Origin: Enterobacter oligotrophicus
GTDB lineage: Bacteria; Pseudomonadota; Gammaproteobacteria; Enterobacterales; Enterobacteriaceae
DNA length: 64,000 bases
Direction of reading: 5' to 3'
Assembly (NCBI RefSeq): GCF_009176645.1
Contig: NZ_AP019007.1
Location: forward strand, 1,736,001-1,800,000
The notes under the pieces are model-generated. The model saw only the letters and a list, made by a program, of their open reading frames with translations. It made no database searches and was not told the DNA's origin. This document shows, one piece after another, positions 1-64,000 of the stretch (positions are counted from its first letter, which is position 1; each line of letters starts with the position of its first letter). A program made the translations under genes and the position numbers.

Positions 1-1651
1 GGATAAAGTGCGGCTGGCCGACAGCGAGCTGTGGATCGAAGTGGAAAACGATCTCACGATCTACGGCGAAGAGGTTAAGTTCGGCGGCGGAAAAGTGATC
101 CGCGACGGCATGGGCCAAGGGCAGATGACGGCTGTCGACTGCGTGGATCTGGTGCTGACCAACGCGCTGATTGTCGATCACTGGGGGATCGTGAAAGCCG
201 ATATCGGCGTGAAGAACGGGCGGATCTTCGCAGTCGGCAAAGCCGGAAACCCGGATATCCAGCCCGGCGTGACGATCCCGATTGGTGCCGCGACGGAAGT
301 GATCGCCGCCGAAGGGAAGATCGTCACCGCGGGCGGGATCGACACCCACATTCACTGGATCTGCCCGCAGCAGGCGGAAGAGGCGCTGGTCTCCGGCGTC
401 ACCACCATGATCGGCGGCGGTACCGGGCCGGCGGCTGGCACCAACGCCACCACCTGCACGCCGGGGCCGTGGTATATCGCCCGCATGCTGCAGGCTGCGG
501 ATACATTGCCGGTGAATATCGGTCTGCTCGGCAAAGGTAATGGCTCGAACCCTGATGCCCTGCGCGAGCAAATCGCGGCGGGCGCGATCGGGCTGAAAAT
601 CCACGAAGACTGGGGCGCGACGCCAGCGGCGATCAACTGCTCGCTGGAGGTGGCCGAAGAGATGGACATTCAGGTGGCGCTGCACAGCGACACGCTGAAC
701 GAGTCCGGATTTGTCGAAGACACGCTGGCCGCCATCGGCGGGCGCACCATCCACACCTTCCACACCGAAGGGGCGGGCGGCGGCCATGCGCCGGATATCA
801 TCACCGCCTGCGCGCACCCGAATATTTTGCCCTCCTCCACCAACCCGACGCTGCCGTACACGGTGAATACCATCGACGAGCATCTCGACATGCTGATGGT
901 GTGTCACCACCTTGACCCGGATATCGCAGAAGATGTGGCCTTCGCCGAATCGCGCATTCGCCGCGAAACTATCGCCGCTGAAGACGTGCTGCACGATATC
1001 GGCGCGTTCTCGCTCACCTCGTCAGACTCCCAGGCAATGGGCCGCGTGGGGGAAGTGATTATCCGCACCTGGCAGGTGGCGCACCGCATGAAAATCCAGC
1101 GCGGCGCGCTGCCGGAAGAGACGGGCGATAACGATAACTTCCGCGTGAAGCGCTACGTCGCCAAATACACCATCAACCCGGCGCTCACTCACGGCATCGC
1201 CCATGAAGTGGGATCGATTGAAGCGGGCAAGCTGGCGGATCTGGTGGTCTGGTCCCCGGCGTTCTTTGGCGTCAAACCCGCCACCATTGTCAAAGGCGGG
1301 ATGATCGCCTGCGCGCCGATGGGGGATATCAACGCGTCCATCCCCACGCCGCAGCCGGTGCATTACCGTCCGATGTTTGGCGCGCTGGGTGCCGCGCGTC
1401 ACGCCACCCGTCTGACGTTTATCTCGCAGGCGGCTGACGCGCAGGGGATACCGCAGCAGCTCAACCTGCAGAGCGCAACTGCCGTGGTGAAAGGCTGCCG
1501 GACGGTGAAAAAGGCGGACATGATCCACAACGACCTGCAGCCGAATATCACCGTTGACTCTCAAACCTACGAGGTGCGTGTTGACGGTGAACTGATTACC
1601 AGCGAACCGGCTGACGTACTGCCGATGGCGCAACGCTATTTCCTGTTTTGA
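1..1651 (+). CDS. ureC: Urease subunit alpha (catalytic), 5'-truncated by window edge
   Basis: Catalytic subunit of nickel urease, which hydrolyses urea to ammonia and carbamate in the cytoplasm. The reading frame is open from the first bases (codon frame starts at position 2), and about 18 N-terminal residues lie outside the window. From the GTG codon at 8 it has 547 residues, which with the missing part gives the 567 of the Klebsiella enzyme. All active-site elements are visible (Klebsiella numbering): HIH 134/136, the carbamylated Lys217 in GLKIHED, His246 and His272, the mobile-flap Cys319 in MVCHHL, and Asp360 in SSDSQAMG. The C-terminus MAQRYFLF is intact. It is followed at 10 bases by ureE; ureD, ureA and ureB are expected just upstream of the window. 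Confidence 0.98.
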
Positions 1652-1660
1652 GGAGTGATG

Positions 1661-2125
1661 ATGATCTATTTAACTCAACGTCTGGACCACGCCCACCCCG
1701 TCACCGCCAGCGTGACGCTGCCGATTGATGTGCGGGTGAAAAGCCGCGCCCGCGTGGCGCTGAACGATGGACGCGAAGCGGGGCTGATGCTGCCGCGCGG
1801 TCTGCTGCTGCGCGGCGGGGATCTGCTAACCACCGACGACGGCAGCGAGGTGATTGAAGTGATCGCTGCAGCAGAGTCGGTCTCCGTGGTGCGCTGCGCC
1901 GATCCGTTCCTGCTCGCCCGCGCCTGCTATCACCTGGGCAACCGCCACGTGCCGCTGCAGATCATGCCCGGTGAACTGCGCTATCACCACGACCACGTTC
2001 TCGACGATATGCTGCGCCAGTTCGGGCTGGAAGTGGCATTCGCCAACCTGCCGTTTGAACCGGAAGCGGGCGCTTACACCAGCGATGCCCACAGCCATAG
2101 TCACTCTCACGCTCATTCACATTAA
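1661..2125 (+). CDS. ureE: Urease accessory protein UreE (nickel metallochaperone)
   Basis: Nickel carrier that hands Ni to the UreD-UreF-UreG complex during urease maturation. The 154-residue product has the UreE N-terminal domain, then the metal-binding domain with the central HHDH around residue 107 (GELRYHHDHVLDDM), and a C-terminal tail of alternating His and Ser (HSHSHSHAHSH), the classical nickel-binding tail. Three in-frame starts exist: GTG 1655, ATG 1658 and ATG 1661. I chose 1661 because AGGAG at 1651-1655 is then correctly spaced and the protein begins MIYLTQRL, like known UreE proteins. It lies between ureC and ureJ in the same operon. Confidence 0.95.
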   Translation: MIYLTQRLDHAHPVTASVTLPIDVRVKSRARVALNDGREAGLMLPRGLLLRGGDLLTTDDGSEVIEVIAAAESVSVVRCADPFLLARACYHLGNRHVPLQIMPGELRYHHDHVLDDMLRQFGLEVAFANLPFEPEAGAYTSDAHSHSHSHAHSH

Positions 2126-2134
2126 GGATTACCC

Positions 2135-2674
2135 ATGCGTAAGTATTTACCCTTGCTCCTTCTGGCCTTTTCCCTTCCGGCGCTGGCGCATCCGGGGCAC
2201 GGTGCCGACAGTTTTCAGGCTGGTTTTTTCCATCCGTTAACGGGCCTCGATCACCTGCTGATGCTGACAGGCGCAGGCGTACTTTCTGCGCTGAGCGGCC
2301 GCAAGCTGCTGCTGCCGTTTGCCACCCTCGGCATGATGCTGACAGGTGCGGTCGCAGGCAGCCTGCTCGGTGGCTTTAGCGGCATGGAGATGCTGATTAT
2401 CGCCTCGCTGGCGGTCTGCGGCGTGATGATGTTTAAAACCGAAAACCGCCTGCTGCTGGCGGTGCCTGCGCTGGCGATGTTCCACGGCTGGGCGCACGGC
2501 GTGGAGATGTCCGGCCACAGCTTCTGGCTCTTCACCAGCGGGTTTATGTTCGCCAGCGCCACGGTGCTGTGCGCGAGTTTCGCCGCAGGGTTACTACTGC
2601 GCCGCCACGACGGGCTGCGTAAAACCTTCGGCGGTGGGCTGATCGTCTCTGCCCTGCTGGCGCTGATGAGCTGA
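2135..2674 (+). CDS. ureJ: HupE/UreJ family nickel permease
   Basis: Small polytopic inner-membrane protein of the HupE/UreJ family, thought to bring nickel into the cell for urease. The 179 residues start with a signal-like hydrophobic segment ([14 protein letters not shown]), then the family signature HPGHG near residue 19. The [12 protein letters not shown] motif and FHGWAHG motif follow, with about five to six hydrophobic helices. It sits between ureE and ureF, and its stop overlaps the ureF start in ATG/TGATG fashion at 2674, so expression is coupled. Klebsiella urease operons usually lack this gene, while several Enterobacter-type operons have it. Confidence 0.92.
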
Positions 2675-3348
2675 TGGAGCACGCCCGACAGTGGCTGCGT
2701 CTGATGCAGCTCTCCAGCAGCAGCCTGCCGATCGGATCGTTTACCTGGTCGCAGGGGCTGGAGTGGGCCGTTGAGGCGGGCTGGGTGACGAACGTCGATG
2801 CCTTCAAACGCTGGCAAACCCAGCAGATGGAGCAGAGCTTTTTCTGCGTCGATTTGCCACTTTTCCTTCGTCTTTATCAGGCCTGCAAGCAGCAGGATCT
2901 GGCGGCGGCAAAACGCTGGACGGCATACCTGCTCGCCTGCCGGGAAACGCGCGAACTGCGCGAAGAAGAACGTAATCGCGGTATGGCCTTTACCCGGCTG
3001 GTCAAAAGCTGGGAGCCGGACTGCCCCACAGCGTGGCTGCCGCTGTTTATGCAAAGCCAGCTCACGGGTATGGCCTGGCTCGGCGTGCACTGGGGCATTG
3101 GTGCGCGCGAGCTGGCGCTGAGCCTGGGCTACAGCTGGATTGAGAGCGCGGTGATGGCGGGCGTCAAGCTCGTGCCGTTTGGGCAGCAGGCCGCGCAGCA
3201 GCTGATTATCGATCTGAGCGACCATTTCGCCGCCGGGCTTGAACAGGCATTTTTGCGTGGCGACGACGCGCTGGGTGCGGCAACGCCGCTTTCCGCCATC
3301 GCCTCTGCCCGCCACGAAACACAATATTCACGGTTATTCCGTTCCTGA
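2674..3348 (+). CDS. ureF: Urease accessory protein UreF
   Basis: Part of the UreD-UreF-UreG maturation complex, where UreF acts as the gatekeeper of GTP-dependent nickel insertion. 224 residues, the usual length. The family start [23 protein letters not shown] is present at residues 8-30, and the protein is otherwise all-helical. The start codon overlaps the ureJ stop and the stop lies 9 bases before ureG, so it belongs to the same operon. Confidence 0.97.
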
Positions 3349-3357
3349 GGAGTCAAC

Positions 3358-3975
3358 ATGGCTGATTACAAACATCCCCTGCGCGTGGGCGTGGGCGGCC
3401 CGGTAGGGTCGGGCAAAACGGCACTGCTGGAAGCGCTCTGCAAGGCAATGCGTGACACGTATCACCTGGCAGTGGTGACCAACGATATCTATACCAAAGA
3501 GGATCAGCGCATTCTCACTGAAGCGGGCGCGCTGGAGCCGGAGCGCATCGTGGGCGTGGAGACCGGCGGCTGCCCGCACACCGCCATCCGGGAAGATGCG
3601 TCGATGAATCTGGCGGCCGTTGAAGCGTTAAGCGAGAAGTTCGGCAATCTGGATCTGATCTTCGTGGAAAGCGGCGGCGACAACCTGAGCGCCACGTTCA
3701 GCCCGGAGCTGGCGGATCTGACTATCTACGTGATCGACGTGGCTGAAGGGGAGAAGATCCCACGCAAAGGCGGGCCGGGGATCACCAAATCCGATTTTCT
3801 GGTGATCAACAAAACCGATCTCGCGCCATACGTGGGTGCCTCGCTGGAGGTGATGGAGCGCGATACTAACCGCATGCGCGGCGAGCGTCCGTGGACGTTT
3901 ACCAACCTGAAAGCGGGTGACGGTCTGGCGACGATTATTGCGTTTCTGGAAGAGAAAGGGATGCTGCGGGTGTAG
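3358..3975 (+). CDS. ureG: Urease accessory protein UreG (SIMIBI GTPase)
   Basis: GTPase that couples GTP hydrolysis to nickel delivery to urease. 205 residues. P-loop GGPVGSGKT at 13-21, switch region with [10 protein letters not shown] at 41-50, the nickel-binding Cys-Pro-His at 72-74, ESGGDN, and the guanine-specificity motif NKTD. A good Shine-Dalgarno (GAGGAG) precedes the ATG. This is the last gene of the operon. It converges on tsaD, and the short gap holds a REP palindrome. Confidence 0.98.
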
Positions 3976-3986
3976 TGTGGTTTATT

Positions 3987-4054
3987 GCCGGGTGGCGGCT
4001 TCGCCTGACCGGGCCTACGGTTTTGTAGGCCCGGTAAGCGCAGCGCCACCGGGC
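3987..4054. repeat. REP/BIME palindromic repeat
   Basis: Imperfect palindrome with arms GCCGGGTGGCG and CGCCACCGGGC, and an inner inverted pair CCGGGCCTACGG/GTAGGCCCGG. This is the typical enterobacterial REP pair. It sits between the converging 3' ends of ureG and tsaD, the usual position for such elements, and could limit transcription in both directions. Confidence 0.85.
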
Positions 4055-4063
4055 AAAAAAAAC

Positions 4064-5077
4064 TCACGCCTCCGGCAGCTCCGCCAGCGGCCAGCGCGGA
4101 CGCACGGACACGCTCAGGTCGGACGTCGCACCCGCATTCAGGCGCACCATCCCGGCGTAGGCGATCATCGCTCCGTTATCGGTACAAAACTCCGGACGGG
4201 CGTAGAACACTTCCCCGCGACGTTTTTGCATCATCCCGGCGAGTTTCGCACGCAGCGTGCGGTTGGCGCTCACGCCGCCCGCCATCACCAGGCGTTTGAA
4301 ACCGGTCTGGTCCAGCGCACGCTTGCACTTGATCATCAGCGTATCCACCACCGCGTCTTCGAACGCACGGGCGATATCAGCACGCGTCTGCTCGCTGTCG
4401 TCGTTATTACGAATCGTATTCGCCGCGAACGTTTTCAGGCCGGAGAAGCTGAAATCCAGCCCCGGACGGTCGGTCATCGGACGTGGGAAGACAAAACGCC
4501 CTTCCGTGCCCTGAGACGCCATTTTAGACAGCATCGGACCACCGGGATAATCCAGACCCAGCAGCTTGGCGGTTTTATCGAAGGCTTCACCGGCCGCGTC
4601 GTCGATCGACTCGCCCAGCAGCTCATACTTGCCAATGCCCGTTACGCTAATCAACTGGGTATGACCGCCGGAGACCAGCAGCGCCACAAACGGGAATTCA
4701 GGCGGGTTCTCTTCCAGCATCGGTGCCAGAAGGTGCCCTTCCATATGGTGGACCGGAATAGCCGGAACATCCCACGCGAACGCCAGCGAACGACCTACCG
4801 TTGCGCCGACCAGCAGCGCACCCACCAGGCCAGGGCCTGCGGTATACGCCACGGCATTAATATCGGTTGAACGCAACCCGGCCTCTTTCAGCGCCGCCTG
4901 AATCAGCGGAACCGTTTTACGCACGTGGTCACGAGAGGCCAGTTCAGGCACGACGCCGCCGTAGTCAGCGTGCAATTTCACCTGACTATACAGTTGGTTG
5001 GCCAGAAGCCCTTTTTCGTCGTCGTAAATGGCGATGCCGGTTTCATCGCAGGATGTTTCAATACCCAGTACACGCAT
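4064..5077 (-). CDS. tsaD: tRNA N6-threonylcarbamoyladenosine transferase TsaD
   Basis: With TsaB, TsaE and TsaC, makes t6A at position 37 of ANN-decoding tRNAs; essential in E. coli. 337 residues, matching the E. coli protein. ASKHA ATPase fold: N-terminal [14 protein letters not shown], the Fe/Zn-binding HHMEGH around residue 110, LVSGGHTQL around 135, and the MAGGVSAN phosphate loop around 265. It is divergent from rpsU, as in E. coli. The downstream neighbour here is the urease operon. Confidence 0.97.
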
Positions 5078-5213
5078 GAGTTGTTTTACCTCGCTTCAAT
5101 ACCGCGCAGTGTAGGGCCAATGCGGATCGATGTAAAACTTTGTTCGCCCCAGGAAGAAGGCTCGTGTATACTCCTCACCCTTATTAAAGTCCCTTTCAAA
5201 ATCGCATCGGTGC

Positions 5214-5243
5214 TTTACAAAGCAGCAGCATTTGCAGTAAAAT
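5214..5243 (+). promoter_or_regulatory. Probable sigma-70 promoter of rpsU-dnaG-rpoD
   Basis: -35 TTTACA at 5214-5219 and -10 TAAAAT at 5238-5243, 18-bp spacer, about 70 bases ahead of the rpsU start. A second -10-like TATACT at 5167-5172 could mark an upstream promoter; E. coli also has tandem promoters here. The -35 of the upstream one is not convincing. Confidence 0.6.
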
Positions 5244-5274
5244 TCCGCACCATTTTGAAATAAGCTGGCGTTGA

Positions 5275-5529
<255 letters not shown>

Positions 5530-5531
5530 TC

Positions 5532-5555
5532 AATTGAGGGCCTCAGCCCTCAATT
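5532..5555 (+). terminator. rpsU-dnaG intercistronic hairpin (partial terminator)
   Basis: Perfect 10-bp stem AATTGAGGGC/GCCCTCAATT with a CTCA loop, directly after the rpsU stop and without a following U-run. It corresponds to terminator T1 of the E. coli operon, which lets only part of transcription continue into dnaG. The lack of a U-run fits leaky termination. Confidence 0.8.
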
Positions 5556-5644
5556 ACAGACAGAGTAATAGTCGTAAGGCCGTGCTTCCGGAAGGAATGC
5601 GCGGCTTGTTTTCGTTTATGAGTAGCTAAAAATTCACGGGGCAT

Positions 5645-7390
5645 ATGGCTGGACGAATCCCACGCGTTTTCATCAATGACCTGCTGGCGAGGACCGACAT
5701 CGTCGATCTCATCGATGCGCGGGTGAAGCTGAAAAAGCAGGGCAAGAACTACCATGCGTGCTGTCCGTTTCATAACGAAAAAACCCCCTCTTTCACCGTA
5801 AACGGTGAAAAGCAGTTTTACCATTGCTTCGGCTGTGGCGCACACGGGAATGCCGTCGATTTTTTGATGAACTACGACAAGCTCGAGTTCGTTGAAACCG
5901 TCGAAGAGCTGGCGGCGATGCATAACCTTGAAGTGCCGTATGAAGCAGGCAGCGGGCCAAGCCAGATAGAGCGCCACCAACGGCAAACGCTGTATCAGCT
6001 AATGGACGGCCTGAATTCGTTTTACCAACAGTCTCTTAAGCACGCTGCTGCTGAGCCTGCGCGTCAGTATCTGAACAAGCGCGGACTGAGCGATGATGTG
6101 ATTGCGCGTTTCGCTATTGGTTACGCCCCGCCCGGCTGGGACAACGTGTTAAAACGTTTTGGCGGCAATAGCGAAGATCGTAAATCACTGGTTGATGCAG
6201 GCATGCTGGTCACTAACGACCAGGGACGAAGCTACGACCGCTTCCGTGAACGGGTGATGTTCCCGATCCGCGATAAGCGTGGCCGGGTGATAGGTTTTGG
6301 TGGACGTGTGCTGGGCGATGCCCTGCCGAAGTACCTCAACTCCCCGGAAACCGATATTTTCCATAAGGGCCGCCAGCTTTATGGTCTTTATGAGGCGCAG
6401 CAGGATAATGCGGAACCTCCGCGCCTTCTGGTCGTCGAAGGCTATATGGACGTCGTTGCACTGGCGCAGTACGACATTAACTACGCGGTTGCGTCGTTAG
6501 GTACGTCCACGACGGCGGATCACATCCAACTGCTGTTCCGCGTGACGAACAACGTGATTTGTTGTTACGACGGTGACCGCGCAGGACGCGACGCCGCCTG
6601 GCGAGCGCTGGAAACCGCGCTACCCTATATGACCGACGGGCGTCAGCTGCGTTTTATGTTCCTGCCCGACGGTGAAGACCCGGATACGCTGGTGCGTAAA
6701 GAGGGTAAAGCGGCGTTTGAAGCGCGGATGGAGCAGGCTCAGCCGCTCTCCACGTTTTTGTTTAACAGCCTGATGCCGCAGGTCGATTTGAGTACCCCTG
6801 ACGGGCGCGCGCAGCTCAGCACGCTGGCGCTGCCGTTAATCAGCCAGGTGCCCGGCGAAACGCTGCGCATTTATCTGCGTCAGGAGTTAGGCAACAAGCT
6901 CGGCATTCTGGATGACAGCCAGCTTGAACGTTTAATGCCTAAACACGCTGAAAACGGCACGGTACGCCCCGCGCCTCAGCTAAAACGCACAACCATGCGT
7001 ATACTGATAGGGTTACTGGTACAAAACCCTGAACTTGCTCCGCAAGTGCCGTCGCTGGCGGGTTTGAACCACGAAAAATTGCCCGGACTTGGCTTATTTT
7101 CAGAACTGGTCAACACTTGTCTGTCTCAGCCAGGTCTGACCACCGGACAACTTTTAGAACATTATCGCGGCACAAAAGAGGCCGCTACCCTTGAAAAACT
7201 GTCGATGTGGGACGATATAGCAGATAAGGACATTGCAGAAAAAACGTTCACCGACTCACTCAACCATATGTTTGATTCGATGCTTGAGTTGCGCCAGGAA
7301 GAGCTGATTGCTCGCGAGCGCACACATGGCTTAAGCAGCGAAGAACGCCGGGAACTCTGGATGATTAACCAGGAACTGGCGAAGAAATAA
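5645..7390 (+). CDS. dnaG: DNA primase
   Basis: Synthesises RNA primers at the replication fork with DnaB. 581 residues, as in E. coli. N-terminal zinc-binding domain with Cys40, His43, Cys61 and Cys64. Then the RNA polymerase domain with the TOPRIM core (LLVVEGYMDVVAL; later CYDGDRAGRDAAWRA), and the C-terminal DnaB-interacting helicase-binding domain. Middle gene of the rpsU-dnaG-rpoD operon. The start is the ATG at 5645 after CACGGGGCAT; its weak ribosome site fits the low primase level known for this operon. Confidence 0.99.
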   Translation: MAGRIPRVFINDLLARTDIVDLIDARVKLKKQGKNYHACCPFHNEKTPSFTVNGEKQFYHCFGCGAHGNAVDFLMNYDKLEFVETVEELAAMHNLEVPYEAGSGPSQIERHQRQTLYQLMDGLNSFYQQSLKHAAAEPARQYLNKRGLSDDVIARFAIGYAPPGWDNVLKRFGGNSEDRKSLVDAGMLVTNDQGRSYDRFRERVMFPIRDKRGRVIGFGGRVLGDALPKYLNSPETDIFHKGRQLYGLYEAQQDNAEPPRLLVVEGYMDVVALAQYDINYAVASLGTSTTADHIQLLFRVTNNVICCYDGDRAGRDAAWRALETALPYMTDGRQLRFMFLPDGEDPDTLVRKEGKAAFEARMEQAQPLSTFLFNSLMPQVDLSTPDGRAQLSTLALPLISQVPGETLRIYLRQELGNKLGILDDSQLERLMPKHAENGTVRPAPQLKRTTMRILIGLLVQNPELAPQVPSLAGLNHEKLPGLGLFSELVNTCLSQPGLTTGQLLEHYRGTKEAATLEKLSMWDDIADKDIAEKTFTDSLNHMFDSMLELRQEELIARERTHGLSSEERRELWMINQELAKK

Positions 7391-7554
7391 GTGAAAGACA
7401 AAAGTATTTAACGGCTTAAGTGCCGAATATCGATCGGGAAGCCCCCGGCAGCCGCACTGAGAGGCAGCGGCAAAAATATAAGTACGCCCTCGCTTTAAAG
7501 GTTGGCAAATCATCGCCGACACCAATCAAACGAATTAAGTGTGGATACCGTCTT

Positions 7555-9399
7555 ATGGAGCAAAACCCGCAGTCACAGCTGAAACTTCTTGTCCAACGCG
7601 GTAAGGAGCAAGGCTATCTGACCTATGCCGAGGTCAATGACCATCTGCCGGAAGATATCGTCGACTCAGATCAGATCGAAGACATCATCCAAATGATCAA
7701 TGACATGGGCATTCAGGTGATGGAAGAAGCACCGGATGCCGATGATCTGTTGCTGGCTGAAACCTCCAACAACACTGATGAAGATGCGGAAGAAGCTGCT
7801 GCACAGGTACTGTCCAGCGTGGAATCTGAAATCGGGCGCACCACTGACCCGGTCCGCATGTACATGCGCGAAATGGGCACCGTTGAACTGTTGACCCGCG
7901 AAGGCGAAATCGACATTGCGAAACGCATTGAAGACGGGATCAACCAGGTTCAGTGCTCTGTTGCCGAATACCCGGAAGCGATCACCTATCTGCTGGAGCA
8001 GTACGATCGCGTTGAAGCGGAAGAAGCTCGTCTGTCTGACCTGATCACCGGCTTCGTTGATCCGAACGCTGAAGAAGATATGGCACCAACCGCCACTCAC
8101 GTCGGCTCTGAACTGTCTCAGGAAGAGATGGATGACGATGAAGACGAAGATGAAGAAGAAGACGACGACAGCAGCGACGACGACAACAGCATCGACCCTG
8201 AGCTGGCGCGCGAGAAGTTTGCTGAGTTGCGTACACAATACGAACTGGCCCGTGACACCATCAAGGCGAAAGGCCGCAGCCACGCAGCCTCGCAAGAAGA
8301 GATCCTGAAGCTGTCTGAGGTGTTCAAACAGTTCCGTCTGGTGCCAAAACAGTTCGACTACCTGGTTAACAGCATGCGCGTCATGATGGATCGCGTGCGT
8401 ACCCAGGAACGCATCATCATGAAGCTGTGTGTTGAACAGTGCAAAATGCCGAAGAAGAATTTTATTACCCTCTTCACCGGCAACGAAACCAGCGAAACCT
8501 GGTTCAACGCCGCTATCGCGATGAACAAGCCGTGGTCTGAAAAACTGCACGACGTAAAAGAAGACGTGCATCGTGGCCTGCAGAAGTTGCAGCAGATTGA
8601 AGAAGAGACCGGCCTGACCATTGAGCAGGTGAAAGACATCAACCGTCGCATGTCCATCGGTGAAGCGAAAGCCCGCCGTGCGAAGAAAGAGATGGTTGAA
8701 GCGAACTTACGTCTGGTTATCTCTATCGCCAAGAAATACACCAACCGTGGCTTGCAGTTCCTGGATCTGATTCAGGAAGGCAACATCGGTCTGATGAAAG
8801 CGGTCGATAAGTTTGAATACCGTCGTGGTTACAAGTTCTCCACTTACGCGACATGGTGGATCCGTCAGGCGATCACCCGCTCTATCGCAGACCAGGCGCG
8901 CACCATCCGTATTCCGGTGCATATGATTGAGACGATCAACAAGCTCAACCGTATCTCTCGTCAGATGCTGCAGGAGATGGGTCGCGAGCCGACGCCAGAA
9001 GAGCTGGCTGAGCGTATGCTGATGCCGGAAGACAAAATCCGTAAAGTGCTGAAGATCGCCAAAGAGCCTATCTCCATGGAAACACCGATTGGTGATGATG
9101 AAGATTCGCATCTGGGTGATTTCATCGAGGATACCACCCTCGAGCTGCCGCTGGACTCTGCCACCACCGAGAGCCTGCGTGCCGCAACGCACGACGTCCT
9201 GGCTGGTCTGACCGCTCGTGAAGCAAAAGTGCTGCGTATGCGTTTCGGTATCGATATGAACACCGACCACACGCTGGAAGAAGTGGGTAAACAGTTCGAC
9301 GTTACCCGCGAACGTATCCGTCAGATCGAAGCGAAGGCGCTGCGTAAACTGCGCCACCCAAGCCGCTCTGAAGTACTGCGTAGCTTCCTGGACGACTAA
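7555..9399 (+). CDS. rpoD: RNA polymerase sigma factor RpoD (sigma-70)
   Basis: Housekeeping sigma factor. 614 residues (E. coli 613), starting [24 protein letters not shown]; the frame is open further upstream but this ATG gives the conserved N-terminus. Region 1.1 is followed by region 1.2 ([22 protein letters not shown]) and an acidic Asp/Glu stretch in the non-conserved region. Region 2 has the -10 recognition helix ([15 protein letters not shown]), and region 3 is present. Region 4 has the -35 helix ([30 protein letters not shown]). Last gene of the operon, closed by a strong terminator. Confidence 0.99.
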
Positions 9400-9413
9400 T
9401 CCAGGTAAACAGC

Positions 9414-9443
9414 AAAAAGCTCCCAATCGGGAGCTTTTTTTTT
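9414..9443 (+). terminator. rpoD rho-independent terminator
   Basis: Stem GCTCCC (9419-9424), loop AATC, GGGAGC (9429-9434), flanked by an A-run and followed by a run of nine T. Lies 15 bases after the rpoD stop. Confidence 0.95.
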
Positions 9444-9450
9444 GTTTATT

Positions 9451-9480
9451 CCCTCTCCCTTTGGGAGAGGGACAGGGTGA
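9451..9480. repeat. Short palindromic intergenic repeat
   Basis: CCTCTCCCTTTGGGAGAGG hairpin (9452-9470) followed by GACAGGGTGA. Sequences of this form recur between genes in Enterobacter and relatives. Here it lies between the converging rpoD and mug genes. Confidence 0.6.
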
Positions 9481-9500
9481 GAGCATCAGGCCGCAGAGGA

Positions 9501-10007
9501 CTATAGCCCCCGCACTATCAGCGCTTCATCCAGTTCCCGATACGCCTCCACCAGCTTATCCAGCGTCGCTCTGTTCAGCCCGCTCGGGTTCGGCAGCACC
9601 CATACCTGCGTCACCCCAACAGAGATACTCTGCTTGCCCCACTGCACACCGCGCTGGCTGAACGCCTGCTCATAGGCCTGCTTGCCCAGGATCGCCAGCG
9701 CGGCAGGCTGGTAATCTTCAATCTTTTTGATCAGTTCCCGCCCGCCGCTGCGCAGTTCATGCAGGTTCACTTCACTCGCCTGCACTGTGGGACGTTCCAC
9801 CAGCATTGTAATCCCGCAGCGCGTATCCAGCAGTTGCTGTTCCTCTTCTGGCTTTAGCAGCCTGTCGGTAAATCCCGCCTGATGGATCACCTTCCAGAAG
9901 CGATTTCCCGGATGAGCGAAGTGAAAACCGGTGTGCGCCGAAGACTTACCAGGGTTGATGCCGCAGAACACTACCCGCAGGCCAGGGGCCAGAATATCGT
10001 TGATCAT
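9501..10007 (-). CDS. mug: G/U (T/U) mismatch-specific DNA glycosylase
   Basis: Removes uracil and ethenocytosine from mismatched duplex DNA (base-excision repair, uracil-DNA glycosylase superfamily). 168 residues as in E. coli. Catalytic loop GINPGKSSA with Asn18 near the N-terminus, the [10 protein letters not shown] segment, and the intercalating loop NPSGLNR near the C-terminus. Convergent with rpoD, and located between rpoD and the ileX tRNA as in E. coli. Confidence 0.97.
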
Positions 10008-10093
10008 GCTTACTCCCGATCTATACGTCGTTATGGAAGTATAAAGGATTGATTATGCGTTGTTTATAAAAACAGCAGGCAGGTGTGAATGGC

Positions 10094-10122
10094 TGGATTG
10101 CTGAGGGGAGTTACTTTATAAT
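10094..10122 (+). promoter_or_regulatory. Promoter of the tRNA-Ile gene
   Basis: A perfect -10 TATAAT at 10117-10122 lies 11 bases before the tRNA 5' end. The best -35 at 17-bp spacing is weak (TGGATT). Transcription would start about 3-5 bases before the mature tRNA. Confidence 0.6.
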
Positions 10123-10132
10123 TCACCGCCAC

Positions 10133-10208
10133 GGCCCCTTAGCTCAGTGGTTAGAGCAGGCGACTCATAATCGCTTGGTCGCTGGTTCAAGTCCAGCAGG
10201 GGCCACCA
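10133..10208 (+). tRNA. ileX: tRNA-Ile2 (anticodon CAU, lysidine type)
   Basis: 76-nt cloverleaf with 7-bp acceptor stem GGCCCCT/AGGGGCC, D-arm TAGCTCAGTGGTTAGAGC, anticodon loop ACTCATAA giving CAU, T-arm GGTTCAAGTCC, and encoded CCA. Its identity as tRNA-Ile (C34 to be modified to lysidine, reading AUA) rather than Met follows from near identity with E. coli ileX and from the position beside mug. The 3' 46 bases are the left attachment site of the prophage, which keeps the tRNA intact. Confidence 0.95.
10163..10208. other. attL core (46 bp, tRNA 3' end)
   Basis: Identical to 41185-41230; differs outside these limits on both sides. Covers the anticodon loop to the CCA end of the tRNA gene, a common target of tyrosine integrases. 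Confidence 0.95.
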
Positions 10209-10234
10209 AATTTTAGCCTTAAAATCATATAATT

Positions 10235-10263
10235 AAGCCACTTCGACGAGTGGCTTTTTTGTT
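10235..10263 (+). terminator. Phage-supplied terminator behind the tRNA
   Basis: Stem AAGCCACT/AGTGGCTT around TCGACG followed by a T-run. It lies just inside attL, so it replaces the native tRNA terminator displaced to the far side of the insertion (43048-43079). Confidence 0.8.
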
Positions 10264-10334
10264 AGCTCATTTTTGAGTGGCGATGAAATGGCGGTGGTTT
10301 TTCACGTACTTTTACTTTTAAAGGACGATCTCTC

Positions 10335-10709
10335 ATGAAAAAACCTTTATTAGCTCTGTTACTAATCACATCTCAGAGCGCATTCGCGGACAAAATACCC
10401 AAATCCATCGACAATCTGATAGCTGGTTATGATACCAGGACTCATGTACTGGAAGATGGTGAGCTGACCGTCAGATACAACAAGCAAGCATTAATGATAG
10501 ACGCTGCAAAATCCATGTTCAGTTCGATATGCGATGACTATTTTATGAACAAGTGGAATCCAGAGACAATCAAAAAAATCACTCTATGGAATGTCACGTC
10601 CAATCAGGGTTACAAAATAAATGGCGGTGGGATTGAGTGTAAAAAAACTGGTTCCATGGACTTCAAGCAAGCTGAAGAATACAGAACCAGTTTAATCGAA
10701 AAAATGTAA
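10335..10709 (+). CDS. Small secreted protein of unknown function (prophage cargo)
   Basis: 124 residues, family not recognised. An N-terminal signal peptide (MKKPLLALLLITSQSAFA, cleavage after AFA at about residue 18) is followed by a mature domain of about 105 residues with two cysteines that could form a disulfide (SICDDYF and GIECKKT). The ATG follows AAAGGACG. The coding sequence is clearly AT-richer than the neighbouring tail genes, is transcribed against them, and lies alone between attL and ogr. This is the usual pattern of a lysogenic-conversion gene expressed from the prophage. Function unknown; a periplasmic location is inferred. Confidence 0.75.
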   Translation: MKKPLLALLLITSQSAFADKIPKSIDNLIAGYDTRTHVLEDGELTVRYNKQALMIDAAKSMFSSICDDYFMNKWNPETIKKITLWNVTSNQGYKINGGGIECKKTGSMDFKQAEEYRTSLIEKM

Positions 10710-10724
10710 ACCCTATCAGTGGTT

Positions 10725-10943
10725 TTAAAAGTTCATATGGCCCTGCCCTCCCGTTGATGGGTGTGGTGTGGCATAATCAATTAGGTTGGGAGTAGTAATG
10801 TATCTCACAACGGTTTCATGAGTAACAAATGTAGCGCCACAGTTAATATTTTGGCACTGACAATAACGTTCTTTTGTCTGGTCCGATACCCTAAAGCTGC
10901 TTCTTGTATGCGCTGCGTGTCCACATTTAGGGCAATTCATCAT
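10725..10943 (-). CDS. ogr: Ogr/Delta family late transcription activator
   Basis: Zinc-finger activator that binds about 55 bases upstream of phage late promoters and recruits RNA polymerase through the alpha subunit. 72 residues from the ATG at 10943 (chosen because GAGG lies 8 bases upstream). Zinc ligands form CPKC near the N-terminus and CQNINC about 25 residues later, the Cys-x2-Cys...Cys-x4-Cys pattern of P2 Ogr. Last gene before attL as in P2. Its presumed targets are the three TTGT-N12-ACAA boxes in this prophage. Confidence 0.93.
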   Translation of the reverse strand: MMNCPKCGHAAHTRSSFRVSDQTKERYCQCQNINCGATFVTHETVVRYITTPNLIDYATPHPSTGGQGHMNF

Positions 10944-10992
10944 AATCAGAACCTCATTTGACGTTTTATAATTCACTTTTGTGAATTTACTA

Positions 10993-12093
10993 CTATTCGA
11001 GTTCTAAATCATCAATTTTAACCTCAAGCTCCAGACTGGTAGTAAAACCATTATCCGGGCTGACCGTATGCGTCAACGTTGTAATGGTCCATTCGGCATC
11101 GTCGATAGGCTGCTTAAAGCCGCTCATCTTTACTGGCATTTCGGTGTAGAGATCTGCCCGGCCCTCTGCGAGCTGCAGGGAGAATGACGCAACACCACGC
11201 TGCAGACGCTCCCATTGCATTTTTGCCGCACGCTCAGCATTGCTGCGATTTGCGTAAGTGCGGTTAAGAACCAGCACGTTTTCATCCGTTCCCACCAGAT
11301 AATCACCCTGTTTTGCTTCCGGCTCTTTGGGTGTGGTGGTTTTCTTCCGACGGCGCTTAACTCTGGTTGTTTCTTTTTTCTTGGGTTCACGGGTATGCAA
11401 CCAGCTGGCAATAACGCCGGTATAGGCACCACGATCAGCCAGGGTAAAACGATGACCGTCACCAGCCTTACGCTCAATGGTGATTACCGGCAGCGGCTTA
11501 CCGCTCGCCGTTTTTCCCTGCCCCTGTCGGATAAACAACAGGTTTCCATCCTTAACGGAAGCGATCGCTCCATACTGGCGCGCCAGCTTCATTAGGAAAC
11601 TGGCATCGCTTTCATTGGTCTGGTCCATGTGATCCAGCATCTTGCCCGTCAGGTCTTTACCCAACGCTATTTTGAGGTTATGCCGTGCTGCAATTTCCTT
11701 TACCACATCGCCAACAGTTGTCTGGTGCCATGACTTTTCTCGCCGGGTATTGAGGGTTTCACGAAAATCGGCGCTACGAGCACGGATAGTCAGACGATCA
11801 GGAGCACCGCTGTGCTCAATCTCATCCACAGTAAACTCCCCTTTCGGGAAAAGCGGCTGGCCTTTCCACCCCAGCGCCAGCTGAATAACAGCACCACGTC
11901 GCGGCAGAACAATCTGCCCGTCGGCATCGTCCAGCTCCAGATCAAGCTGGTCAGCCTCAAAACCACGGTTATCGGTCAGCGTTAGACTCATCAGGCGCGC
12001 ATCCAGCGCGGTGGTCACGTCCTTACCTTCAATGGTGATACTGAAAGCCGGACTTCTGCTGTTCAGGTCAAAAAGATCAGAGCTAAAATTCAC
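10993..12093 (-). CDS. D: Phage late control protein / tail protein gpD
   Basis: 366 residues (P2 gpD 387). Forms part of the baseplate hub under the spike (gp27-like). Characteristic text includes ITIEGKDVTTALDARLMSLTLTDNRGFEADQLDLELDDADG near the N-terminus, and MDQTNESDASFLMKLARQYGAIASVKDGNLLF in the middle. A Lys/Arg-rich insert lies around residues 235-260. The start overlaps the stop of U by 4 bases. Confidence 0.95.
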   Translation of the reverse strand: MNFSSDLFDLNSRSPAFSITIEGKDVTTALDARLMSLTLTDNRGFEADQLDLELDDADGQIVLPRRGAVIQLALGWKGQPLFPKGEFTVDEIEHSGAPDRLTIRARSADFRETLNTRREKSWHQTTVGDVVKEIAARHNLKIALGKDLTGKMLDHMDQTNESDASFLMKLARQYGAIASVKDGNLLFIRQGQGKTASGKPLPVITIERKAGDGHRFTLADRGAYTGVIASWLHTREPKKKETTRVKRRRKKTTTPKEPEAKQGDYLVGTDENVLVLNRTYANRSNAERAAKMQWERLQRGVASFSLQLAEGRADLYTEMPVKMSGFKQPIDDAEWTITTLTHTVSPDNGFTTSLELEVKIDDLELE

Positions 12094-12575
12094 TGCAGCA
12101 ACCCTCCAACCGTATTTTTAATATTACCTATCGCAGACGTTGCAGAGTCCTGCAGGTTACTGAGCTGATCGCTGAGACTTCCGAACATATCAGACAGCGA
12201 CTCATCAACCCTTTTCAGGGTCAGCGTAAACTCAATACGGCGAGGCATTCCGCTTTCAAAAAACTCTGTTTTTGTCTGACTCAGGCTCTCGATCACAAAC
12301 ATGCCGTAAATGGTCCCGCTTCCCTCAATAAGAGGCCATGCTTTGCCCAGTTCTGCCATTTGCTCCAGCGCGAGCAATGACAGCCTGCCCCCGGTGACTT
12401 CCGGCAGCAGTACGCCAGATAACGTCAGCGAGTCATTATCCGGGCCAAGAAACTGCGTTGATGGTCGCCGGTTCACCCGACTGTTGGCGGCGTGTCGCCA
12501 GCTTCGCTGATACTGCAGCTCCTGATATGGCACTGTACGCAGCATGAAGACATATAACCCCAGTACCATCATCAT
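12090..12575 (-). CDS. U: Phage tail protein gpU
   Basis: 161 residues (P2 gpU 159). Tail-tube-associated protein of the P2 GpU family: N-terminal VLGLYVFMLRTVPYQELQYQRSWRH, central LTLSGVLLPEVTGGRLSL and MFVIESLSQTKTEFFESGMPRRIEFTLTLKRVDE. The start overlaps the T stop by 4 bases. Part of the FI-FII-E-T-U-D operon. Confidence 0.95.
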   Translation of the reverse strand: MMMVLGLYVFMLRTVPYQELQYQRSWRHAANSRVNRRPSTQFLGPDNDSLTLSGVLLPEVTGGRLSLLALEQMAELGKAWPLIEGSGTIYGMFVIESLSQTKTEFFESGMPRRIEFTLTLKRVDESLSDMFGSLSDQLSNLQDSATSAIGNIKNTVGGLLQ

Positions 12576-15349
12576 GATTCATAACCCCCTTGATCACTGA
12601 AATTGCTGCGTGCTTTAGCCCTGGTCTTGCGCTCGCGTTCGTCAAGCTGTCGGGCAACTTCACGGGCAATATCCTGCGCACTCTGCCCTGGCTGAGCATA
12701 GATAGTGATCGGCGCGTGAGTTTCAAAGTGCATCACTGGCGGCGAGCTGGCAGATTTCGCAGGCTGGCTTTGTTTATATGCCACTGTAGGCAGACTGTAA
12801 GGATGTAGTGGAGCAGCCTCTGCAGGCGCTGCCGCTACGCCCATGACACCTGCAATGACGGAAGCCAGCGCGGCAGTGCGCCGCCTGCTGGTCACATTTG
12901 CGGGGCCGTTCACAATTTCAGGGCCGTTCTCCCCAACAATACCGAACTGACCGCGCGGAATAATCCCACCACTGTCATACATCCCGGCAAACGGAACGGC
13001 AGCAGCCGCTGCTCCACCAACCACCTGCACCTGTGCTTTGTCTTGTGTTTTATTATTTCCGGTCATCCAGTCAGGCAGATAATCGGTGACTGAGGAAATC
13101 TTGCTTTTGAGTGTCTCCCATTTGGCATTAATTCCATCGAGAATGCTGTCAATAATGGCGCTGCCCATGTCCTGAAACTTCGCAGGAAGCGCGGCAACAT
13201 CAGCCAGGATCGAATTCCATTTATCACTAATAGATTGTCTGATATTGGCCCACGCTTCAGAAACGCCAGTTTTTATTGCATCCCAATTTTTAGCTATTAA
13301 TCCCGGCAAGGTATAATTAAAGAACAGTGACTTAATTCCCTCCCATGCGGCGCTGGCCTTCTCTTTAATCCAATCCCATGCCGTACTTGTGGCATTACAT
13401 ACAGCATCCCACATTGCCTTGAATTTTGGCCCAAGCGTGTCCCAGTTCTGCCAGATATAAATAGCACCAGCGGCGATCAGCCCAATAACAGCCAGTATAG
13501 GATTGGCAAACATCAATCGGCCCAGCCATATAACTGACTTGCCAACAGAACTGATTGCTTTCCCAATAAGACCAAATGCAGATGAAAATTTTAGCCCCAT
13601 CACCCCTGCGCTCATTCGCACTACTGCCATCGGCCCTAGCACGGACGCCAGGGCCAGTGAAACAACCCCAGCGGCGGTGGCAACAATGGCAAACCCAGCT
13701 GCCAGCTTAAACAGCGCAGAGGTCAATTGTGGGTGTCGTTTAACAAAACTATCCATACGCGACGCCAGTTCACCCAACCAGTCGGCCAGCTTCTTTAATG
13801 CTGGGGCAACTGTTTCACCAATACTAGCCATAGCATTGGTAAAGGAACCTGTAGCGGCTTCCCATTTATTACCAAGAGTATTCAAGGAAGCATCAACACG
13901 CTCGCGTAAAGAAGCCTGATTTTGTAGCTTTGAAGCCGTTTCACGATACCCTGAGATGCCTTTGGTAATCATAATATTTAGCACCTGCAGCGTTTCCGCA
14001 TCATCCCCAAAAATACCTTTTAGAGTAGCTAACCTTTTCTCAGTATTAATCTTTTGGAGTTGAGCTAACTGCGTGTACATTTTCTCCAGCCCGCCAAACT
14101 CCCCCTTGCCATCCGTAAAATCGAACCTAACGCCAGTGCCTTTTAGTTCATCATTAGCATCCTTCACTTTTTCTGTATTCATGACGGACTGAAATACTTT
14201 TCGGTAGGCATTACCAGCTGACTCTCCAGCCATACCAGCCTGGTCAGCCATAACTAATAGAGGGGCAAATGTCTTAGCCGCGTCCAATCCCTTTTTATGA
14301 ATAATATCCATCGCGCTGCTGATTTTTGAGAACCCCTGCAGCATATTTCCTGAATCTACCCCCGCGTAGAATCCTTTCTGGATTACGTCCATCAAATTCA
14401 TCATGTCTTTTTCGGAGGTCTGAGTAGCATCTTGTAACTTAGCCGCAAATTCAGCTGCTGCTGTGGGAGCCATCTGTAACTGCACGCCAAGATAAGCTGC
14501 TGACTCTCCCAAGCCTCCCAGGATGACCTGCGCCGACATACCCTGACGGCGTAGCATAGTCATCATGTTCTGAAAGTCGGCTGTTGTTCCCGGCAGCTTA
14601 TCGCCCAAAGCAACTGCAAGCCGGTTAATTTTTTCAAATTCAGGCGCTACCTTTCCGCCCGGTCCCATCATTGAACCGGCGAGCTGATTCGCTGCATTTT
14701 CTGATTCTGAATAGGCTTTTACTGGAGCCAACAACGTCATGCCAGTAGTTACCCCAGCCGCCATCGCCCCTGCACCATTACCTGCCAGAGAGTTCCTTAA
14801 CTCACGGGTCTTTTCAGCCTTGGCTTTGATGGCGTTGAGCTTTCGCTGACGCTCGCCAACTTCACGCAGCCTGCGCTCCTGCTCAGCCAACTGTCGGTTA
14901 TACCGCTCAGTTTCTCGTGCAATCCGTGCCGTCTCGCGCGCTCCGCCCCCAGCAGATAACCCCAACCGATAAAGCTCAGCCCTGGCTGCCGCCATCTGGC
15001 GAGTTTCCTGTTGCTGTTTTTGTTCAAGACGTGAAACAGCACGCCACTGAGCTTCAAGCGCCTGCGTTTGTTTTTTTGTCGGGGATTCCAAAGATGACAT
15101 TTCGCGCGTCATCATTTGAGCGCGTAGCCTCGCCTGATCCAGTTCGGCACCAGTACGGCTAACACTTTGAGTTAGCTGATCGAAAGATTTAAGCTGACCT
15201 CCAGCATCACTCAGCTCTTTAATCTGATCGCGGGTTTGTCGAATAGCTGATGCCAGCTCCTTAGAGCCAGCCTGTGCATTTTTAAATGGGCGGGTTAACT
15301 TATCCACCGCCCCCAGAACTACCTGCAGTCGCAGGTTATTATCACTCAT
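12572..15349 (-). CDS. T: Phage tail tape measure protein gpT
   Basis: 925 residues from the ATG at 15349, which overlaps the E' stop. It sets tail length and may assist DNA ejection. Residues 1-200 are coiled coil; about 205-520 is the phage tail tape measure core (AAGVTTGMTLLAPVKAYSESENAANQLAGSMMG...). Residues 560-660 hold several hydrophobic segments, and the C-terminal part is Ala/Pro-rich. Somewhat longer than P2 gpT (815), so the tail may be longer, since tape-measure length scales with tail length. Confidence 0.95.
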   Translation of the reverse strand: MSDNNLRLQVVLGAVDKLTRPFKNAQAGSKELASAIRQTRDQIKELSDAGGQLKSFDQLTQSVSRTGAELDQARLRAQMMTREMSSLESPTKKQTQALEAQWRAVSRLEQKQQQETRQMAAARAELYRLGLSAGGGARETARIARETERYNRQLAEQERRLREVGERQRKLNAIKAKAEKTRELRNSLAGNGAGAMAAGVTTGMTLLAPVKAYSESENAANQLAGSMMGPGGKVAPEFEKINRLAVALGDKLPGTTADFQNMMTMLRRQGMSAQVILGGLGESAAYLGVQLQMAPTAAAEFAAKLQDATQTSEKDMMNLMDVIQKGFYAGVDSGNMLQGFSKISSAMDIIHKKGLDAAKTFAPLLVMADQAGMAGESAGNAYRKVFQSVMNTEKVKDANDELKGTGVRFDFTDGKGEFGGLEKMYTQLAQLQKINTEKRLATLKGIFGDDAETLQVLNIMITKGISGYRETASKLQNQASLRERVDASLNTLGNKWEAATGSFTNAMASIGETVAPALKKLADWLGELASRMDSFVKRHPQLTSALFKLAAGFAIVATAAGVVSLALASVLGPMAVVRMSAGVMGLKFSSAFGLIGKAISSVGKSVIWLGRLMFANPILAVIGLIAAGAIYIWQNWDTLGPKFKAMWDAVCNATSTAWDWIKEKASAAWEGIKSLFFNYTLPGLIAKNWDAIKTGVSEAWANIRQSISDKWNSILADVAALPAKFQDMGSAIIDSILDGINAKWETLKSKISSVTDYLPDWMTGNNKTQDKAQVQVVGGAAAAAVPFAGMYDSGGIIPRGQFGIVGENGPEIVNGPANVTSRRRTAALASVIAGVMGVAAAPAEAAPLHPYSLPTVAYKQSQPAKSASSPPVMHFETHAPITIYAQPGQSAQDIAREVARQLDERERKTRAKARSNFSDQGGYES

Positions 15350-15778
15350 CGCTGGCCCCGCTTCGCTGAATTGCCTTATGCCGCCACTCCAGCACATCAG
15401 TCAGCGGCATAACGTCAGTGATGGACGGCGACCAGTGAAAGATGGTGGCAATGTCTGCCACCAGATCATCAACCGTCAGGTTGTCGGCAAATCGGCAAGC
15501 ACCGACTTCGGCAACAAAAAAGTAACCACCTCTACAGCCATTGCTGTCAGATCGGCGGGGTCCAGCTCTGCCATTTCCTGCGCGGTCAGCGTCGGGGTGG
15601 AGATTCGCGGGATCACGGTCATCATCGCACCCACGTCCATATCCATAATGGCCTGCAGACGGGTGCCACGCAGTGCGCCGGACTGCGGCTTACGCAGCAC
15701 AATTTCGGTAATTTCAGCTTTACCGCGCATGATGGGGGTATCCAGTTTTACGGTCTTTTCAGTCAACTTGTCGCTCAT
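15342..15778 (-). CDS. E': Tail assembly chaperone E+E' (-1 frameshift product)
   Basis: Fusion made by -1 ribosomal slippage during translation of E at the heptamer T-TTT-TTG (15515-15521). After the slip, the frame reads on for about 57 codons (VAEVGACRFADNLTV... ending WRHKAIQRSGASDE) to the TGA at 15342-15344. The E' text matches the P2 type (ATIFHWSPSITDVMPL). P2-like phages need both E and E+E' for tail assembly, at a fixed ratio. The fusion is about 145 residues. The frame has no good start of its own. Confidence 0.88.
15476..15778 (-). CDS. E: Phage tail protein gpE
   Basis: 100-residue in-frame product of the tail assembly chaperone gene: MSDKLTEKTVKLDTPIMRGKAEITEIVLRKP at the N-terminus and an acidic, Met-rich middle. 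Ends shortly after the slippery site. Lies between FII and T as in P2. Confidence 0.95.
   Translation of the reverse strand: MSDKLTEKTVKLDTPIMRGKAEITEIVLRKPQSGALRGTRLQAIMDMDVGAMMTVIPRISTPTLTAQEMAELDPADLTAMAVEVVTFLLPKSVLADLPTT
15515..15521 (-). promoter_or_regulatory. -1 frameshift slippery heptamer
   Basis: T TTT TTG read on the minus strand within codons V-T-F-L-L-P of gene E; the same heptamer is used by phage P2. The E' frame is open from here to 15342. Confidence 0.88.
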
Positions 15779-15832
15779 GTTCGTTTCCTGTTAATGAAAT
15801 ACTGGCGCGGCTGCCCGCGCCGTTAAGGTTAA

Positions 15833-16348
15833 TCAGAGGCCGAGGGCATTACGGTGTTCTTCCATCAGGTCCACGCCGTCAACGATTTCAATCATGTTGA
15901 CCAGATCGACCTCATAGAGCACCTCACCGTTAATGGTCAGCTTCGCGTAGCTATTGGTGCCGCTGACTTTGGTAGTGCTGCTCTCGCCGGTTTTCCACTC
16001 GCCGGAATCCACTTCTTTATGACGTCCGCGCACAACCAGCTCAACGGCCTGCACTTCGCCGGTATCGTCACGCTGAATGGAGCCGGTGAAACGCAACTGG
16101 ATGCCGTCAACCGTGGCTTTGCCCATCTGCTTGAATAACAGCAGTTCGGTGCCGCCGATTGAAAATTCCGTGTCCAGTGCGCCGTCATCCAGCCCCATGT
16201 CCACGTCCACCGCGCCCGGCATACCGCCGCCGCGATACTTCTCATACTTACGGGTGAATTTCGGCAGGGTCAGGGACTCAACGATCCCCTGCCAGTTGTT
16301 CCCGTCGTTGAACAGGTTCAGGTGTTTTAACTTACGTGGTAAAGCCAT
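15833..16348 (-). CDS. FII: Phage major tail tube protein gpFII
   Basis: 171 residues (P2 gpFII 172). Forms the inner tail tube. N-terminal MALPRKLKHLNLFNDGNNWQG, central EVDMGLDDGALDTEF-like segment and ELVVRGRHKEVDSGEWK, ending RNALGL. Directly downstream of the sheath gene FI, with a 9-base gap. Confidence 0.97.
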   Translation of the reverse strand: MALPRKLKHLNLFNDGNNWQGIVESLTLPKFTRKYEKYRGGGMPGAVDVDMGLDDGALDTEFSIGGTELLLFKQMGKATVDGIQLRFTGSIQRDDTGEVQAVELVVRGRHKEVDSGEWKTGESSTTKVSGTNSYAKLTINGEVLYEVDLVNMIEIVDGVDLMEEHRNALGL

Positions 16349-16357
16349 GGTGTCCCC

Positions 16358-17530
16358 TTACGCGCTGACCTGGCTGGAGAAATCCAGCAGGTACTGATCG
16401 GTGATGCGCTGGCGCAGCATCAGGTTTTCAAGCGGCGGCACCGGCGTGTAGTCGTAGTCGATAGTGAGTTTCCCGGCTTTCAGGGAGTCTTTATCGTTCA
16501 CCGACTCATCCAGCCAGCAGTCTGCGCCGATGATGTAGCCCTGCGTTTTCAGGCTGCGCAGCTTGGCGCGGATACCTTCGATAATGTCACGGGCCAGCGA
16601 CGGGTTGAGCACGCCATCCACCGCCCACATGTGCGCTTCTGCGATGGTGTCAGCCAGCACCTGCGCCGTGCGGGTGTAGTTTTCAAACTGAAACAGCGGA
16701 TCGTCACTGAGGCAGCGGGAACCCCAGAAGCGGAAGCCGTCTTTGCGGATAAGCGTAGTGACGTCGTTCTGGTTCAGCAGTCCCGCATCGGTTGCCGGGT
16801 CCTGCAGATCCCAGAACACATCAGCGGAAATGCCGGTGACGCCGTTCACGCCCACGTTGGACAAGGTTTTGTGCCAGCCGGTCTGCTCGTCAATTTTGGC
16901 ACGCAGGCCGAGCGCACGGGCGGAGGCGTAGGCCGTCGCATCTGCATTCAGCACAGTGTCAAAGTTGATGAAGTCAGGCCAGATCAGCATCCCCTCTCGC
17001 TGGCTGAAATTGTCTCGATAGGCAATCGCTTCTTCCACCGTTTTGCAGCCGTAGGCTGACAGGTAGGCAAACCCGCGGAGACTCTGCGCCACGCTCAGCA
17101 GCTCAGTGGCAACCGCCTGCGTGTCATGTCCCGGCACGCCGAGAATGCGCGGTTTGACGCCGAGCTGCGACTGCGCCGAAAGCAGCGCTTTCATACCCGT
17201 TTTTTTACCGTCAGCAGTTACGCCGCCGATAATGTTGGAGGTGGTTTCCGCTTCGGTTTCGCCCTGCGCCACGCGCACAACGACTGTCACGGGTTTTGCC
17301 TGGTCTGCAATCGCATCCAGCGAACGGGCCAGCGTACCGGACTCGCCCGCTTTACCGCTGGCGGTCAGCACATCGGTCAGCAGAACAGGCTTATTAAGGG
17401 GAAACATGGACGCATCAGCATCATCGCCGGTGCAGACCATGCCCACGATGGCTGTGCTCACCGTGGTAATGGATCGGGTGCCCTCGTTGACTTCAACAAC
17501 GCGCACCCCGTGGTGGTAATCCTGAGCCAT
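16358..17530 (-). CDS. FI: Phage contractile tail sheath protein gpFI
   Basis: 390 residues from the ATG at 17530 (P2 gpFI 396); the frame is open further upstream but [21 protein letters not shown] is the conserved start. Contractile sheath subunit: [61 protein letters not shown] and the C-terminal handshake region ending [11 protein letters not shown]...LDFSSQVSA. First gene of the PF operon. An Ogr box lies 74-93 bases upstream. Confidence 0.97.
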
Positions 17531-17603
17531 AAGGCAGTCTCTCCGGTTTACAGGGGGTGTGCCTATGTTCTGGTTGATATGCGTGCGGCGCACGCGCAAG
17601 GCT

Positions 17604-17623
17604 TTGTGTGGGAAATGGCACAA
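17604..17623 (-). promoter_or_regulatory. Ogr box of late promoter PF
   Basis: TTGT-N12-ACAA centred at 17613.5, upstream of FI (start 17530). Activation at about -55 predicts a start near 17558, between the box and FI. The same pattern occurs at 21909 and 27442. The site partly overlaps nothing coding. Confidence 0.8.
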
Positions 17624-17635
17624 TGGAAGGGGTAG

Positions 17636-17658
17636 AAAAATCCCCGCAGGTGCGGGGA
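17636..17658 (-). terminator. Rho-independent terminator behind the tail-fibre operon
   Basis: Read on the minus strand: stem TCCCCGCA/TGCGGGGA with a two-base loop followed by TTTTT. It ends the V-W-J-I-H transcript just before the PF Ogr box, isolating the two late operons. The roughly 235-bp gap 17531-17766 contains only this terminator, the Ogr box and the FI leader. Confidence 0.85.
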
Positions 17659-17766
17659 CAGGATGAATTATAGGGAGGTTCTGGTTAGCTAATATCAATC
17701 CCGCAAGGAATTAACAGTTTTCAGAACATGAGATTTTAGCCGCCCTGCGTCTCCTGTAGTGCAGAT

Positions 17767-17952
17767 TTAATATATGGTACTGGCTTCCGGCTCTGGCGGT
17801 AGCCAGTTACCTTCACTATCTCGCCAGTAACCCTCGCCAGCAATACCGGAGTTTTCAACGGGAATAACGTCGAAATCAGGAATAGTTAGCGCTGGCTCAG
17901 CAACGATAATATTAACCACCACGTCATTTTTAATTATTGCCATAACAGCCAT
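17767..17952 (-). CDS. Small protein behind the tail fibre, possible fibre-assembly factor
   Basis: 61 residues (MAVMAIIKNDVVVNIIVAEP...), acidic, Pro-rich at the end. Its ATG overlaps the stop of H (TAATG), so it is translated by coupling. The position is that of gene G (tail-fibre assembly) in P2, but it is much shorter than G (175 aa) and I see no homology to it. Short proteins of this kind follow glycine-rich fibre genes in several enterobacterial prophages. Function inferred from position only. Confidence 0.65.
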   Translation of the reverse strand: MAVMAIIKNDVVVNIIVAEPALTIPDFDVIPVENSGIAGEGYWRDSEGNWLPPEPEASTIY

Positions 17953-19439
17953 TATGCATACTCCCAGATGATAGCAATGCCCTGTGAACCTGCCCCGCCT
18001 TTAAAAGCTGTTGCTGTAGAACGAGAGCACGCACCACCACCACCGCAGCCATATTCAAGCGCGTCATAACCATTATTCACGGTCTGGGTTTCACTTGCCT
18101 GACCGCCTGGGAAAAGCACTGATTCAGCACCGCGACCAGACACGGCATACGTAACATCAAATGCCATACCGGACCAACCCGCATGCCCGGTAGATGCGAT
18201 AATATTTGCTCCATAGGCAACGCCGCCTTTGCCTTCACCACCACCAAGACCACCTCCCTGCGTCATCATTGGCGATCCGCCCTTACCTCCACCTGCAACA
18301 ATGTTATTTCCGAATTTTGTGTCCCCTCCATTTCCACCCTCAGCCCCCGTAACGCCAGCCCCGCCTGCCCCTATCGTTACGAAGACATTGTTAAATCCTT
18401 CTGTCAGCATCGTTTTCAGGTATGCGCCAGCACCACCACCACCACCAAAGGCTTGTTTTCCAGATGCTGATGCCATACTTCCCCCCCCGGCACCGCCGCC
18501 ACCTAACAATTCAACGATCACCATGTTTGTGCCAGGCGTTGCATTATAAGTGCCGGATGAGGTTATTTTTTTTACCCCAAGAAGGATGCCTAAATGCGTT
18601 TCTTTTATACGGAGGTATGAGAGAAGACCGGCAACGTCTTTACCGGATAATTCTGTCAGCGTCTGGTTCAGCGGCTGCTTGCCAGCCAGGGCGTTTGTCA
18701 TGGTGGTAGCAAAGTTTGGATCATTACCCAGAGCTTCTGCCAGTTCGTTAAGGGTATCCAGAGCCGCCGGGGAAGAGTCGACAAGTGCGGATATTGCGGC
18801 CTGCACAAAGGCCGTGTTAGCAAGCTGCGTGGAATTATTGCCTGCCGCCGCCGTCGGTGCTTTTGGCGTGCCGGTGAATGTCGGGCTGGCTTTTGGTGCA
18901 TACTGCGTATGGGGATCACTGGCGGCGGTATGCTTTGCCATCAGGTCATCCACATACACCTTAAGCTCCAGCACCTTGTCATCCACATACTTGCGAGTTG
19001 CCAGCACCACTGCCGGGTCAATTTTAAGGGTGATATTATCGGTGCTGCTGGTAATCAGCACCATGCGCACGGTCTGCGTGCGTCCGCTCCCCTCAGCCAG
19101 CTGCGGCTTGTAGCTCTCCGGGCAGTTACCCACGGCAATCAGTGCGCCGGTTTCGTCGAACAGACCAACCTCACGAATCCACCAACCGCCCTCGGTTTCG
19201 GGGATCACCTGTTCAGCAATAATCTGGCTGCTGTTCTGCGGATCGATATACAGCATATTCAATGCCGCACGGCGCTTTTCAGCAACCAGCGCTGTCTGCT
19301 GTGCGCTTGGGGTCGGCAGAACGCCACCACCGTCGCCCACCGCCATCTGGGTAATTTTCAGCGGGACACCGAGCGCGGCGGCGCTTGCCAGTTTCGCCGC
19401 GCCGATATCCGTCAGCAGGGTATAAAATTTTGCGCTCAT
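17952..19439 (-). CDS. H: Tail fibre protein gpH with glycine-rich tip
   Basis: 495 residues (P2 gpH 669). Residues 1-160 are the conserved baseplate-attachment domain (MSAKFYTLLTDIGAAKLASAAALGVPLKITQMAVGDGGG...). Next is a short collar repeat region (ASDPHTQYAPKASPTFTGTPKAPTAAAGNNSTQLANTAFV; LNELAEALGNDPNFATTMTNALAGKQP). About 200 C-terminal residues carry many poly-Gly runs (GGGGAGGG, FGGGGGAGAY, GGGLGGGEG, YGCGGGGACS). Such tips resemble glycine-rich receptor-binding adhesins of some other myophages. Determines host receptor choice. Starts 4 bases inside gene I. Confidence 0.92.
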   Translation of the reverse strand: MSAKFYTLLTDIGAAKLASAAALGVPLKITQMAVGDGGGVLPTPSAQQTALVAEKRRAALNMLYIDPQNSSQIIAEQVIPETEGGWWIREVGLFDETGALIAVGNCPESYKPQLAEGSGRTQTVRMVLITSSTDNITLKIDPAVVLATRKYVDDKVLELKVYVDDLMAKHTAASDPHTQYAPKASPTFTGTPKAPTAAAGNNSTQLANTAFVQAAISALVDSSPAALDTLNELAEALGNDPNFATTMTNALAGKQPLNQTLTELSGKDVAGLLSYLRIKETHLGILLGVKKITSSGTYNATPGTNMVIVELLGGGGAGGGSMASASGKQAFGGGGGAGAYLKTMLTEGFNNVFVTIGAGGAGVTGAEGGNGGDTKFGNNIVAGGGKGGSPMMTQGGGLGGGEGKGGVAYGANIIASTGHAGWSGMAFDVTYAVSGRGAESVLFPGGQASETQTVNNGYDALEYGCGGGGACSRSTATAFKGGAGSQGIAIIWEYA

Positions 19440-20041
19440 GGATTCACTCTCATTGTGTCGATAACATGGATTGCTCCGCCCTCGTAAGCGGTGCCGCCGG
19501 AAATAATGGTTTCATTGATATACGGATAGATCGTGATTTCTTCGCCGGTATAAGTGGCAGCGCCCACAAAATACGGTCCGCTGGTCTGCAGGTTGATGGA
19601 CATTCCGATCAGATGGCGGCTACACGGTTTGGCGTCACCGATCAGCCGCTCCAGCTCCAGATAGGTTTCTTCCGTAATACCCTGATCCTGCACGCCAATA
19701 TCCAGGCGAAACGTGCCCGGTTGTTCTCCGGTCTGCCACCACTCAATAATGCGGATCAGGAAACCGAACGGCTCCACCACGCGCCGCACTGCGCTGGTTG
19801 TCCCCTTATGCTGATGGATATAGAAAGCATCCTGCACCACGCGGCGCTTGACGCTCTCCGTCCAGCTTTCGTCCCAGCGGTCAACGGAAAACGCCCACGC
19901 CAGATACGGCAGAAAGATGACCGGACATGTTGCCGGGTTCCATAAATCACGCAGCGACACCTGCAGATCGGAAATCCCACTGCACGTCTGCGCCAGTCGG
20001 CGCTCAAGCGGTGATGAACCAGGCGGCAACAGGCTATTCAT
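19436..20041 (-). CDS. I: Phage tail protein gpI (baseplate wedge)
   Basis: 201 residues (P2 gpI 176). P2 gpI family: LPPGSSPLERRLAQTCSGISDLQVSLRDLWNPATCPVIFLPYLAWAFSVDRWDESW at residues 4-60. The C-terminal part is probably the fibre-docking segment. Overlaps J by 8 bases and H by 4. Confidence 0.95.
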   Translation of the reverse strand: MNSLLPPGSSPLERRLAQTCSGISDLQVSLRDLWNPATCPVIFLPYLAWAFSVDRWDESWTESVKRRVVQDAFYIHQHKGTTSAVRRVVEPFGFLIRIIEWWQTGEQPGTFRLDIGVQDQGITEETYLELERLIGDAKPCSRHLIGMSINLQTSGPYFVGAATYTGEEITIYPYINETIISGGTAYEGGAIHVIDTMRVNP

Positions 20042-20942
20042 CCGTGCCCCCGTTGGTTACGCTCCATTCCGTACAGGATGCCGCCTGCGTCTTATCCAGC
20101 ACCACATCAGCCAGCGGTGACGCCAGCTCCACACGCTGGACGCCCTCTACATGCAACGCGGCATAAATGGCACTGCGACGGATATCACGGCCCAGCCGCG
20201 TCTGACTGGCGATGTACTTCTGCAGGCTGGCTTTTGCCGCCGCCATCACCGGCTCAGCTTCCGGTCCCGGATAAAGAAAAATCGTCGCATCCACGCTGTA
20301 CGGGATTATTTCGGCGCTGCGCACCGTCAGGCGGTCTGCCACCGGGCGCACGTTCTCGCTGTTAAGCGCCTGCTCCACCACCGCCAGCAGATCAGCCTCT
20401 GCCGTACCGTCACCCTCACGGCTCAGTACGGTAAGCGCCACCTCCGCCGGTGCCGGGCTGGTTGCGCTGGCATCTGCCACGCGCCCGTCCGCGCTTCTGG
20501 CGTGAAATTCATAGGCTCCCGTCGGGCCAGCAACCGACAACCCCTCAAACGCAGCAGGGATGCGCTGGCGCAGCGACTCATCATCTTCCATCACTGCGTC
20601 GACCGGCGGTACTGCATCATTATCAGCAGGTACTACCGTCAGGCGTTTCACGTTGCAGTTGGCTGCCAGTTGCTCTAGATCATTTCCCATTGAATAGGCC
20701 ACCATCACCGCCTGCGCAGCCTCGTTAATACGCTGGCGTAGCAGGATTTCGCGGTAGGTGCTTTCCTGCAGCAGTTTGGTGACGGGTTCAGATTCCAGCG
20801 CCAGCGTGCGCCGTACTGCGTCCTGCTCATTCGCCGGATAAAGGGCCACAAAAGCGGCTTTGCGCTCAGCCAGCAGCGTCTCAAAATCCGGCGCGTCCAC
20901 TATCTGCGGCGCGGGCAATTGGGAAAGGTCAATCACTGCCAT
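20034..20942 (-). CDS. J: Baseplate wedge protein gpJ
   Basis: 302 residues, as P2 gpJ. Typical start IDLSQLPAPQIVDAPDFETLLAERKAAFVALYP and EREILLRQRINEAAQAVMVAYS-like segment, then the baseplate-J core ADASATSPAPAEVALTVLSREGDGTA. Overlaps W by 14 bases. Confidence 0.97.
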   Translation of the reverse strand: MAVIDLSQLPAPQIVDAPDFETLLAERKAAFVALYPANEQDAVRRTLALESEPVTKLLQESTYREILLRQRINEAAQAVMVAYSMGNDLEQLAANCNVKRLTVVPADNDAVPPVDAVMEDDESLRQRIPAAFEGLSVAGPTGAYEFHARSADGRVADASATSPAPAEVALTVLSREGDGTAEADLLAVVEQALNSENVRPVADRLTVRSAEIIPYSVDATIFLYPGPEAEPVMAAAKASLQKYIASQTRLGRDIRRSAIYAALHVEGVQRVELASPLADVVLDKTQAASCTEWSVTNGGTDE

Positions 20943-21288
20943 TGTCTGCTCCTGTAGTTACCGAAAGGGAAACCGGCGCGCCGTTGTTGCGCTGCCCGGT
21001 AAGCTCAACCACCATGGAGCCGTCAAAATTGCTGCTGATGGTGATGGAATCCAGCGTAAGCCGTGGCTCCCAGCGACTCAGCGCCACATAGACCGCAGAC
21101 ATTACCTGCAGGCGCAGTGCCGGGTTCTGCGGCTGGTCAATCAGGGCGGACAGCAGGGAACCATATTCCCGACGGGCAATCCGGCTGCCCTGCGGCGTCA
21201 GCAGAATATCCCGCACTGACTGGCGCAGATGGTCCGTATCAGTAATGGCCTTGCCGTTGCCCTGGCTCATGCCGATATACAGCGTCAT
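20929..21288 (-). CDS. W: Baseplate protein gpW (gp25-like)
   Basis: 119 residues (P2 gpW 115). gp25-like lysozyme-fold wedge protein: GMSQGNGKAITDTDHLRQSVRDILLTPQGSRIARREYGS at the N-terminus, the conserved core of the family. Start overlaps the V stop by 4 bases. Confidence 0.97.
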   Translation of the reverse strand: MTLYIGMSQGNGKAITDTDHLRQSVRDILLTPQGSRIARREYGSLLSALIDQPQNPALRLQVMSAVYVALSRWEPRLTLDSITISSNFDGSMVVELTGQRNNGAPVSLSVTTGADNGSD

Positions 21289-21863
21289 ACCGGACCTCCT
21301 GACGTATCGCCGCCGGACTTAACGCCGGTGTGACCGTGTTTATCCACCACGATCCCGTTAGAACTCATCGCACCGCCGCCCTGGGTGACGCCGCCATTGA
21401 TCACCACATCGCTGTTAATGCGCGTGGAGTCAGCCTCCACCACAAACTCACTGGTTTTCAGGGTGATATTGTCAGCCGCCTCGATCACCATGGATTTAAT
21501 GCCTTTGACGTGCCAGCGCCCGGTGGCAGGCTCGTACTCAAACCAGCCCCCGTCCGGGTATTCCGTCACACAGCCGTCCACGGAATCCGACGGCGGCGCA
21601 AACTGATTGGAGTAAATGGCAGGCAGCGCAAAGGCGGTTTCAAGGTTCCCGCCCATACTCAGCACCACCACCTGTTCATCCGGCGACGGGCACCACCAGG
21701 TGCGGCCGCCTCCGGCCCGCAGCGTCAGCCAGTTAATCCAGTTAGTTTCAAGCTCGCCAACCTTTACCCGGCACAGCCAGTTTTCCCGGTCCACTTCGGT
21801 CACGGTGCCTGTGCGGATCAGGTTGGTGATAAGGCGCATGATTTCGGTCAGTTGTGCATTCAT
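21285..21863 (-). CDS. V: Baseplate spike gpV
   Basis: 192 residues (P2 gpV 211). Membrane-piercing spike: OB-fold N-terminal domain (residues 15-95, GTVTEVDRENWLCRVKVGELETNWI), then a beta-helix and a C-terminal apex with the HGHTGV motif. The His-x-His of this apex binds iron in P2 and phi92 spikes. First gene of the V-W-J-I-H operon; an Ogr box lies 46 bases upstream. Confidence 0.96.
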   Translation of the reverse strand: MNAQLTEIMRLITNLIRTGTVTEVDRENWLCRVKVGELETNWINWLTLRAGGGRTWWCPSPDEQVVVLSMGGNLETAFALPAIYSNQFAPPSDSVDGCVTEYPDGGWFEYEPATGRWHVKGIKSMVIEAADNITLKTSEFVVEADSTRINSDVVINGGVTQGGGAMSSNGIVVDKHGHTGVKSGGDTSGGPV

Positions 21864-21908
21864 ATCGAAAGGTTGCCATCAGAGGGAAAAGGGAGGCAGC
21901 ACGGGCGC

Positions 21909-21928
21909 TTGTGCCAGCGGTGGCACAA
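21909..21928 (-). promoter_or_regulatory. Ogr box of late promoter PV
   Basis: TTGT-N12-ACAA; the inner bases GCCAGCGGTGGC extend the dyad (TTGTGCCA...TGGCACAA, 8-base perfect arms). Centred about 55 bases upstream of the V start region, overlapping the gap between S and V. Confidence 0.8.
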
Positions 21929-21931
21929 AGA

Positions 21932-22378
21932 TCACCCCGCCAGCCAGCGCAGCAGGGTGTCACGGGTGATGGTTTCCACTTCATCATTCACGCCCAGCAG
22001 GCGGCGCTCTGCGTAGCGGACCTCCGGGCCTTTGCGGCTGACGCGATCTCGCAGGCCGTAATGGTGAACGCGGGCAATGCGCTGCACTTTTCCGTCAAAC
22101 CGCACACTGGCGGAGTCCGCGGTGGCGGCGGTTTTCATGTATTTGGTGGTGCGAAGTTTTGCAAACATCTGGCGCTTGATGCGGCCCTTTTTGCTACGGG
22201 CCGTTACCCGGCGCGGCTCGTAGCCGCTCCCGTCCGGGTTTCGCTGCAGCCTGATATTTTGCTGTTGAGTCCGGCGCAGCTGTTGCGCCAGTTGCCGCAT
22301 CATACGGCTGCGCGCGGCAGGTTCCAGATTCGCCAGCAACGCCGTCAGCCAGTCATCCACCCTCTGCAGTTCATCCAC
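21932..22378 (-). CDS. S: Tail completion protein gpS
   Basis: 148 residues (P2 gpS 150). Virion morphogenesis family: MDELQRVDDWLTALLANLEPAARSRMMRQLAQQLRRTQQQNIRLQRNPDGSGYEPR at the N-terminus, and the C-terminal VHHYGLRDRVSRKGPEVRYAERRLLG. Needed for tail maturation. Overlaps R by 8 bases; last gene of the capsid-lysis operon before the PV Ogr box. Confidence 0.96.
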   Translation of the reverse strand: MDELQRVDDWLTALLANLEPAARSRMMRQLAQQLRRTQQQNIRLQRNPDGSGYEPRRVTARSKKGRIKRQMFAKLRTTKYMKTAATADSASVRFDGKVQRIARVHHYGLRDRVSRKGPEVRYAERRLLGVNDEVETITRDTLLRWLAG

Positions 22379-22802
22379 GTTTCACCGTCCACATTTCTTC
22401 GGGTTCGTCCGGCTCCGGCACTGCTTCAACGCTCGACACGCTACCGTCAGTGCTGACCAGCACGCGCTCCGTCAGTTGCAGGTTCATGCTGATATCGCAT
22501 ACATCGTTGCGCAGAATATCCACTTCAAAGGTGAACAGTTTTTCGCGCAAATCCGGGTTATAGATAGCATCCGGCTGGCTGGTACTGAGCCACAGCAGGA
22601 CTGGAGCCATCAGCAGATTCTGGTCGCCGCTGAAATCCTCGATCACCACGTTCAGGGTGTAGCGGTATTCCCATGACATGGAGCTGGCCCCGGTTGCCAC
22701 CAGTGAGCCGTTATCAACGAAAAGGTGCATCTTGTCCGGGTTGTCGCGGACATAGGCAACCGCTTTATTCAGGGCGCTGCGTAAGGACTGCGGTTTGTTC
22801 AC
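22371..22802 (-). CDS. R: Tail completion protein gpR
   Basis: 143 residues from a GTG start at 22802, giving the conserved N-terminus (V/M)NKPQSLRSALNKAVAYVRDNPDKMHLFVDNG of P2 gpR (155 aa). Contains DFSGDQNLLMAPVLLWL and NLQLTERVLV. Needed for tail completion. Its 5' part overlaps the 3' end of lysC by 38 bases. Confidence 0.95.
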   Translation of the reverse strand: MNKPQSLRSALNKAVAYVRDNPDKMHLFVDNGSLVATGASSMSWEYRYTLNVVIEDFSGDQNLLMAPVLLWLSTSQPDAIYNPDLREKLFTFEVDILRNDVCDISMNLQLTERVLVSTDGSVSSVEAVPEPDEPEEMWTVKRG

Positions 22803-23049
22803 TGTCTCGCTCCTGACACGCAATAATCGTGTCCACTTTGTCAGCACATACCGCCCAGGCGGCCTCGGTTTCATCCAGCGCCGTATTCAGATCGCCGTTA
22901 TTGCGCGGCGCTGACCTTTCCAGACGGCATTGCGTCACTCTGGGACAGCCACTCACGGTAAGCTGCACCTCCGGCGAGGGCCGGACGCTCCCGCAGCCGG
23001 ATAATGTCAGCAGGCAAAGGAGTGTCAGCCCAGCGGCGTAAATCCTCAT
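22765..23049 (-). CDS. lysC: Outer-membrane spanin lipoprotein LysC (o-spanin)
   Basis: 94 residues from ATG 23049 (a GTG at 23055 is the alternative). Signal peptide with lipobox LTLSGC (cleavage before Cys), then a short periplasmic domain with further Cys residues. It is read in a different frame of the 3' part of lysB and extends beyond it, the nested/overlapping spanin arrangement of P2. With LysB it disrupts the outer membrane at the end of lysis. Confidence 0.9.
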   Translation of the reverse strand: MRIYAAGLTLLCLLTLSGCGSVRPSPEVQLTVSGCPRVTQCRLERSAPRNNGDLNTALDETEAAWAVCADKVDTIIACQERDSEQTAVLTQRPE

Positions 23050-23326
23050 TTTCACGTTTCAGTTCCTCGATCCGGTGCTGGCGGCTGCGCAGCAGTGCGG
23101 TTGTCTGTTCCGCAGCTGCATAAAGCCGCGTTTGCTCCCGGCTGTTGGTTTCGGTCAGAATGGACAGACCGATCAGCTGGCTGTTTTTCTTCGTCAGCTC
23201 CTGCGTTTTTCTTTTCAGCGCCGCGCCCTGCGTCTCGATGGTGTGGCTGGCATTGTTAAGCCGCCACGACTGCCAGCCCAGCAGCGCCAGCATCAGAACC
23301 AGGATTACCGCCAGCTCGCGCGTCAT
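22898..23326 (-). CDS. lysB: Inner-membrane spanin LysB (i-spanin)
   Basis: 142 residues (P2 LysB 141). N-terminal membrane anchor (LAVILVLMLALLGWQSW, residues 5-21) and a long periplasmic coiled coil (residues 30-95), then a Pro/Arg-rich tail (WADTPLPADIIRLRERP). Starts in a 4-base overlap with the lysozyme stop and shares 152 bases with lysC in another frame. Confidence 0.93.
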   Translation of the reverse strand: MTRELAVILVLMLALLGWQSWRLNNASHTIETQGAALKRKTQELTKKNSQLIGLSILTETNSREQTRLYAAAEQTTALLRSRQHRIEELKRENEDLRRWADTPLPADIIRLRERPALAGGAAYREWLSQSDAMPSGKVSAAQ

Positions 23327-23838
23327 GCCCCTGCCCCTTTAAGACACCAGGCAAGCTCACGTGCGCGCCTGTTTTCCAGCCCTTTACTCCTTTGACCGTT
23401 TACATAAATCCAGCGGGGGAGCTGGTTGCACGCCTGCCACCATTGCTGGCGATTGATGTAAGAAACCATTGTTGACCGGCAGATTGCCCCCGTTCCGACA
23501 TTGAAACCGATACTGATCAGGGCATCGTAAACATGCTGAGGTGGCTTAACCTGCAGGCAGGCTTCAATCCTTTTTTCCGTCAGCAACACGTTACTTATCA
23601 GCCCCTGCGCGGCCTGTCGCTCCGTTATGGTTTTGCCCGGCACCACCCCGGACGTATTGCCGATCCCGTCAGTCCAGACCCCGGCGCTGCACTGGTATGG
23701 CTGCAAACGGCATCCTTCGAAATCAGCAATCAGTTTCAGTCCCTCAACGGAGGTATGAAGCGACTGAAAGCCCGGCAGCGTGGCGGCAATCGCCAGTACC
23801 GCGCCGACCAGGCAACGCTTAACGATTGAAGGATTCAT
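23323..23838 (-). CDS. SAR endolysin (phage lysozyme), gene K position
   Basis: 171 residues, glycoside hydrolase family 24. The N-terminal 25 residues form a weakly hydrophobic SAR anchor with Cys9 (KRCLVGAVLAIAATLPG). Catalytic Glu41 is followed by Cys50 and Thr56, the Glu-x8-Cys-x5-Thr triad of P1 Lyz rather than Glu-x8-Asp-x5-Thr; Cys43 is also present. This cysteine set (9, 43, 50) is that of P1 Lyz. There a 43/50-type disulfide blocks the active site until the SAR cysteine, released from the membrane, swaps partners. P2's own K is a different kind of lysin, so this is a module exchange. Holin gene overlaps by 20 bases. Confidence 0.93.
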   Translation of the reverse strand: MNPSIVKRCLVGAVLAIAATLPGFQSLHTSVEGLKLIADFEGCRLQPYQCSAGVWTDGIGNTSGVVPGKTITERQAAQGLISNVLLTEKRIEACLQVKPPQHVYDALISIGFNVGTGAICRSTMVSYINRQQWWQACNQLPRWIYVNGQRSKGLENRRARELAWCLKGAGA

Positions 23839-24034
23839 ATTCCCCCCTGGATATTCTGCCGTCCCGCAGTAGCTGGTAGGCTTTCCAGCGTAAATAACAG
23901 GTCACCGCTGCAGTAATAATGCCCAGCGCAAGACCGGTAATGGTCGATACATCTTTAAGAGACAAGTCTCCGAGCCATGCCAGAAGCAGGGCAACGCAGT
24001 AAGTAATAAAGGCGCTGATTCGTTCAAGCGTCAT
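23819..24034 (-). CDS. Phage holin
   Basis: 71 residues with two hydrophobic segments (residues 5-22 and 30-48, the second TGLALGIITAAVTCYLRW) and a charged C-terminal tail (RDGRISRGEYESFNR). Small class II-like holin ahead of the endolysin gene, the place of gene Y in P2. Pinholin behaviour would fit with the SAR endolysin but cannot be read from the sequence. Confidence 0.88.
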   Translation of the reverse strand: MTLERISAFITYCVALLLAWLGDLSLKDVSTITGLALGIITAAVTCYLRWKAYQLLRDGRISRGEYESFNR

Positions 24035-24037
24035 AAT

Positions 24038-24241
24038 TCAGTCCCATAACTGGACAGTCTGCGCAGTGGTTGACGCCATAATTTCCGGCAGTTCCACCTG
24101 CAGCCCGTGCGGTAAAAATGGGCCGTACTCAGCCAGCCCCGGATTTGCCTGCAGAACCTGCTCAGTGACACCCTGCGTGCGCCCGTAATGACGCCAGCAA
24201 AGCGCGTCCACCGTGTCATACTGATGCGCACGCACTTTCAT
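24038..24241 (-). CDS. X: Tail protein gpX
   Basis: 67 residues, as P2 gpX. LysM-like tail protein: DTVDALCWRHYGRTQGVTEQVLQANPGLAEYGPFLPHGLQVELPE. Overlaps the L stop by one base (TAATG). Confidence 0.95.
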   Translation of the reverse strand: MKVRAHQYDTVDALCWRHYGRTQGVTEQVLQANPGLAEYGPFLPHGLQVELPEIMASTTAQTVQLWD

Positions 24242-24705
24242 CAGATAAGCTCCACCGTGCAGTGCGGTGCATCCTGCACCCGGCTGATGGCCCAGCGGGC
24301 ATCACGCCACAGATCGCCGCTGACCTCCGCCAGTTCCTCCCCTCGCTTTACCCCGGACGCCGTGGCGTCATAATCCTGGTAACGCTCATTGAGCACGGCG
24401 CGCGCCCAGCAATACACGGCGTTGAGGTAGTGCTGGATGCGCTCGCTTTTTCCGTCCAGCATTTCCGCCGGCACGTCAGCCAGATCCCGGTAGCCCAGCA
24501 TCTTCTGGCGGTTGCGGAAGTCGTACAGCTCAGCGTTAACTTCGGAAATGGCTGTCAGCGCAACCTGCCGGAGACGGGGCTGCGTCACCGTGCCGTCAGT
24601 GCGCATCACACTGCGAAATTCCGACAGGTCCACATCAGGCCAGAACGGCGTATTTTTAATAACGTCCGCCTGTTCCGGTGCCTGTTCTGGCGCAATAAAC
24701 TGCAT
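24241..24705 (-). CDS. L: Head completion/stabilisation protein gpL
   Basis: 154 residues from ATG 24705 (P2 gpL 169). I chose this start because AGGAG lies 8 bases upstream and the conserved text begins MQFIAPEQ; a further in-frame ATG at 24768 would add 21 residues. Contains NTPFWPDVDLSEFRSVMRTDGTVTQPRLRQVALTAISEVNAEL. Connects neck and capsid. Confidence 0.93.
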   Translation of the reverse strand: MQFIAPEQAPEQADVIKNTPFWPDVDLSEFRSVMRTDGTVTQPRLRQVALTAISEVNAELYDFRNRQKMLGYRDLADVPAEMLDGKSERIQHYLNAVYCWARAVLNERYQDYDATASGVKRGEELAEVSGDLWRDARWAISRVQDAPHCTVELI

Positions 24706-24798
24706 GCGGCTTTCTCCTGAAATAGTGGGCGGTGGACGGGGTTTTGATGTGGCAGTGCCTTTCGCCATCCCGTGCCGCCCGTGCGCGGGGCACGTTCG

Positions 24799-25449
24799 TT
24801 AGCGGCTGTCACTGCGCAATCTGCGCTCCAGCTGCTGCTTTTCTTTTTTCACGCCGCAGCGGGGATCGAGCTGCAGCGCATGGGTAAGGTGATTAAGGGC
24901 AGAGGCCGGGTTGCTATCGGTCAGTACCGCGCCGATGGCTTTGTGCAGGCGTGCCCGGGACTGGTCCGGCATATCCAGATCGGTAGTCAGGTCCAGCGTC
25001 TGCAGGAGCAGATCGGCATCAAAACCAGTTGCGGCCAGCAGCGCGCTTTGTGCGGCATCCGCCATTTCTTCCGCCAGAACGGTCTGCACGTTACGGTTGC
25101 CCAGCGGCATCACCCAGCCATGGCGCAGCGCATGACGCCCGATTTCCAGCGCACCGGCATAATCACCGGCATCGATACGCCACAGCATCACGTACATCAG
25201 CACGTCATCCTGCTGCGCACCTCCGACAGCCAGCACGCCCTCCGCCCAGACGGCATACTTCGGCAGAAGCTCCACCTTGATTGCCGCCTTTTTCACGGTG
25301 GACTGGATACCCTTAAGGCGGCGGCGGTCTTCTGCCAGCTGCAGCAGCATCAGGTCATAGCCGGCCGCATGGCGAACACTGCCGCCCTCCCGGGCGGCCT
25401 GTTCGGCCTGAATGCGCAGGCGGTGCTGCCGTGCGGGACTCAGGCTCAT
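24799..25449 (-). CDS. M: Terminase small (endonuclease) subunit gpM
   Basis: 216 residues (P2 gpM 247). Cuts at cos together with gpP in this family. SPARQHRLRIQAEQAAREGG at the N-terminus, LLPKYAVWAEGVLAVGGAQQDDVLMYVMLWRIDAGDYAGALEIGRHALRHGW in the middle. Ends with a Lys/Arg-rich coiled tail. Confidence 0.95.
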   Translation of the reverse strand: MSLSPARQHRLRIQAEQAAREGGSVRHAAGYDLMLLQLAEDRRRLKGIQSTVKKAAIKVELLPKYAVWAEGVLAVGGAQQDDVLMYVMLWRIDAGDYAGALEIGRHALRHGWVMPLGNRNVQTVLAEEMADAAQSALLAATGFDADLLLQTLDLTTDLDMPDQSRARLHKAIGAVLTDSNPASALNHLTHALQLDPRCGVKKEKQQLERRLRSDSR

Positions 25450-25452
25450 GCG

Positions 25453-26514
25453 TTACTCCCCACCTTCCGGCGCAGCTGGCGCGGTGAAGTCACCGATAGT
25501 GATGTTTTCGACCAGGGCCGCGCAGCGGTAGTCTTCAATCACGTACGCTTCGTTGACGGATTCAAAGTTCTCAATCCGGTCACGTTTCGGGTTGTCGATA
25601 ACAGAACGGCGGCGGGTGTCCTCCTGCCAGTAAATGGAGAGGTTATCCAAACGGGTGATCAGCAGGGCATTGGCCGGGAAGAACGGCGCACGCACCGCCT
25701 GCAGGCCGCCCATGCGTTTCTGGCTGATAATCAGATCGGCGGCAATTTTCTCGCTGTTTTCCTGCTCTTTGTTAACCAGCGGGAAATACTTGTCAGACAG
25801 CAGCTCGCGGCCGCAGATAACAACCAGCTCGTCATCATCCTGGTAAACCACGTCGATCAGCTCGTTAACCGCATCCATCACCACGGCGTCCAGGTTGACA
25901 TAGTCGCCGCCCTTGCCCACCTTCACCGCGCCTGCCGTGGTGGTGCCGTCCTGGGTGGTACTGCCCATAACGTGGTCCGGCGCGTCTTCGCGGATTTTCT
26001 GCAGCCAGCCCTTATTCACGTCCTGCAGCAGTGGGTTTTCAGCGCGGTTAGAGGTTTTGGCACGCTTCACACCGTTAAAGCCGATCATGATGCGGTCCAG
26101 CGCCTGACGCTTTATGATGGCGTTACGGATACGCACCTGGAAGTCCTGGAATTTCGCCCACAGGTCCAGCTTTGCGTAGGTCAGCACCGTGTCAAAGTTG
26201 GTCTGTTCGCATTTATATTCCACGTCCTCCATCAGCATCGGATCGGTAGGTTCGCGCTCTTTGGTGGTGGTGTCGGTGGTTCCGGCAATGGTGGAGCCAA
26301 CGCCCAGGCCAAGCAGCTGGCCGGACTGCTCATCAACAGGCGAGACATTAATGAGCGTCAGGAAAGCGGCGGACTGCTGGATCTGGTCTTCCAGCGTCTG
26401 CTGCACGGACGGCTCAACGGTGAACTTGCTGGAAAGTTCTTCAACTTCCACCAGGTTCAGGCGCGCCAGCTGCTGCAGGTAGGCGTTAAAGGCAAAGCGA
26501 GTTTTCTTTTTCAT
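25453..26514 (-). CDS. N: Major capsid protein gpN
   Basis: 353 residues (P2 gpN 357), HK97-like fold. Starts MKKKTRFAFNAYLQQLARLN. The mature N-terminus in P2 is made by gpO cleavage about 30 residues in; a similar SKFTVEPSVQQTLEDQIQ segment is present. ICGRELLSDKYFPLVNKEQENSEKIAADLIISQKRMGGL is the conserved C-terminal half. Between M and O. Confidence 0.97.
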   Translation of the reverse strand: MKKKTRFAFNAYLQQLARLNLVEVEELSSKFTVEPSVQQTLEDQIQQSAAFLTLINVSPVDEQSGQLLGLGVGSTIAGTTDTTTKEREPTDPMLMEDVEYKCEQTNFDTVLTYAKLDLWAKFQDFQVRIRNAIIKRQALDRIMIGFNGVKRAKTSNRAENPLLQDVNKGWLQKIREDAPDHVMGSTTQDGTTTAGAVKVGKGGDYVNLDAVVMDAVNELIDVVYQDDDELVVICGRELLSDKYFPLVNKEQENSEKIAADLIISQKRMGGLQAVRAPFFPANALLITRLDNLSIYWQEDTRRRSVIDNPKRDRIENFESVNEAYVIEDYRCAALVENITIGDFTAPAAPEGGE

Positions 26515-26530
26515 CGGGTTTTATGCTCCA

Positions 26531-27364
26531 TCAGCAATTGGTCAGGTTGCCTGCCGGTGCGTCACCGCCCGGCGCGCGCTGGCGGTAATCTTTACGGCTG
26601 TCTTCACGGCTCAGTTGCTGCTGAAGCTCGGCAAAGGCGGCCTGCTGCTCCTGCAGGGAGGATTCAAGCTCAGAAATGCGCGCGTCCTGGTCGGATAGGG
26701 ATTTATCGGTGCGCTCGCTCAGGTTCTGCTGCTCGGTGGCGACCAGCTCAACGGCTTTGTGCACGTCTGAAAAACGCGCATCGTCGGTCTGCTCTTTTTT
26801 GGTAAACAGCGCGGATACGCGGGCAAAGAGGGAGGGCTTTTCGTCCTGGTTTTCTTCCAGTTCAATCAGCGTTTCTTCAGCGGCGGTAAATAGGTTTTCA
26901 GGGCTTAGCTTGCGGTTAGCCAGCGGGTTCTGTTTGGCGGTGGCACTGAAAGCCAGCATCTCGGTGCCCAGGCTCGCCGGATCGTCAGTGGCAGCCAGGC
27001 CGACAAGGTAGGCCTTGCCGGTGTCAGCAAATTTCGGGCTGACTTCCATAGAGGTGAATTGCTTTTGCCACTGCTTAATCAGACTAATCAGGTCAGGCGA
27101 CGGGTTAATTTCGGCGTACAGCGCCATTTTCCCTTTTAATGGCCCTTCCGTGATTTCTTCGGCGGTTAAGCCGGTGACATGCCCATAACGCTTAAACGTG
27201 CCATCCGGCGAATAGCCTTTAATGTGCTCAAGGTTAATTTGCGCCGTATACACCGCAGGGTTGTAGCTGGCCGCCATTTGTACCAGCCATTCGCGCTGGA
27301 TTTCGCGCCCGTCGGTGGTGGCACCTTCCACCCCGATGCGGAAACGCTTTGCTTTCACTGTCAT
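26531..27364 (-). CDS. O: Capsid scaffold and maturation protease gpO
   Basis: 277 residues (P2 gpO 284). N-terminal serine protease with a triad at Asp18, His47 and Ser105 (aligned with P2 Asp19, His48, Ser107), and a C-terminal coiled-coil scaffold (residues 190-255, LSDQDARISELESSLQEQQAAFAELQQQLSREDSRKD). Cleaves gpN, the portal and itself during capsid maturation. First gene of the leftward operon, divergent from P. Confidence 0.96.
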   Translation of the reverse strand: MTVKAKRFRIGVEGATTDGREIQREWLVQMAASYNPAVYTAQINLEHIKGYSPDGTFKRYGHVTGLTAEEITEGPLKGKMALYAEINPSPDLISLIKQWQKQFTSMEVSPKFADTGKAYLVGLAATDDPASLGTEMLAFSATAKQNPLANRKLSPENLFTAAEETLIELEENQDEKPSLFARVSALFTKKEQTDDARFSDVHKAVELVATEQQNLSERTDKSLSDQDARISELESSLQEQQAAFAELQQQLSREDSRKDYRQRAPGGDAPAGNLTNC

Positions 27365-27441
27365 GAGCCGTGCTCCGTTAGAAAAAACTTACTGGAGCCT
27401 TATGTTTGCGGTGATGGGGGAAGTGAAACAACGCGCGGCGC

Positions 27442-27461
27442 TTGTACGGTCAGCCACACAA
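27442..27461. promoter_or_regulatory. Ogr box between divergent O and P genes
   Basis: TTGT-N12-ACAA centred at 27451.5. Placing transcription starts 55 bases away gives about 27397 for O (start codon 27364) and about 27507 for P, so a single symmetric box could serve both divergent late promoters. Confidence 0.78.
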
Positions 27462-27506
27462 ACCGCAGCCGGGGAAAGCCGCCGGGCAAGGCCGTATGTT
27501 TGGGCC

Positions 27507-29273
27507 ATGAACACGACAATGACCCCCGCAGACCTCGATCCCCGTCGGCAGGCCATGATGCTGTACTTTCAGGGATACCGCGTAGCCCGCATTGCAGAAA
27601 TGCTGGGCGAGAAAGTTGCAACCGTGCACAGCTGGAAAAAGCGCGACAAGTGGGGTGAGTATGGGCCGCTGGATCAGATGCAGCTCACCACCGCCGCGCG
27701 CTACTGCCAGCTCATTATGAAGGAGCAGAAAGAAGGGAAAGACTTCAAGGAAATTGACCTGCTGGCGCGCCAGTCAGAGCGTCATGCCCGCATCGGCAAA
27801 TTTAACGACGGCGGCAACGAGGCCGACCTTAACCCCAACGTGGCGAACCGCAACAAAGGCCCACGCAAGCCACCGGAAAAGAACGTATTCAGCGACGAGC
27901 AGACCGAAAAGCTGCAGGAGATTTTCCACAGCTCGATGTTCGCCTATCAGCGCCACTGGTGGGATGCGGGCAACCGTCACCGCATCCGTAACCTGCTCAA
28001 GTCCCGCCAGATTGGCGCGACCTTCTTCTTTGCCCGGGAGGCGCTGATTGACGCCATCACCACCGGGCGCAACCAGATTTTCCTTTCCGCCAGTAAGGCC
28101 CAGGCGCACGTCTTTAAGCAGTACATCATCGACTTTGCAAAAGAGGTGGATGTAGAGCTGAAAGGCGATCCGATGACGCTCAGCAACGGCGCGTGCCTGT
28201 ACTTCCTCGGCACCAACGCCCGCACAGCGCAGAGCTACCACGGCAACCTGTACCTGGATGAATATTTCTGGATACCGAAATTCCAGGAACTGCGCAAGGT
28301 GGCCTCCGGTATGGCCATTCACAAGAAATGGCGGCAGACCTACTTTTCAACCCCATCCAGCCTGACCCACAGCGCCTATCCGTTCTGGTCCGGCGCGCTG
28401 TTCAATCGGGGCCGCGCCAAATCGGACAAGGTGGATATTGACCTGACCCACGGCAATCTGGCCCCGGGCCTGCTTTGCCCGGACGGTCAGTACCGCCAGA
28501 TCGTCACAGTGGAGGATGCGGTGCGCGGCGGCTGTAACCTATTCGACCTGGACCAGCTGCGGATGGAGTACAGCCCTGACGAATACCAGAACCTGCTGAT
28601 GTGCGAATTCATTGACGATCTGGCGTCAGTGTTCCCGCTGAGCGAGCTGCAGGCGTGCATGGTGGACAGCTGGGAAGTCTGGTCTGACTTTCAGGCGCTG
28701 GCACTGCGCCCGTTTGGCTGGCGCGAAGTCTGGATCGGCTATGACCCGGCGAAGGGTACGCAGAACGGCGACAGTGCCGGGTGCGTGGTGGTAGCACCAC
28801 CCACGGTGCCGGGCGGCAAATTCCGCATTCTGGAGCGGCACCAGTGGCGGGGGATGGACTTCCGCGCCCAGGCTGACGCCATTAAAAAGCTGACCCAGCA
28901 GTATAACGTGACCTATATCGGCATCGACTCGACCGGCGTCGGCCACGGCGTCTATGAGAACGTTAAGGCGTTCTTCCCGGCGGTCCGGGAGTTTGTCTAC
29001 AACCCCAACGTAAAAAACGCCCTGGTGCTTAAGGCATACGACATTATCAGCCACCGGCGCCTGGAGTTTGACGCCGGGCACACCGACATTGCGCAGTCCT
29101 TTATGGCAATCCGCCGCGCCACCACCGCCAGCGGGAACCGCCCAACCTACGAAGCCAGCCGCAGCGAAGAAGCCAGCCACGCAGACCTGGCCTGGGCAAC
29201 GATGCACGCACTGTTTAACGAACCGCTGCAGGGCGAGGCCGCCAATACCAGCAACATTGTGGAGATTTTTTAA
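27507..29273 (+). CDS. P: Terminase large (ATPase) subunit gpP
   Basis: 588 residues from ATG 27507 (P2 gpP 590); open frame continues upstream but the conserved start is MTPADLDPRRQAMMLYFQGYRVARIAEMLGEKVATVHSWKKRD, a DNA-binding HTH. ATPase motifs: the Walker A-like SRQIGATFFFA and the Walker B segment NLYLDEYFW. Nuclease motifs: WIGYDPAKG and GIDSTGVG. Packages DNA from cos. Overlaps Q by one base (TAATG). Confidence 0.96.
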   Translation: MNTTMTPADLDPRRQAMMLYFQGYRVARIAEMLGEKVATVHSWKKRDKWGEYGPLDQMQLTTAARYCQLIMKEQKEGKDFKEIDLLARQSERHARIGKFNDGGNEADLNPNVANRNKGPRKPPEKNVFSDEQTEKLQEIFHSSMFAYQRHWWDAGNRHRIRNLLKSRQIGATFFFAREALIDAITTGRNQIFLSASKAQAHVFKQYIIDFAKEVDVELKGDPMTLSNGACLYFLGTNARTAQSYHGNLYLDEYFWIPKFQELRKVASGMAIHKKWRQTYFSTPSSLTHSAYPFWSGALFNRGRAKSDKVDIDLTHGNLAPGLLCPDGQYRQIVTVEDAVRGGCNLFDLDQLRMEYSPDEYQNLLMCEFIDDLASVFPLSELQACMVDSWEVWSDFQALALRPFGWREVWIGYDPAKGTQNGDSAGCVVVAPPTVPGGKFRILERHQWRGMDFRAQADAIKKLTQQYNVTYIGIDSTGVGHGVYENVKAFFPAVREFVYNPNVKNALVLKAYDIISHRRLEFDAGHTDIAQSFMAIRRATTASGNRPTYEASRSEEASHADLAWATMHALFNEPLQGEAANTSNIVEIF

Positions 29274-30304
29274 TGAGTGAACACGACGCCCTGACCAGCA
29301 CCGCGCCAGTGCAGGAAGCCGCGCAGCAGAAGAACACAACTCACGCCGAAGCGTTCAGCTTTGGCGATCCGATCCCGGTACTGGACCGCCGCGAACTGCT
29401 GGACTACGTGGAATGCGTGCAAATGGATAAGTGGTATGAGCCGCCCGTGAGCTTTGACGGGCTGGCCCGCACCTACCGCGCCGCCGTGCATCACAGCTCG
29501 CCGATTGCCGTTAAGCGCAACATTCTGACCAGCACGTTTATCCCACACCCGCTGCTGAGCCAGCAGGCATTCAGCCGCTTCGTGCAGGACTATCTGGTGT
29601 TTGGTAACGCCTATCTTGAGAAACGGACGAACCGGCTCGGCGGCATTCTGTCGCTGGAACCATCACTGGCGAAATACACCCGCCGCGGGATCGACCTTGA
29701 CACTTACTGGTTTGTGCAATATGGCATGACCACACAGCCCTATGAGTTCACCAGAGGCAGTATCTTTCACCTGATGGAACCGGACCTGAACCAGGAGATT
29801 TACGGCCTGCCGGAATATCTGTCCGCCATCCCCTCCGCCCTGCTGAACGAGTCCGCTACGCTGTTCCGCCGGAAGTATTATATCAACGGCAGCCACGCGG
29901 GTTTTATCATGTATATGACCGACGCCGCGCAGAACCAGGAGGACGTGAACAACATCCGCCAGGCCATGAAAAGCGCCAAAGGGCCGGGCAACTTCCGCAA
30001 CCTTTTTATGTACTCACCCAACGGCAAAAAGGACGGCATTCAGATCATCCCGCTGTCAGAGGTGGCGGCAAAGGATGAGTTTTTGAACATCAAGAACGTG
30101 AGCCGCGATGACATGATGGCAGCGCATCGCGTGCCGCCGCAGATGATGGGAATTATGCCGAGTAATGTTGGAGGATTTGGTGATGTGGAGAAGGCGAGTA
30201 AAGTCTTTGTCCGTAATGAACTAATGCCACTTCAAAAAAGTTTAGAGGAGATTAATAACTGGCTTGGCATCCAAGTAATTAAATTCGATGATTACAGTTT
30301 GTAG
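29273..30304 (+). CDS. Q: Portal protein gpQ
   Basis: 343 residues, P2 gpQ 344. Portal (connector) of the PBSX/P2 family: SFGDPIPVLDRRELLDYVECVQMDKWYEPPVSFDGLARTYRAAVHHSSP at the N-terminus, KRNILTSTFIPHPLLSQQAFSRFVQDYLVFGNAYLEKR, and VPPQMMGIMPSNVGGFGDVEKA near the end. In P2, cos follows directly; here the three-gene cassette is interposed. Confidence 0.97.
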   Translation: MSEHDALTSTAPVQEAAQQKNTTHAEAFSFGDPIPVLDRRELLDYVECVQMDKWYEPPVSFDGLARTYRAAVHHSSPIAVKRNILTSTFIPHPLLSQQAFSRFVQDYLVFGNAYLEKRTNRLGGILSLEPSLAKYTRRGIDLDTYWFVQYGMTTQPYEFTRGSIFHLMEPDLNQEIYGLPEYLSAIPSALLNESATLFRRKYYINGSHAGFIMYMTDAAQNQEDVNNIRQAMKSAKGPGNFRNLFMYSPNGKKDGIQIIPLSEVAAKDEFLNIKNVSRDDMMAAHRVPPQMMGIMPSNVGGFGDVEKASKVFVRNELMPLQKSLEEINNWLGIQVIKFDDYSL

Positions 30305-30325
30305 AGTACAAGGTGGCAACGCCAC

Positions 30326-30871
30326 CTATTTATTTAAAAACGTATACTCTTGTGCAGGAGTAATCCGCGCGGAAAACACAGGCATTAGTTTGTTTCTAGC
30401 CATAATATAATATGACCTTTTTTGATCATTTTTTATACACACCAGCATCGCATGAGCATCATTACCTTCAACAGGAGCATATTTAGTTGAAAATAAAGCT
30501 ACCCCATTTTCATCCAAAACACTGTTTACTTTTGGGTGTTCTACTTCTGAAAAGAATACATTTTTCCTGGTCCTATCGTCCGGACCATTCTTTTCTTGAG
30601 CTCTATTCTTCTGGATATGAACTCTTTTCAAAACAACAGTTTCGCTTGCTAAGCGTTTAATATCCAAACTTAAACCTCTATCTTTGAGATCAGAAGTTGG
30701 AATAGCGTTATTTTCCAATTGATTAAGCTCCCTATTATAATGCTCAGAGTCAAAAAGCGTTCTGATGAGCACATCATCATTTAATATATCTTTAACTTTC
30801 TGGCCCCGAACTTGATCACCACGACAAAAGCTCCAGCATTTTTGTAGAAAAGCCTTTATCGATGGAAACAT
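30326..30871 (-). CDS. Unknown protein, third gene of a low-GC prophage cargo cassette
   Basis: 181 residues from the third of three consecutive ATGs (30871), the one best spaced from GAGGA; the gene overlaps the previous one by about 56 bases. No signal peptide or membrane segment. A GLSLDIKRL segment around residue 66 and a HAMLVCIKND segment near the C-terminus recall small partner proteins seen beside the DGW-type proteins of the neighbouring gene; this is memory-based and weak. Very AT-rich compared with Q and the replication gene. Ends 21 bases from the Q stop, tail to tail. Function unknown; probably acts with its two upstream neighbours. Confidence 0.75.
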   Translation of the reverse strand: MFPSIKAFLQKCWSFCRGDQVRGQKVKDILNDDVLIRTLFDSEHYNRELNQLENNAIPTSDLKDRGLSLDIKRLASETVVLKRVHIQKNRAQEKNGPDDRTRKNVFFSEVEHPKVNSVLDENGVALFSTKYAPVEGNDAHAMLVCIKNDQKRSYYIMARNKLMPVFSARITPAQEYTFLNK

Positions 30872-31478
30872 CATCATATTCCTCTTCCCCATTGAGTTTA
30901 TTCTTGTAGTAATAGGAGTATTCACCCTCACCAAAGAATGCCATATCGATTAAGTAGCCATCTGTATTCCAGTAAAAGTTTACCTCACCATCTGCTACAG
31001 CACGAATCTTAGGTGCCGTCAAAGAATGTTTTTCAATCACATTAATTAAAATACTTTTAGCTTCATTGATTGCCTCAGCATTGGGAGCTACTGAGTCGGT
31101 CCCTAACCAGCCATCCCGCAAAAATCTAAAACTCTCTAATATATTAATCAAGCCAGATTTTTCAAAAAGCAAAAATTGTCTATCACTTAATAACTTAGCG
31201 AACAGATTACCACTTGACAACTCCGAGAAATAGTTATCCACCTTAACATGACCAATGAAACTATTAGTCGCACTGAGTATTTCTCGAGTTATTTTACTTT
31301 CAGCTTTTTTAGGATTAAGTAAACGATCATACTCCGCAAATCCGTGAATGAGATCCATACCAACGGTTAATCCACGGACATATGTTTTGGTACCTTCCGT
31401 TAAATTAGAACTACCAAAAAAACCACCTTTACCAGACTCAAAAGATGTCGGATGTATATTTACACAAACACTAGTCAT
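30816..31478 (-). CDS. Unknown protein, second gene of the cargo cassette
   Basis: 220 residues from ATG 31478, whose ATG overlaps the stop of the preceding gene (ATGACTAG, 8 bases), so the two are translationally coupled. Soluble. Residues 119-180 hold a recognisable module: FLRDGWLGTDSVAPNAEAI, then a helix, then DGEVNFYW, like proteins with a DGWDGYG-x-P signature found next to toxin-antitoxin and defence-like genes. That family has no assigned biochemistry that I know. Strongly AT-rich. Confidence 0.78.
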   Translation of the reverse strand: MTSVCVNIHPTSFESGKGGFFGSSNLTEGTKTYVRGLTVGMDLIHGFAEYDRLLNPKKAESKITREILSATNSFIGHVKVDNYFSELSSGNLFAKLLSDRQFLLFEKSGLINILESFRFLRDGWLGTDSVAPNAEAINEAKSILINVIEKHSLTAPKIRAVADGEVNFYWNTDGYLIDMAFFGEGEYSYYYKNKLNGEEEYDDVSIDKGFSTKMLELLSW

Positions 31479-32223
31479 ATTCCGCCCCCAATAACTCCAG
31501 CGCTTCATCCGTTAAGAATGAAAAGAAATATTCCTTAGTTATCATATGTAATTCATCAAGTCCACTTGACAATTCACTTTCAAATGAAGCCAAGTCTTTT
31601 GAAATTACATTCCTAATACAATCGACATCAATAAGGAAACCTTCCCTACTTTTGATTGAAGGGTTTGCAAATTCTGCTTTAGCACTTCCAGCCATTTGAA
31701 TGACAACAACACTATCAGCATTGAATATCTCGGTCCTTGCTTGAGATGTATTAAAATCCAATCTAAAGTTACCCATTGATAAATTGACATTCAACATTTT
31801 ATCAAGCGAAGAACAATTTTCAGGTTCGATAATATCTATATACTTCAATGAGAACCTTACTACTCTATTTATAAGTGAGTAATTTATAACCTTTCTGTAA
31901 ACATCCATTATAGCAAATTTGAACTTATCCCATCCTTCATAAGGAACATTGTAGATTAGCTGTAAAACCTTATCACCAATGTGAACCTGAAATTTTTCAG
32001 TTTCAAGAATAACTAATGGAGCATAAATAAAATTAGGATCAGTATTTCTAATACTTTCTGGTATTTCAGAAACAGGTGTTTTGGTGATAGTAGCCCCTGG
32101 CATGTGATTAAATAGCAAGCCGGGTAAAATACTCGAAAGCGGTACAACGCTTTCAAATCTCATTTCAAATATAACACCTACTAATAGGTCTTTCCTTAAC
32201 CGTGTAGGAAGTTTTCTGGTCAT
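31471..32223 (-). CDS. TIGR04255-like protein, first gene of the cargo cassette
   Basis: 250 residues from ATG 32223 (GAGGATGCA in front). It resembles the sporadically distributed TIGR04255 family: LLVGVIFEMRFE near the start, then a beta segment, then IGDKVLQLIYNVPYEGWDKFKFAIMDVYRKV and VVRFSLKYIDIIE. No catalytic motif is visible. AT-rich; preceded by its own promoter (32256-32283). First of three overlapping genes inserted between Q and cos. Function unknown; the setting suggests host-benefit cargo such as phage exclusion. Confidence 0.8.
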   Translation of the reverse strand: MTRKLPTRLRKDLLVGVIFEMRFESVVPLSSILPGLLFNHMPGATITKTPVSEIPESIRNTDPNFIYAPLVILETEKFQVHIGDKVLQLIYNVPYEGWDKFKFAIMDVYRKVINYSLINRVVRFSLKYIDIIEPENCSSLDKMLNVNLSMGNFRLDFNTSQARTEIFNADSVVVIQMAGSAKAEFANPSIKSREGFLIDVDCIRNVISKDLASFESELSSGLDELHMITKEYFFSFLTDEALELLGAEYD

Positions 32224-32255
32224 TGCATCCTCACCAATACATACGTTATTGAGTA

Positions 32256-32283
32256 AATATAACAATCCTGTGCAGTATCTCAA
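32256..32283 (-). promoter_or_regulatory. Putative sigma-70 promoter of the cargo cassette
   Basis: Minus strand: -35 TTGAGA (32278-32283) and -10 TATATT (32256-32261) with a 16-bp spacer, 33 bases before the first start codon. No Ogr box nearby, so the cassette can be expressed in the lysogen independently of late genes. Confidence 0.55.
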
Positions 32284-32344
32284 CTACAAGTATTTGCTAA
32301 TGTGTTCAGTTTAACATCTTAGGCAGAGAAAGCCACTGCGCGCG

Positions 32345-32363
32345 CTCGTATCCCCGCCACGCC
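32345..32363 (-). other. cos cohesive-end site
   Basis: On the minus strand GGCGTGGCGGGGATACGAG. From memory, phage 186 and P2 have 19-base cohesive ends of the form GGCGTGGCGGGGAAAGCAT and GGCGAGGCGGGGAAAGCAC. The first 13 bases agree with 186. It lies between Q and A, as in these phages. The surrounding 32284-32571 stretch has no gene and carries further inverted repeats (CATGCACTTGCATG at 32387-32400), probably terminase-binding. Confidence 0.8.
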
Positions 32364-32571
32364 TGCCCGCTTTATGGGTTGGTTTTCATGCACTTGCATG
32401 ACATAAGCAAAAGCCCGCCAGTTCTGGCAAGCCTCAGCAAAAACGATCCTCTAACGATCATGCGTTTTCATGCAGCATAGACATGCACAACAGCACTAAC
32501 GCCTCGCATCGCTCGTTGTTCAACCTTGCTAGCGTCAGAATCAAGTCCTAACGCCAGCAACGTTCCTATGC

Positions 32572-32760
32572 CTAACTGGGGAGATCCATGGAACGGTTGT
32601 ACTCATGAGTACGGATTTTCGCCATCAACTCATCAGTCAGCTCCGAAACCCACTGGATAGCAAGCCGCTTCTCTTCATCATCGCACTCACTAGCCGCTAC
32701 AAGCTTCACAAAAAAATCAATGCGCTGGAGTTTCAACGACTCCAAAAAATAGTCCTGCAT
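32572..32760 (-). CDS. Small conserved-looking phage protein, function unknown
   Basis: 62 residues from ATG 32760, which has a strong GGAGGGG ribosome site 3-9 bases upstream. Acidic, helical (MQDYFLESLKLQRIDFFVKLVAASECDDEEKRLAIQWVSELTDELMAKI). Lies on the replication side of cos. I do not recognise the family. Confidence 0.6.
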   Translation of the reverse strand: MQDYFLESLKLQRIDFFVKLVAASECDDEEKRLAIQWVSELTDELMAKIRTHEYNRSMDLPS

Positions 32761-32897
32761 CTTCCCCTCCAATCAAAACAACTGTATATAAACACAGCAT
32801 ATAATTAACCCTCAAATGTAAATTGTTTTTTCTATGTTTCAAACAGATGGCTCGAATGCGATGCTTTACAAGAGACGACGGAATGAGGAAAAAATCG

Positions 32898-33125
32898 ATG
32901 CGTAAAGCATGTATTGAACTTATGGCAGGAACTAACGCGGCCTGCCTGGTTGCAGGTGAACTAGGCACTGGCCGCTGCCTTTACTTGGTTGTAGTGATGG
33001 AAGACATATTTGGTAAACCTACAACAGAACAATGGCTAAAATCCTTAAGGCTCTGCGAGGCCAAGGCGGCTGAACTGAAGTATGAAGTTGCCCGCATTCG
33101 CGGTAAGAATCTGGCTGGCTTGTAA
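32898..33125 (+). CDS. Small hypothetical phage protein opposite gene A
   Basis: 75 residues from ATG 32898 (GAGGA 8 bases upstream); ATG 32883 is an alternative. Begins MRKACIELMAGTNAACLVAGELGTGRCLYLVVVMEDIFG and ends with a basic helix (EAKAAELKYEVARIRGKNLAGL). Convergent with gene A, with only 19 bases between the stops. It sits at the end of the genome where P2 carries tin and old, but shows no likeness to either. Confidence 0.5.
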   Translation: MRKACIELMAGTNAACLVAGELGTGRCLYLVVVMEDIFGKPTTEQWLKSLRLCEAKAAELKYEVARIRGKNLAGL

Positions 33126-33144
33126 CCCTTCAATCTAAGGCGCC

Positions 33145-35496
33145 TTAGAACCACTGGCGCCATTTATCATCTTCCTGCAACCGCTGATTCCGATAAAACA
33201 GGCGCATCCCTGCTCCAGACGGGATACTACCGCCACGCAAAAGCAGATCAACTTCCGCATTGCTTGCATCAAACCCTCTGGAACTCAGTTCTGCCTGAAG
33301 CTGCAGGCGCTGCTGCTCCGAAATACTCTGTTTGTATGCTTTTTTCCGCTTCGGTTTTATCAGTCTTAACCTGGTTGTCAGCTCCCGGCGTTCCTTCTGG
33401 CCCATATTGTGTAGGTAATCCTGCAGTTCCTTCTCGTTCATGATTTTAATATCTGGCAGATTCCCCCCTCTCTGGTTCAAATTTTCAACAGGGGGACAGT
33501 TATTGCCACGAGTCCAAGGGGCGCAAGCGCCCTGGTCGGCTGCCGCCTCCTGAACATCAACGGCCTTACGAACCTTTTTCCACTTCACCACGTGCGTGCA
33601 AATCTTGCCCTCTGCAATCGGGGACCAGATGCCATAGATACGGATACCGTGATCGCCGTAGGTGCTCGGCTCGTCGTTAAGCTCATAAGCCGTGCGGACA
33701 AGGTGATGTTTGCAGGGAACCAGCACACCGCCCTGCTTCATGATGTAGGTGGCAAAGCAGCCCGCATCAGCTGCCGCCAGTACCGCATCCAGACGCGGGT
33801 TATCCAGTACCGGTGCTCCCGCCTTGCGTTCGCCCTGCACTCTCGCCGCCTGACCAGCCAGCAAGCGCAGCTCGCGGTATGCCTGACGCCCCGGAATACC
33901 AAAGAAACGAAATTGCTGGACACGGTGCAGTGACGCCCAGGCGCTGACATGCTCGGCGCTGTCACGCAGTGATCTGCCGGTTTCTTTGCTGATTTCTTTA
34001 GCCAGCCCGCGCCCGTCGATGTTCTTGCTGATGTATTTAGCGATATAGCTGGTCGGTGTGCCCTTGCGCGGGTTGATAAGCTCGGACTTGAAACGCGGAC
34101 CCGTATTGTTGCCCAGCTCCTCGCGGTCTTCGCGGATGGCAAACTTGCGCAGCATCGCAGTGATGGAACGGCGGTCTTTTTTGCGCATAAAGCACAGAAG
34201 ATGCCAGTGCACGGTGCCGTCATGGTGCGGCTCTGCCACACGGACGCCATACCAGCGAAGACCCGCCTTGTGCATTGCCTTGCGGAAAGCGGCGAACGTA
34301 TCAACCAAATAGTCACTGCTCTGCCGGACGGTGGCGCTGGTCCACTTCGGATTAGGTCTGCCGTTGTTGAGGGTTGCGTGGAAGCGTGACGGGCAGGTGA
34401 TGGTATAGAACACTGCGCAGTCTCCGCGCATTTCCGCTATCAGCTCCAGTCCCTTAACACAGGCCATCATTTCATTACGGCGGTGTGCCGGGTTGCTGTT
34501 GCTGGCATTCACCACGTCTTCCATGTCCAGCGTGTCACCGTCTTCGTTGACCAGCTCATGTGAGCGGAAGAACTCCAGCGATTTGCGGCGCTGCTCGCGC
34601 TTGTGGATCACGGCTTCATAGCTGACATACGGGGACGCTTTTTTGTTGACCAGGCAGACAGCACGCAGCTGTTCCTCCCGCCACTCGCAGCGCATCTGCC
34701 ACAATTTGCGATACCACCAGTCCGCGCACAGCATCCGCGCCAGCGACGGTGGGATCAGTTCATAGGGCACCGGCTTGCGTCGACGCTTTTTGCGGCGTAA
34801 CTGCTCAAACGCAGGCGGGATGATCTCAAGGCGCATCGCCTCTGCTGCAACCCTTTCCCATGCCTGGCGGATTTCTTCTGGTTTTACATCATCGCTGACA
34901 AACAAATCACCGCAGGCCGCATCGAGACACATGCTCATATGTGCCGCAACCAGCGTGGAAAGGCGCTTGACCTGATCCTGATTCATTTCAGGCAGTACCA
35001 GCAGCCCCTCCAGCCCGTCATGGCTCGCCATGAACCGGAAAGAGGCAGACACCTGACTGTCACGCACGCGCTCCAGCCGCTCAAGACACGGCCTGATTGT
35101 TTCGCGCAGGTAGCGGGAATAGGCTTTTGCTCTGCCCAGGCTATGGAAATATTTAATCCGCTCCAGCAGAGGCTTGCTGATATGGGACGGCATGGCGTTA
35201 ACGTCAGCCAGAATGACCAGATCGGGATTAAAACGCTGCTGCTCGCGCGCCATTTTGGCACGACTAATCAGCCTGTCCTGCTCCATTTCGCACTGGACAG
35301 GATCACGGGATTCATTGAAGAAATAGCGTTCCCAGACCTCATCGCTCAGCGCCTCACGGCGCAGCTGCTTTTGCTCGTTATCCGCAGCGTAAAGAGCGAT
35401 CAGGTTTGAAAGCGCAGACTCCGGCGCAACTTCCGCCGGGTCTACATACGGGTTTACCGCTTTTTTAGGTGTGTTCCATGGAAATGCGGCTTTCAC
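33145..35496 (-). CDS. A: Replication endonuclease gpA (HUH, rolling circle)
   Basis: 783 residues (P2 gpA 761). Nicks the origin inside its own gene and starts rolling-circle replication. HUH motif His430-Trp-His432 in the segment [15 protein letters not shown], and two catalytic tyrosines Tyr484-x3-Tyr488 in [11 protein letters not shown], as the Tyr450/Tyr454 pair of P2. The nick site should therefore also lie within this gene. Start overlaps the cytosine methyltransferase stop by 4 bases. Confidence 0.96.
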
Positions 35497-36677
35497 AACA
35501 TTTCCCCGTAGCCATCAAGAAAAGCGCCGATAAACTCTGCTGCAACTTGTGGAACTATCGCGTTACCGTAGCCGCGCAAACGTCCCACTCTGGCGGGAAT
35601 CCCATCAGCCAGCGGGAATGTGCCGGATTCAACCGGCCTGAATCTCCCATCCCTGTATCCAATCCAGTCAGCATCTTTCCAGAAGCAGTTATTCTGATTG
35701 CACAAGTGAGATAGGTTGCCTGGCTTGGCAGGTCGTCCAGTTTTCCCTTTCTCTCCATTTCTTTCTGGCATCCCTGAAAGCTGCGACTCCCCTTGCTGCC
35801 ATCCACTGCGCGAGGTGTCGCCCATGTCGCCAATCGTGCCGCTCCGCCCAATGTTGTCCCTCTCGCTGGATGCATTGCTGCAGCCCCCATCCCGGCAACC
35901 TGATTGTTGTCTATGGTCGTGACTGTAGGCCACGGAGCCAAACCCTGCTCCGTCGCATAATCCAGCCGGTCGAACGTCCGATCCTTCCCGTCTTTCCGAA
36001 TGACGGTTTTTCCACTCCCCTTGAAATCGTTCGCAGTAGGAGTGGGCCATGCAGCCAGAATTACTACATCCTGTAGGTTCTGTTGCCTCCCCGCCTCTTT
36101 TCTTCTGATAACTTTCAGCCAGTCCGTGTAGCCGTTCACCACTCCATTCTGGGCGCAAGGGCTGGGCCATGCTGACCGCACCAAAATAAACCCTGTCACG
36201 CTTGTGCGGGGCACCGACGCTTGCCGCTGGCAATACAGCCGCCCCGCAGGCGTAATTTTCTCTTTCCAGCTCATCGAATAGATCATCGAGCCAGTGCTTT
36301 CCAATCGCTGCTGCAACTTGTTCGCCAAAGAGGATTGGAGGGTGGCACTGAGTGACAAGCCGCATGAAAGTTGGTGCGAGATGTCGCTCATCGAGCTGAC
36401 CGAGTTGTTTTCCTGCTGAACTAAATGGCTGGCATGGCGGGCTTCCTGTCCAGCAAGCAAAGTTGTCTGGGACGCCTGCGAGGCGTAATGCGAATGACCA
36501 TCCGCCAATTCCGGCGAAGAAATGGCATTGCGTGAACCCTTTGAGGTCTGCTGCTGTAACATCCGAAATACTCCTGTCGTCAACAATTCCAGGTGCAATT
36601 AGCCCTGCATCAATCAGATTTCGCAGCCATTGAGCCGCAAACGGATCAAACTCGTTGTAGTAGGCCAAGGTGCTCAT
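35493..36677 (-). CDS. DNA cytosine-5 methyltransferase (Dcm-type)
   Basis: 394 residues. AdoMet motif [16 protein letters not shown] at 54-68, catalytic motif [11 protein letters not shown] with Cys82, motif VI-like LFGEQV, motif [13 protein letters not shown]. The C-terminal motifs IX-X are [25 protein letters not shown]. The variable target-recognition region (about 180-320) is rich in Gly, Ser, Asp and His, and is unusually low in hydrophobics; it coincides with a second reading frame (35555-36562). Probably self-protection of phage DNA from host restriction. Overlaps the adenine methyltransferase and gene A by 4 bases each. Confidence 0.93.
35555..36562 (-). CDS. Overlapping same-strand frame inside the cytosine methyltransferase gene
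   Basis: 335 residues from ATG 36562 (a TTG at 36598 would add 12). It is read in a different frame of the methyltransferase gene and open for 1 kb. It is not random-looking: [23 protein letters not shown], three WPTP-like motifs ([35 protein letters not shown]) and the end [16 protein letters not shown]. That set is typical of methyltransferase-associated phage proteins often annotated as hypothetical or methyltransferase subunits, which also occur as separate genes. The alternative is that conservation of the enzyme frame forces this frame to look conserved. Confidence 0.5.
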   Translation of the reverse strand: MLQQQTSKGSRNAISSPELADGHSHYASQASQTTLLAGQEARHASHLVQQENNSVSSMSDISHQLSCGLSLSATLQSSLANKLQQRLESTGSMIYSMSWKEKITPAGRLYCQRQASVPRTSVTGFILVRSAWPSPCAQNGVVNGYTDWLKVIRRKEAGRQQNLQDVVILAAWPTPTANDFKGSGKTVIRKDGKDRTFDRLDYATEQGLAPWPTVTTIDNNQVAGMGAAAMHPARGTTLGGAARLATWATPRAVDGSKGSRSFQGCQKEMERKGKLDDLPSQATYLTCAIRITASGKMLTGLDTGMGDSGRLNPAHSRWLMGFPPEWDVCAATVTR

Positions 36678-37528
36678 AACTGAACCTCAGCAAAAACAGT
36701 GCGATCAGCGCTGTGGGCCATATCAACCCCAAACCAGCCTGCTGATTTTGTAGCGATGATTTCTGCTGCGGACTTACTATCACCGGCAGCCACACCCATG
36801 CTGCGCTTTGCGGTGATACGGTGACGGGTGAAATTGCGATAAAGAGAACGGGTCAGCGATGTGTCGCTGTTGGACACGATAACCGGATAACCTTCTGATG
36901 ACCGGCGTTCAAGAATAGACGCCAGATGATATTGATCGTCCTCCGTAAAACCGGCAGTGTGATAAGCGGTAAACGTGCCATCGTATGGTGGATCACAATA
37001 AACAACATCACCCGTCCGCAGCAGCGCCAGTGTTTCGTCATAGCTGGCACAGATAAACGTTGCGCGTTGAGCCTTTTCTGCAAAAGCGCGTATCTCATGT
37101 TCAGGAAAATACGGATTTTTATAATTACCGTAAGGGACATTAAAATGACCGCTCAAGTTATAGCGGCACAGCCCACGATAACCATGACGATTGAGATAAA
37201 GGAAATATACTGCTTTCATGAAATCAGTAATTTCAGAGGAATGATTAAATTCATGCCTAATGTTGTAATAAGCAACTTCTCTATTCGCAATCGCAAAAAT
37301 ATTTTTTGCGCGTGATATGAAAACTTCACAATCAAGGGCAATTTTTTTATATAGGTTGATAAGGTCTGGATTAATATCCGCGACAAGATAATGAGGATAG
37401 TCTGTCGCCATCATTACAGCGCACGAACCCGCGAAAGGTTCAACCAGTCGCGGACCAGCAGTAAGGTGCTTAATCAGTTCCGGCATGATGGCGGTTTTAT
37501 TTCCCGCCCATTTCAGGATAGTGCTCAT
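36674..37528 (-). CDS. DNA adenine methyltransferase (Dam/D12 class)
   Basis: 284 residues from ATG 37528; the upstream open frame is not conserved. D12 N6-adenine methyltransferase: MSTILKWAGNKTAIMPEL start, motif I EPFAGSCAV (FAGS 32-35), HRGYRGLCRYN-like recognition region, and catalytic DPPY at 179-182. The Dam-like layout suggests GATC as target but this cannot be told from sequence. Phage 186 and P2 relatives often carry dam. In the early operon, overlapping both neighbours by 4 bases. Confidence 0.93.
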   Translation of the reverse strand: MSTILKWAGNKTAIMPELIKHLTAGPRLVEPFAGSCAVMMATDYPHYLVADINPDLINLYKKIALDCEVFISRAKNIFAIANREVAYYNIRHEFNHSSEITDFMKAVYFLYLNRHGYRGLCRYNLSGHFNVPYGNYKNPYFPEHEIRAFAEKAQRATFICASYDETLALLRTGDVVYCDPPYDGTFTAYHTAGFTEDDQYHLASILERRSSEGYPVIVSNSDTSLTRSLYRNFTRHRITAKRSMGVAAGDSKSAAEIIATKSAGWFGVDMAHSADRTVFAEVQL

Positions 37529-37752
37529 ACAACACCTCCGTTGTAGTGTTTGCCTTTCAGCTCTGCGATTTCCTGACAAGTGACGCAGCACTGCACGCCC
37601 GGAATGGCGCGGCGGCGAGCTGGCGGGATCGGAGCATCACACTCCGCACAGAGAACACGGGAAACGCCCGGCATTTTGGCGCGGGCATTGTTGATATGGC
37701 GCTCACGATCTTCCTGTTCGCGCAGCTGGGCGAGGTCCATAGAGTCAGCCAT
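37525..37752 (-). CDS. TraR/DksA-type C4 zinc-finger protein
   Basis: 75 residues. Zinc ligands Cys35-x2-Cys38 and Cys56-x2-Cys59 (LCAECDAPIPPARRRAIPGVQCCVTC), the TraR/DksA signature. TraR-like proteins bind the RNA polymerase secondary channel and mimic DksA with ppGpp. Common in the early operon of P2-like phages. Overlaps its neighbours at both ends. Confidence 0.92.
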   Translation of the reverse strand: MADSMDLAQLREQEDRERHINNARAKMPGVSRVLCAECDAPIPPARRRAIPGVQCCVTCQEIAELKGKHYNGGVV

Positions 37753-37931
37753 TAGTGCAGCTCCTGAGATTCGTTTTCGTAGCGGGTTGCTTCGCAGCGC
37801 AGTAGTTCAGCCGCTTCAATACCGTTTAACCCTTTGTTGGTGATGTGGGTTGCCAGCGCCTCAAGGCGGATTGAAACTGCGAGCGCGCGGCCTTTGCGCT
37901 CCTCACGTTTGGCAATATCGATCACTGCCAT
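37752..37931 (-). CDS. DUF2732 family phage protein
   Basis: 59 residues from ATG 37931: MAVIDIAKREERKGRALAVSIRLEALATHITNKGLNGIEAAELLRCEATRYENESQELH, of which the SIRLEALATHI...EAAELLR part is typical of DUF2732 proteins in P2-like early operons. Start overlaps the stop of a 20-codon upstream ORF (ATGGCAGTGA), so it is probably translated by coupling. An in-frame extension to 38009 exists but does not look conserved. Function unknown. Confidence 0.8.
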   Translation of the reverse strand: MAVIDIAKREERKGRALAVSIRLEALATHITNKGLNGIEAAELLRCEATRYENESQELH

Positions 37932-37984
37932 AAGCTGGGCTGGTCGGTTTCGGGTACAAACATTTTTGGTAATTCTTTCTGCAT
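37922..37984 (-). CDS. 20-residue microprotein/leader ORF ahead of the DUF2732 gene
   Basis: ATG 37984 with a perfect AGGAG 8 bases upstream, product MQKELPKMFVPETDQPSLWQ, stop at 37922-37924 overlapping the next start. The ribosome site belongs to this ORF, not to the DUF2732 gene. Either a real microprotein or a translational-coupling leader. Confidence 0.55.
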   Translation of the reverse strand: MQKELPKMFVPETDQPSLWQ

Positions 37985-38051
37985 TGTTCTTTCTCCTGAA
38001 TTTGGGCAAAAGAATGCCCGGCGGGTTTACGCCATTGATTTCTGTTGTTGA

Positions 38052-38393
38052 TTAATTCGGCATGGTTAGCCGTTTGGGAAATAAGCTCACCACTGCACGA
38101 AAATGATTCATTGCTTTCACCAGTTCCCGCTTTTCGTCAGTAGTCAGATCACTAATATTGACGCCATGACGTTCTGCCGGAATTTTTGCCATATAAAAAA
38201 TGGCTGCCAGCGCCCGCTCATTCTGTTTATTATTTACGTCGCGTGGATCTCGCATATCTTTAATAAACCTTTCAAGCTCTGGATCAATATTCAGACCAAA
38301 CACCTTAGCCCTCAATTCCGCAATATGATTCAGTCCGCCCAGGCGTTCCCCAGGGCTTAACGGAACAGTCGCTGCAGTACCTTCGATAGCCAT
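38052..38393 (-). CDS. DUF5347 family phage protein
   Basis: 113 residues: LSPGERLGGLNHIAELRAKVFGLNIDPELERFIKDMRDPRDVNNKQNERALAAIFYMAKIP. I recognise it as the DUF5347 type of P2-like early operons; function unknown. Start overlaps the fil gene by 37 bases. Confidence 0.8.
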   Translation of the reverse strand: MAIEGTAATVPLSPGERLGGLNHIAELRAKVFGLNIDPELERFIKDMRDPRDVNNKQNERALAAIFYMAKIPAERHGVNISDLTTDEKRELVKAMNHFRAVVSLFPKRLTMPN

Positions 38394-38563
38394 GTTTCCC
38401 CCTGCTTGATGGTTGACAGGTCAGCCAGCAATTCATCCTGTGAGCGGCACGGATGCCAGCGCTTGCCATCTTTACCTGCAATCCAGCCATGGCCGAAGTG
38501 CATTCCTGGGCTTTTCTTGACAAGCAGTGATGCAAATGACGGTTCGTTATTCAGCATAAGCAC
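38357..38563 (-). CDS. fil: Phage filamentation protein Fil
   Basis: 68 residues: SFASLLVKKSPGMHFGHGWIAGKDGKRWHPCRSQDELLADLSTIKQGETWLSKVLQRLFR, the Fil family of phage 186, whose expression after infection blocks host division and gives filaments. Second early gene, directly downstream of cII as in 186. Confidence 0.88.
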   Translation of the reverse strand: MLMLNNEPSFASLLVKKSPGMHFGHGWIAGKDGKRWHPCRSQDELLADLSTIKQGETWLSKVLQRLFR

Positions 38564-38564
38564 C

Positions 38565-39074
38565 TCAGATCAGACCGAACGAAGCGCCGAGGCCCGTCAC
38601 TGTATCCACAGCGCTTGCCATCGCCGGGTTAGCCTGCAAACGCGCCTGCATCGAAACGGCGGCCAGTGCCATCAGACGAGTTACAGAGTTAATGCTGCTG
38701 ATAACATCGCGGCGGCCTGCAGTGGTTTTCACATCACCAGATACAGCACCGGCAGCAACACGTCCGATTTCAGCAGTAGCGCTCATGACGTAATGCGGCA
38801 GCTTCTCTTTTGCCACTTCGTTCATCGGTACGCATGGCAGGCAGTGAATCTGAGCCAGAAAACCGTCAACCAGCGTGGAATCCTCAGTAAGATCGGTAAG
38901 CAGCCAGATTTCCGATGGATTGAGCTGATGCGGTTGCTCAGGGTTCAGCTTGTTACGCAGCGTCTGGACGTTCATTTGCGCGCGTTCTGCCAGCTTCGCC
39001 ATGTTGTGACGCAGCGCGAAAGCCCGGCAGGCTTCGTCAAAGTGTGGATGTTTGGAAACGCGATAATCAAACAT
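38565..39074 (-). CDS. cII: CII family transcription regulator
   Basis: 169 residues, as 186 CII. Needed for establishing lysogeny by activating the repressor promoter pE in 186. HTH in the first 60 residues (HNMAKLAERAQMNVQTLRNKLNPEQPHQLNPSEIWLLTDLT); the Ala-rich C-terminal half (residues 95-160) probably oligomerises. Follows apl in the early lytic operon. Confidence 0.93.
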   Translation of the reverse strand: MFDYRVSKHPHFDEACRAFALRHNMAKLAERAQMNVQTLRNKLNPEQPHQLNPSEIWLLTDLTEDSTLVDGFLAQIHCLPCVPMNEVAKEKLPHYVMSATAEIGRVAAGAVSGDVKTTAGRRDVISSINSVTRLMALAAVSMQARLQANPAMASAVDTVTGLGASFGLI

Positions 39075-39104
39075 GATCCCCTCTTCCCTTTTCCATAAAG
39101 TGAA

Positions 39105-39368
39105 TTACGAACCAATAACAAGTTGAAAACGTGAATGACCAAGAGCTTTACGCATTTGCTCTTCTTTCCAACGTGCGTAGTAAATACGGATGGGACCACC
39201 GGCTTTTTTACAACCTTTACGTATTGTGCGCGGTTCAATTGGCACGCAAGGATTATCACCAGTTGTCCAGCGATAAGCAGTACGCTCGGAGACACCTTCC
39301 AGCTCAGCAAACTGCTGCAGGGTAACGATGGGGGCAGGTACTTTGATGATTGCGATTTCAGAAGCCAT
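39105..39368 (-). CDS. apl: Apl/Cox excisionase and early repressor
   Basis: 87 residues from ATG 39368 (MASEIAIIKVPAPIVTLQQFAELEG...). Small DNA-binding protein with a winged helix-turn-helix start (VTLQQFAELEGVSERTAYRWTTGDNPCVPIEPRTIRKG). In 186, Apl acts as excisionase and also represses pR and pL. First gene of the rightward (minus-strand) lytic transcript, divergent from cI. Confidence 0.9.
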   Translation of the reverse strand: MASEIAIIKVPAPIVTLQQFAELEGVSERTAYRWTTGDNPCVPIEPRTIRKGCKKAGGPIRIYYARWKEEQMRKALGHSRFQLVIGS

Positions 39369-39497
39369 GATGCATGATTCCCTATTTGCTGTTTTAGACA
39401 ATGTTGGCCTCTCATTCCCCAATGTTTGCCAACATACACACCTCACTGATGAGCAATGTAATTAACTTTTGAGCATTGGTCAACATGGAAAACACTA
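39369..39497. promoter_or_regulatory. cI-apl switch region (pR/pL operators)
   Basis: 129 bp between the divergent apl and cI genes. Repeats: TGAGCA at 39450-39455, 39470-39475 and 39499-39504 (the last inside the cI start). Palindrome ATGTT-N4-AACAT at 39422-39435, with related CAATGTTGGCC and GTCAACATGG copies on either side. The two repeat families probably bind CI and Apl; which binds which cannot be told. Confidence 0.55.
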
Positions 39498-40076
39498 ATG
39501 AGCATAAACAAAAACACTTTTGAGCCTCTAACTATCCTTGACAGGATCATCTCTGTTTATGGCTTCACCCAAAAATTGCAGCTCGCAAATCACTTTGAAA
39601 TGTCACCAAGTTCTCTGCAGAATCGATACACACGCGGCACTATCTCTTACGATCTAGCGGCGTTCTGCTCGCTTGAAACTGGTGCAAGTCTCAGGTGGAT
39701 TCTGACCGGGGAGGGGGAACAATTCGAAACCAGCCCTTCAATCACTGATCCTAAAAAAATGGATCTTTATATTCTCAAGGATGGTGTTCTTGAAAAAAAT
39801 TCCATATTGAGCATTGACCCTAATATTTTGAGTAAGCAGATATCAAAAGGGATTGCAGTTCGAGCAGAAGGAAAGTTGCATTTTGTTGATCAAGATTCCC
39901 CACATTCCGATGGCCTATGGTTGGTAGATGTTGAGGGAGCAAACAGCATTCGCGAGTTGACCATTCTTCCCGGTAGGAAACTCCACGTTGCAGGTGGGAA
40001 AGTGCCCTTTGAATGCGGTTTTGATGAGATAAAACTGATTGGTCGTGTGGTGGGTATCTACAGCGAGGTTAACTGA
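39498..40076 (+). CDS. cI: Phage repressor CI (186 type)
   Basis: 192 residues, exactly the length of 186 CI. N-terminal HTH domain (LTILDRIISVYGFTQKLQLANHFEMSPSSLQNRYTRGTISYDLAAFCSLETG, residues 11-65) of the Phage_CI_repr family. The C-terminal oligomerisation domain begins near residue 85. There is no Ala-Gly self-cleavage site or Ser-Lys pair in the expected spacing, so induction by direct RecA cleavage is unlikely; 186 uses the antirepressor Tum. Stop overlaps int start (TGATG), as in 186 where cI and int share pL. Confidence 0.92.
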   Translation: MSINKNTFEPLTILDRIISVYGFTQKLQLANHFEMSPSSLQNRYTRGTISYDLAAFCSLETGASLRWILTGEGEQFETSPSITDPKKMDLYILKDGVLEKNSILSIDPNILSKQISKGIAVRAEGKLHFVDQDSPHSDGLWLVDVEGANSIRELTILPGRKLHVAGGKVPFECGFDEIKLIGRVVGIYSEVN

Positions 40077-41110
40077 TGGCAATCCGTAAAAACCCTGCTG
40101 GCGGCTGGACTTGCGAGCTTTATCCGAACGGGGCAAAAGGCAAACGCATCAGAAAGAAATTCGCCACCAAAGGCGAGGCGCTGGCGTTTGAACAGTACAC
40201 AGTTCAAAACCCGTGGCAGGAAGAAAAGGAAGACAGACGCACGTTAAAAGACCTAATTGACTCATGGTATAGCGCTCACGGTATTACCCTGAAAGATGGT
40301 CTCAAACGCCAGTTAGCTATGCATCATGCTTTTGAGTGTATGGGCGAACCGCTCGCACGCGATTTCGATGCGCAGATGTTTTCCCGCTACCGGGAAAAGA
40401 GGCTAAAGGGTGAATATGCCCGTTCAAATAGGGTCAAAGAGGTATCGCCTCGGACACTTAATCTTGAGCTGGCCTACTTTCGCGCAGTGTTCAATGAACT
40501 TAATCGGCTTGGCGAATGGAAAGGAGAAAACCCGCTAAAAAATATGCGCCCTTTCCGCACTGAAGAAATGGAAATGGCCTGGCTAAATCAGGAACAGATC
40601 GCCGTACTGCTTGCTGAATGTCAGCGCCATGAAAATCAGGATTTGGTCAATGTGGTAAAAATTTGCCTTGCGACTGGCGCACGTTGGTCTGAAGCCGAAC
40701 AATTGAAAAAAAGTCAGCTCACAAATTTCAAAATCACTTATATCAACACGAAGGGCAAAAAAAACCGCACCGTCCCTATTAGCAAGGAGCTATTTAACAC
40801 CCTACCAGATGATCGAGCAGGTCGGCTCTTTAGTGATTGTTATGGCGCGTTTAGGTCTGCTCTTGAGAGAACAGGTATCGAATTACCGGCAGGGCAACTG
40901 ACCCACGTTCTGCGTCACACCTTCGCCAGTCACTTTATGATGAATGGTGGTAATATTCTGGTCCTGCAACGAGTCCTCGGCCATACCGATATTAAAATGA
41001 CGATGCGATATGCCCACTTTGCCCCTGACCATTTAGAAGATGCTGTTAAGCTAAACCCATTGGCGGTGAGTGGCGATAAAGTGGCGGTAGAAATGGCGGA
41101 TAATGGGTAA
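40076..41110 (+). CDS. int: Tyrosine integrase
   Basis: 344 residues (186 Int 336). N-terminal arm-binding domain (AIRKNPAGGWTCELYPNGAKGKRIRKKFATKGEAL), core-binding domain 55-160, catalytic domain with Arg203, His277-x2-Arg280 (THVLRH), His303 (LGHTD) and nucleophile Tyr312 (MRYAHF). Lies 74 bases from attR. Catalyses integration into the tRNA-Ile 3' end. Confidence 0.97.
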   Translation: MAIRKNPAGGWTCELYPNGAKGKRIRKKFATKGEALAFEQYTVQNPWQEEKEDRRTLKDLIDSWYSAHGITLKDGLKRQLAMHHAFECMGEPLARDFDAQMFSRYREKRLKGEYARSNRVKEVSPRTLNLELAYFRAVFNELNRLGEWKGENPLKNMRPFRTEEMEMAWLNQEQIAVLLAECQRHENQDLVNVVKICLATGARWSEAEQLKKSQLTNFKITYINTKGKKNRTVPISKELFNTLPDDRAGRLFSDCYGAFRSALERTGIELPAGQLTHVLRHTFASHFMMNGGNILVLQRVLGHTDIKMTMRYAHFAPDHLEDAVKLNPLAVSGDKVAVEMADNG

Positions 41111-41184
41111 TTGGTGGCAAACAATGACAACCTATGTCAATGATAAATAATGCAAACTATTGATTTTCGGTTGTTACTGTATGA

Positions 41185-41230
41185 ACTCATAATCGCTTGG
41201 TCGCTGGTTCAAGTCCAGCAGGGGCCACCA
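41185..41230. other. attR core (second copy of tRNA 3' end)
   Basis: Perfect 46-bp copy of 10163-10208. Not a complete tRNA: the 5' half is replaced by phage sequence. What follows (41231-41272) is the tRNA's terminator, also present after the third copy. Confidence 0.95.
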
Positions 41231-41238
41231 GATACAGC

Positions 41239-41272
41239 AAGGGCTGGCGCTAAACGCGCTGGCCCTTTTTTA
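41239..41272 (+). terminator. tRNA-type terminator, first copy
   Basis: Stem AAGGGCTGGCGC/GCGCTGGCCCTT (two G-U pairs) with loop TAAAC and a T-run. Nearly identical to 43048-43079. Confidence 0.85.
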
Positions 41273-41719
41273 TTCGGGGATATGCCGGGGATATTCCAGA
41301 AAAGTAATTATAGTGATTTATGGTTAATTTATGACCGCCCACACCATCTCACCCCAATCTTTTATTTTCGCGGGTGTAAAAATTCGATGAAGCGGGCCGT
41401 ATGGCGTTCGGTAACCTGCGGGGATTGTCTTACCACCTACCACCAGCGCTAGTGGTTCCCGGCTAACCAGCCAATCAAAACACGATAAAAACGTATATTT
41501 TCTGGGCGCTTAATTGCGAATTCGCAGATCGTATATGGTGGGGGATTCTGGCTGTAATTATTGCGGTGAAGCAAGCGCACCAAAAGCCCCTTTCCGAACC
41601 CGGAGGACAATCACAGCGCACTTTTGAACCGTGTACGGCGGCGGGTACGCCGTGAAAACTTACACGCGGCTCATCGTGTCATTGACCCGATAACAGGCAT
41701 TATTTAATTAAATAATTAT
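41273..41719. other. Gene-poor stretch in the islet
   Basis: 447 bp without a convincing gene. The nearest to coding is a short frame from ATG 41333 (MTAHTISPQSFIFAGVKIR then stop) and fragments after it that look like a decayed small phage/satellite gene. Several short GC inverted repeats occur (CCAGCGCTAGTGG near 41441). Nothing else recognised. Confidence 0.4.
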
Positions 41720-42187
41720 CTAATTATTTACACCACTCCCTCGCTTCCAACCCTCGCCACGCGCTGTTAAGTCTATAGAGGGGGCGGCGGCTATACCATC
41801 TGCATCGTAAAACAAAGAGGAGGTTGTAAAGCTGTATACAGTGCCGTGAATCGTGAAAGAGATGTTATTGCCTATGCCGTCTACTTTCGCGCGCGGCGTG
41901 TTCGCCGTGAGCGTGGGTGCGATATGTTGTTTTTCGAGAGCCACCAGCGGATCGCCGTCAATCTTGCTCGCCAGAAAATAGCGGTAAACATTTCCCGTGG
42001 TCATGTCCGGCTCTGCGTATTCAGTGATATATAACCACGTCCGGGGCGTGAGCTGGCGAATCTCATAAATCTTGTCTCGCACCGTTAAGCGCTGGATATG
42101 CTGAAAATAACAGTACCCCGCGATCATCAGAGCCATAAGAATAGTGGCGATCCAGTGCAGCGCCTTAAAAATGGTGCTGTTTAACAT
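41720..42187 (-). CDS. Probable immunity protein, membrane-anchored
   Basis: 155 residues. One N-terminal transmembrane helix (ALHWIATILMALMIAGYCYF, residues 9-28) and a soluble domain of about 120 residues facing the periplasm. Overlaps the 3' end of the toxin-domain gene by 23 bases. This toxin-then-partner layout is typical of polymorphic toxin/immunity pairs. It may belong to the DUF6201 group; I am not sure of that assignment. Immunity role is inferred from position. Confidence 0.65.
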   Translation of the reverse strand: MLNSTIFKALHWIATILMALMIAGYCYFQHIQRLTVRDKIYEIRQLTPRTWLYITEYAEPDMTTGNVYRYFLASKIDGDPLVALEKQHIAPTLTANTPRAKVDGIGNNISFTIHGTVYSFTTSSLFYDADGIAAAPSIDLTARGEGWKRGSGVNN

Positions 42188-42557
42188 AGTCTATGCCTTG
42201 CCTTATCCAGAATTGGTCTATCGGATCATCACCAAATGGCGGGGCCCCCGTGAAATTACCCCATTCTGGTCTTGATGTGCCGGCTTTCCACTGAGCCGCG
42301 CCAGCAGCTATATGCAAAATCTCTGCAGGAATGCCGGCAGCGTAACCTACCGCGCCATAATGAAAATTACCGAAGTCAGCCCATATCCGTTTTTTTTGTT
42401 TGAAATCCCATGGGCCGCCGTTTCTTACTCGCTCATAAAACCACACATACGTAAGCGGGGCGGCCATGTCTTGTACTTCGTTACGCGCACGCGCGAGCCT
42501 GATATGTTCGCGCAAAATCTCCAGCCCGCGCGGCGGGTAAATCGGTATACATGCCAT
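42165..42557 (-). CDS. Stand-alone polymorphic toxin type 44 domain protein
   Basis: 130 residues from ATG 42557 (AAGGG 7 bases upstream; the open frame reaches 42665). Almost the whole protein is the toxin_44/Ntox44 domain: WFYERVRNGGPWDFKQ, DFGNFHYGAVGYAAGIPAEILHIAAGAAQWKAGTS, and FGDDPIDQFWIRQGIDY. The family is a predicted RNase with conserved Asp, Asn, His and Gly residues, normally the C-terminal tip of much larger secreted proteins. Here it lacks any delivery region, PAAR, VgrG, Rhs or signal peptide. Confidence 0.82.
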   Translation of the reverse strand: MACIPIYPPRGLEILREHIRLARARNEVQDMAAPLTYVWFYERVRNGGPWDFKQKKRIWADFGNFHYGAVGYAAGIPAEILHIAAGAAQWKAGTSRPEWGNFTGAPPFGDDPIDQFWIRQGIDYVKQHHF

Positions 42558-42994
42558 CGTTAATCCCTTCTGCCCGGCAAAACCAGCAACATAAGAGCAA
42601 CGGCGCGGCGCGGTACTGTTTGAGATCAATCTATTAATTTTATTTGCAACATCAATAAGTAACACGTTTAAATAATACGAATCTATAACACAATTTGTAT
42701 TACCTGCGATCAGGTTTTAGCCGTTAATGGGGGGTTTATTCTCATTGTTATGAGCGGATCACCTGGAAGTATTGCGATGGAAACGTCCAATATTCAGACG
42801 CGTGGAACGAGCGTGTAACAGCGTAAAAAAAAGGGGCGGTTAACAGAAGCGGTTCAACTCAACCCTTTAAACTTGATAAGTGGCAGAAAAATGGCAGCAC
42901 AGCGCAGCACTATGCAATACTTTTCGACAATATACGAAATCCTACGCGCTTGAATTTACTGTAACTCATTGTTTTTAATGAAATATTGTTCGCT
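42558..42994. other. Non-coding right flank of the islet
   Basis: No gene seen. Near 42884-42905 there is a repeated TGGCAG (GTGGCAGAAAAATGGCAGC) of the kind found as integrase arm-type sites beside att in P4-like elements, which supports a lost integrase gene. An oligo-A run at 42823-42831 and short inverted repeats also occur. Confidence 0.35.
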
Positions 42995-43039
42995 CTCATA
43001 ATCGCCTGGTCGCTGGTTCAAGTCCAGCAGGGGCCACCA
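42995..43039. other. Third copy of the tRNA 3' end (outer att)
   Basis: 45 bp matching the att core with one mismatch (CGCCTGG for CGCTTGG). The mismatch shows it is not a recent product of the same integration. Chromosomal sequence continues after it. Confidence 0.9.
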
Positions 43040-43047
43040 GATACAGC

Positions 43048-43079
43048 AAGGGCTGGCGCTAAACGCGCTGGCCCTTTTC
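43048..43079 (+). terminator. tRNA-type terminator, second copy (probably the native one)
   Basis: Same stem as at 41239-41272. Its place directly before non-mobile DNA suggests it is the original terminator of the tRNA-Ile gene. Confidence 0.8.
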
Positions 43080-43103
43080 TTTACAACCCCTAAAACCCGG
43101 TAA

Positions 43104-44276
43104 TCACTCTTCTGTTAGCTTCTCAATTCTGGCTCCAGCGCGTCGGGCGGTAACGGGCAAAATATCCAGCTTGCAAACATAGCCATCGGGATCGAGCCCA
43201 CGATTATGCGCCTTCGCCTGCTGTAAAATCGCATCATCCCAGTACACGCGTTTTCGCTGATCCCCCTGCGTGGTAAGGATAAATTCTGTCCCACCTTCTA
43301 CCGCCCGGTAGCGCCGCCAGCTGTTGGCAGGAACAGAAATAACCGAACGTTCCGGCGCAATAATGCTGACCTCTTCCCCTTCCTGATTCCACGTCACCTC
43401 CAGTGATCCTTTGAACACCATAATGACCTGAATATCAGGGCAAAGATGACGCCCCACCTGATGCTCAGCCCGCAAGCGAAGCCATTCCACGGAGAAGCCG
43501 TGCGGTTGCGTGACTGGCGGTACACTGTGACGGTCCTGTGAAATGCCATAGCCAATAACCGGGGCAATTTCGCCGCCGTGACCCGGCAGAACCGCATCCA
43601 GCAAGCCCTCCGACGACCACTGGCGCTCCTCGCCCGTCACTGCTCGCTGACGCATCTCCTCAATGGAGTAATCACGCAGAGCCGCAATCTCCTCCGGGGC
43701 CAGCGGTGCCAGCAGGCCCGATTTCTCAGGCAGAGTATCACCCGCATTTACATCAATAAGCATATTATCTTTGCTCAGATACAGCCCATACTCGCTGGCC
43801 GCCTCCAGTATCGACGGATGCCAGATAATCCCACCGGTATTATTGCCACCCAGCACGGTATACACCATGCCGCAGGTATCTTCCTTGCTGACATTAGTAA
43901 AACCCCGGAATATCCACGTCGGGATGGTGAGAATAGCGGGCGCGCTGAATTCCGCCTCGTGCTCACCGTTTGCCCCCCAGCGAAAACGCCAGCATCCTTC
44001 ATGAATTAAAAAGACCTCGGCGGTAAAGTGCAGGTGCAAATTATTGGTCACGCCCTTCGGCATCGCCGCTGCACCAATATTAAAACCATGCGGTTCAGGG
44101 ATATTGACGACCTGTGATGAAGACTGAGTCACGCCGGGGCCAATAAATGAATAGTTCTGCTTGAGGTGTGAACCCGGCAGCTTGCAATCAATAAAAGCCA
44201 GATTGCAGGAGACCATATCTTCCGGTGCGACCAGACGGCTGCGGGCCTGCGCAGCGGTTAACGTAATTGCGTTCAT
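43104..44276 (-). CDS. Bicupin protein (gentisate dioxygenase-like fold)
   Basis: 390 residues, two cupin domains. The first (about 60-150) has the full metal motif GVTNNLHLHFTAEVFLIHEG with His81, His83 and Glu87; the second-motif histidine is replaced (IPTWIFRGFTN). The second domain (about 255-350) has HLCPDIQVIMVFKGSLEV, partly degenerate. It could be an Fe-dependent dioxygenase or an isomerase; the substrate is not readable. Last gene of the leftward operon, 11 bases after the aldolase stop. The protein resembles gentisate 1,2-dioxygenase-like bicupins in layout only. Confidence 0.8.
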   Translation of the reverse strand: MNAITLTAAQARSRLVAPEDMVSCNLAFIDCKLPGSHLKQNYSFIGPGVTQSSSQVVNIPEPHGFNIGAAAMPKGVTNNLHLHFTAEVFLIHEGCWRFRWGANGEHEAEFSAPAILTIPTWIFRGFTNVSKEDTCGMVYTVLGGNNTGGIIWHPSILEAASEYGLYLSKDNMLIDVNAGDTLPEKSGLLAPLAPEEIAALRDYSIEEMRQRAVTGEERQWSSEGLLDAVLPGHGGEIAPVIGYGISQDRHSVPPVTQPHGFSVEWLRLRAEHQVGRHLCPDIQVIMVFKGSLEVTWNQEGEEVSIIAPERSVISVPANSWRRYRAVEGGTEFILTTQGDQRKRVYWDDAILQQAKAHNRGLDPDGYVCKLDILPVTARRAGARIEKLTEE

Positions 44277-44287
44277 TTCAGCTCCTG

Positions 44288-45079
44288 TTAATAACCGGAC
44301 GCGCCGGTAGTAGGGATTTCAGTGCCGCGAGCAAGAGCGATCGCTTCGCGCGATGCGCGGCCCAGTTGCATAACGTCGTTAGCGGGTGTCACAAAATTGA
44401 AGCCCCCGGCGATGCGGTGCGCGGCGGCTGTGCCGGAGGTGCAGAAAATACCGGCGATTTTGTGCTTCTCCCGACAGCGGCTGACGACCCGCTCAATGGC
44501 CGCGAGCATATCCGGATGGGTGGATTCTGCGCTGGCAGTCCCCGTCAACGTCAGGGAAAGATCGTTCGGGCCAATAAAGACGCCGTCCAGCCCTTCGGTA
44601 TCCAGAATCGCATCAATGTTGGCAAGCCCTTCGCGGGTTTCAATCATCGCCAGCGTAAGAATTTCGTGGTTAGCATGCAGAGGATAGTCGGAGCCACCAT
44701 AGAGCAGACCCCGCGCAGGGCCGAAGGAACGATTACCATGCGGTGGATAACGACAGGCAGAAACGAAGCGTTGTGCCTGCTCTGCCGTCGATATCATCGG
44801 ACAAATCACGCCGTAAGCGCCCGCGTCTAATAGCCGCATAATCTGCGCTGGCGTATCGTCAGCGACCCGCACCAGCGGTACGGCAGGCGTAGCCGAGAGA
44901 GCCTGTAACATCGCCAGTGCACTGGCGAAATCTATCATCCCGTGCTGCAAATCGACCGTGACCGCATCGTAACCCTGATGCCCCATGATTTCGGCGCTGT
45001 AGCTGGAAGGAATGGCCAGCCAACCGTTGATGACCGGGCGATGTTCCGCAATCGCCGTTTTGATTTTATTGACTCGCAT
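44288..45079 (-). CDS. HpcH/HpaI family class II aldolase
   Basis: 263 residues, TIM barrel. Reversible aldol cleavage of a 4-hydroxy-2-oxo acid to pyruvate and an aldehyde in known members. Key residues by motif: His46 (VDLQHG), Arg71 (VRVADD), metal ligands Glu147 (MIETREGL) and Asp173 (GPNDLSL). Overlaps the hydrolase stop by 14 bases. It probably provides the carbon-cleaving step of the pathway. Confidence 0.9.
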   Translation of the reverse strand: MRVNKIKTAIAEHRPVINGWLAIPSSYSAEIMGHQGYDAVTVDLQHGMIDFASALAMLQALSATPAVPLVRVADDTPAQIMRLLDAGAYGVICPMISTAEQAQRFVSACRYPPHGNRSFGPARGLLYGGSDYPLHANHEILTLAMIETREGLANIDAILDTEGLDGVFIGPNDLSLTLTGTASAESTHPDMLAAIERVVSRCREKHKIAGIFCTSGTAAAHRIAGGFNFVTPANDVMQLGRASREAIALARGTEIPTTGASGY

Positions 45080-45803
45080 TCAAAGACTCCGTAATCCATT
45101 TCCGTAACGGAACAGCGGCGTTTTCCGCCGACTCGAGGATAAAAAAATGTCCCGTTGAACTCAGGGTGATCCACGTGGCGTGGGCTGCGCTTGCGGCAGC
45201 TAACTGGTGGTGTGCAGGCGTACAGACAGGATCATGCTCGCCATTCATGATGAGCACCGGACACAAAAGAGCGCTCAGCGCCGCACGGTTATCACGACGG
45301 CCGATCGCAATTTCAGTCTGCCGGGCAAATACTGCGCTGTCCGTCTCCTGCGCCATCAAGCACAGGACGTCATGTAACTCCTGGTTGTCGAGGCTGGACG
45401 GTGCCACATACTGGTGCCAGAGGGTTGAAGAGAGCCATTTCCCGTGCCCCTGTTCGCGCGCATTCCTGACGGCAGCCCGTCGGGTAGCCGCGTTTTCAGG
45501 ACGATCCGCCAGCGGATTGACCGACAGTAATGCCAGCCCCGCCAGCCGCTCAGGCGCATCAGCAACCATTTGCAGCGCGACAATAGCCCCCAGAGAGAAA
45601 CCCGCCAGCAGGAAGCGCGGTGGCAGCACGTTCAGGAGCCGTCGGGAAGACTCCTGTGCCGAATCGGCACAGGACAGGGTCAGGCAAATAACCGCCGGGA
45701 CGTTCAGTTGAGCAATCAATGGCTGCCATAGCCGGGCATTGCAGAGCGTGCCGCCGATTAACACCAGCGGCACATCGCTATTATCGATAAAAGAGGCATT
45801 CAT
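45066..45803 (-). CDS. Alpha/beta hydrolase
   Basis: 245 residues from ATG 45803 (4-base overlap with the SDR stop; ATG 45815 is a less likely start). Nucleophile elbow GFSLG at 68-72 (Ser70), acid in NGEHDPVC, and His in STGHFF near the C-terminus; oxyanion loop IGGTLCNARLW. Probably cleaves an ester, lactone or thioester intermediate. It is part of the same operon. Confidence 0.88.
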   Translation of the reverse strand: MNASFIDNSDVPLVLIGGTLCNARLWQPLIAQLNVPAVICLTLSCADSAQESSRRLLNVLPPRFLLAGFSLGAIVALQMVADAPERLAGLALLSVNPLADRPENAATRRAAVRNAREQGHGKWLSSTLWHQYVAPSSLDNQELHDVLCLMAQETDSAVFARQTEIAIGRRDNRAALSALLCPVLIMNGEHDPVCTPAHHQLAAASAAHATWITLSSTGHFFILESAENAAVPLRKWITESLNASQ

Positions 45804-46564
45804 GTTGCGGTCCACCCTCCGTCCACCATCAGCGCACTGCCAGTGATCATCGCCGCCGCGTCAGAGGCAAGGAACACCACCGGCCCCATGACATCTTCCA
45901 CTTTCCCCAGGCGTGGCAGCTTAATGTTGCTCATCACGAAGCGGCGAAAGTCCGGGTCGCTCAGCGACTGACGCGACAGCTCGGTTTCAATAAAGGTGGG
46001 GCATAAGGTATTCACCCGAATTCCGGCCTCGCCCAGCTCAAGCGCCATCGTGCGCGTCAGCCCTTCAAGGGCAAATTTCGACGCACAATAGACGCTGCGC
46101 TGCGGCCCCCCCACGTGACCCATTTGCGATGAAAGATGAATGATGGAGCCTCCGTTGCCCGCCTCGCACATGCGCCGCGCGATCTGCTGGCTGACAAAGA
46201 AAGTCGCCCGCACGTTAAGCGCCATGACCGCATCAAAATTCGCATCGCTGACCTCCAGAAAAGGCTGGTGGCGAGCCAGTCCGGCGCTGTTAACCAGAAT
46301 GTCCATGACCGGTAGCTGGCGAAGAGTCTCCTCTACCTTTTGAGATTCCGTGATGTCCAGCGCCAGCGGATGCAGCGTCAGGTGTTCGCCAGCAGCAAGC
46401 TCCACTGCGCTGGCCAGATCGTCACGATTGCGGGCGGCGATCCAGACTTCGGCTCCGGCCTGAGCCAGCGCGACCGCGCAGGCAAAGCCGAGCCCCTTCG
46501 ATCCTCCGGTCACCAGCGCTCGCCTGCCAGCCAGGGAAAATGACGGTGTCTGAGGAAACCTCAT
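45800..46564 (-). CDS. SDR family NAD(P)-dependent oxidoreductase
   Basis: 254 residues from ATG 46564; a GTG at 46570 that overlaps the previous stop is the alternative. Classical SDR: cofactor loop TGGSKGLG at 19-26, NSAG at 92-95, catalytic Ser146, Tyr159 and Lys163 (QRSVYCASK), then NTLCPTFIETEL. FabG-like size. Likely oxidises or reduces a hydroxy/keto group in the pathway. Confidence 0.92.
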   Translation of the reverse strand: MRFPQTPSFSLAGRRALVTGGSKGLGFACAVALAQAGAEVWIAARNRDDLASAVELAAGEHLTLHPLALDITESQKVEETLRQLPVMDILVNSAGLARHQPFLEVSDANFDAVMALNVRATFFVSQQIARRMCEAGNGGSIIHLSSQMGHVGGPQRSVYCASKFALEGLTRTMALELGEAGIRVNTLCPTFIETELSRQSLSDPDFRRFVMSNIKLPRLGKVEDVMGPVVFLASDAAAMITGSALMVDGGWTAT

Positions 46565-46566
46565 GA

Positions 46567-47889
46567 TCACACCTTCTCTCTGACCGGTGCTGGCGTGGCG
46601 TAAGGCACATCCGTGTTGCCATAGCGACGCACACGAACGTTGGCCTGCTCAGCGTGTCCGGCAAATCCTTCCAGCAGCGAAAGGCGTGAACAGTAGCTGC
46701 CAATTTCAGCCGTGGCTTCGTCGCTCAGTACCTTTTGCCAGGTGCACGTCTTCATAAATTTGCCAACCCACAGGCCGCCGGTGTAACGCGCAGCTTTCTG
46801 CGTAGGCAGCGTATGGTTAGTGCCAATCACCTTATCGCCATACGCTACGTTGGTGCGTGGGCCAAGGAACAGCGCACCGTAGTTGGTCATATTGGCGAGG
46901 AACCAGTCGTCACGTTCAGTCATCACCTGTACGTGTTCAGAGGCGATACGATCGGCCTCTTTCAGCATCTCTTCGTAGCTTTCGCAGACGATCACTTCTC
47001 CGTAATCTTCCCAGGCGCGACGGGCGATATCTGCGGTAGGTAGTTTTTCCAGCAGCCGTTCAACTTCTGCCATCGTCTCTCTGGCGAGCTTCTCTGAATT
47101 GGTCAGCAAAATGGCAGGTGTGGTTACGCCGTGTTCTGCCTGCCCGAGGAGGTCGGTGGCGCACATTTCTGCATCGACGCTCTCATCGGCAATCACCAAC
47201 GTTTCAGTCGGCCCGGCAAACAGGTCAATACCAACCCGGCCAAATAGCTGGCGTTTTGCCTCCGCCACGAAAGCGTTGCCCGGCCCTACCAGCATATCTA
47301 CCGGAGCCAGCGTGTCGGTGCCGAGTGCCATCGCGCCGATAGCCTGGATGCCCCCCAAAGCATAAATTTCCGTTGCCCCTGCCATCTTCTGGGCGGCAAC
47401 GATCGCCGGTGCTGGCTGGCCGTTAAAGGGCGGTGCGCAGCTGATAATGCGCGAACAACCCGCGACGTTAGCCGTGATAATCGACATATGCGCTGACGCC
47501 AGCAGCGGATATTTGCCCCCCGGCACATAGCACCCGACGGCGTTAATCGGGATATTCTTGTGACCGAGAATAACGCCAGGACGCGTCTCGACTTCCAAAT
47601 CCAGCAGGCAGGCTTTTTGTTTGCGGGCGAAATTAAAAACCTGCTCCTGGGCAAATTCAATATCCGCAATATCCTGACGACTTAGCTGGCGCATGCAGCT
47701 ATTAATTTCGGCATCGCTCAGGCGATAATCCTGACGATCGTAGTTATCGAATTTAATCGCTAATTCGCGAATGGCTTTATTCCCGCGCGCTTCAATATCA
47801 GCAAGAATAAGTTCAACCGTTTCTCTTATTTGCCGCTGGGCTTCCTGACGTTCCTGCACAGGTTTACTGGTTTTTAGAACATAGGCCAT
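46567..47889 (-). CDS. Histidinol dehydrogenase-like enzyme, copy 1
   Basis: 440 residues. HisD superfamily: zinc enzyme, NAD-dependent four-electron oxidation of an alcohol to a carboxylate. Zinc/catalytic motifs: GQAEHGV (Gln, His), EHVQVM (Glu-His pair), [12 protein letters not shown] (Asp) and EGFAGHAEQ (His). Not HisD itself: no other his genes are near, and its own regulator is LacI-type. Copy 2 lies in the divergent operon (52803-54110) and differs considerably. Sulfopropanediol or related diol dehydrogenases (HpsN type) belong to this family. 73 bases separate it from the transporter stop. Confidence 0.88.
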
Positions 47890-47962
47890 GATGTACTCCT
47901 TTCAAAATGAGAATGAGAGATCCCCTCCCGGTGAACCAGGATGGAGTGCTTACCTGAAAAAA

Positions 47963-49201
47963 TTACTGGTCGCGAGCGGAGGCGAGTTGCCCGTTCGCGG
48001 ATAAATCAGATGAAGAATTTATCTGCCGGTTATTAACCCAACGCACGGACAGCGGCGTAATAATGACGGCAACAACGGAAAGCGCGGCAATAAACAGATA
48101 GCCGGACGCCAGATTAATATGTTGCAGCATGACGCCCATAATTACCGGACCGATAAACATGCCCAGTGAATAGATAGTCTGGAAAAGTCCCATGCGGGTG
48201 GATTGTTCATCCGAGGTCGTGTTAACCACGCTGAGAGACATAAACGCGGCAAAGGCCATGCCGAACGAGAAACCGGCCAGCGCCTGCAGGGCGTAAATCA
48301 GGTACATGTTGTCGGTAAAAGGGATGCCGAGGGTAGAAACCACCTGCAAAACGATGCCCACGACAGCCGTTTTCATCACGCCCAGACGCTTATAAAACAC
48401 TGCACTGCACAGGGCGATAGCAAGCGCATAGAAGATCAGATGAATATTGCTTAACAGCGACAGGATGCCCGCTCTGGCACCGAGTTGCTCGGCGTAAATG
48501 GGAGTCAGGGTATCGCGGGTGGCAAACGGTACAAGGATAACAATGGTGGCTAAAATGCCGATCATCCATACCGAGCGGTCGCACAGTTGTTTACGCGCCC
48601 CGGCGATACACGCCTGCAGCGTGGGGGCCTGCACCGGGTCGTGGACATCGCTAATACGGGTGGTAAGAATCAGCGCCAGCAATCCGGAAACGCAGGAAAG
48701 CAAAAATGCGATATTGTTCTCAAAATAGTGAATTAATAAACCACCTACGCAGTTACCAATAAAAACGCCCACCGGGCCTGCCAGTGCCAGCAGCGCTACA
48801 GCAGCCGGAGCTTCCTTGCGGTCAAAGTAACGGATAAACAGGATGTTATACAAAACCCACGTGGCGGCGGTGACGCCATCTGCTGCTTTCGCCAGATACA
48901 GCGTGACCGCATTCGGTTCCAGCCAGGCCAAAGGCCAGGTAAAAATGGGTAGCATCAGGCTGATTTGAATAAAGATTTTCCGGCTTTTTACCACATCAGA
49001 AATAATCCCCAGGGGGAAACGGATGAGCAGCGTAGCCAGACCGCTGGCCCCCATAATGATTCCCATCACCTGTGGCTCAATGCCCTGGTCAAGCATCATA
49101 GGTGCAAGAAACGCGTCAATACTATGAATGCAAATGAAAAACAGGATACTGATGATGAAAAAAAGCCGGGCTTCAGGTCGGCGGAGTAGTGCTCGAAACA
49201 T
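47963..49201 (-). CDS. MFS transporter
   Basis: 412 residues with 12 predicted hydrophobic helices; starts MFRALLRRPEARLFFIISILFFICIHSIDAFLAPMM. MFS loop 2-3 motif as GLATLLIRFPLGIISDVVKSRK. Probable importer of the pathway substrate. First gene of the leftward operon, divergent from the LacI gene, with the two candidate operators in the 302-bp gap. Confidence 0.9.
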   Translation of the reverse strand: MFRALLRRPEARLFFIISILFFICIHSIDAFLAPMMLDQGIEPQVMGIIMGASGLATLLIRFPLGIISDVVKSRKIFIQISLMLPIFTWPLAWLEPNAVTLYLAKAADGVTAATWVLYNILFIRYFDRKEAPAAVALLALAGPVGVFIGNCVGGLLIHYFENNIAFLLSCVSGLLALILTTRISDVHDPVQAPTLQACIAGARKQLCDRSVWMIGILATIVILVPFATRDTLTPIYAEQLGARAGILSLLSNIHLIFYALAIALCSAVFYKRLGVMKTAVVGIVLQVVSTLGIPFTDNMYLIYALQALAGFSFGMAFAAFMSLSVVNTTSDEQSTRMGLFQTIYSLGMFIGPVIMGVMLQHINLASGYLFIAALSVVAVIITPLSVRWVNNRQINSSSDLSANGQLASARDQ

Positions 49202-49315
49202 GGTTTGAACCTCTGATAATTAATGGTTTTGAACCAATCAAGAACGGCATTTACCGGCTCTTCCCTCTGTTCGTTGCTCCATTTGCCCGGTATCGTTGAC
49301 GGCATAAATCACGCA

Positions 49316-49329
49316 TGAATACGTATTCA
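49316..49329. promoter_or_regulatory. Candidate LacI-family operator 1
   Basis: Perfect 14-bp palindrome TGAATACGTATTCA with a central CG, the hallmark of LacI-family operators. Lies 115 bases upstream of the MFS start, in the divergent promoter region. Confidence 0.6.
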
Positions 49330-49404
49330 AGAATTGAAGTTACGAAAAGGTTTCAATTTTGTAAAGTGACCTAATTAACATTGTGAGAAAATTAATTTTG
49401 CTTG

Positions 49405-49420
49405 TTGCATACGCATGCAA
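49405..49420. promoter_or_regulatory. Candidate LacI-family operator 2
   Basis: 16-bp palindrome TTGCATACGCATGCAA, one mismatch, central CG, sharing the core ATACG with operator 1. Lies 84 bases before the lacI-type start codon and about 90 bp from operator 1, compatible with looping. The rest of the 49202-49503 gap is AT-rich promoter DNA. Confidence 0.6.
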
Positions 49421-49503
49421 AGATGGTGTAAGTATAAAAAACACCCTCTTTCTGACGGCGTTGTTACGGCGTTGGGAAGAGTCCAGGATGAGGAACCGGG
49501 GTA

Positions 49504-50574
49504 ATGAAACGTAAGAGTTTTGCGGCGGTCACGTCGCAGCAGGTGGCGCAACTGGCAGGCGTATCGCAGTCGGCGGTATCACGGAGCTTTACGCCTGGGG
49601 CGAGTATCTCCCCGGCAACCCGTGAAAAAGTGCTGAAAGCGGCACGGGAGCTTGGCTATCGACCAAACGCGATTGCCCGCTCTCTCAATACCGCCCGGTC
49701 GCGCATCATCGGCGTGGTGATTTCCTATTTCGATAACCAGTTCTATCCGCAGGTTCTGGAAGCGCTGGCGCAAAAACTGGACACTCTCAATTACCACCTG
49801 CTGCTGTTTGTGGGCGACAAAGATGGAAACGTGGACAGGATTTTCGATCAGATCATGCAGTACCGGGTGGACGGCATCGTGCTGGCCTCGGTTACGCTTT
49901 CGCTGGATCTCTCCGGCGAATGTCTGGCTGCGGGGATACCGGTTGTTCTGTTTAACCGCAGCCAGGAAAACGGTATGGCCTCCAGTGTTAACAGCAATAA
50001 TGAAGCGGCGGCACGGCAAATCGCTGAATTCCTGATGGCGGGTGAACACCAGCGTTACGCCTATGTGGGCGGCGTGGCCGATTCGTCGGTGAACATCGCC
50101 CGTCAGCGTGGCTTTCTGGCCGCATTACAGGAACAGGGAATAAACGACGTCAGAGTGGTTAACGGTGACTATGACACCAGGCAGACCATCCGCGCGGCCT
50201 ATACCCTCTTTTCAACCCCGCCAGTGCCGGATGCTATTTTTGTGGCTAACGACCACATGGCGTTAACGGTGATGGACGTCGCGCGCTACGAGTTCGGCCT
50301 GCAAATTCCTCAGGATGTGTCGGTCATTGGCTATGACGATACCGGCCCGTCAGGCTGGCCTTCTTATGCATTGACCTCTGTGTCACAGCCTGTAAAGGAG
50401 ATGGTGGAAGCGGCGGTCGAACTGCTGATGAAGCAAATTGAGAGCGACACCATTGAGCCTGAGCAGATTACCGTGCCGGGTCAACTGGTGGTGCGACACT
50501 CCGCCCGACGGCCACACAGCGGCGTCATTGAAAAAGAGGGTGTATCCCTGTTTCAGCCTCAGGAGGTTAAATGA
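49504..50574 (+). CDS. LacI family transcription regulator
   Basis: 356 residues. HTH TSQQVAQLAGVSQSAVSRSFTPGASISPATREKVLKAARELGYRPNAIARSL (10-60) followed by a periplasmic-binding-protein-like effector domain (IIGVVISYFDNQFYPQVLEALAQKL, VSVIGYDDTGPSGWPSYALTSVSQP). Probably represses both divergent operons until a pathway metabolite binds. Stop overlaps the next start by 4 bases, so it is cotranscribed with its targets. The insert PGASIS in the HTH region is typical of a subgroup of catabolic LacI regulators. Confidence 0.93.
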   Translation: MKRKSFAAVTSQQVAQLAGVSQSAVSRSFTPGASISPATREKVLKAARELGYRPNAIARSLNTARSRIIGVVISYFDNQFYPQVLEALAQKLDTLNYHLLLFVGDKDGNVDRIFDQIMQYRVDGIVLASVTLSLDLSGECLAAGIPVVLFNRSQENGMASSVNSNNEAAARQIAEFLMAGEHQRYAYVGGVADSSVNIARQRGFLAALQEQGINDVRVVNGDYDTRQTIRAAYTLFSTPPVPDAIFVANDHMALTVMDVARYEFGLQIPQDVSVIGYDDTGPSGWPSYALTSVSQPVKEMVEAAVELLMKQIESDTIEPEQITVPGQLVVRHSARRPHSGVIEKEGVSLFQPQEVK

Positions 50575-51545
50575 GCAGATTGCCCGGTTTCAGCCCCCAG
50601 TTTGACTCCATTCAGCAGTTTATTACCACGCTGACCCACGTTGTCTGGGAGCAGAAAGATATTGGTCAGCTGGCCGATTTTTATGCCACACCGGTGGTAT
50701 TTATTACTCCGGAAAAACAGCTGACCGACCTTTCACAGTTTATGCGCCATACCCTGGAGGCGATGTACAGCTTCCCGCAGCGCAGCGTGCTGACGGAGGA
50801 CATTCTCTGTACCGAAGCGCCAGGAGGTGAGTATTACACCTCTCAGCGGACAATGGCGTCGATTCGCCATCAGGGCGAGGGCTTTTTTGGTGCGCCGACG
50901 GGCAAGAGCGTCTGGGTGCGCACCTGGGCGGATCGTATTTGCGCCGATGGCGCGATACGTCAGGAGTGGTTGCTGCAGGACAGAGCCGCAATTGTTGCGC
51001 AGTTGGGGCTGGATGTGCGTGAATTTGCCCGCAGTCTGGGCAACGCCCGTGAGCAACTGGGGCTGGAAAACAGCCCGGCAGACGTACTGCACGCGCGCTG
51101 GGCGGGCGGCCCTGAAGGGGATGATGTTGAAGGCCCTATTGCAGGCGTGATTGAACGCTATCTGACCATGTGGGCGGGTGGTAACAGCGGTACTGTGCCC
51201 GGTTTGTACCATCCGGCCGCCACGTTATATGCGCCAGGCCACTGCATGGGCACCGGCGAGGCCGAAATCAGTGCTCTGCTCTCTGGATACCGTGCCTCGT
51301 TCGCCGACAGCGAAACCCAGCTTCACCATTTAATTGTGCGCAAAGATGCCAATGAGCCGGTGCGCATCTCGCTGCGCTGGTCACTTTTAACCTGGCATGA
51401 CGGTTATGGAAAATTTGGCGCGCCGACGCGTAAACCTGTTTCTATTTCGGGTATTAGTCAGCTTGAATTGCGCGACGGTTTAATTATTCGTGAATATCTC
51501 GGAATAGATGAATTAGCGATATGGTCGCAAATCGTTAATCCGTAA
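50571..51545 (+). CDS. SnoaL/NTF2-like protein, two-domain, copy 1
   Basis: 324 residues with two cone-like (alpha+beta) NTF2/SnoaL domains, about 20-150 and 190-315 (FITTLTHVVWEQKDIGQLADFYATPVVF and VIERYLTMWAGGNSGTVPGLYHPAATLY). SnoaL-like folds serve as cyclases, isomerases, hydratases or small-molecule binders; no catalytic set can be assigned. Its paralogue follows directly. Cytosolic. Confidence 0.78.
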   Translation: MSRLPGFSPQFDSIQQFITTLTHVVWEQKDIGQLADFYATPVVFITPEKQLTDLSQFMRHTLEAMYSFPQRSVLTEDILCTEAPGGEYYTSQRTMASIRHQGEGFFGAPTGKSVWVRTWADRICADGAIRQEWLLQDRAAIVAQLGLDVREFARSLGNAREQLGLENSPADVLHARWAGGPEGDDVEGPIAGVIERYLTMWAGGNSGTVPGLYHPAATLYAPGHCMGTGEAEISALLSGYRASFADSETQLHHLIVRKDANEPVRISLRWSLLTWHDGYGKFGAPTRKPVSISGISQLELRDGLIIREYLGIDELAIWSQIVNP

Positions 51546-51660
51546 ATAATTATCATAAAATCCCTGCCGCAATAGTTATTGCGGCAAAGACTTCACTCAT
51601 TTATTTGGGTGCAGGTTTCTTATTGTCTGAATAATAGTGAACATCAATGCAGGAGGTCCT

Positions 51661-52803
51661 ATGTCTTCAACTGAAGTAACAAATAAAGCTCCAGCCGTAC
51701 CCGAAAAAAATAACAGTAAAATTCAGCGTGACGAACCGGTATTACAGGTTGAACGCCGCGACTTTATTGATCTCGTTCCGGAGAAACGCCCTCGCGCGCA
51801 ATCATTAAGAGGCTTCGATGAGTGTTATACGGATATTGTCGATTATATCGTGCGCTGCACCCATAAAATATGGGACGAACGTGACGTTGGTTTAATTTAT
51901 ACCCACTATACCCATAACTGCGTGCTGTATAACGCACTGGGCACACTGTATACCCGTGAAGAAGTGGTGCAGGACACCCTGAAACGCCTGGTAGCCTTCC
52001 CTGAGCGCCGGGGCATGGCGACGCAGGTTATCTGGAACGGCAATGACGTCGATGGTTTCTATACCTCTCACCTGGTAACGGGGACGGGGCGTCATACCCA
52101 GTTCAGCCATCTCGGCCAGCCCACGAACCGCACGTTTGTCACGCGCACCGTGGCCGACTGCATGATCCACGAGAACAAGATTTACCGCGAGTGGGTAGTG
52201 AGTGACAACATGTCCCTGATGAAACAACTGGGGCTAAACACCGATGACATCGCCTTCAACATGGCGAAAGAGCAATTTGATAAAGGCTTCCGCGTCACCG
52301 ACATCGGTGAGAATGGCCGCATGCTGGGGCAGTATCCACCGGAGATAGAGTGCGACATCTCGATCGCCCATACCGATACCGAAGAGCAGTGCCTGCGCTG
52401 GATGCACGAAATTTATAACCGTCGGATGTTAGGCAAGATTAAAGAGGTCTACGCGCCCAACGTGCAGTACCACGGCCCGCTGATGAAAGAGCTTTACGGC
52501 GTAGCATCGGTGACGCACCAGACCCTGGCACTTATTGGCATGATCCCGGACGGCGCATGGCTCCCGCAGCATATCTGCTCTAACCCGTGCGATGAGGGCG
52601 GCGTGAAAGTGGCGATCCGTTGGATCATGGAAGGCCACCACCTGGGCTATGGCGAGCTGGGCAAACCCACAGGCGAGCGTCTGTTCGTTATGGGCATGTC
52701 CCATTACCACATTGTGAACGGCAAAATTGTTGATGAGTGGGTCGTTTACGATCACCTGGCGCTGCTGGCGCAGATCAAACTTGGTCAGATGGAGAATGCA
52801 TAA
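51661..52803 (+). CDS. SnoaL/NTF2-like protein, two-domain, copy 2
   Basis: 380 residues from ATG 51661, with AGGAGGT perfectly placed. Two SnoaL-like domains (about 55-190 and 245-375), HKIWDERDVGLIYTHYTHNCVLYNALGTLYTREEVVQDT and IYNRRMLGKIKEVYAPNVQYHGPLMKELYG, parallel to copy 1 but only distantly similar. A 50-residue polar N-terminal tail is unique to it. Stop overlaps the next start (TAATG). The two may form a hetero-complex. Confidence 0.8.
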   Translation: MSSTEVTNKAPAVPEKNNSKIQRDEPVLQVERRDFIDLVPEKRPRAQSLRGFDECYTDIVDYIVRCTHKIWDERDVGLIYTHYTHNCVLYNALGTLYTREEVVQDTLKRLVAFPERRGMATQVIWNGNDVDGFYTSHLVTGTGRHTQFSHLGQPTNRTFVTRTVADCMIHENKIYREWVVSDNMSLMKQLGLNTDDIAFNMAKEQFDKGFRVTDIGENGRMLGQYPPEIECDISIAHTDTEEQCLRWMHEIYNRRMLGKIKEVYAPNVQYHGPLMKELYGVASVTHQTLALIGMIPDGAWLPQHICSNPCDEGGVKVAIRWIMEGHHLGYGELGKPTGERLFVMGMSHYHIVNGKIVDEWVVYDHLALLAQIKLGQMENA

Positions 52804-54110
52804 TGTCAGAGTCGATTGTTAATCAGGTTCGCTGGGTTAAACGCCCGCAGGGCCAGGATGAGAAAGCAGACCGTTCCCTGAGCGATACCGTCAGCACGAT
52901 TATTGCGCGGGTGAAACAGGAAGGGGATGCGGCGCTGAGGGATTTTTCACAACGTTTCGATAAAGTCGTGCCATCGCAGTTTGAAGTGACGGCCGAAGAG
53001 ATTGAACAGGCGCTGGCTGGCATGGACCCGCAGACCCGTCGCGATAGCGAATTCGCCATTTCTCAGGTGCGCCGTTTTGCTCAGGCTCAGTTCGCCACCA
53101 TGCTGCCGCTGGAAGTGGAAACTCTGCCCGGCGTGCATCTTGGGCATCGCATTATTCCGGTTCAGACCGTGGGCTGCTACGTGCCGGGCGGGCGCTACCC
53201 TATCCTTTCCGCCCCGGTAATGTCGATTGTGCCTGCCACCGTTGCGGGTTGCGAACAGATTATCGCCTGCCTGCCACCGGGCGCGCATCCGGCGATGATC
53301 GCCGTCTGTCACCTGGCCGGGGCGCACCGCATCTTTAAAGTGGGCGGCGCGCAAGCCATTGCCGCCATGGCGTGGGGGACTGAAAGTATTCCGGCGGTGG
53401 ATAAAATCGTCGGTCCTGGCAACGCTTATGTAAACGAGGCGAAGCGCCAGGTCTTTGGTAAAGTGGGTATTGATGCCCTTGCCGGGCCGAGTGAGATCTT
53501 CACCGTTGCTGACGATTCTGCCGATCCGCGTATTCTGGCCGCCGATCTGCTGGCGCAGGCGGAGCACGACATTCATACCCGCGTCGGGCTGGCGACCACC
53601 AGCGACGCGATCGCAACACGCACTCTCGCTGAGATCGAACGCCAGCTAGGCAACCTGCCCACCGCCGCGACAGCGGGTGAAGCCTGGCATCGTCAGGGCG
53701 AAATCGTGGTGTGCGACAACGAAGATCACCTGATCGCCTTCGCTGATTATATGGCAACCGAACATTTACAGGTTCATACCCGCGATCCGCACGCTACTGC
53801 TGCCAAGATCCGCAACTACGGTTCACTGTTTATCGGACAAAACGCCAGCGTCGTCTTTTCGGACAAATGCTGCGGAACAAACCACACGCTACCCACAATG
53901 GCGGCAGCGCGCTATACCGGCGGGTTGTGGGTTGGCGCATATGTCAAAGTATGCACCCATCAGTGGATTGACGAGCAGGGAATTCCGGCCATCGCGGAAC
54001 CGGCTATTCGCCAGAGCCGTACCGAGGGAATGCAGGGGCACCGCCGTGCGGCAGAAATTCGCCTCCGCCCGCAGGATATTGATGCCATTACCGCAGGCAC
54101 GCGGGATTAA
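52803..54110 (+). CDS. Histidinol dehydrogenase-like enzyme, copy 2
   Basis: 435 residues from ATG 52803. All family motifs are present: [42 protein letters not shown], and GPSEIFTVADDSADPRI. It resembles copy 1 in the middle ([14 protein letters not shown] versus [14 protein letters not shown]) but differs throughout, an old duplication or separate acquisition. Cotranscribed with SnoaL copy 2 and the amidase. A NAD-dependent oxidation of a hydroxymethyl group is inferred. Confidence 0.9.
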   Translation: MSESIVNQVRWVKRPQGQDEKADRSLSDTVSTIIARVKQEGDAALRDFSQRFDKVVPSQFEVTAEEIEQALAGMDPQTRRDSEFAISQVRRFAQAQFATMLPLEVETLPGVHLGHRIIPVQTVGCYVPGGRYPILSAPVMSIVPATVAGCEQIIACLPPGAHPAMIAVCHLAGAHRIFKVGGAQAIAAMAWGTESIPAVDKIVGPGNAYVNEAKRQVFGKVGIDALAGPSEIFTVADDSADPRILAADLLAQAEHDIHTRVGLATTSDAIATRTLAEIERQLGNLPTAATAGEAWHRQGEIVVCDNEDHLIAFADYMATEHLQVHTRDPHATAAKIRNYGSLFIGQNASVVFSDKCCGTNHTLPTMAAARYTGGLWVGAYVKVCTHQWIDEQGIPAIAEPAIRQSRTEGMQGHRRAAEIRLRPQDIDAITAGTRD

Positions 54111-54166
54111 GGTAACAGAGGCAGGCGGAATAGCCTGCCACACTCTTCTCTTCAGGAACTCACGCG

Positions 54167-55498
54167 ATGCGTCTTATTCCACCCCAGGATTGTTGCGAGG
54201 AGATGGCCCGACGTCTGCAGGCCATTGATGAACACCAGCATCTAAATGCCATTCTTGGTGTCAATAGCGATGCGATGGCACAGGCTGAACGTTATCAGCA
54301 GCTTCGCCGTCAAAATAGTTTAATGGGGCCATTGCACGGCATCCCGCTGATTGTGAAGGACAACATCGCCTGTGCTTCTTTGCCGATCACACTCGGCTGC
54401 AAAGGGCTGGCATCGGTAAAAGCGGTATCTGATGCACGGGTCATCCAGCGCCTGCGGGCAGCAGGGGCGATTATTCTGGCAAGAGCAAATATGTCTGAGT
54501 TCGCCTTTGACGTTCGTTCCCGTAGCTCGCTGGGCGGCGATGTGCGCAATCCGTTACAACCTGCCGTTACGGCGGGCGGCTCAAGCGGCGGTAGCGCTGC
54601 TGCCGTCGCTGCCGGTATGGCAGACGGTGCCCTGGGTACGGATACCGGCGGTTCGATTCGTATTCCCTGCAGTTATACCGGTCTCGTCGGATTACGGCCT
54701 GCGTTTCGGCGTGAGATGCTTGAGGGCGTTGCCCCTTTATCCCTGAGTAAAGATACCGTTGGCCCGATGGTACACACCGTGCGCGATGCCGCTCTCTTAC
54801 ACGCAATCATGCACGGCGAGCGGCCCGTTGAGCCGGAGGCACTGCCGCTTAAAGGGAAACGGTTCGGGGTCATTACCGCTCTGGAGGGGGACGATCCGGC
54901 TCAGCTCGGCGTATGGTCTGAGGCGCTGGATCGCCTGCGGTTAGCCGGTGCGACGATGATTAATGTGCCTTTGCCGATTCTGACCGAAGTGGAATCTCAG
55001 ATGTGCCTGAGTCTTTACGAATTCCATACCGGGATCAACGCCTGGCTCGCAGCCCAGCAGAACGCTCCGGCCAGCCTGCGGGAGGTGGTCACCTCTGGAC
55101 AATGCTTATCTGAATTTTTACCGCTGCTGGAGCAGATGCTATCGTTTAGCCACCTGAAAACACCGCAGTGGTTTAACGGACGTCGTTTTCAGCGTCGTCT
55201 GTATCGTGAGTTGAGCGGTACAGCCGAACAGTATCGCATCGATGCTTTTCTCTACCCCACCGCCAAACGCCGCCCCGCGGACCTGAATAAAATGCCCCCT
55301 GGCTGTGCACCTGAACTCGCAGCAATAAGCGGTCTGCCAGCAATCACCTTACCGTACCGCCTGAATCATGCCGGTTTACCTGTGGGGATAGAGATATTAT
55401 CGAAGACACGTAATGAGCAGTTCTTACTCTCATTAGCTCTGGGTTGTGAAAATGCGCTTGGCGAAGATGACGCTTGCCCGCCCCTTCACAAACCGTAA
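54167..55498 (+). CDS. Amidase (amidase signature family)
   Basis: 443 residues. Ser-cisSer-Lys amidase: Lys64 in LIVKDN, cis-Ser in GGSSGGSAAAVAAG (137-150), nucleophile Ser163 in TDTGGSIRIP. Slightly shorter than GatA-like proteins and without GatB/C partners. It probably hydrolyses an amide in the same pathway, which points to a nitrogen-containing substrate. 56 bases after the HisD-like gene. Confidence 0.92.
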   Translation: MRLIPPQDCCEEMARRLQAIDEHQHLNAILGVNSDAMAQAERYQQLRRQNSLMGPLHGIPLIVKDNIACASLPITLGCKGLASVKAVSDARVIQRLRAAGAIILARANMSEFAFDVRSRSSLGGDVRNPLQPAVTAGGSSGGSAAAVAAGMADGALGTDTGGSIRIPCSYTGLVGLRPAFRREMLEGVAPLSLSKDTVGPMVHTVRDAALLHAIMHGERPVEPEALPLKGKRFGVITALEGDDPAQLGVWSEALDRLRLAGATMINVPLPILTEVESQMCLSLYEFHTGINAWLAAQQNAPASLREVVTSGQCLSEFLPLLEQMLSFSHLKTPQWFNGRRFQRRLYRELSGTAEQYRIDAFLYPTAKRRPADLNKMPPGCAPELAAISGLPAITLPYRLNHAGLPVGIEILSKTRNEQFLLSLALGCENALGEDDACPPLHKP

Positions 55499-55611
55499 AA
55501 AACTAAAGAAATCCCCCATCGCGCCGATCATCATCCGTGTGTATTATTTCCTGTAGCGTCTGTAACAACTAACCTTAACTCAAATACTTAAGCGCCAAAG
55601 CGAAAGGCATC

Positions 55612-56781
55612 ATGAGCACACCGATCAAACGGCTAGAAATCATTAAAAATGCGATTGAACTGGAAGATGACGATATCATCCAGAGCCAGCTGACACGGCT
55701 GAAAAAGGAAGCGTTTGACGATGAGCTACAGGCAATCGTCGTGGCGCTTGAGCAGAAAAACTACACCGCCGCCATTGCGGCCATCACTGCCTGGCTGCAG
55801 GGCCAGCGCGCTATCACTCAGTGGCGCGATCCGCAGGTGGCCGCCAGCAAGCTGGAGCTTAAAGCACTGGAAGAACGCCTGCGCGATCTGATTGACCGCC
55901 GCAACGCCCGCGTGCAGCAGCTTGATGAGTTCAACGATCTCTATTTCTCCCGGCTCGGGCCGCTTATGCAGCAGATCCTCGCCCTGCGTAAAACGCTGGC
56001 GGAGCTAAACCTGCGTCGCCAGCAGGCGGAGGCGCGTCGTCGTGAAGAGGATTATCGTCGCTGTCAGCGCTACATGGCGCAGGCGGTGGAGGTGCTGGCG
56101 ACGCTCACCCAACGCTGGCGCGACCAACCTGCCGATTCCGTACAGGCTGCCGAGGCGCGCAAGCACCTGCAGCAGCAAAGCAACCTGATTGCCAACCTGC
56201 TGGCTGAAGCCCTGGAACTTGAGCGCGGGTTAACGCGCGAAGAGGAGCCTGCACGCCAGGCGCGCGACGAGGCCAATGAAGAGTACGAGAAATACCGCGA
56301 ACAGCATCACGATGCTGAAATTCGTCTGCGCAAAGGGAAAAATCTTTCGCAGGAAGATCAGAACGAGCTAAAACGGCTCTGGCGTCAGGCAAGCAAACTG
56401 TGCCACCCGGACCTGGTCGCAGATGATCTAAAAGAAGAAGCCAACACGATGATGGTGCAGCTTAACCAGGCCAAACAGCGCGGTGACGTGAAAGCCATTC
56501 GCTCGCTGGTGGCGCGTCTGCAGCAGGGCTTTGAGCCATTGATGGCAAGCGACAGGCTGAACGATCTGGAGCGTATCCGCAAAAAGATGGCACAGGTCCG
56601 CGAGCAAATCGACACCTTAGTGAACGAGCTGGCGGAGCTGGAGAAAGAAGAGTCCTGGCTGCTGGTTTCGTCGCTCAGCAATATGGAAGCGTACTTTGCT
56701 CAGCAGGAGAAGGCGCTGAAAGAGGTTTGCGCCTCGCTCGAACATCAGGTAAGCGAAGCGCAGATGGATTCGGCTGCGTAG
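55612..56781 (+). CDS. Coiled-coil protein with a J-domain-like HPD motif
   Basis: 389 residues. Long charged coiled coils at about 75-155, 210-240 and 310-375 surround LWRQASKLCHPDLVADDLKEEANTMMVQLNQAKQRGD (256-292), in which His265-Pro-Asp has the setting of helix II-HPD-helix III of J-domains. A function as DnaK co-chaperone is possible but the typical helix II basic face is only partly there. No membrane segment. Own promoter region of about 110 bases; tail to tail with yqjH, no gap. Confidence 0.8.
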   Translation: MSTPIKRLEIIKNAIELEDDDIIQSQLTRLKKEAFDDELQAIVVALEQKNYTAAIAAITAWLQGQRAITQWRDPQVAASKLELKALEERLRDLIDRRNARVQQLDEFNDLYFSRLGPLMQQILALRKTLAELNLRRQQAEARRREEDYRRCQRYMAQAVEVLATLTQRWRDQPADSVQAAEARKHLQQQSNLIANLLAEALELERGLTREEEPARQARDEANEEYEKYREQHHDAEIRLRKGKNLSQEDQNELKRLWRQASKLCHPDLVADDLKEEANTMMVQLNQAKQRGDVKAIRSLVARLQQGFEPLMASDRLNDLERIRKKMAQVREQIDTLVNELAELEKEESWLLVSSLSNMEAYFAQQEKALKEVCASLEHQVSEAQMDSAA

Positions 56782-57546
56782 TTATTTAGCGTGCCAGTAT
56801 GCGCTGGCACGCACCAGTTGCTGATCAATCGCGTCGGTTTCAAACTGGCGGCTCAGGTTTCTCACCACTTTCCCTTCCCCAGTCAGCCAGATGAAGTAAT
56901 CTTCCGACGGCACGGTCAACGCCGCCAGGTGGTCAGCCACCTTCTGCTCGCTGTGGCCCACAATCCAGGTGATGTTGAAGTCACTCAGATGCGCCAGATA
57001 GTCCTTATAAGATTCATCACCTACGGTTACCACCGCATGGATCGCCGGGCGTACCGTCAGTTTTGCGATGCCTTCTAAACGGCGGCGCAGTGCGGGCATC
57101 CCGGACTCATCGCAGACATACAACTGCCAGGCGTAATCTTCCGGCACCACCAGCGAACCACGCGGGCCGCCGATAGTCAGCTTGTCACCGGGTTTCGCCT
57201 CAACCGCCCAGTTGCTGGCGACACCGCCGTCATGAACGAAGAAATCGAGCACCAGCTCATGGTTTACCTCATCATACAGCGGCGTATAGTCACGCGCCTG
57301 CGGGCGTACACCGTCGCCCCAGTCGATGCCATCATCGGTCACCACCGGTGGCACAAAGGCTGTGCCCGGTGCCGGGAAAAAGACTTTGGTGTGGTCGTCA
57401 AAACCGCGGGAGGTAAAACCGTCCAGCGCCTCGCCGCCCAGAACAATGCGCTGGAAGCCAGCACTTACACGCGCAACGCGGAGCACGTTTAGCTCGCGAA
57501 AGCGCAGGTCATTACGGACACGTTGCGGATAACGGGTGGATGTCAT
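56782..57546 (-). CDS. yqjH: NADPH-dependent ferric-chelate reductase YqjH
   Basis: 254 residues, the E. coli length. Siderophore-interacting family: N-terminal FAD-binding barrel with RDYTPLYD and GGPRGSLVV, C-terminal NADPH domain. Reduces ferric siderophores such as ferric enterobactin fragments. In E. coli it is repressed by Fur and by the adjacent nickel-responsive YqjI; matching operators are seen upstream. Confidence 0.96.
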   Translation of the reverse strand: MTSTRYPQRVRNDLRFRELNVLRVARVSAGFQRIVLGGEALDGFTSRGFDDHTKVFFPAPGTAFVPPVVTDDGIDWGDGVRPQARDYTPLYDEVNHELVLDFFVHDGGVASNWAVEAKPGDKLTIGGPRGSLVVPEDYAWQLYVCDESGMPALRRRLEGIAKLTVRPAIHAVVTVGDESYKDYLAHLSDFNITWIVGHSEQKVADHLAALTVPSEDYFIWLTGEGKVVRNLSRQFETDAIDQQLVRASAYWHAK

Positions 57547-57570
57547 TTTTATGCCCTTCTCAGGTGAATA

Positions 57571-57675
57571 CGATATATCGAAATCAATTTTAAATGATAA
57601 TGATTGCTAATAAGCAAGAATGCAAGATTTCTTAGATTGCATCTTAATATATCTTAGATATAGTTTAGATATATC
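57571..57675. promoter_or_regulatory. Fur-like box and YqjI operators between yqjH and yqjI
   Basis: AATGATAATGATTGC (57593-57607) resembles the Fur consensus. Two dyads resemble YqjI sites: CGATATATCG (57571-57580), and the run of TTAGATATA half-sites ending GATATATC at 57667-57674 just ahead of yqjI. This arrangement fits control of both genes by YqjI and of yqjH also by Fur. Confidence 0.65.
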
Positions 57676-57692
57676 AAATTGAGGGGCATACC

Positions 57693-58187
57693 ATGCGACA
57701 TGAACACGAGGGCGGCGGACGCCGACCGCGATTTTTTGGTCACGGCGATCTGCGGCTGGTGATCCTGGATATCCTGACCCGCAACGCCAGTCACGGTTAC
57801 GAACTGATCAAAGAGATTGAGAACATGACGCAGGGGAATTACACCCCAAGTCCGGGTGTTATCTACCCGACGCTCGATTTTTTGCAGGATCAGACGTTTA
57901 TCACCATGACGGAAGAAGAAAGTGGCCGCAAGAAAATTGCGATCACCGTAGCAGGGCAACAGTGGCTTGATGAAAACCAGGAACAGCTTGAGAACATTCA
58001 GGTACGTATCAAAGCGCGCTGCGTCGGCTTCCAGCTACGCAAAAACCCGCAGATGAAGCGGGCGCTGGATAACTTTAAAGCCGTTTTAGACCTGAAGGTG
58101 AATCAGGGAGAACTCAGCGATGTGCAGCTTAAGCAGATCATCGGCGTGATCGACCGCGCGTCGCTGGAGATCTCCCAGCTGGATTAA
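57693..58187 (+). CDS. yqjI: PadR family regulator YqjI, without the metal-binding N-terminus
   Basis: 164 residues. PadR winged helix ([57 protein letters not shown]) and C-terminal dimer helices as in E. coli YqjI (207 aa). E. coli YqjI starts with about 40 His/Cys-rich residues that bind nickel and iron; here the protein begins [15 protein letters not shown], with only a stump. GAGGGGC precedes this ATG, and no in-frame extension upstream looks coding. Converges with the chemoreceptor gene with a 4-base overlap of the stops. Confidence 0.94.
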
Positions 58188-59743
58188 GCCGGTGCGTGTT
58201 CGCTCACGCGGAAGACGCGAACCAGCTCTTTCAGGTGCATCGCCTGCTCATTCAGCGATGCCGCCGCTGCCACAGACTCCTCCACCAGCGCGGAGTTCTG
58301 TTGTGTGGTGGCGTCAATCAGGCCAATTGCGCTGTTAATTTGCGAGATACCTTCCGTCTGCTCATGGCTGGCCTGGCGGATCTCACGCAGGATCACATCC
58401 ATCTCCTCGACGTTACCGACCATGCCGTTGATCAAGCCGCTGGCCTTCTCTACCAGATTCATCCCGTCCTGAGTCTGGCTGGTGGAGCTTTCAATGAGCT
58501 GGCGAATTTCACTGGCTGAGGAGGCGCTTTTCTGCGCCAGCTGGCGCACTTCCCCCGCAACAACCGCAAAACCACGGCCATGCTCACCGGCACGTGCCGC
58601 TTCTACGGCGGCATTCAGCGCCAGGATGTTAGTCTGGAAGGCAATGGCGTCGATCAGGTCGATAATGTCGGACATCCGGTTTGAGGTGTCATTAATCAGG
58701 CGCATTTTGCTGGTCACCTGCTTCATCATCTCGCCGTTGTTTTTCACCACCGCAGCCGCGTCGGCAGAAAGGTTCGTCGCTTCCCCGGTATGAGACGCGG
58801 TGTTTTTCACCGTCGCAGTGATCTGCTCCATCGACGCCGCCGTCTGCTCAACAGAACTGGCCTGCTCCTCCGTGCGTGCCGCCAGATCCTGGTTCCCCGC
58901 TACGATCTGCGCGGCCGCGCTGGAGATATTCTCCGACCCGGTCTGCACCTGCTGCACAATCTCCAGCAGACGAGTTTTCATCTCCATCAGCGCGGAGAGC
59001 AGCAGACCGGTTTCATCTTTACCGTGTGACGCAATGCTGCCGGTCAGATCCCCTTCAGCAATGGCTTCAGCGAAGGTCACTGCTTTACCCAGCGGGCGGG
59101 TTATCGAGCGCACAATGAACCAGCCAATCAGGCTGCCCACCACAACGCTAAACAGCGTGATCAGGATCAGCAGCAGGCGTTGGGTTCTGAAATCGTCGTC
59201 CACCTGCGTGCCCGCACGTTGCATCTCGCTGTTTTGAATAGCGATTAACTCCTGTACCTTCGTCTTATAGGCCTGTTGCAGGCTGAGGGTGTTGGTCATC
59301 ATCTCCTGGATGGCACCCGCACGATCGTTATTCTGCACCGCCTGCAAAATACGGTAACGCGAATCCAGATACTGCTGGCGCACGCTACGAATATCCGCCA
59401 AAACCTGCTGTGATTTGGCATCGTGCAGAGCATTATTCAGGCCGTCCAGCAGCACGGTAATGTGCTCACTGATCTCTTTCATACGCTGCTGCGACCGGGC
59501 GGTGTATGTCCCCTGCTCGTCCAGCAGCATGAGCTGCTGTGTGCTAATAAATTCCTGGAAGTTGTCGATTAGCTGGTTCGCTTTTACCGTGGTCGGATAA
59601 CCGCTGGTAATGATGGATTGCATACCGTTGTTCGCACGGTTCAGGCTCAGCAGGGACAAACTCGCACTCGCCACCATCAGGACAATAAAGAATCCAAACG
59701 CCAGAAATAATTTCGTGCCGATCTTTACGTCATGTAAGAACAT
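58184..59743 (-). CDS. Methyl-accepting chemotaxis protein
   Basis: 519 residues. TM1 12-31, periplasmic four-helix-bundle sensor (32-187), TM2 about 188-210, HAMP ([26 protein letters not shown]), and the signalling hairpin with [34 protein letters not shown]. It lacks the C-terminal NWETF pentapeptide that tethers CheR/CheB in Tsr and Tar, so it depends on other receptors for adaptation. Ligand unknown. Inserted between yqjI and aer relative to E. coli; its own sigma-28 promoter lies upstream. Confidence 0.94.
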
Positions 59744-59783
59744 ATTTACTCCATCAATGTGATTATTTCTCAGACGATCTTCG

Positions 59784-59810
59784 TTATCGGTAACCCAGGC
59801 GCTAACTTTA
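59784..59810 (-). promoter_or_regulatory. Sigma-28 (FliA) promoter of the chemoreceptor gene
   Basis: Minus strand TAAAGTTA-N11-ACCGATAA, close to TAAAGTTT-N11-GCCGATAA at exactly the consensus spacing, 41 bases before the start codon. The rest of 59744-60022 is AT-rich and without a gene. Confidence 0.85.
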
Positions 59811-60022
59811 TGACTTTGATCGTTTTTTTATTTCATAACCATCATAATGGATAGGTGCAGGCTATTAATTACGCCGTATCGATCGTTACGTGACCGCCAG
59901 AACAGGCGTATGTGAAATAGCGTCAGGAAAAACAGACTTAGGCAGGAATAAATAACCAGGCGGATTTTTTTAGTTATTTAATATTAATTTAACAATAACC
60001 AACCAAAATAATTACAACAAAC

Positions 60023-60059
60023 AAAAAAGCCGTTTACTCTTTCTGGAGCAAACGGCTTT
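60023..60059 (-). terminator. aer terminator
   Basis: Minus strand AAAGCCGTTT, 14-base loop, AAACGGCTTT followed by a T-run; 18 bases after the aer stop. Confidence 0.85.
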
Positions 60060-60076
60060 ACTGGAACTTTACTGAA

Positions 60077-61597
60077 TCAATGGAGAACGGTTACCGCATC
60101 TTCAAGCCGCCCGGCACGATGCTTCACCATCGACGAGATTTTCGCACTCTCTTCCACCAGGTCGGCATTTTTCTGCGTGATGCTGTCCAGTTCCGCCACG
60201 GCACGGGTGAGTTCCGACAGGCCGGTCGCCTGTTCTGAAGTCGAGTGGCTGATCTGCGCGATAAGCTGAGTCACATTTTTCACCTGCTCAACGATATCGT
60301 CCATCGTGCGGCCTGCGGCATGCACCTGATCGGAGCCAGATTGTACCTTGCTGGCGCTGGCATCAATCAGTTTACGAATATCGTTAGCCGCATTCGCGCT
60401 GCGGCTGGCGAGATGACGCACCTCCCCTGCCACCACCGCAAACCCTTTGCCCTGCTCACCCGCGCGTGCCGCTTCTACGGCGGCATTCAGCGCCAGGATA
60501 TTGGTCTGGAAAGCAATATCGTTAATGAGCGAGGTAATCGAGCCAATCCGCTGGGTGCTGTCGGCAATGTCATCCATCGTTTTGACTACGGTCTGCATCG
60601 CATTACCGCCTTTGGTCGCTGCGCTGCTGGCAGCCACGGAGAGCTTGTCCACTTCAGCAGCCGTCTCTGAGTTGCTTTGTACCGACGCCGCCATCTGGTT
60701 CATCGTCGCCACGGTTTGCTGCACGTTGGCGACGGTTTGGCGCGTGCGATCATTGAGATCTTCATTACCCTGCGCCAGCTTGTCACTGCCATCGCGCACG
60801 CTCACAACCTGGCTGGATACGTCATTGATCAGCCAGCGACACATCAGCCCTAACTGCCCAACCGCGCGCAGGGTCAGCCCCAGTTCGTCGCTGCGGTTCA
60901 GGTGCTGCACGCTGTTGCGCTCACCGGTGGCGACCCGCAGTGCCTGACGCGCTACGTTTTCCACCGGGCGGACAATCTGCTGTTCAAAGAGCACGGTCCC
61001 CAGCAGCATCACCACGGCTGTCGCCACCAGTGAAACCCAGCCGGCAGAGGTGGCTATCAGCGTGGCGGCCAGCGCAGCAAACAGTACCGCCATCACGCTG
61101 CGCACACGCCAGCGCAACGGCATCGCCGGTAACTTCCCGAGCCAGCCCTGACGCACCACCAGCCCTTTATGGATACGTTTTTTACAGCGCCCTTCATTCA
61201 GTGCCTTATAGAGCGGCTCCACGGCGGCAATCTCTTCGGCCGTCGCTTTCGTGCGGATCGACATATAACCTGTCGCCTGACCATTACGCACCATCGGCAC
61301 CGCGTTCGCGCGCACCCAGTAGTGGTCGCCATTTTTACGCCGGTTTTTGACAATCCCGCTCCACGGCTCCCCCTTTTGCAGCGTGTACCACATATCGGCA
61401 AAGGCCGCTTTCGGCATATCCGGGTGGCGCACCAGATTGTGCGGCTGCCCCAGCAGTTCCGTGAGCGAGTACCCGCTCACCTGCACAAAGGTGTCGTTGG
61501 CGTGGGTCAGGTAACTGTGGAGGTCGGTGGTCGACATTAAGGTGGTGTCATCGTCCAGAGGGTATTCATTCCGGGTGACATAAGAAGGAGAGGACAT
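60077..61597 (-). CDS. aer: Aerotaxis receptor Aer
   Basis: 506 residues from ATG 61597, the length of E. coli Aer; an ATG three codons upstream sits on top of the ribosome site. Cytoplasmic PAS-FAD domain (about 10-110: [63 protein letters not shown]). Then a hydrophobic anchor (about 165-205), HAMP and signalling domain with [25 protein letters not shown]. Senses redox state through FAD and governs energy taxis. No NWETF tail, as usual for Aer. Confidence 0.97.
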
Positions 61598-61606
61598 GAT
61601 GGGCAT

Positions 61607-63411
<1,805 letters not shown>

Positions 63412-63416
63412 TAAAA

Positions 63417-63442
63417 GTCCTCCCTTTTGGGAGGGCTTTTTT
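63417..63442 (+). terminator. patA rho-independent terminator
   Basis: Stem GTCCTCCC/GGGAGGGC with TTTT loop and a T-run, right after the stop. Confidence 0.92.
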
Positions 63443-63904
63443 ACACCGCATATATGTTAAATTCCACTTTGCAATTAAAGATTCCACATTGAAATTTTAT
63501 TTTCTGCGATCCCTGCGCATAATATTTTCCTGAATTTAATATTAATTATATCCCTCAGGATTCTGCTCAATAATAATCCACACATATTATTTCAGGCCCA
63601 TTCTGCGCCAGAAAACCGGTAAATTCGATCAGTTAATGTGCAAATTCATTTTAAAAACTAATAAATTCTTATTTAAAATCCGTTTAAGTATTTCTAACCA
63701 TAAAATATCCAGCAATAGATTGATATAATATTTTTCACCTCATAAAATATCTTTTCGAAACATCATGAGAATGTGCGAAACATACTGTGTTATATGAGCC
63801 GGTATATCAAGGACATTTAATCTAAGATATTACTTTCCTCTTAACGTTCGTAGTTTTAAATCTTGTTTCAATTTGACAGAAAACTGTTTATTAAAAGGAT
63901 TTGT
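63443..63904. other. AT-rich leader of the fimbrial gene
   Basis: 462 bp, no gene seen, very AT-rich. Contains a 20-bp-spaced imperfect direct repeat (ATTCCACTTTGCAAT 63461-63475, ATTCCACATTGAAAT 63481-63495) and runs of A and T suited to H-NS binding. A good candidate for the regulatory region of the fimbrial operon. I looked for an invertible segment with inverted repeats and did not see one. Confidence 0.5.
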
Positions 63905-64000
63905 ATGAAAAAGCATGTTTTAGCAATGGTTGTTGCTGCGGCAATGGCAAGCGGCGTAGCCGTGAATGCACAAGCTGAAAGCACAACAGTAAGCGGTGGA
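63905..64000 (+). CDS. Probable fimbrial major subunit, cut by window edge
   Basis: First 32 codons only. AAGGA precedes the ATG. Signal peptide MKKHVLAMVVAAAMASGVAVNAQA, then ESTTVSGG, which is how chaperone-usher type 1-like pilins start their mature part (VSGG-x-VHF...). Nothing more can be seen. Confidence 0.65.
   Translation, partial: MKKHVLAMVVAAAMASGVAVNAQAESTTVSGG

Follow-up and report, generated by a model that had tools for sequence, protein, structure and literature searches.

A three-gene cassette beside cos of a P2-like prophage in Enterobacter oligotrophicus: a candidate modular anti-phage system with exchangeable parts

Which function is encoded by a small low-GC cassette that separates the portal gene from cos in a P2-like prophage, where P2 itself has no gene? 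The cassette occupies positions 30326-32223 of the window, i.e. the stretch of 64,000 nucleotides of the Enterobacter oligotrophicus genome analyzed here (contig NZ_AP019007.1, positions 1,736,001 to 1,800,000), and consists of three minus-strand ORFs with overlapping ends. Gene 1 (31471..32223, minus strand; 250 aa), the first gene of the conserved unit described below and its proposed sensor or regulator, belongs to the TIGR04255 family: the match reaches 123.3 bits against a cut-off of 30 and extends over model positions 1-252 of 252. The structure model of this protein has a pLDDT of 93.1. Gene 2 (30816..31478, minus strand; 220 aa), the proposed adaptor, carries a C-terminal module (DGW...DGEVNFYW) remotely related to PDC-M32A; its one PADLOC match is weak (E 2.1e-7) and aligns residues 114-208 with positions 262-356 of 375. 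Gene 3 (30326..30877, minus strand; 183 aa), the proposed effector with a predicted ADP-ribosyltransferase-like fold, matches nothing in Pfam, PHROGs, NCBIfam or PADLOC at E <= 1.

Genes 1 and 2 overlap by 8 bases. The overlap of genes 2 and 3 measures 62, 59 or 56 bases, depending on which of three consecutive ATGs (30877, 30874, 30871) starts gene 3; AGAGGA lies just 5' of ATG 30877, the start that yields 183 aa, and three consecutive methionines also open the gene 3 relatives P0030 and P0032. The GC content is 35.3% in the cassette, 54.6% in the portal gene Q and 57.5% in the region 15001-30304. A first-pass annotation had described these overlaps, a composition unlike that of the phage core and a TIGR04255-like first protein, all of which the measurements bear out, and the motif modules that it had picked out in genes 2 and 3 fall in the best conserved parts of both proteins. 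Its suggestion that tight overlap reflects fixed stoichiometry does not carry over, the overlap being uninformative in this respect. A hydrophobic stretch near the N-terminus is seen in 9 of 40 gene 2 proteins, which belong to several pair types (L042, L050-L052, L054, L006, L023, L030 and L032).

The cassette converges with Q (29273..30304, plus strand), from which it is separated by a terminator-like hairpin (30311..30327, plus strand). On its other side lies the cos core of the P2-like prophage (32338..32363, minus strand), found with 0 mismatches – none of 100 shuffles gave a match – and beyond it the replication gene A (33145-35496). In P2 the interval between cosL (1-19) and Q (187-1221) is indeed free of genes, as had been stated; old and tin lie across cos. 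According to PMC9122126, the A-to-Q region around cos is a hotspot of P2-like phages with 169 systems in E. coli, of which old-tin and three of eight newly cloned ones protected against phages, while the remainder include a putative partition system and a toxin; PMC9519451 agrees on the location of the hotspot. The trio, as a set of accessory genes within the A-Q interval and adjoining cos, sits in this published region (PMC9122126), which fits the earlier idea of interchangeable cargo at a fixed place.

The proposal of one promoter holds in part. A single promoter-like site lies 5' of gene 1 (32256..32283, minus strand), with TTGAGA, 16 bases and TATATT preceded by TG as an extended -10; in a phage with 83% identity in gene 1, the -10 hexamer is kept and the -35 hexamer is kept in five of six bases, with a changed spacer. 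Scanned as a whole, however, the region contains 10 sites against 8.5 expected, which is not above chance. Three further observations concern the surroundings. The cos-A interval of the window (32572-33125), the place of old and tin in P2, contains only small ORFs, one on the minus strand (32572-32772) and one on the plus strand (32823-33125, phrog_9726). A DNA methyltransferase gene (35493-36677, phrog_363) overlaps A by 4 bases. The 3' end of Q (30190-30304) is AT-rich by eye, as if the cassette and the end of Q had arrived together; the last Q residues of the window are the same as in L002 and differ from those in L004.

Protein searches for close relatives retrieve 13 proteins for gene 1, 15 for gene 2 and 11 for gene 3, some of them from contigs of equal length, and the organisms named for them are Scandinavium, Enterobacter, Lelliottia, Klebsiella and Cronobacter. 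The whole trio is present in three IMG/VR contigs, all with a cos core 140 bases before gene 1 (ORF maps were examined for two of them); the trio occupies the cos-Q slot in the window and in three close relatives. The cassette DNA has no match among 50,697 phage records, and among 392 genomes of the family, gene 2 as a single protein occurs in one, namely that of the window. Neither megablast nor blastn finds the cassette DNA in 5,426 genomes of E. coli, the species to which the hotspot survey of PMC9122126 is devoted.

Of 398 genomes sampled from the phylum, 30 encode a TIGR04255 protein; 14 control genomes encode none. Downstream genes were read for 29 TIGR04255 loci other than the window and for three phage or viral loci, with two further matches left out. 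In 20 of the 29 loci the next ORF, if its first start codon is taken, shares no more than 19 bases with the TIGR04255 gene or starts after a gap of one base. Profiles of gene 2 and of gene 3, iterated separately, converge on the identical 13 of these 29 loci, each match at the expected place. In the first round, strong matches were limited to L042 (E 2.3e-13) and L039 (1.9e-12) for gene 2 and to L039 (3.3e-12) for gene 3, for which L042 reached 0.056; because the remaining loci were reached by iteration in a small set, their E-values are soft. A wider search with the gene 2 profile adds 11 genome loci and five new viral loci. At 14 of the 16 loci the gene immediately 5' of gene 2 belongs to TIGR04255, and at 15 the gene immediately 3' is gene 3; the exceptions are L056, an Acidobacteria MAG locus with gene 2 alone, and L059, without gene 1, whose contig starts inside gene 2. 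L055 and L042 have contigs of equal length and are very likely one locus, so that the 16 represent 15 independent loci. Their named sources include Pantanalinema (Cyanobacteria), Pseudomonas, Methylobacterium (five), an Arenicellales MAG, Rhizobiales and Rhizobium ecuadorense. Judged by gene order and profile matches, the ordered three-gene unit is conserved far beyond the phage of the window, also outside P2-like phages, which supports the first-pass annotation on the co-occurrence that it had proposed to check. That annotation had named structural or late genes as the finding that would speak against its reading; because the unit is conserved outside P2-like phages and lies at the published hotspot position, the trio is accessory cargo rather than a set of late structural genes.

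In the four viral contigs L057-L060, a portal gene of P2-like type with 55-56% identity to Q lies just past gene 3 on the opposite strand. The trio of L046 is preceded by two integrases and a DUF6262 gene, and a phage capsid gene is found 1.1 kb past the trio of L055. In the Pseudomonas locus L047, a gene whose product matches MkoA of the Mokosh system along 1,162 aa ends at a distance of 1.4 kb from the trio. Among ten trio neighbours searched with PADLOC, L047 and, weakly, L054 have a match, so that proximity to a defence gene is no general feature. By this sequence evidence, the unit occupies the same P2-like slot in divergent phages, occurs in other mobile elements and also lies near defence genes.

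What is more surprising is the exchange of partners. The 16 TIGR04255 loci that remain of the 29 comprise four with a pair of genes that we call B, six with a pair C (L033 being counted on its second gene alone) and six with something else or nothing recognized; pair B is also present in the three phage or viral loci. Neither pair shows any profile likeness to genes 2 and 3. The second gene of pair C resembles a helix-turn-helix protein, and Pfam HTH_3 matched one of two tested. A tree of 34 TIGR04255 proteins (22 with the pair of the window, seven with B, five with C) requires at least five changes of pair type; this tree omits the six loci outside the three pair types, the incomplete L043, L044 and L045, as well as L059, L075 and near-copies. 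A single clade for the pair type of the window is rejected (p-AU 3.2e-5), and two changes for it are required even if only well-supported branches are counted. In the Pseudomonas phage Dobby (Peduoviridae), a type B unit is flanked by a cos-like site and the portal gene. The TIGR04255 units of the Pseudomonas phages Dobby and VW-6S (L007:1090-2786, L006:3983-5644) have unrelated second and third genes with an 'LSNSCDI' motif and an 8-base overlap. In L017 and L018, two similar proteins of 214-233 aa, recognized by eye, are encoded 3' of TIGR04255, one ORF or gap away, and are perhaps a fourth kind of partner.

Exchange is seen from the other side as well. The gene 2 profile matches in 20 of the same 398 genomes, eight of which are known trio genomes; as only 8 of 14 known trio genomes are recovered, the profile misses distant members. 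In L071 (875-3342), an AbiLi-like ATPase (AAA_21; AbiLi E 3.0e-77) stands in front of genes related to genes 2 and 3. In L076 (386-2337), a first gene of 242 aa, with no match in Pfam or PADLOC or to the TIGR04255 profile, is followed by a gene 2 relative and a gene of 162 aa. L075 has a weak TIGR04255-like gene near its gene 2 relative, and no partner gene was identified beside the gene 2 relatives of L072, L073 and L074. L077-L082 possess PDC-M32-like genes, which in L082 match PDC-M32A at 1.3e-146 and PDC-M32B at 9.8e-49. The flanks of L080 match a type I methyltransferase (3.3e-69) and a specificity subunit (7.1e-68) in PADLOC; type I genes were recognized by eye only in L077, L081 and L082, and were not seen within the short stretch examined in L078 and L079. 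The link from the PDC-M32B-type genes to the gene 3 profile is weak in score, with an E-value of 0.0014 at best and two of six genes unmatched; it is also based on position and on the common Ser and His. Taken together, tree and gene neighbourhoods indicate that partners are exchanged on both sides of the unit. Of the earlier view of the trio as cargo, the accessory and conserved nature stands; the trio is not special to the cos-Q site and rather represents one version of a system of exchangeable parts.

What could gene 3 do? A second structural search with its model returns entries of the ADP-ribosyltransferase (ART) superfamily at all of ranks 1-25, with middling Z; neither Foldseek nor sequence profiles support this likeness. 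The best conserved polar residues lie on model strands 1, 2 and the start of 5: Arg38 is kept in 32 of 33 sequences, Ser69 in 33 of 33 and His141 in 33 of 33 (numbered from ATG 30874), and in a set of 47 sequences Ser and His are present in 47 and 46. Strands 1, 2 and 5 are those that bear the catalytic residues of ARTs according to PMC7955679; in gene 3, His141 replaces the usual third one. Judging from the model, gene 3 is probably a toxin-like enzyme, and the earlier remark that no NADase motif is visible has been overtaken by this predicted resemblance. A RES-domain protein is encoded elsewhere in the host genome (G000:C1:4094010-4094447), far from the window.

The explanation that we prefer, with slightly less than an even chance, takes the cassette as cargo that a P2-like prophage carries in its cos hotspot: it would be a modular system against phages, of the abortive-infection or toxin-antitoxin type, with an ART-like effector. 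The best-supported reading is the abortive-infection type, which by analogy would work like CmdTAC (PMC11618068), the likeness being one of mode of action. Gene 3 would be the effector, using Arg38, Ser69 and His141, and would be kept inactive together with gene 2, while gene 1 would sense a cue of infection and govern this pair. Upon infection, the released effector would modify a host or phage target or consume NAD+, and phage growth would stop. As genes 2 and 3 are also found as a pair after different front genes, the exchangeable sensor would be gene 1, and the adaptor gene 2.

A defence system in which gene 3 is not an active ADP-ribosyltransferase seems rather unlikely to us; here the fold would be a common arrangement or that of a pseudoenzyme, gene 3 would act by binding, and the harmful activity would come from gene 1 or gene 2. 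The middling Z, the silence of Foldseek and profiles and the missing third catalytic residue favour such a protein, yet a single superfamily occupies ranks 1-25, and a Ser and a His conserved on strands 2 and 5 in practically all sequences are not what one usually sees in a protein that only binds. An addiction or toxin-antitoxin module that retains the prophage in the cell without a direct anti-phage role is also suggested by the small size and overlap of the genes, their presence on mobile elements and a last gene predicted to be toxin-like; we regard this as improbable, given that three genes, partner exchange and the restriction, AbiLi and Mokosh neighbours fit defence better. Slightly less probable still is cargo for lysogeny or host fitness, unrelated to defence or killing. 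Among the cargo of the hotspot there are indeed a toxin and a putative partition system, and three of eight newly cloned systems, besides old-tin, were protective, so that not all cargo scores in that assay (PMC9122126); against this, the unit is found outside P2-like phages, and loci beside defence genes have the gene 2-gene 3 module in common.

As a modular anti-phage system, the trio would represent prophage-borne modular defence, in itself a known kind, with the exchange of parts on both sides as the surprise. A broader and somewhat more tentative hypothesis is that a large and as yet undescribed class of plug-in immune systems has TIGR04255 as its shared front module: a sensor or regulator with at least three unrelated, swapped effector pairs, the main one of which (an atypical Arg-Ser-His ADP-ribosyltransferase and an adaptor) would also connect to type I restriction systems and to ATPases of the AbiLi kind. 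If true, TIGR04255 and the candidate pair PDC-M32 would be parts of one testable modular system, the ADP-ribosyltransferases might have a new variant of their active site, and P2-like phages outside E. coli would hold cargo invisible to a survey of E. coli genomes.

How does the trio compare with described systems? No description of it was found in a search limited to open-access papers, and none of the three proteins matches PADLOC except gene 2 to PDC-M32A. With the systems of the P2-like hotspot (old, tin and others; PMC9122126), the trio has in common the A-Q region, its accessory nature and a promoter-like site of its own, but old and tin of P2 lie on the A side of cos and the trio on the Q side. 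One entry of that survey, a three-gene anti-P1 system, is presumably the one that others call Rst_3HP. With regard to a possible relation to this system (PMC9122126), the cassette has neither a DNA match in complete E. coli genomes nor a PADLOC match.

For TIGR04255, which NCBIfam describes as sporadic and without assigned function, the model is silent on partner genes; here, multi-gene units of several kinds begin with a gene of this family. The PADLOC candidate PDC-M32 (A + B) shares with gene 2 the C-terminal module of its A protein, whose N-terminal part is absent from gene 2; in L077-L082 a B-type gene with Ser and His as in gene 3 follows the A-type gene, yet gene 3 itself has no PDC-M32B match (PADLOC, E <= 1), and three other gene 3 proteins of the same class (A) have no PADLOC match at E <= 0.1. 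In front of PDC-M32 are type I restriction genes, in front of the pair in the window TIGR04255. AbiL is represented by the AbiLi-like ATPase before the gene 2 and gene 3 relatives in L071, but the window has no such ATPase, none of its three proteins matches AbiLi, and gene 1 has no PADLOC match at all. Compared with the ADP-ribosyltransferase superfamily (DUF952, KptA/Tpt1, DarT, RES), gene 3 has no profile match, and its putative Arg-Ser-His set would take the place of the triads described in PMC7955679. If the model of gene 3 is right, the closest parallel in mode of action would be CmdTAC (PMC11618068), which likewise combines, in three genes, a sensing component and a partner with a predicted ADP-ribosyltransferase as effector; its genes stand in another order and appear to belong to other families, and a chaperone is not recognized in the trio.
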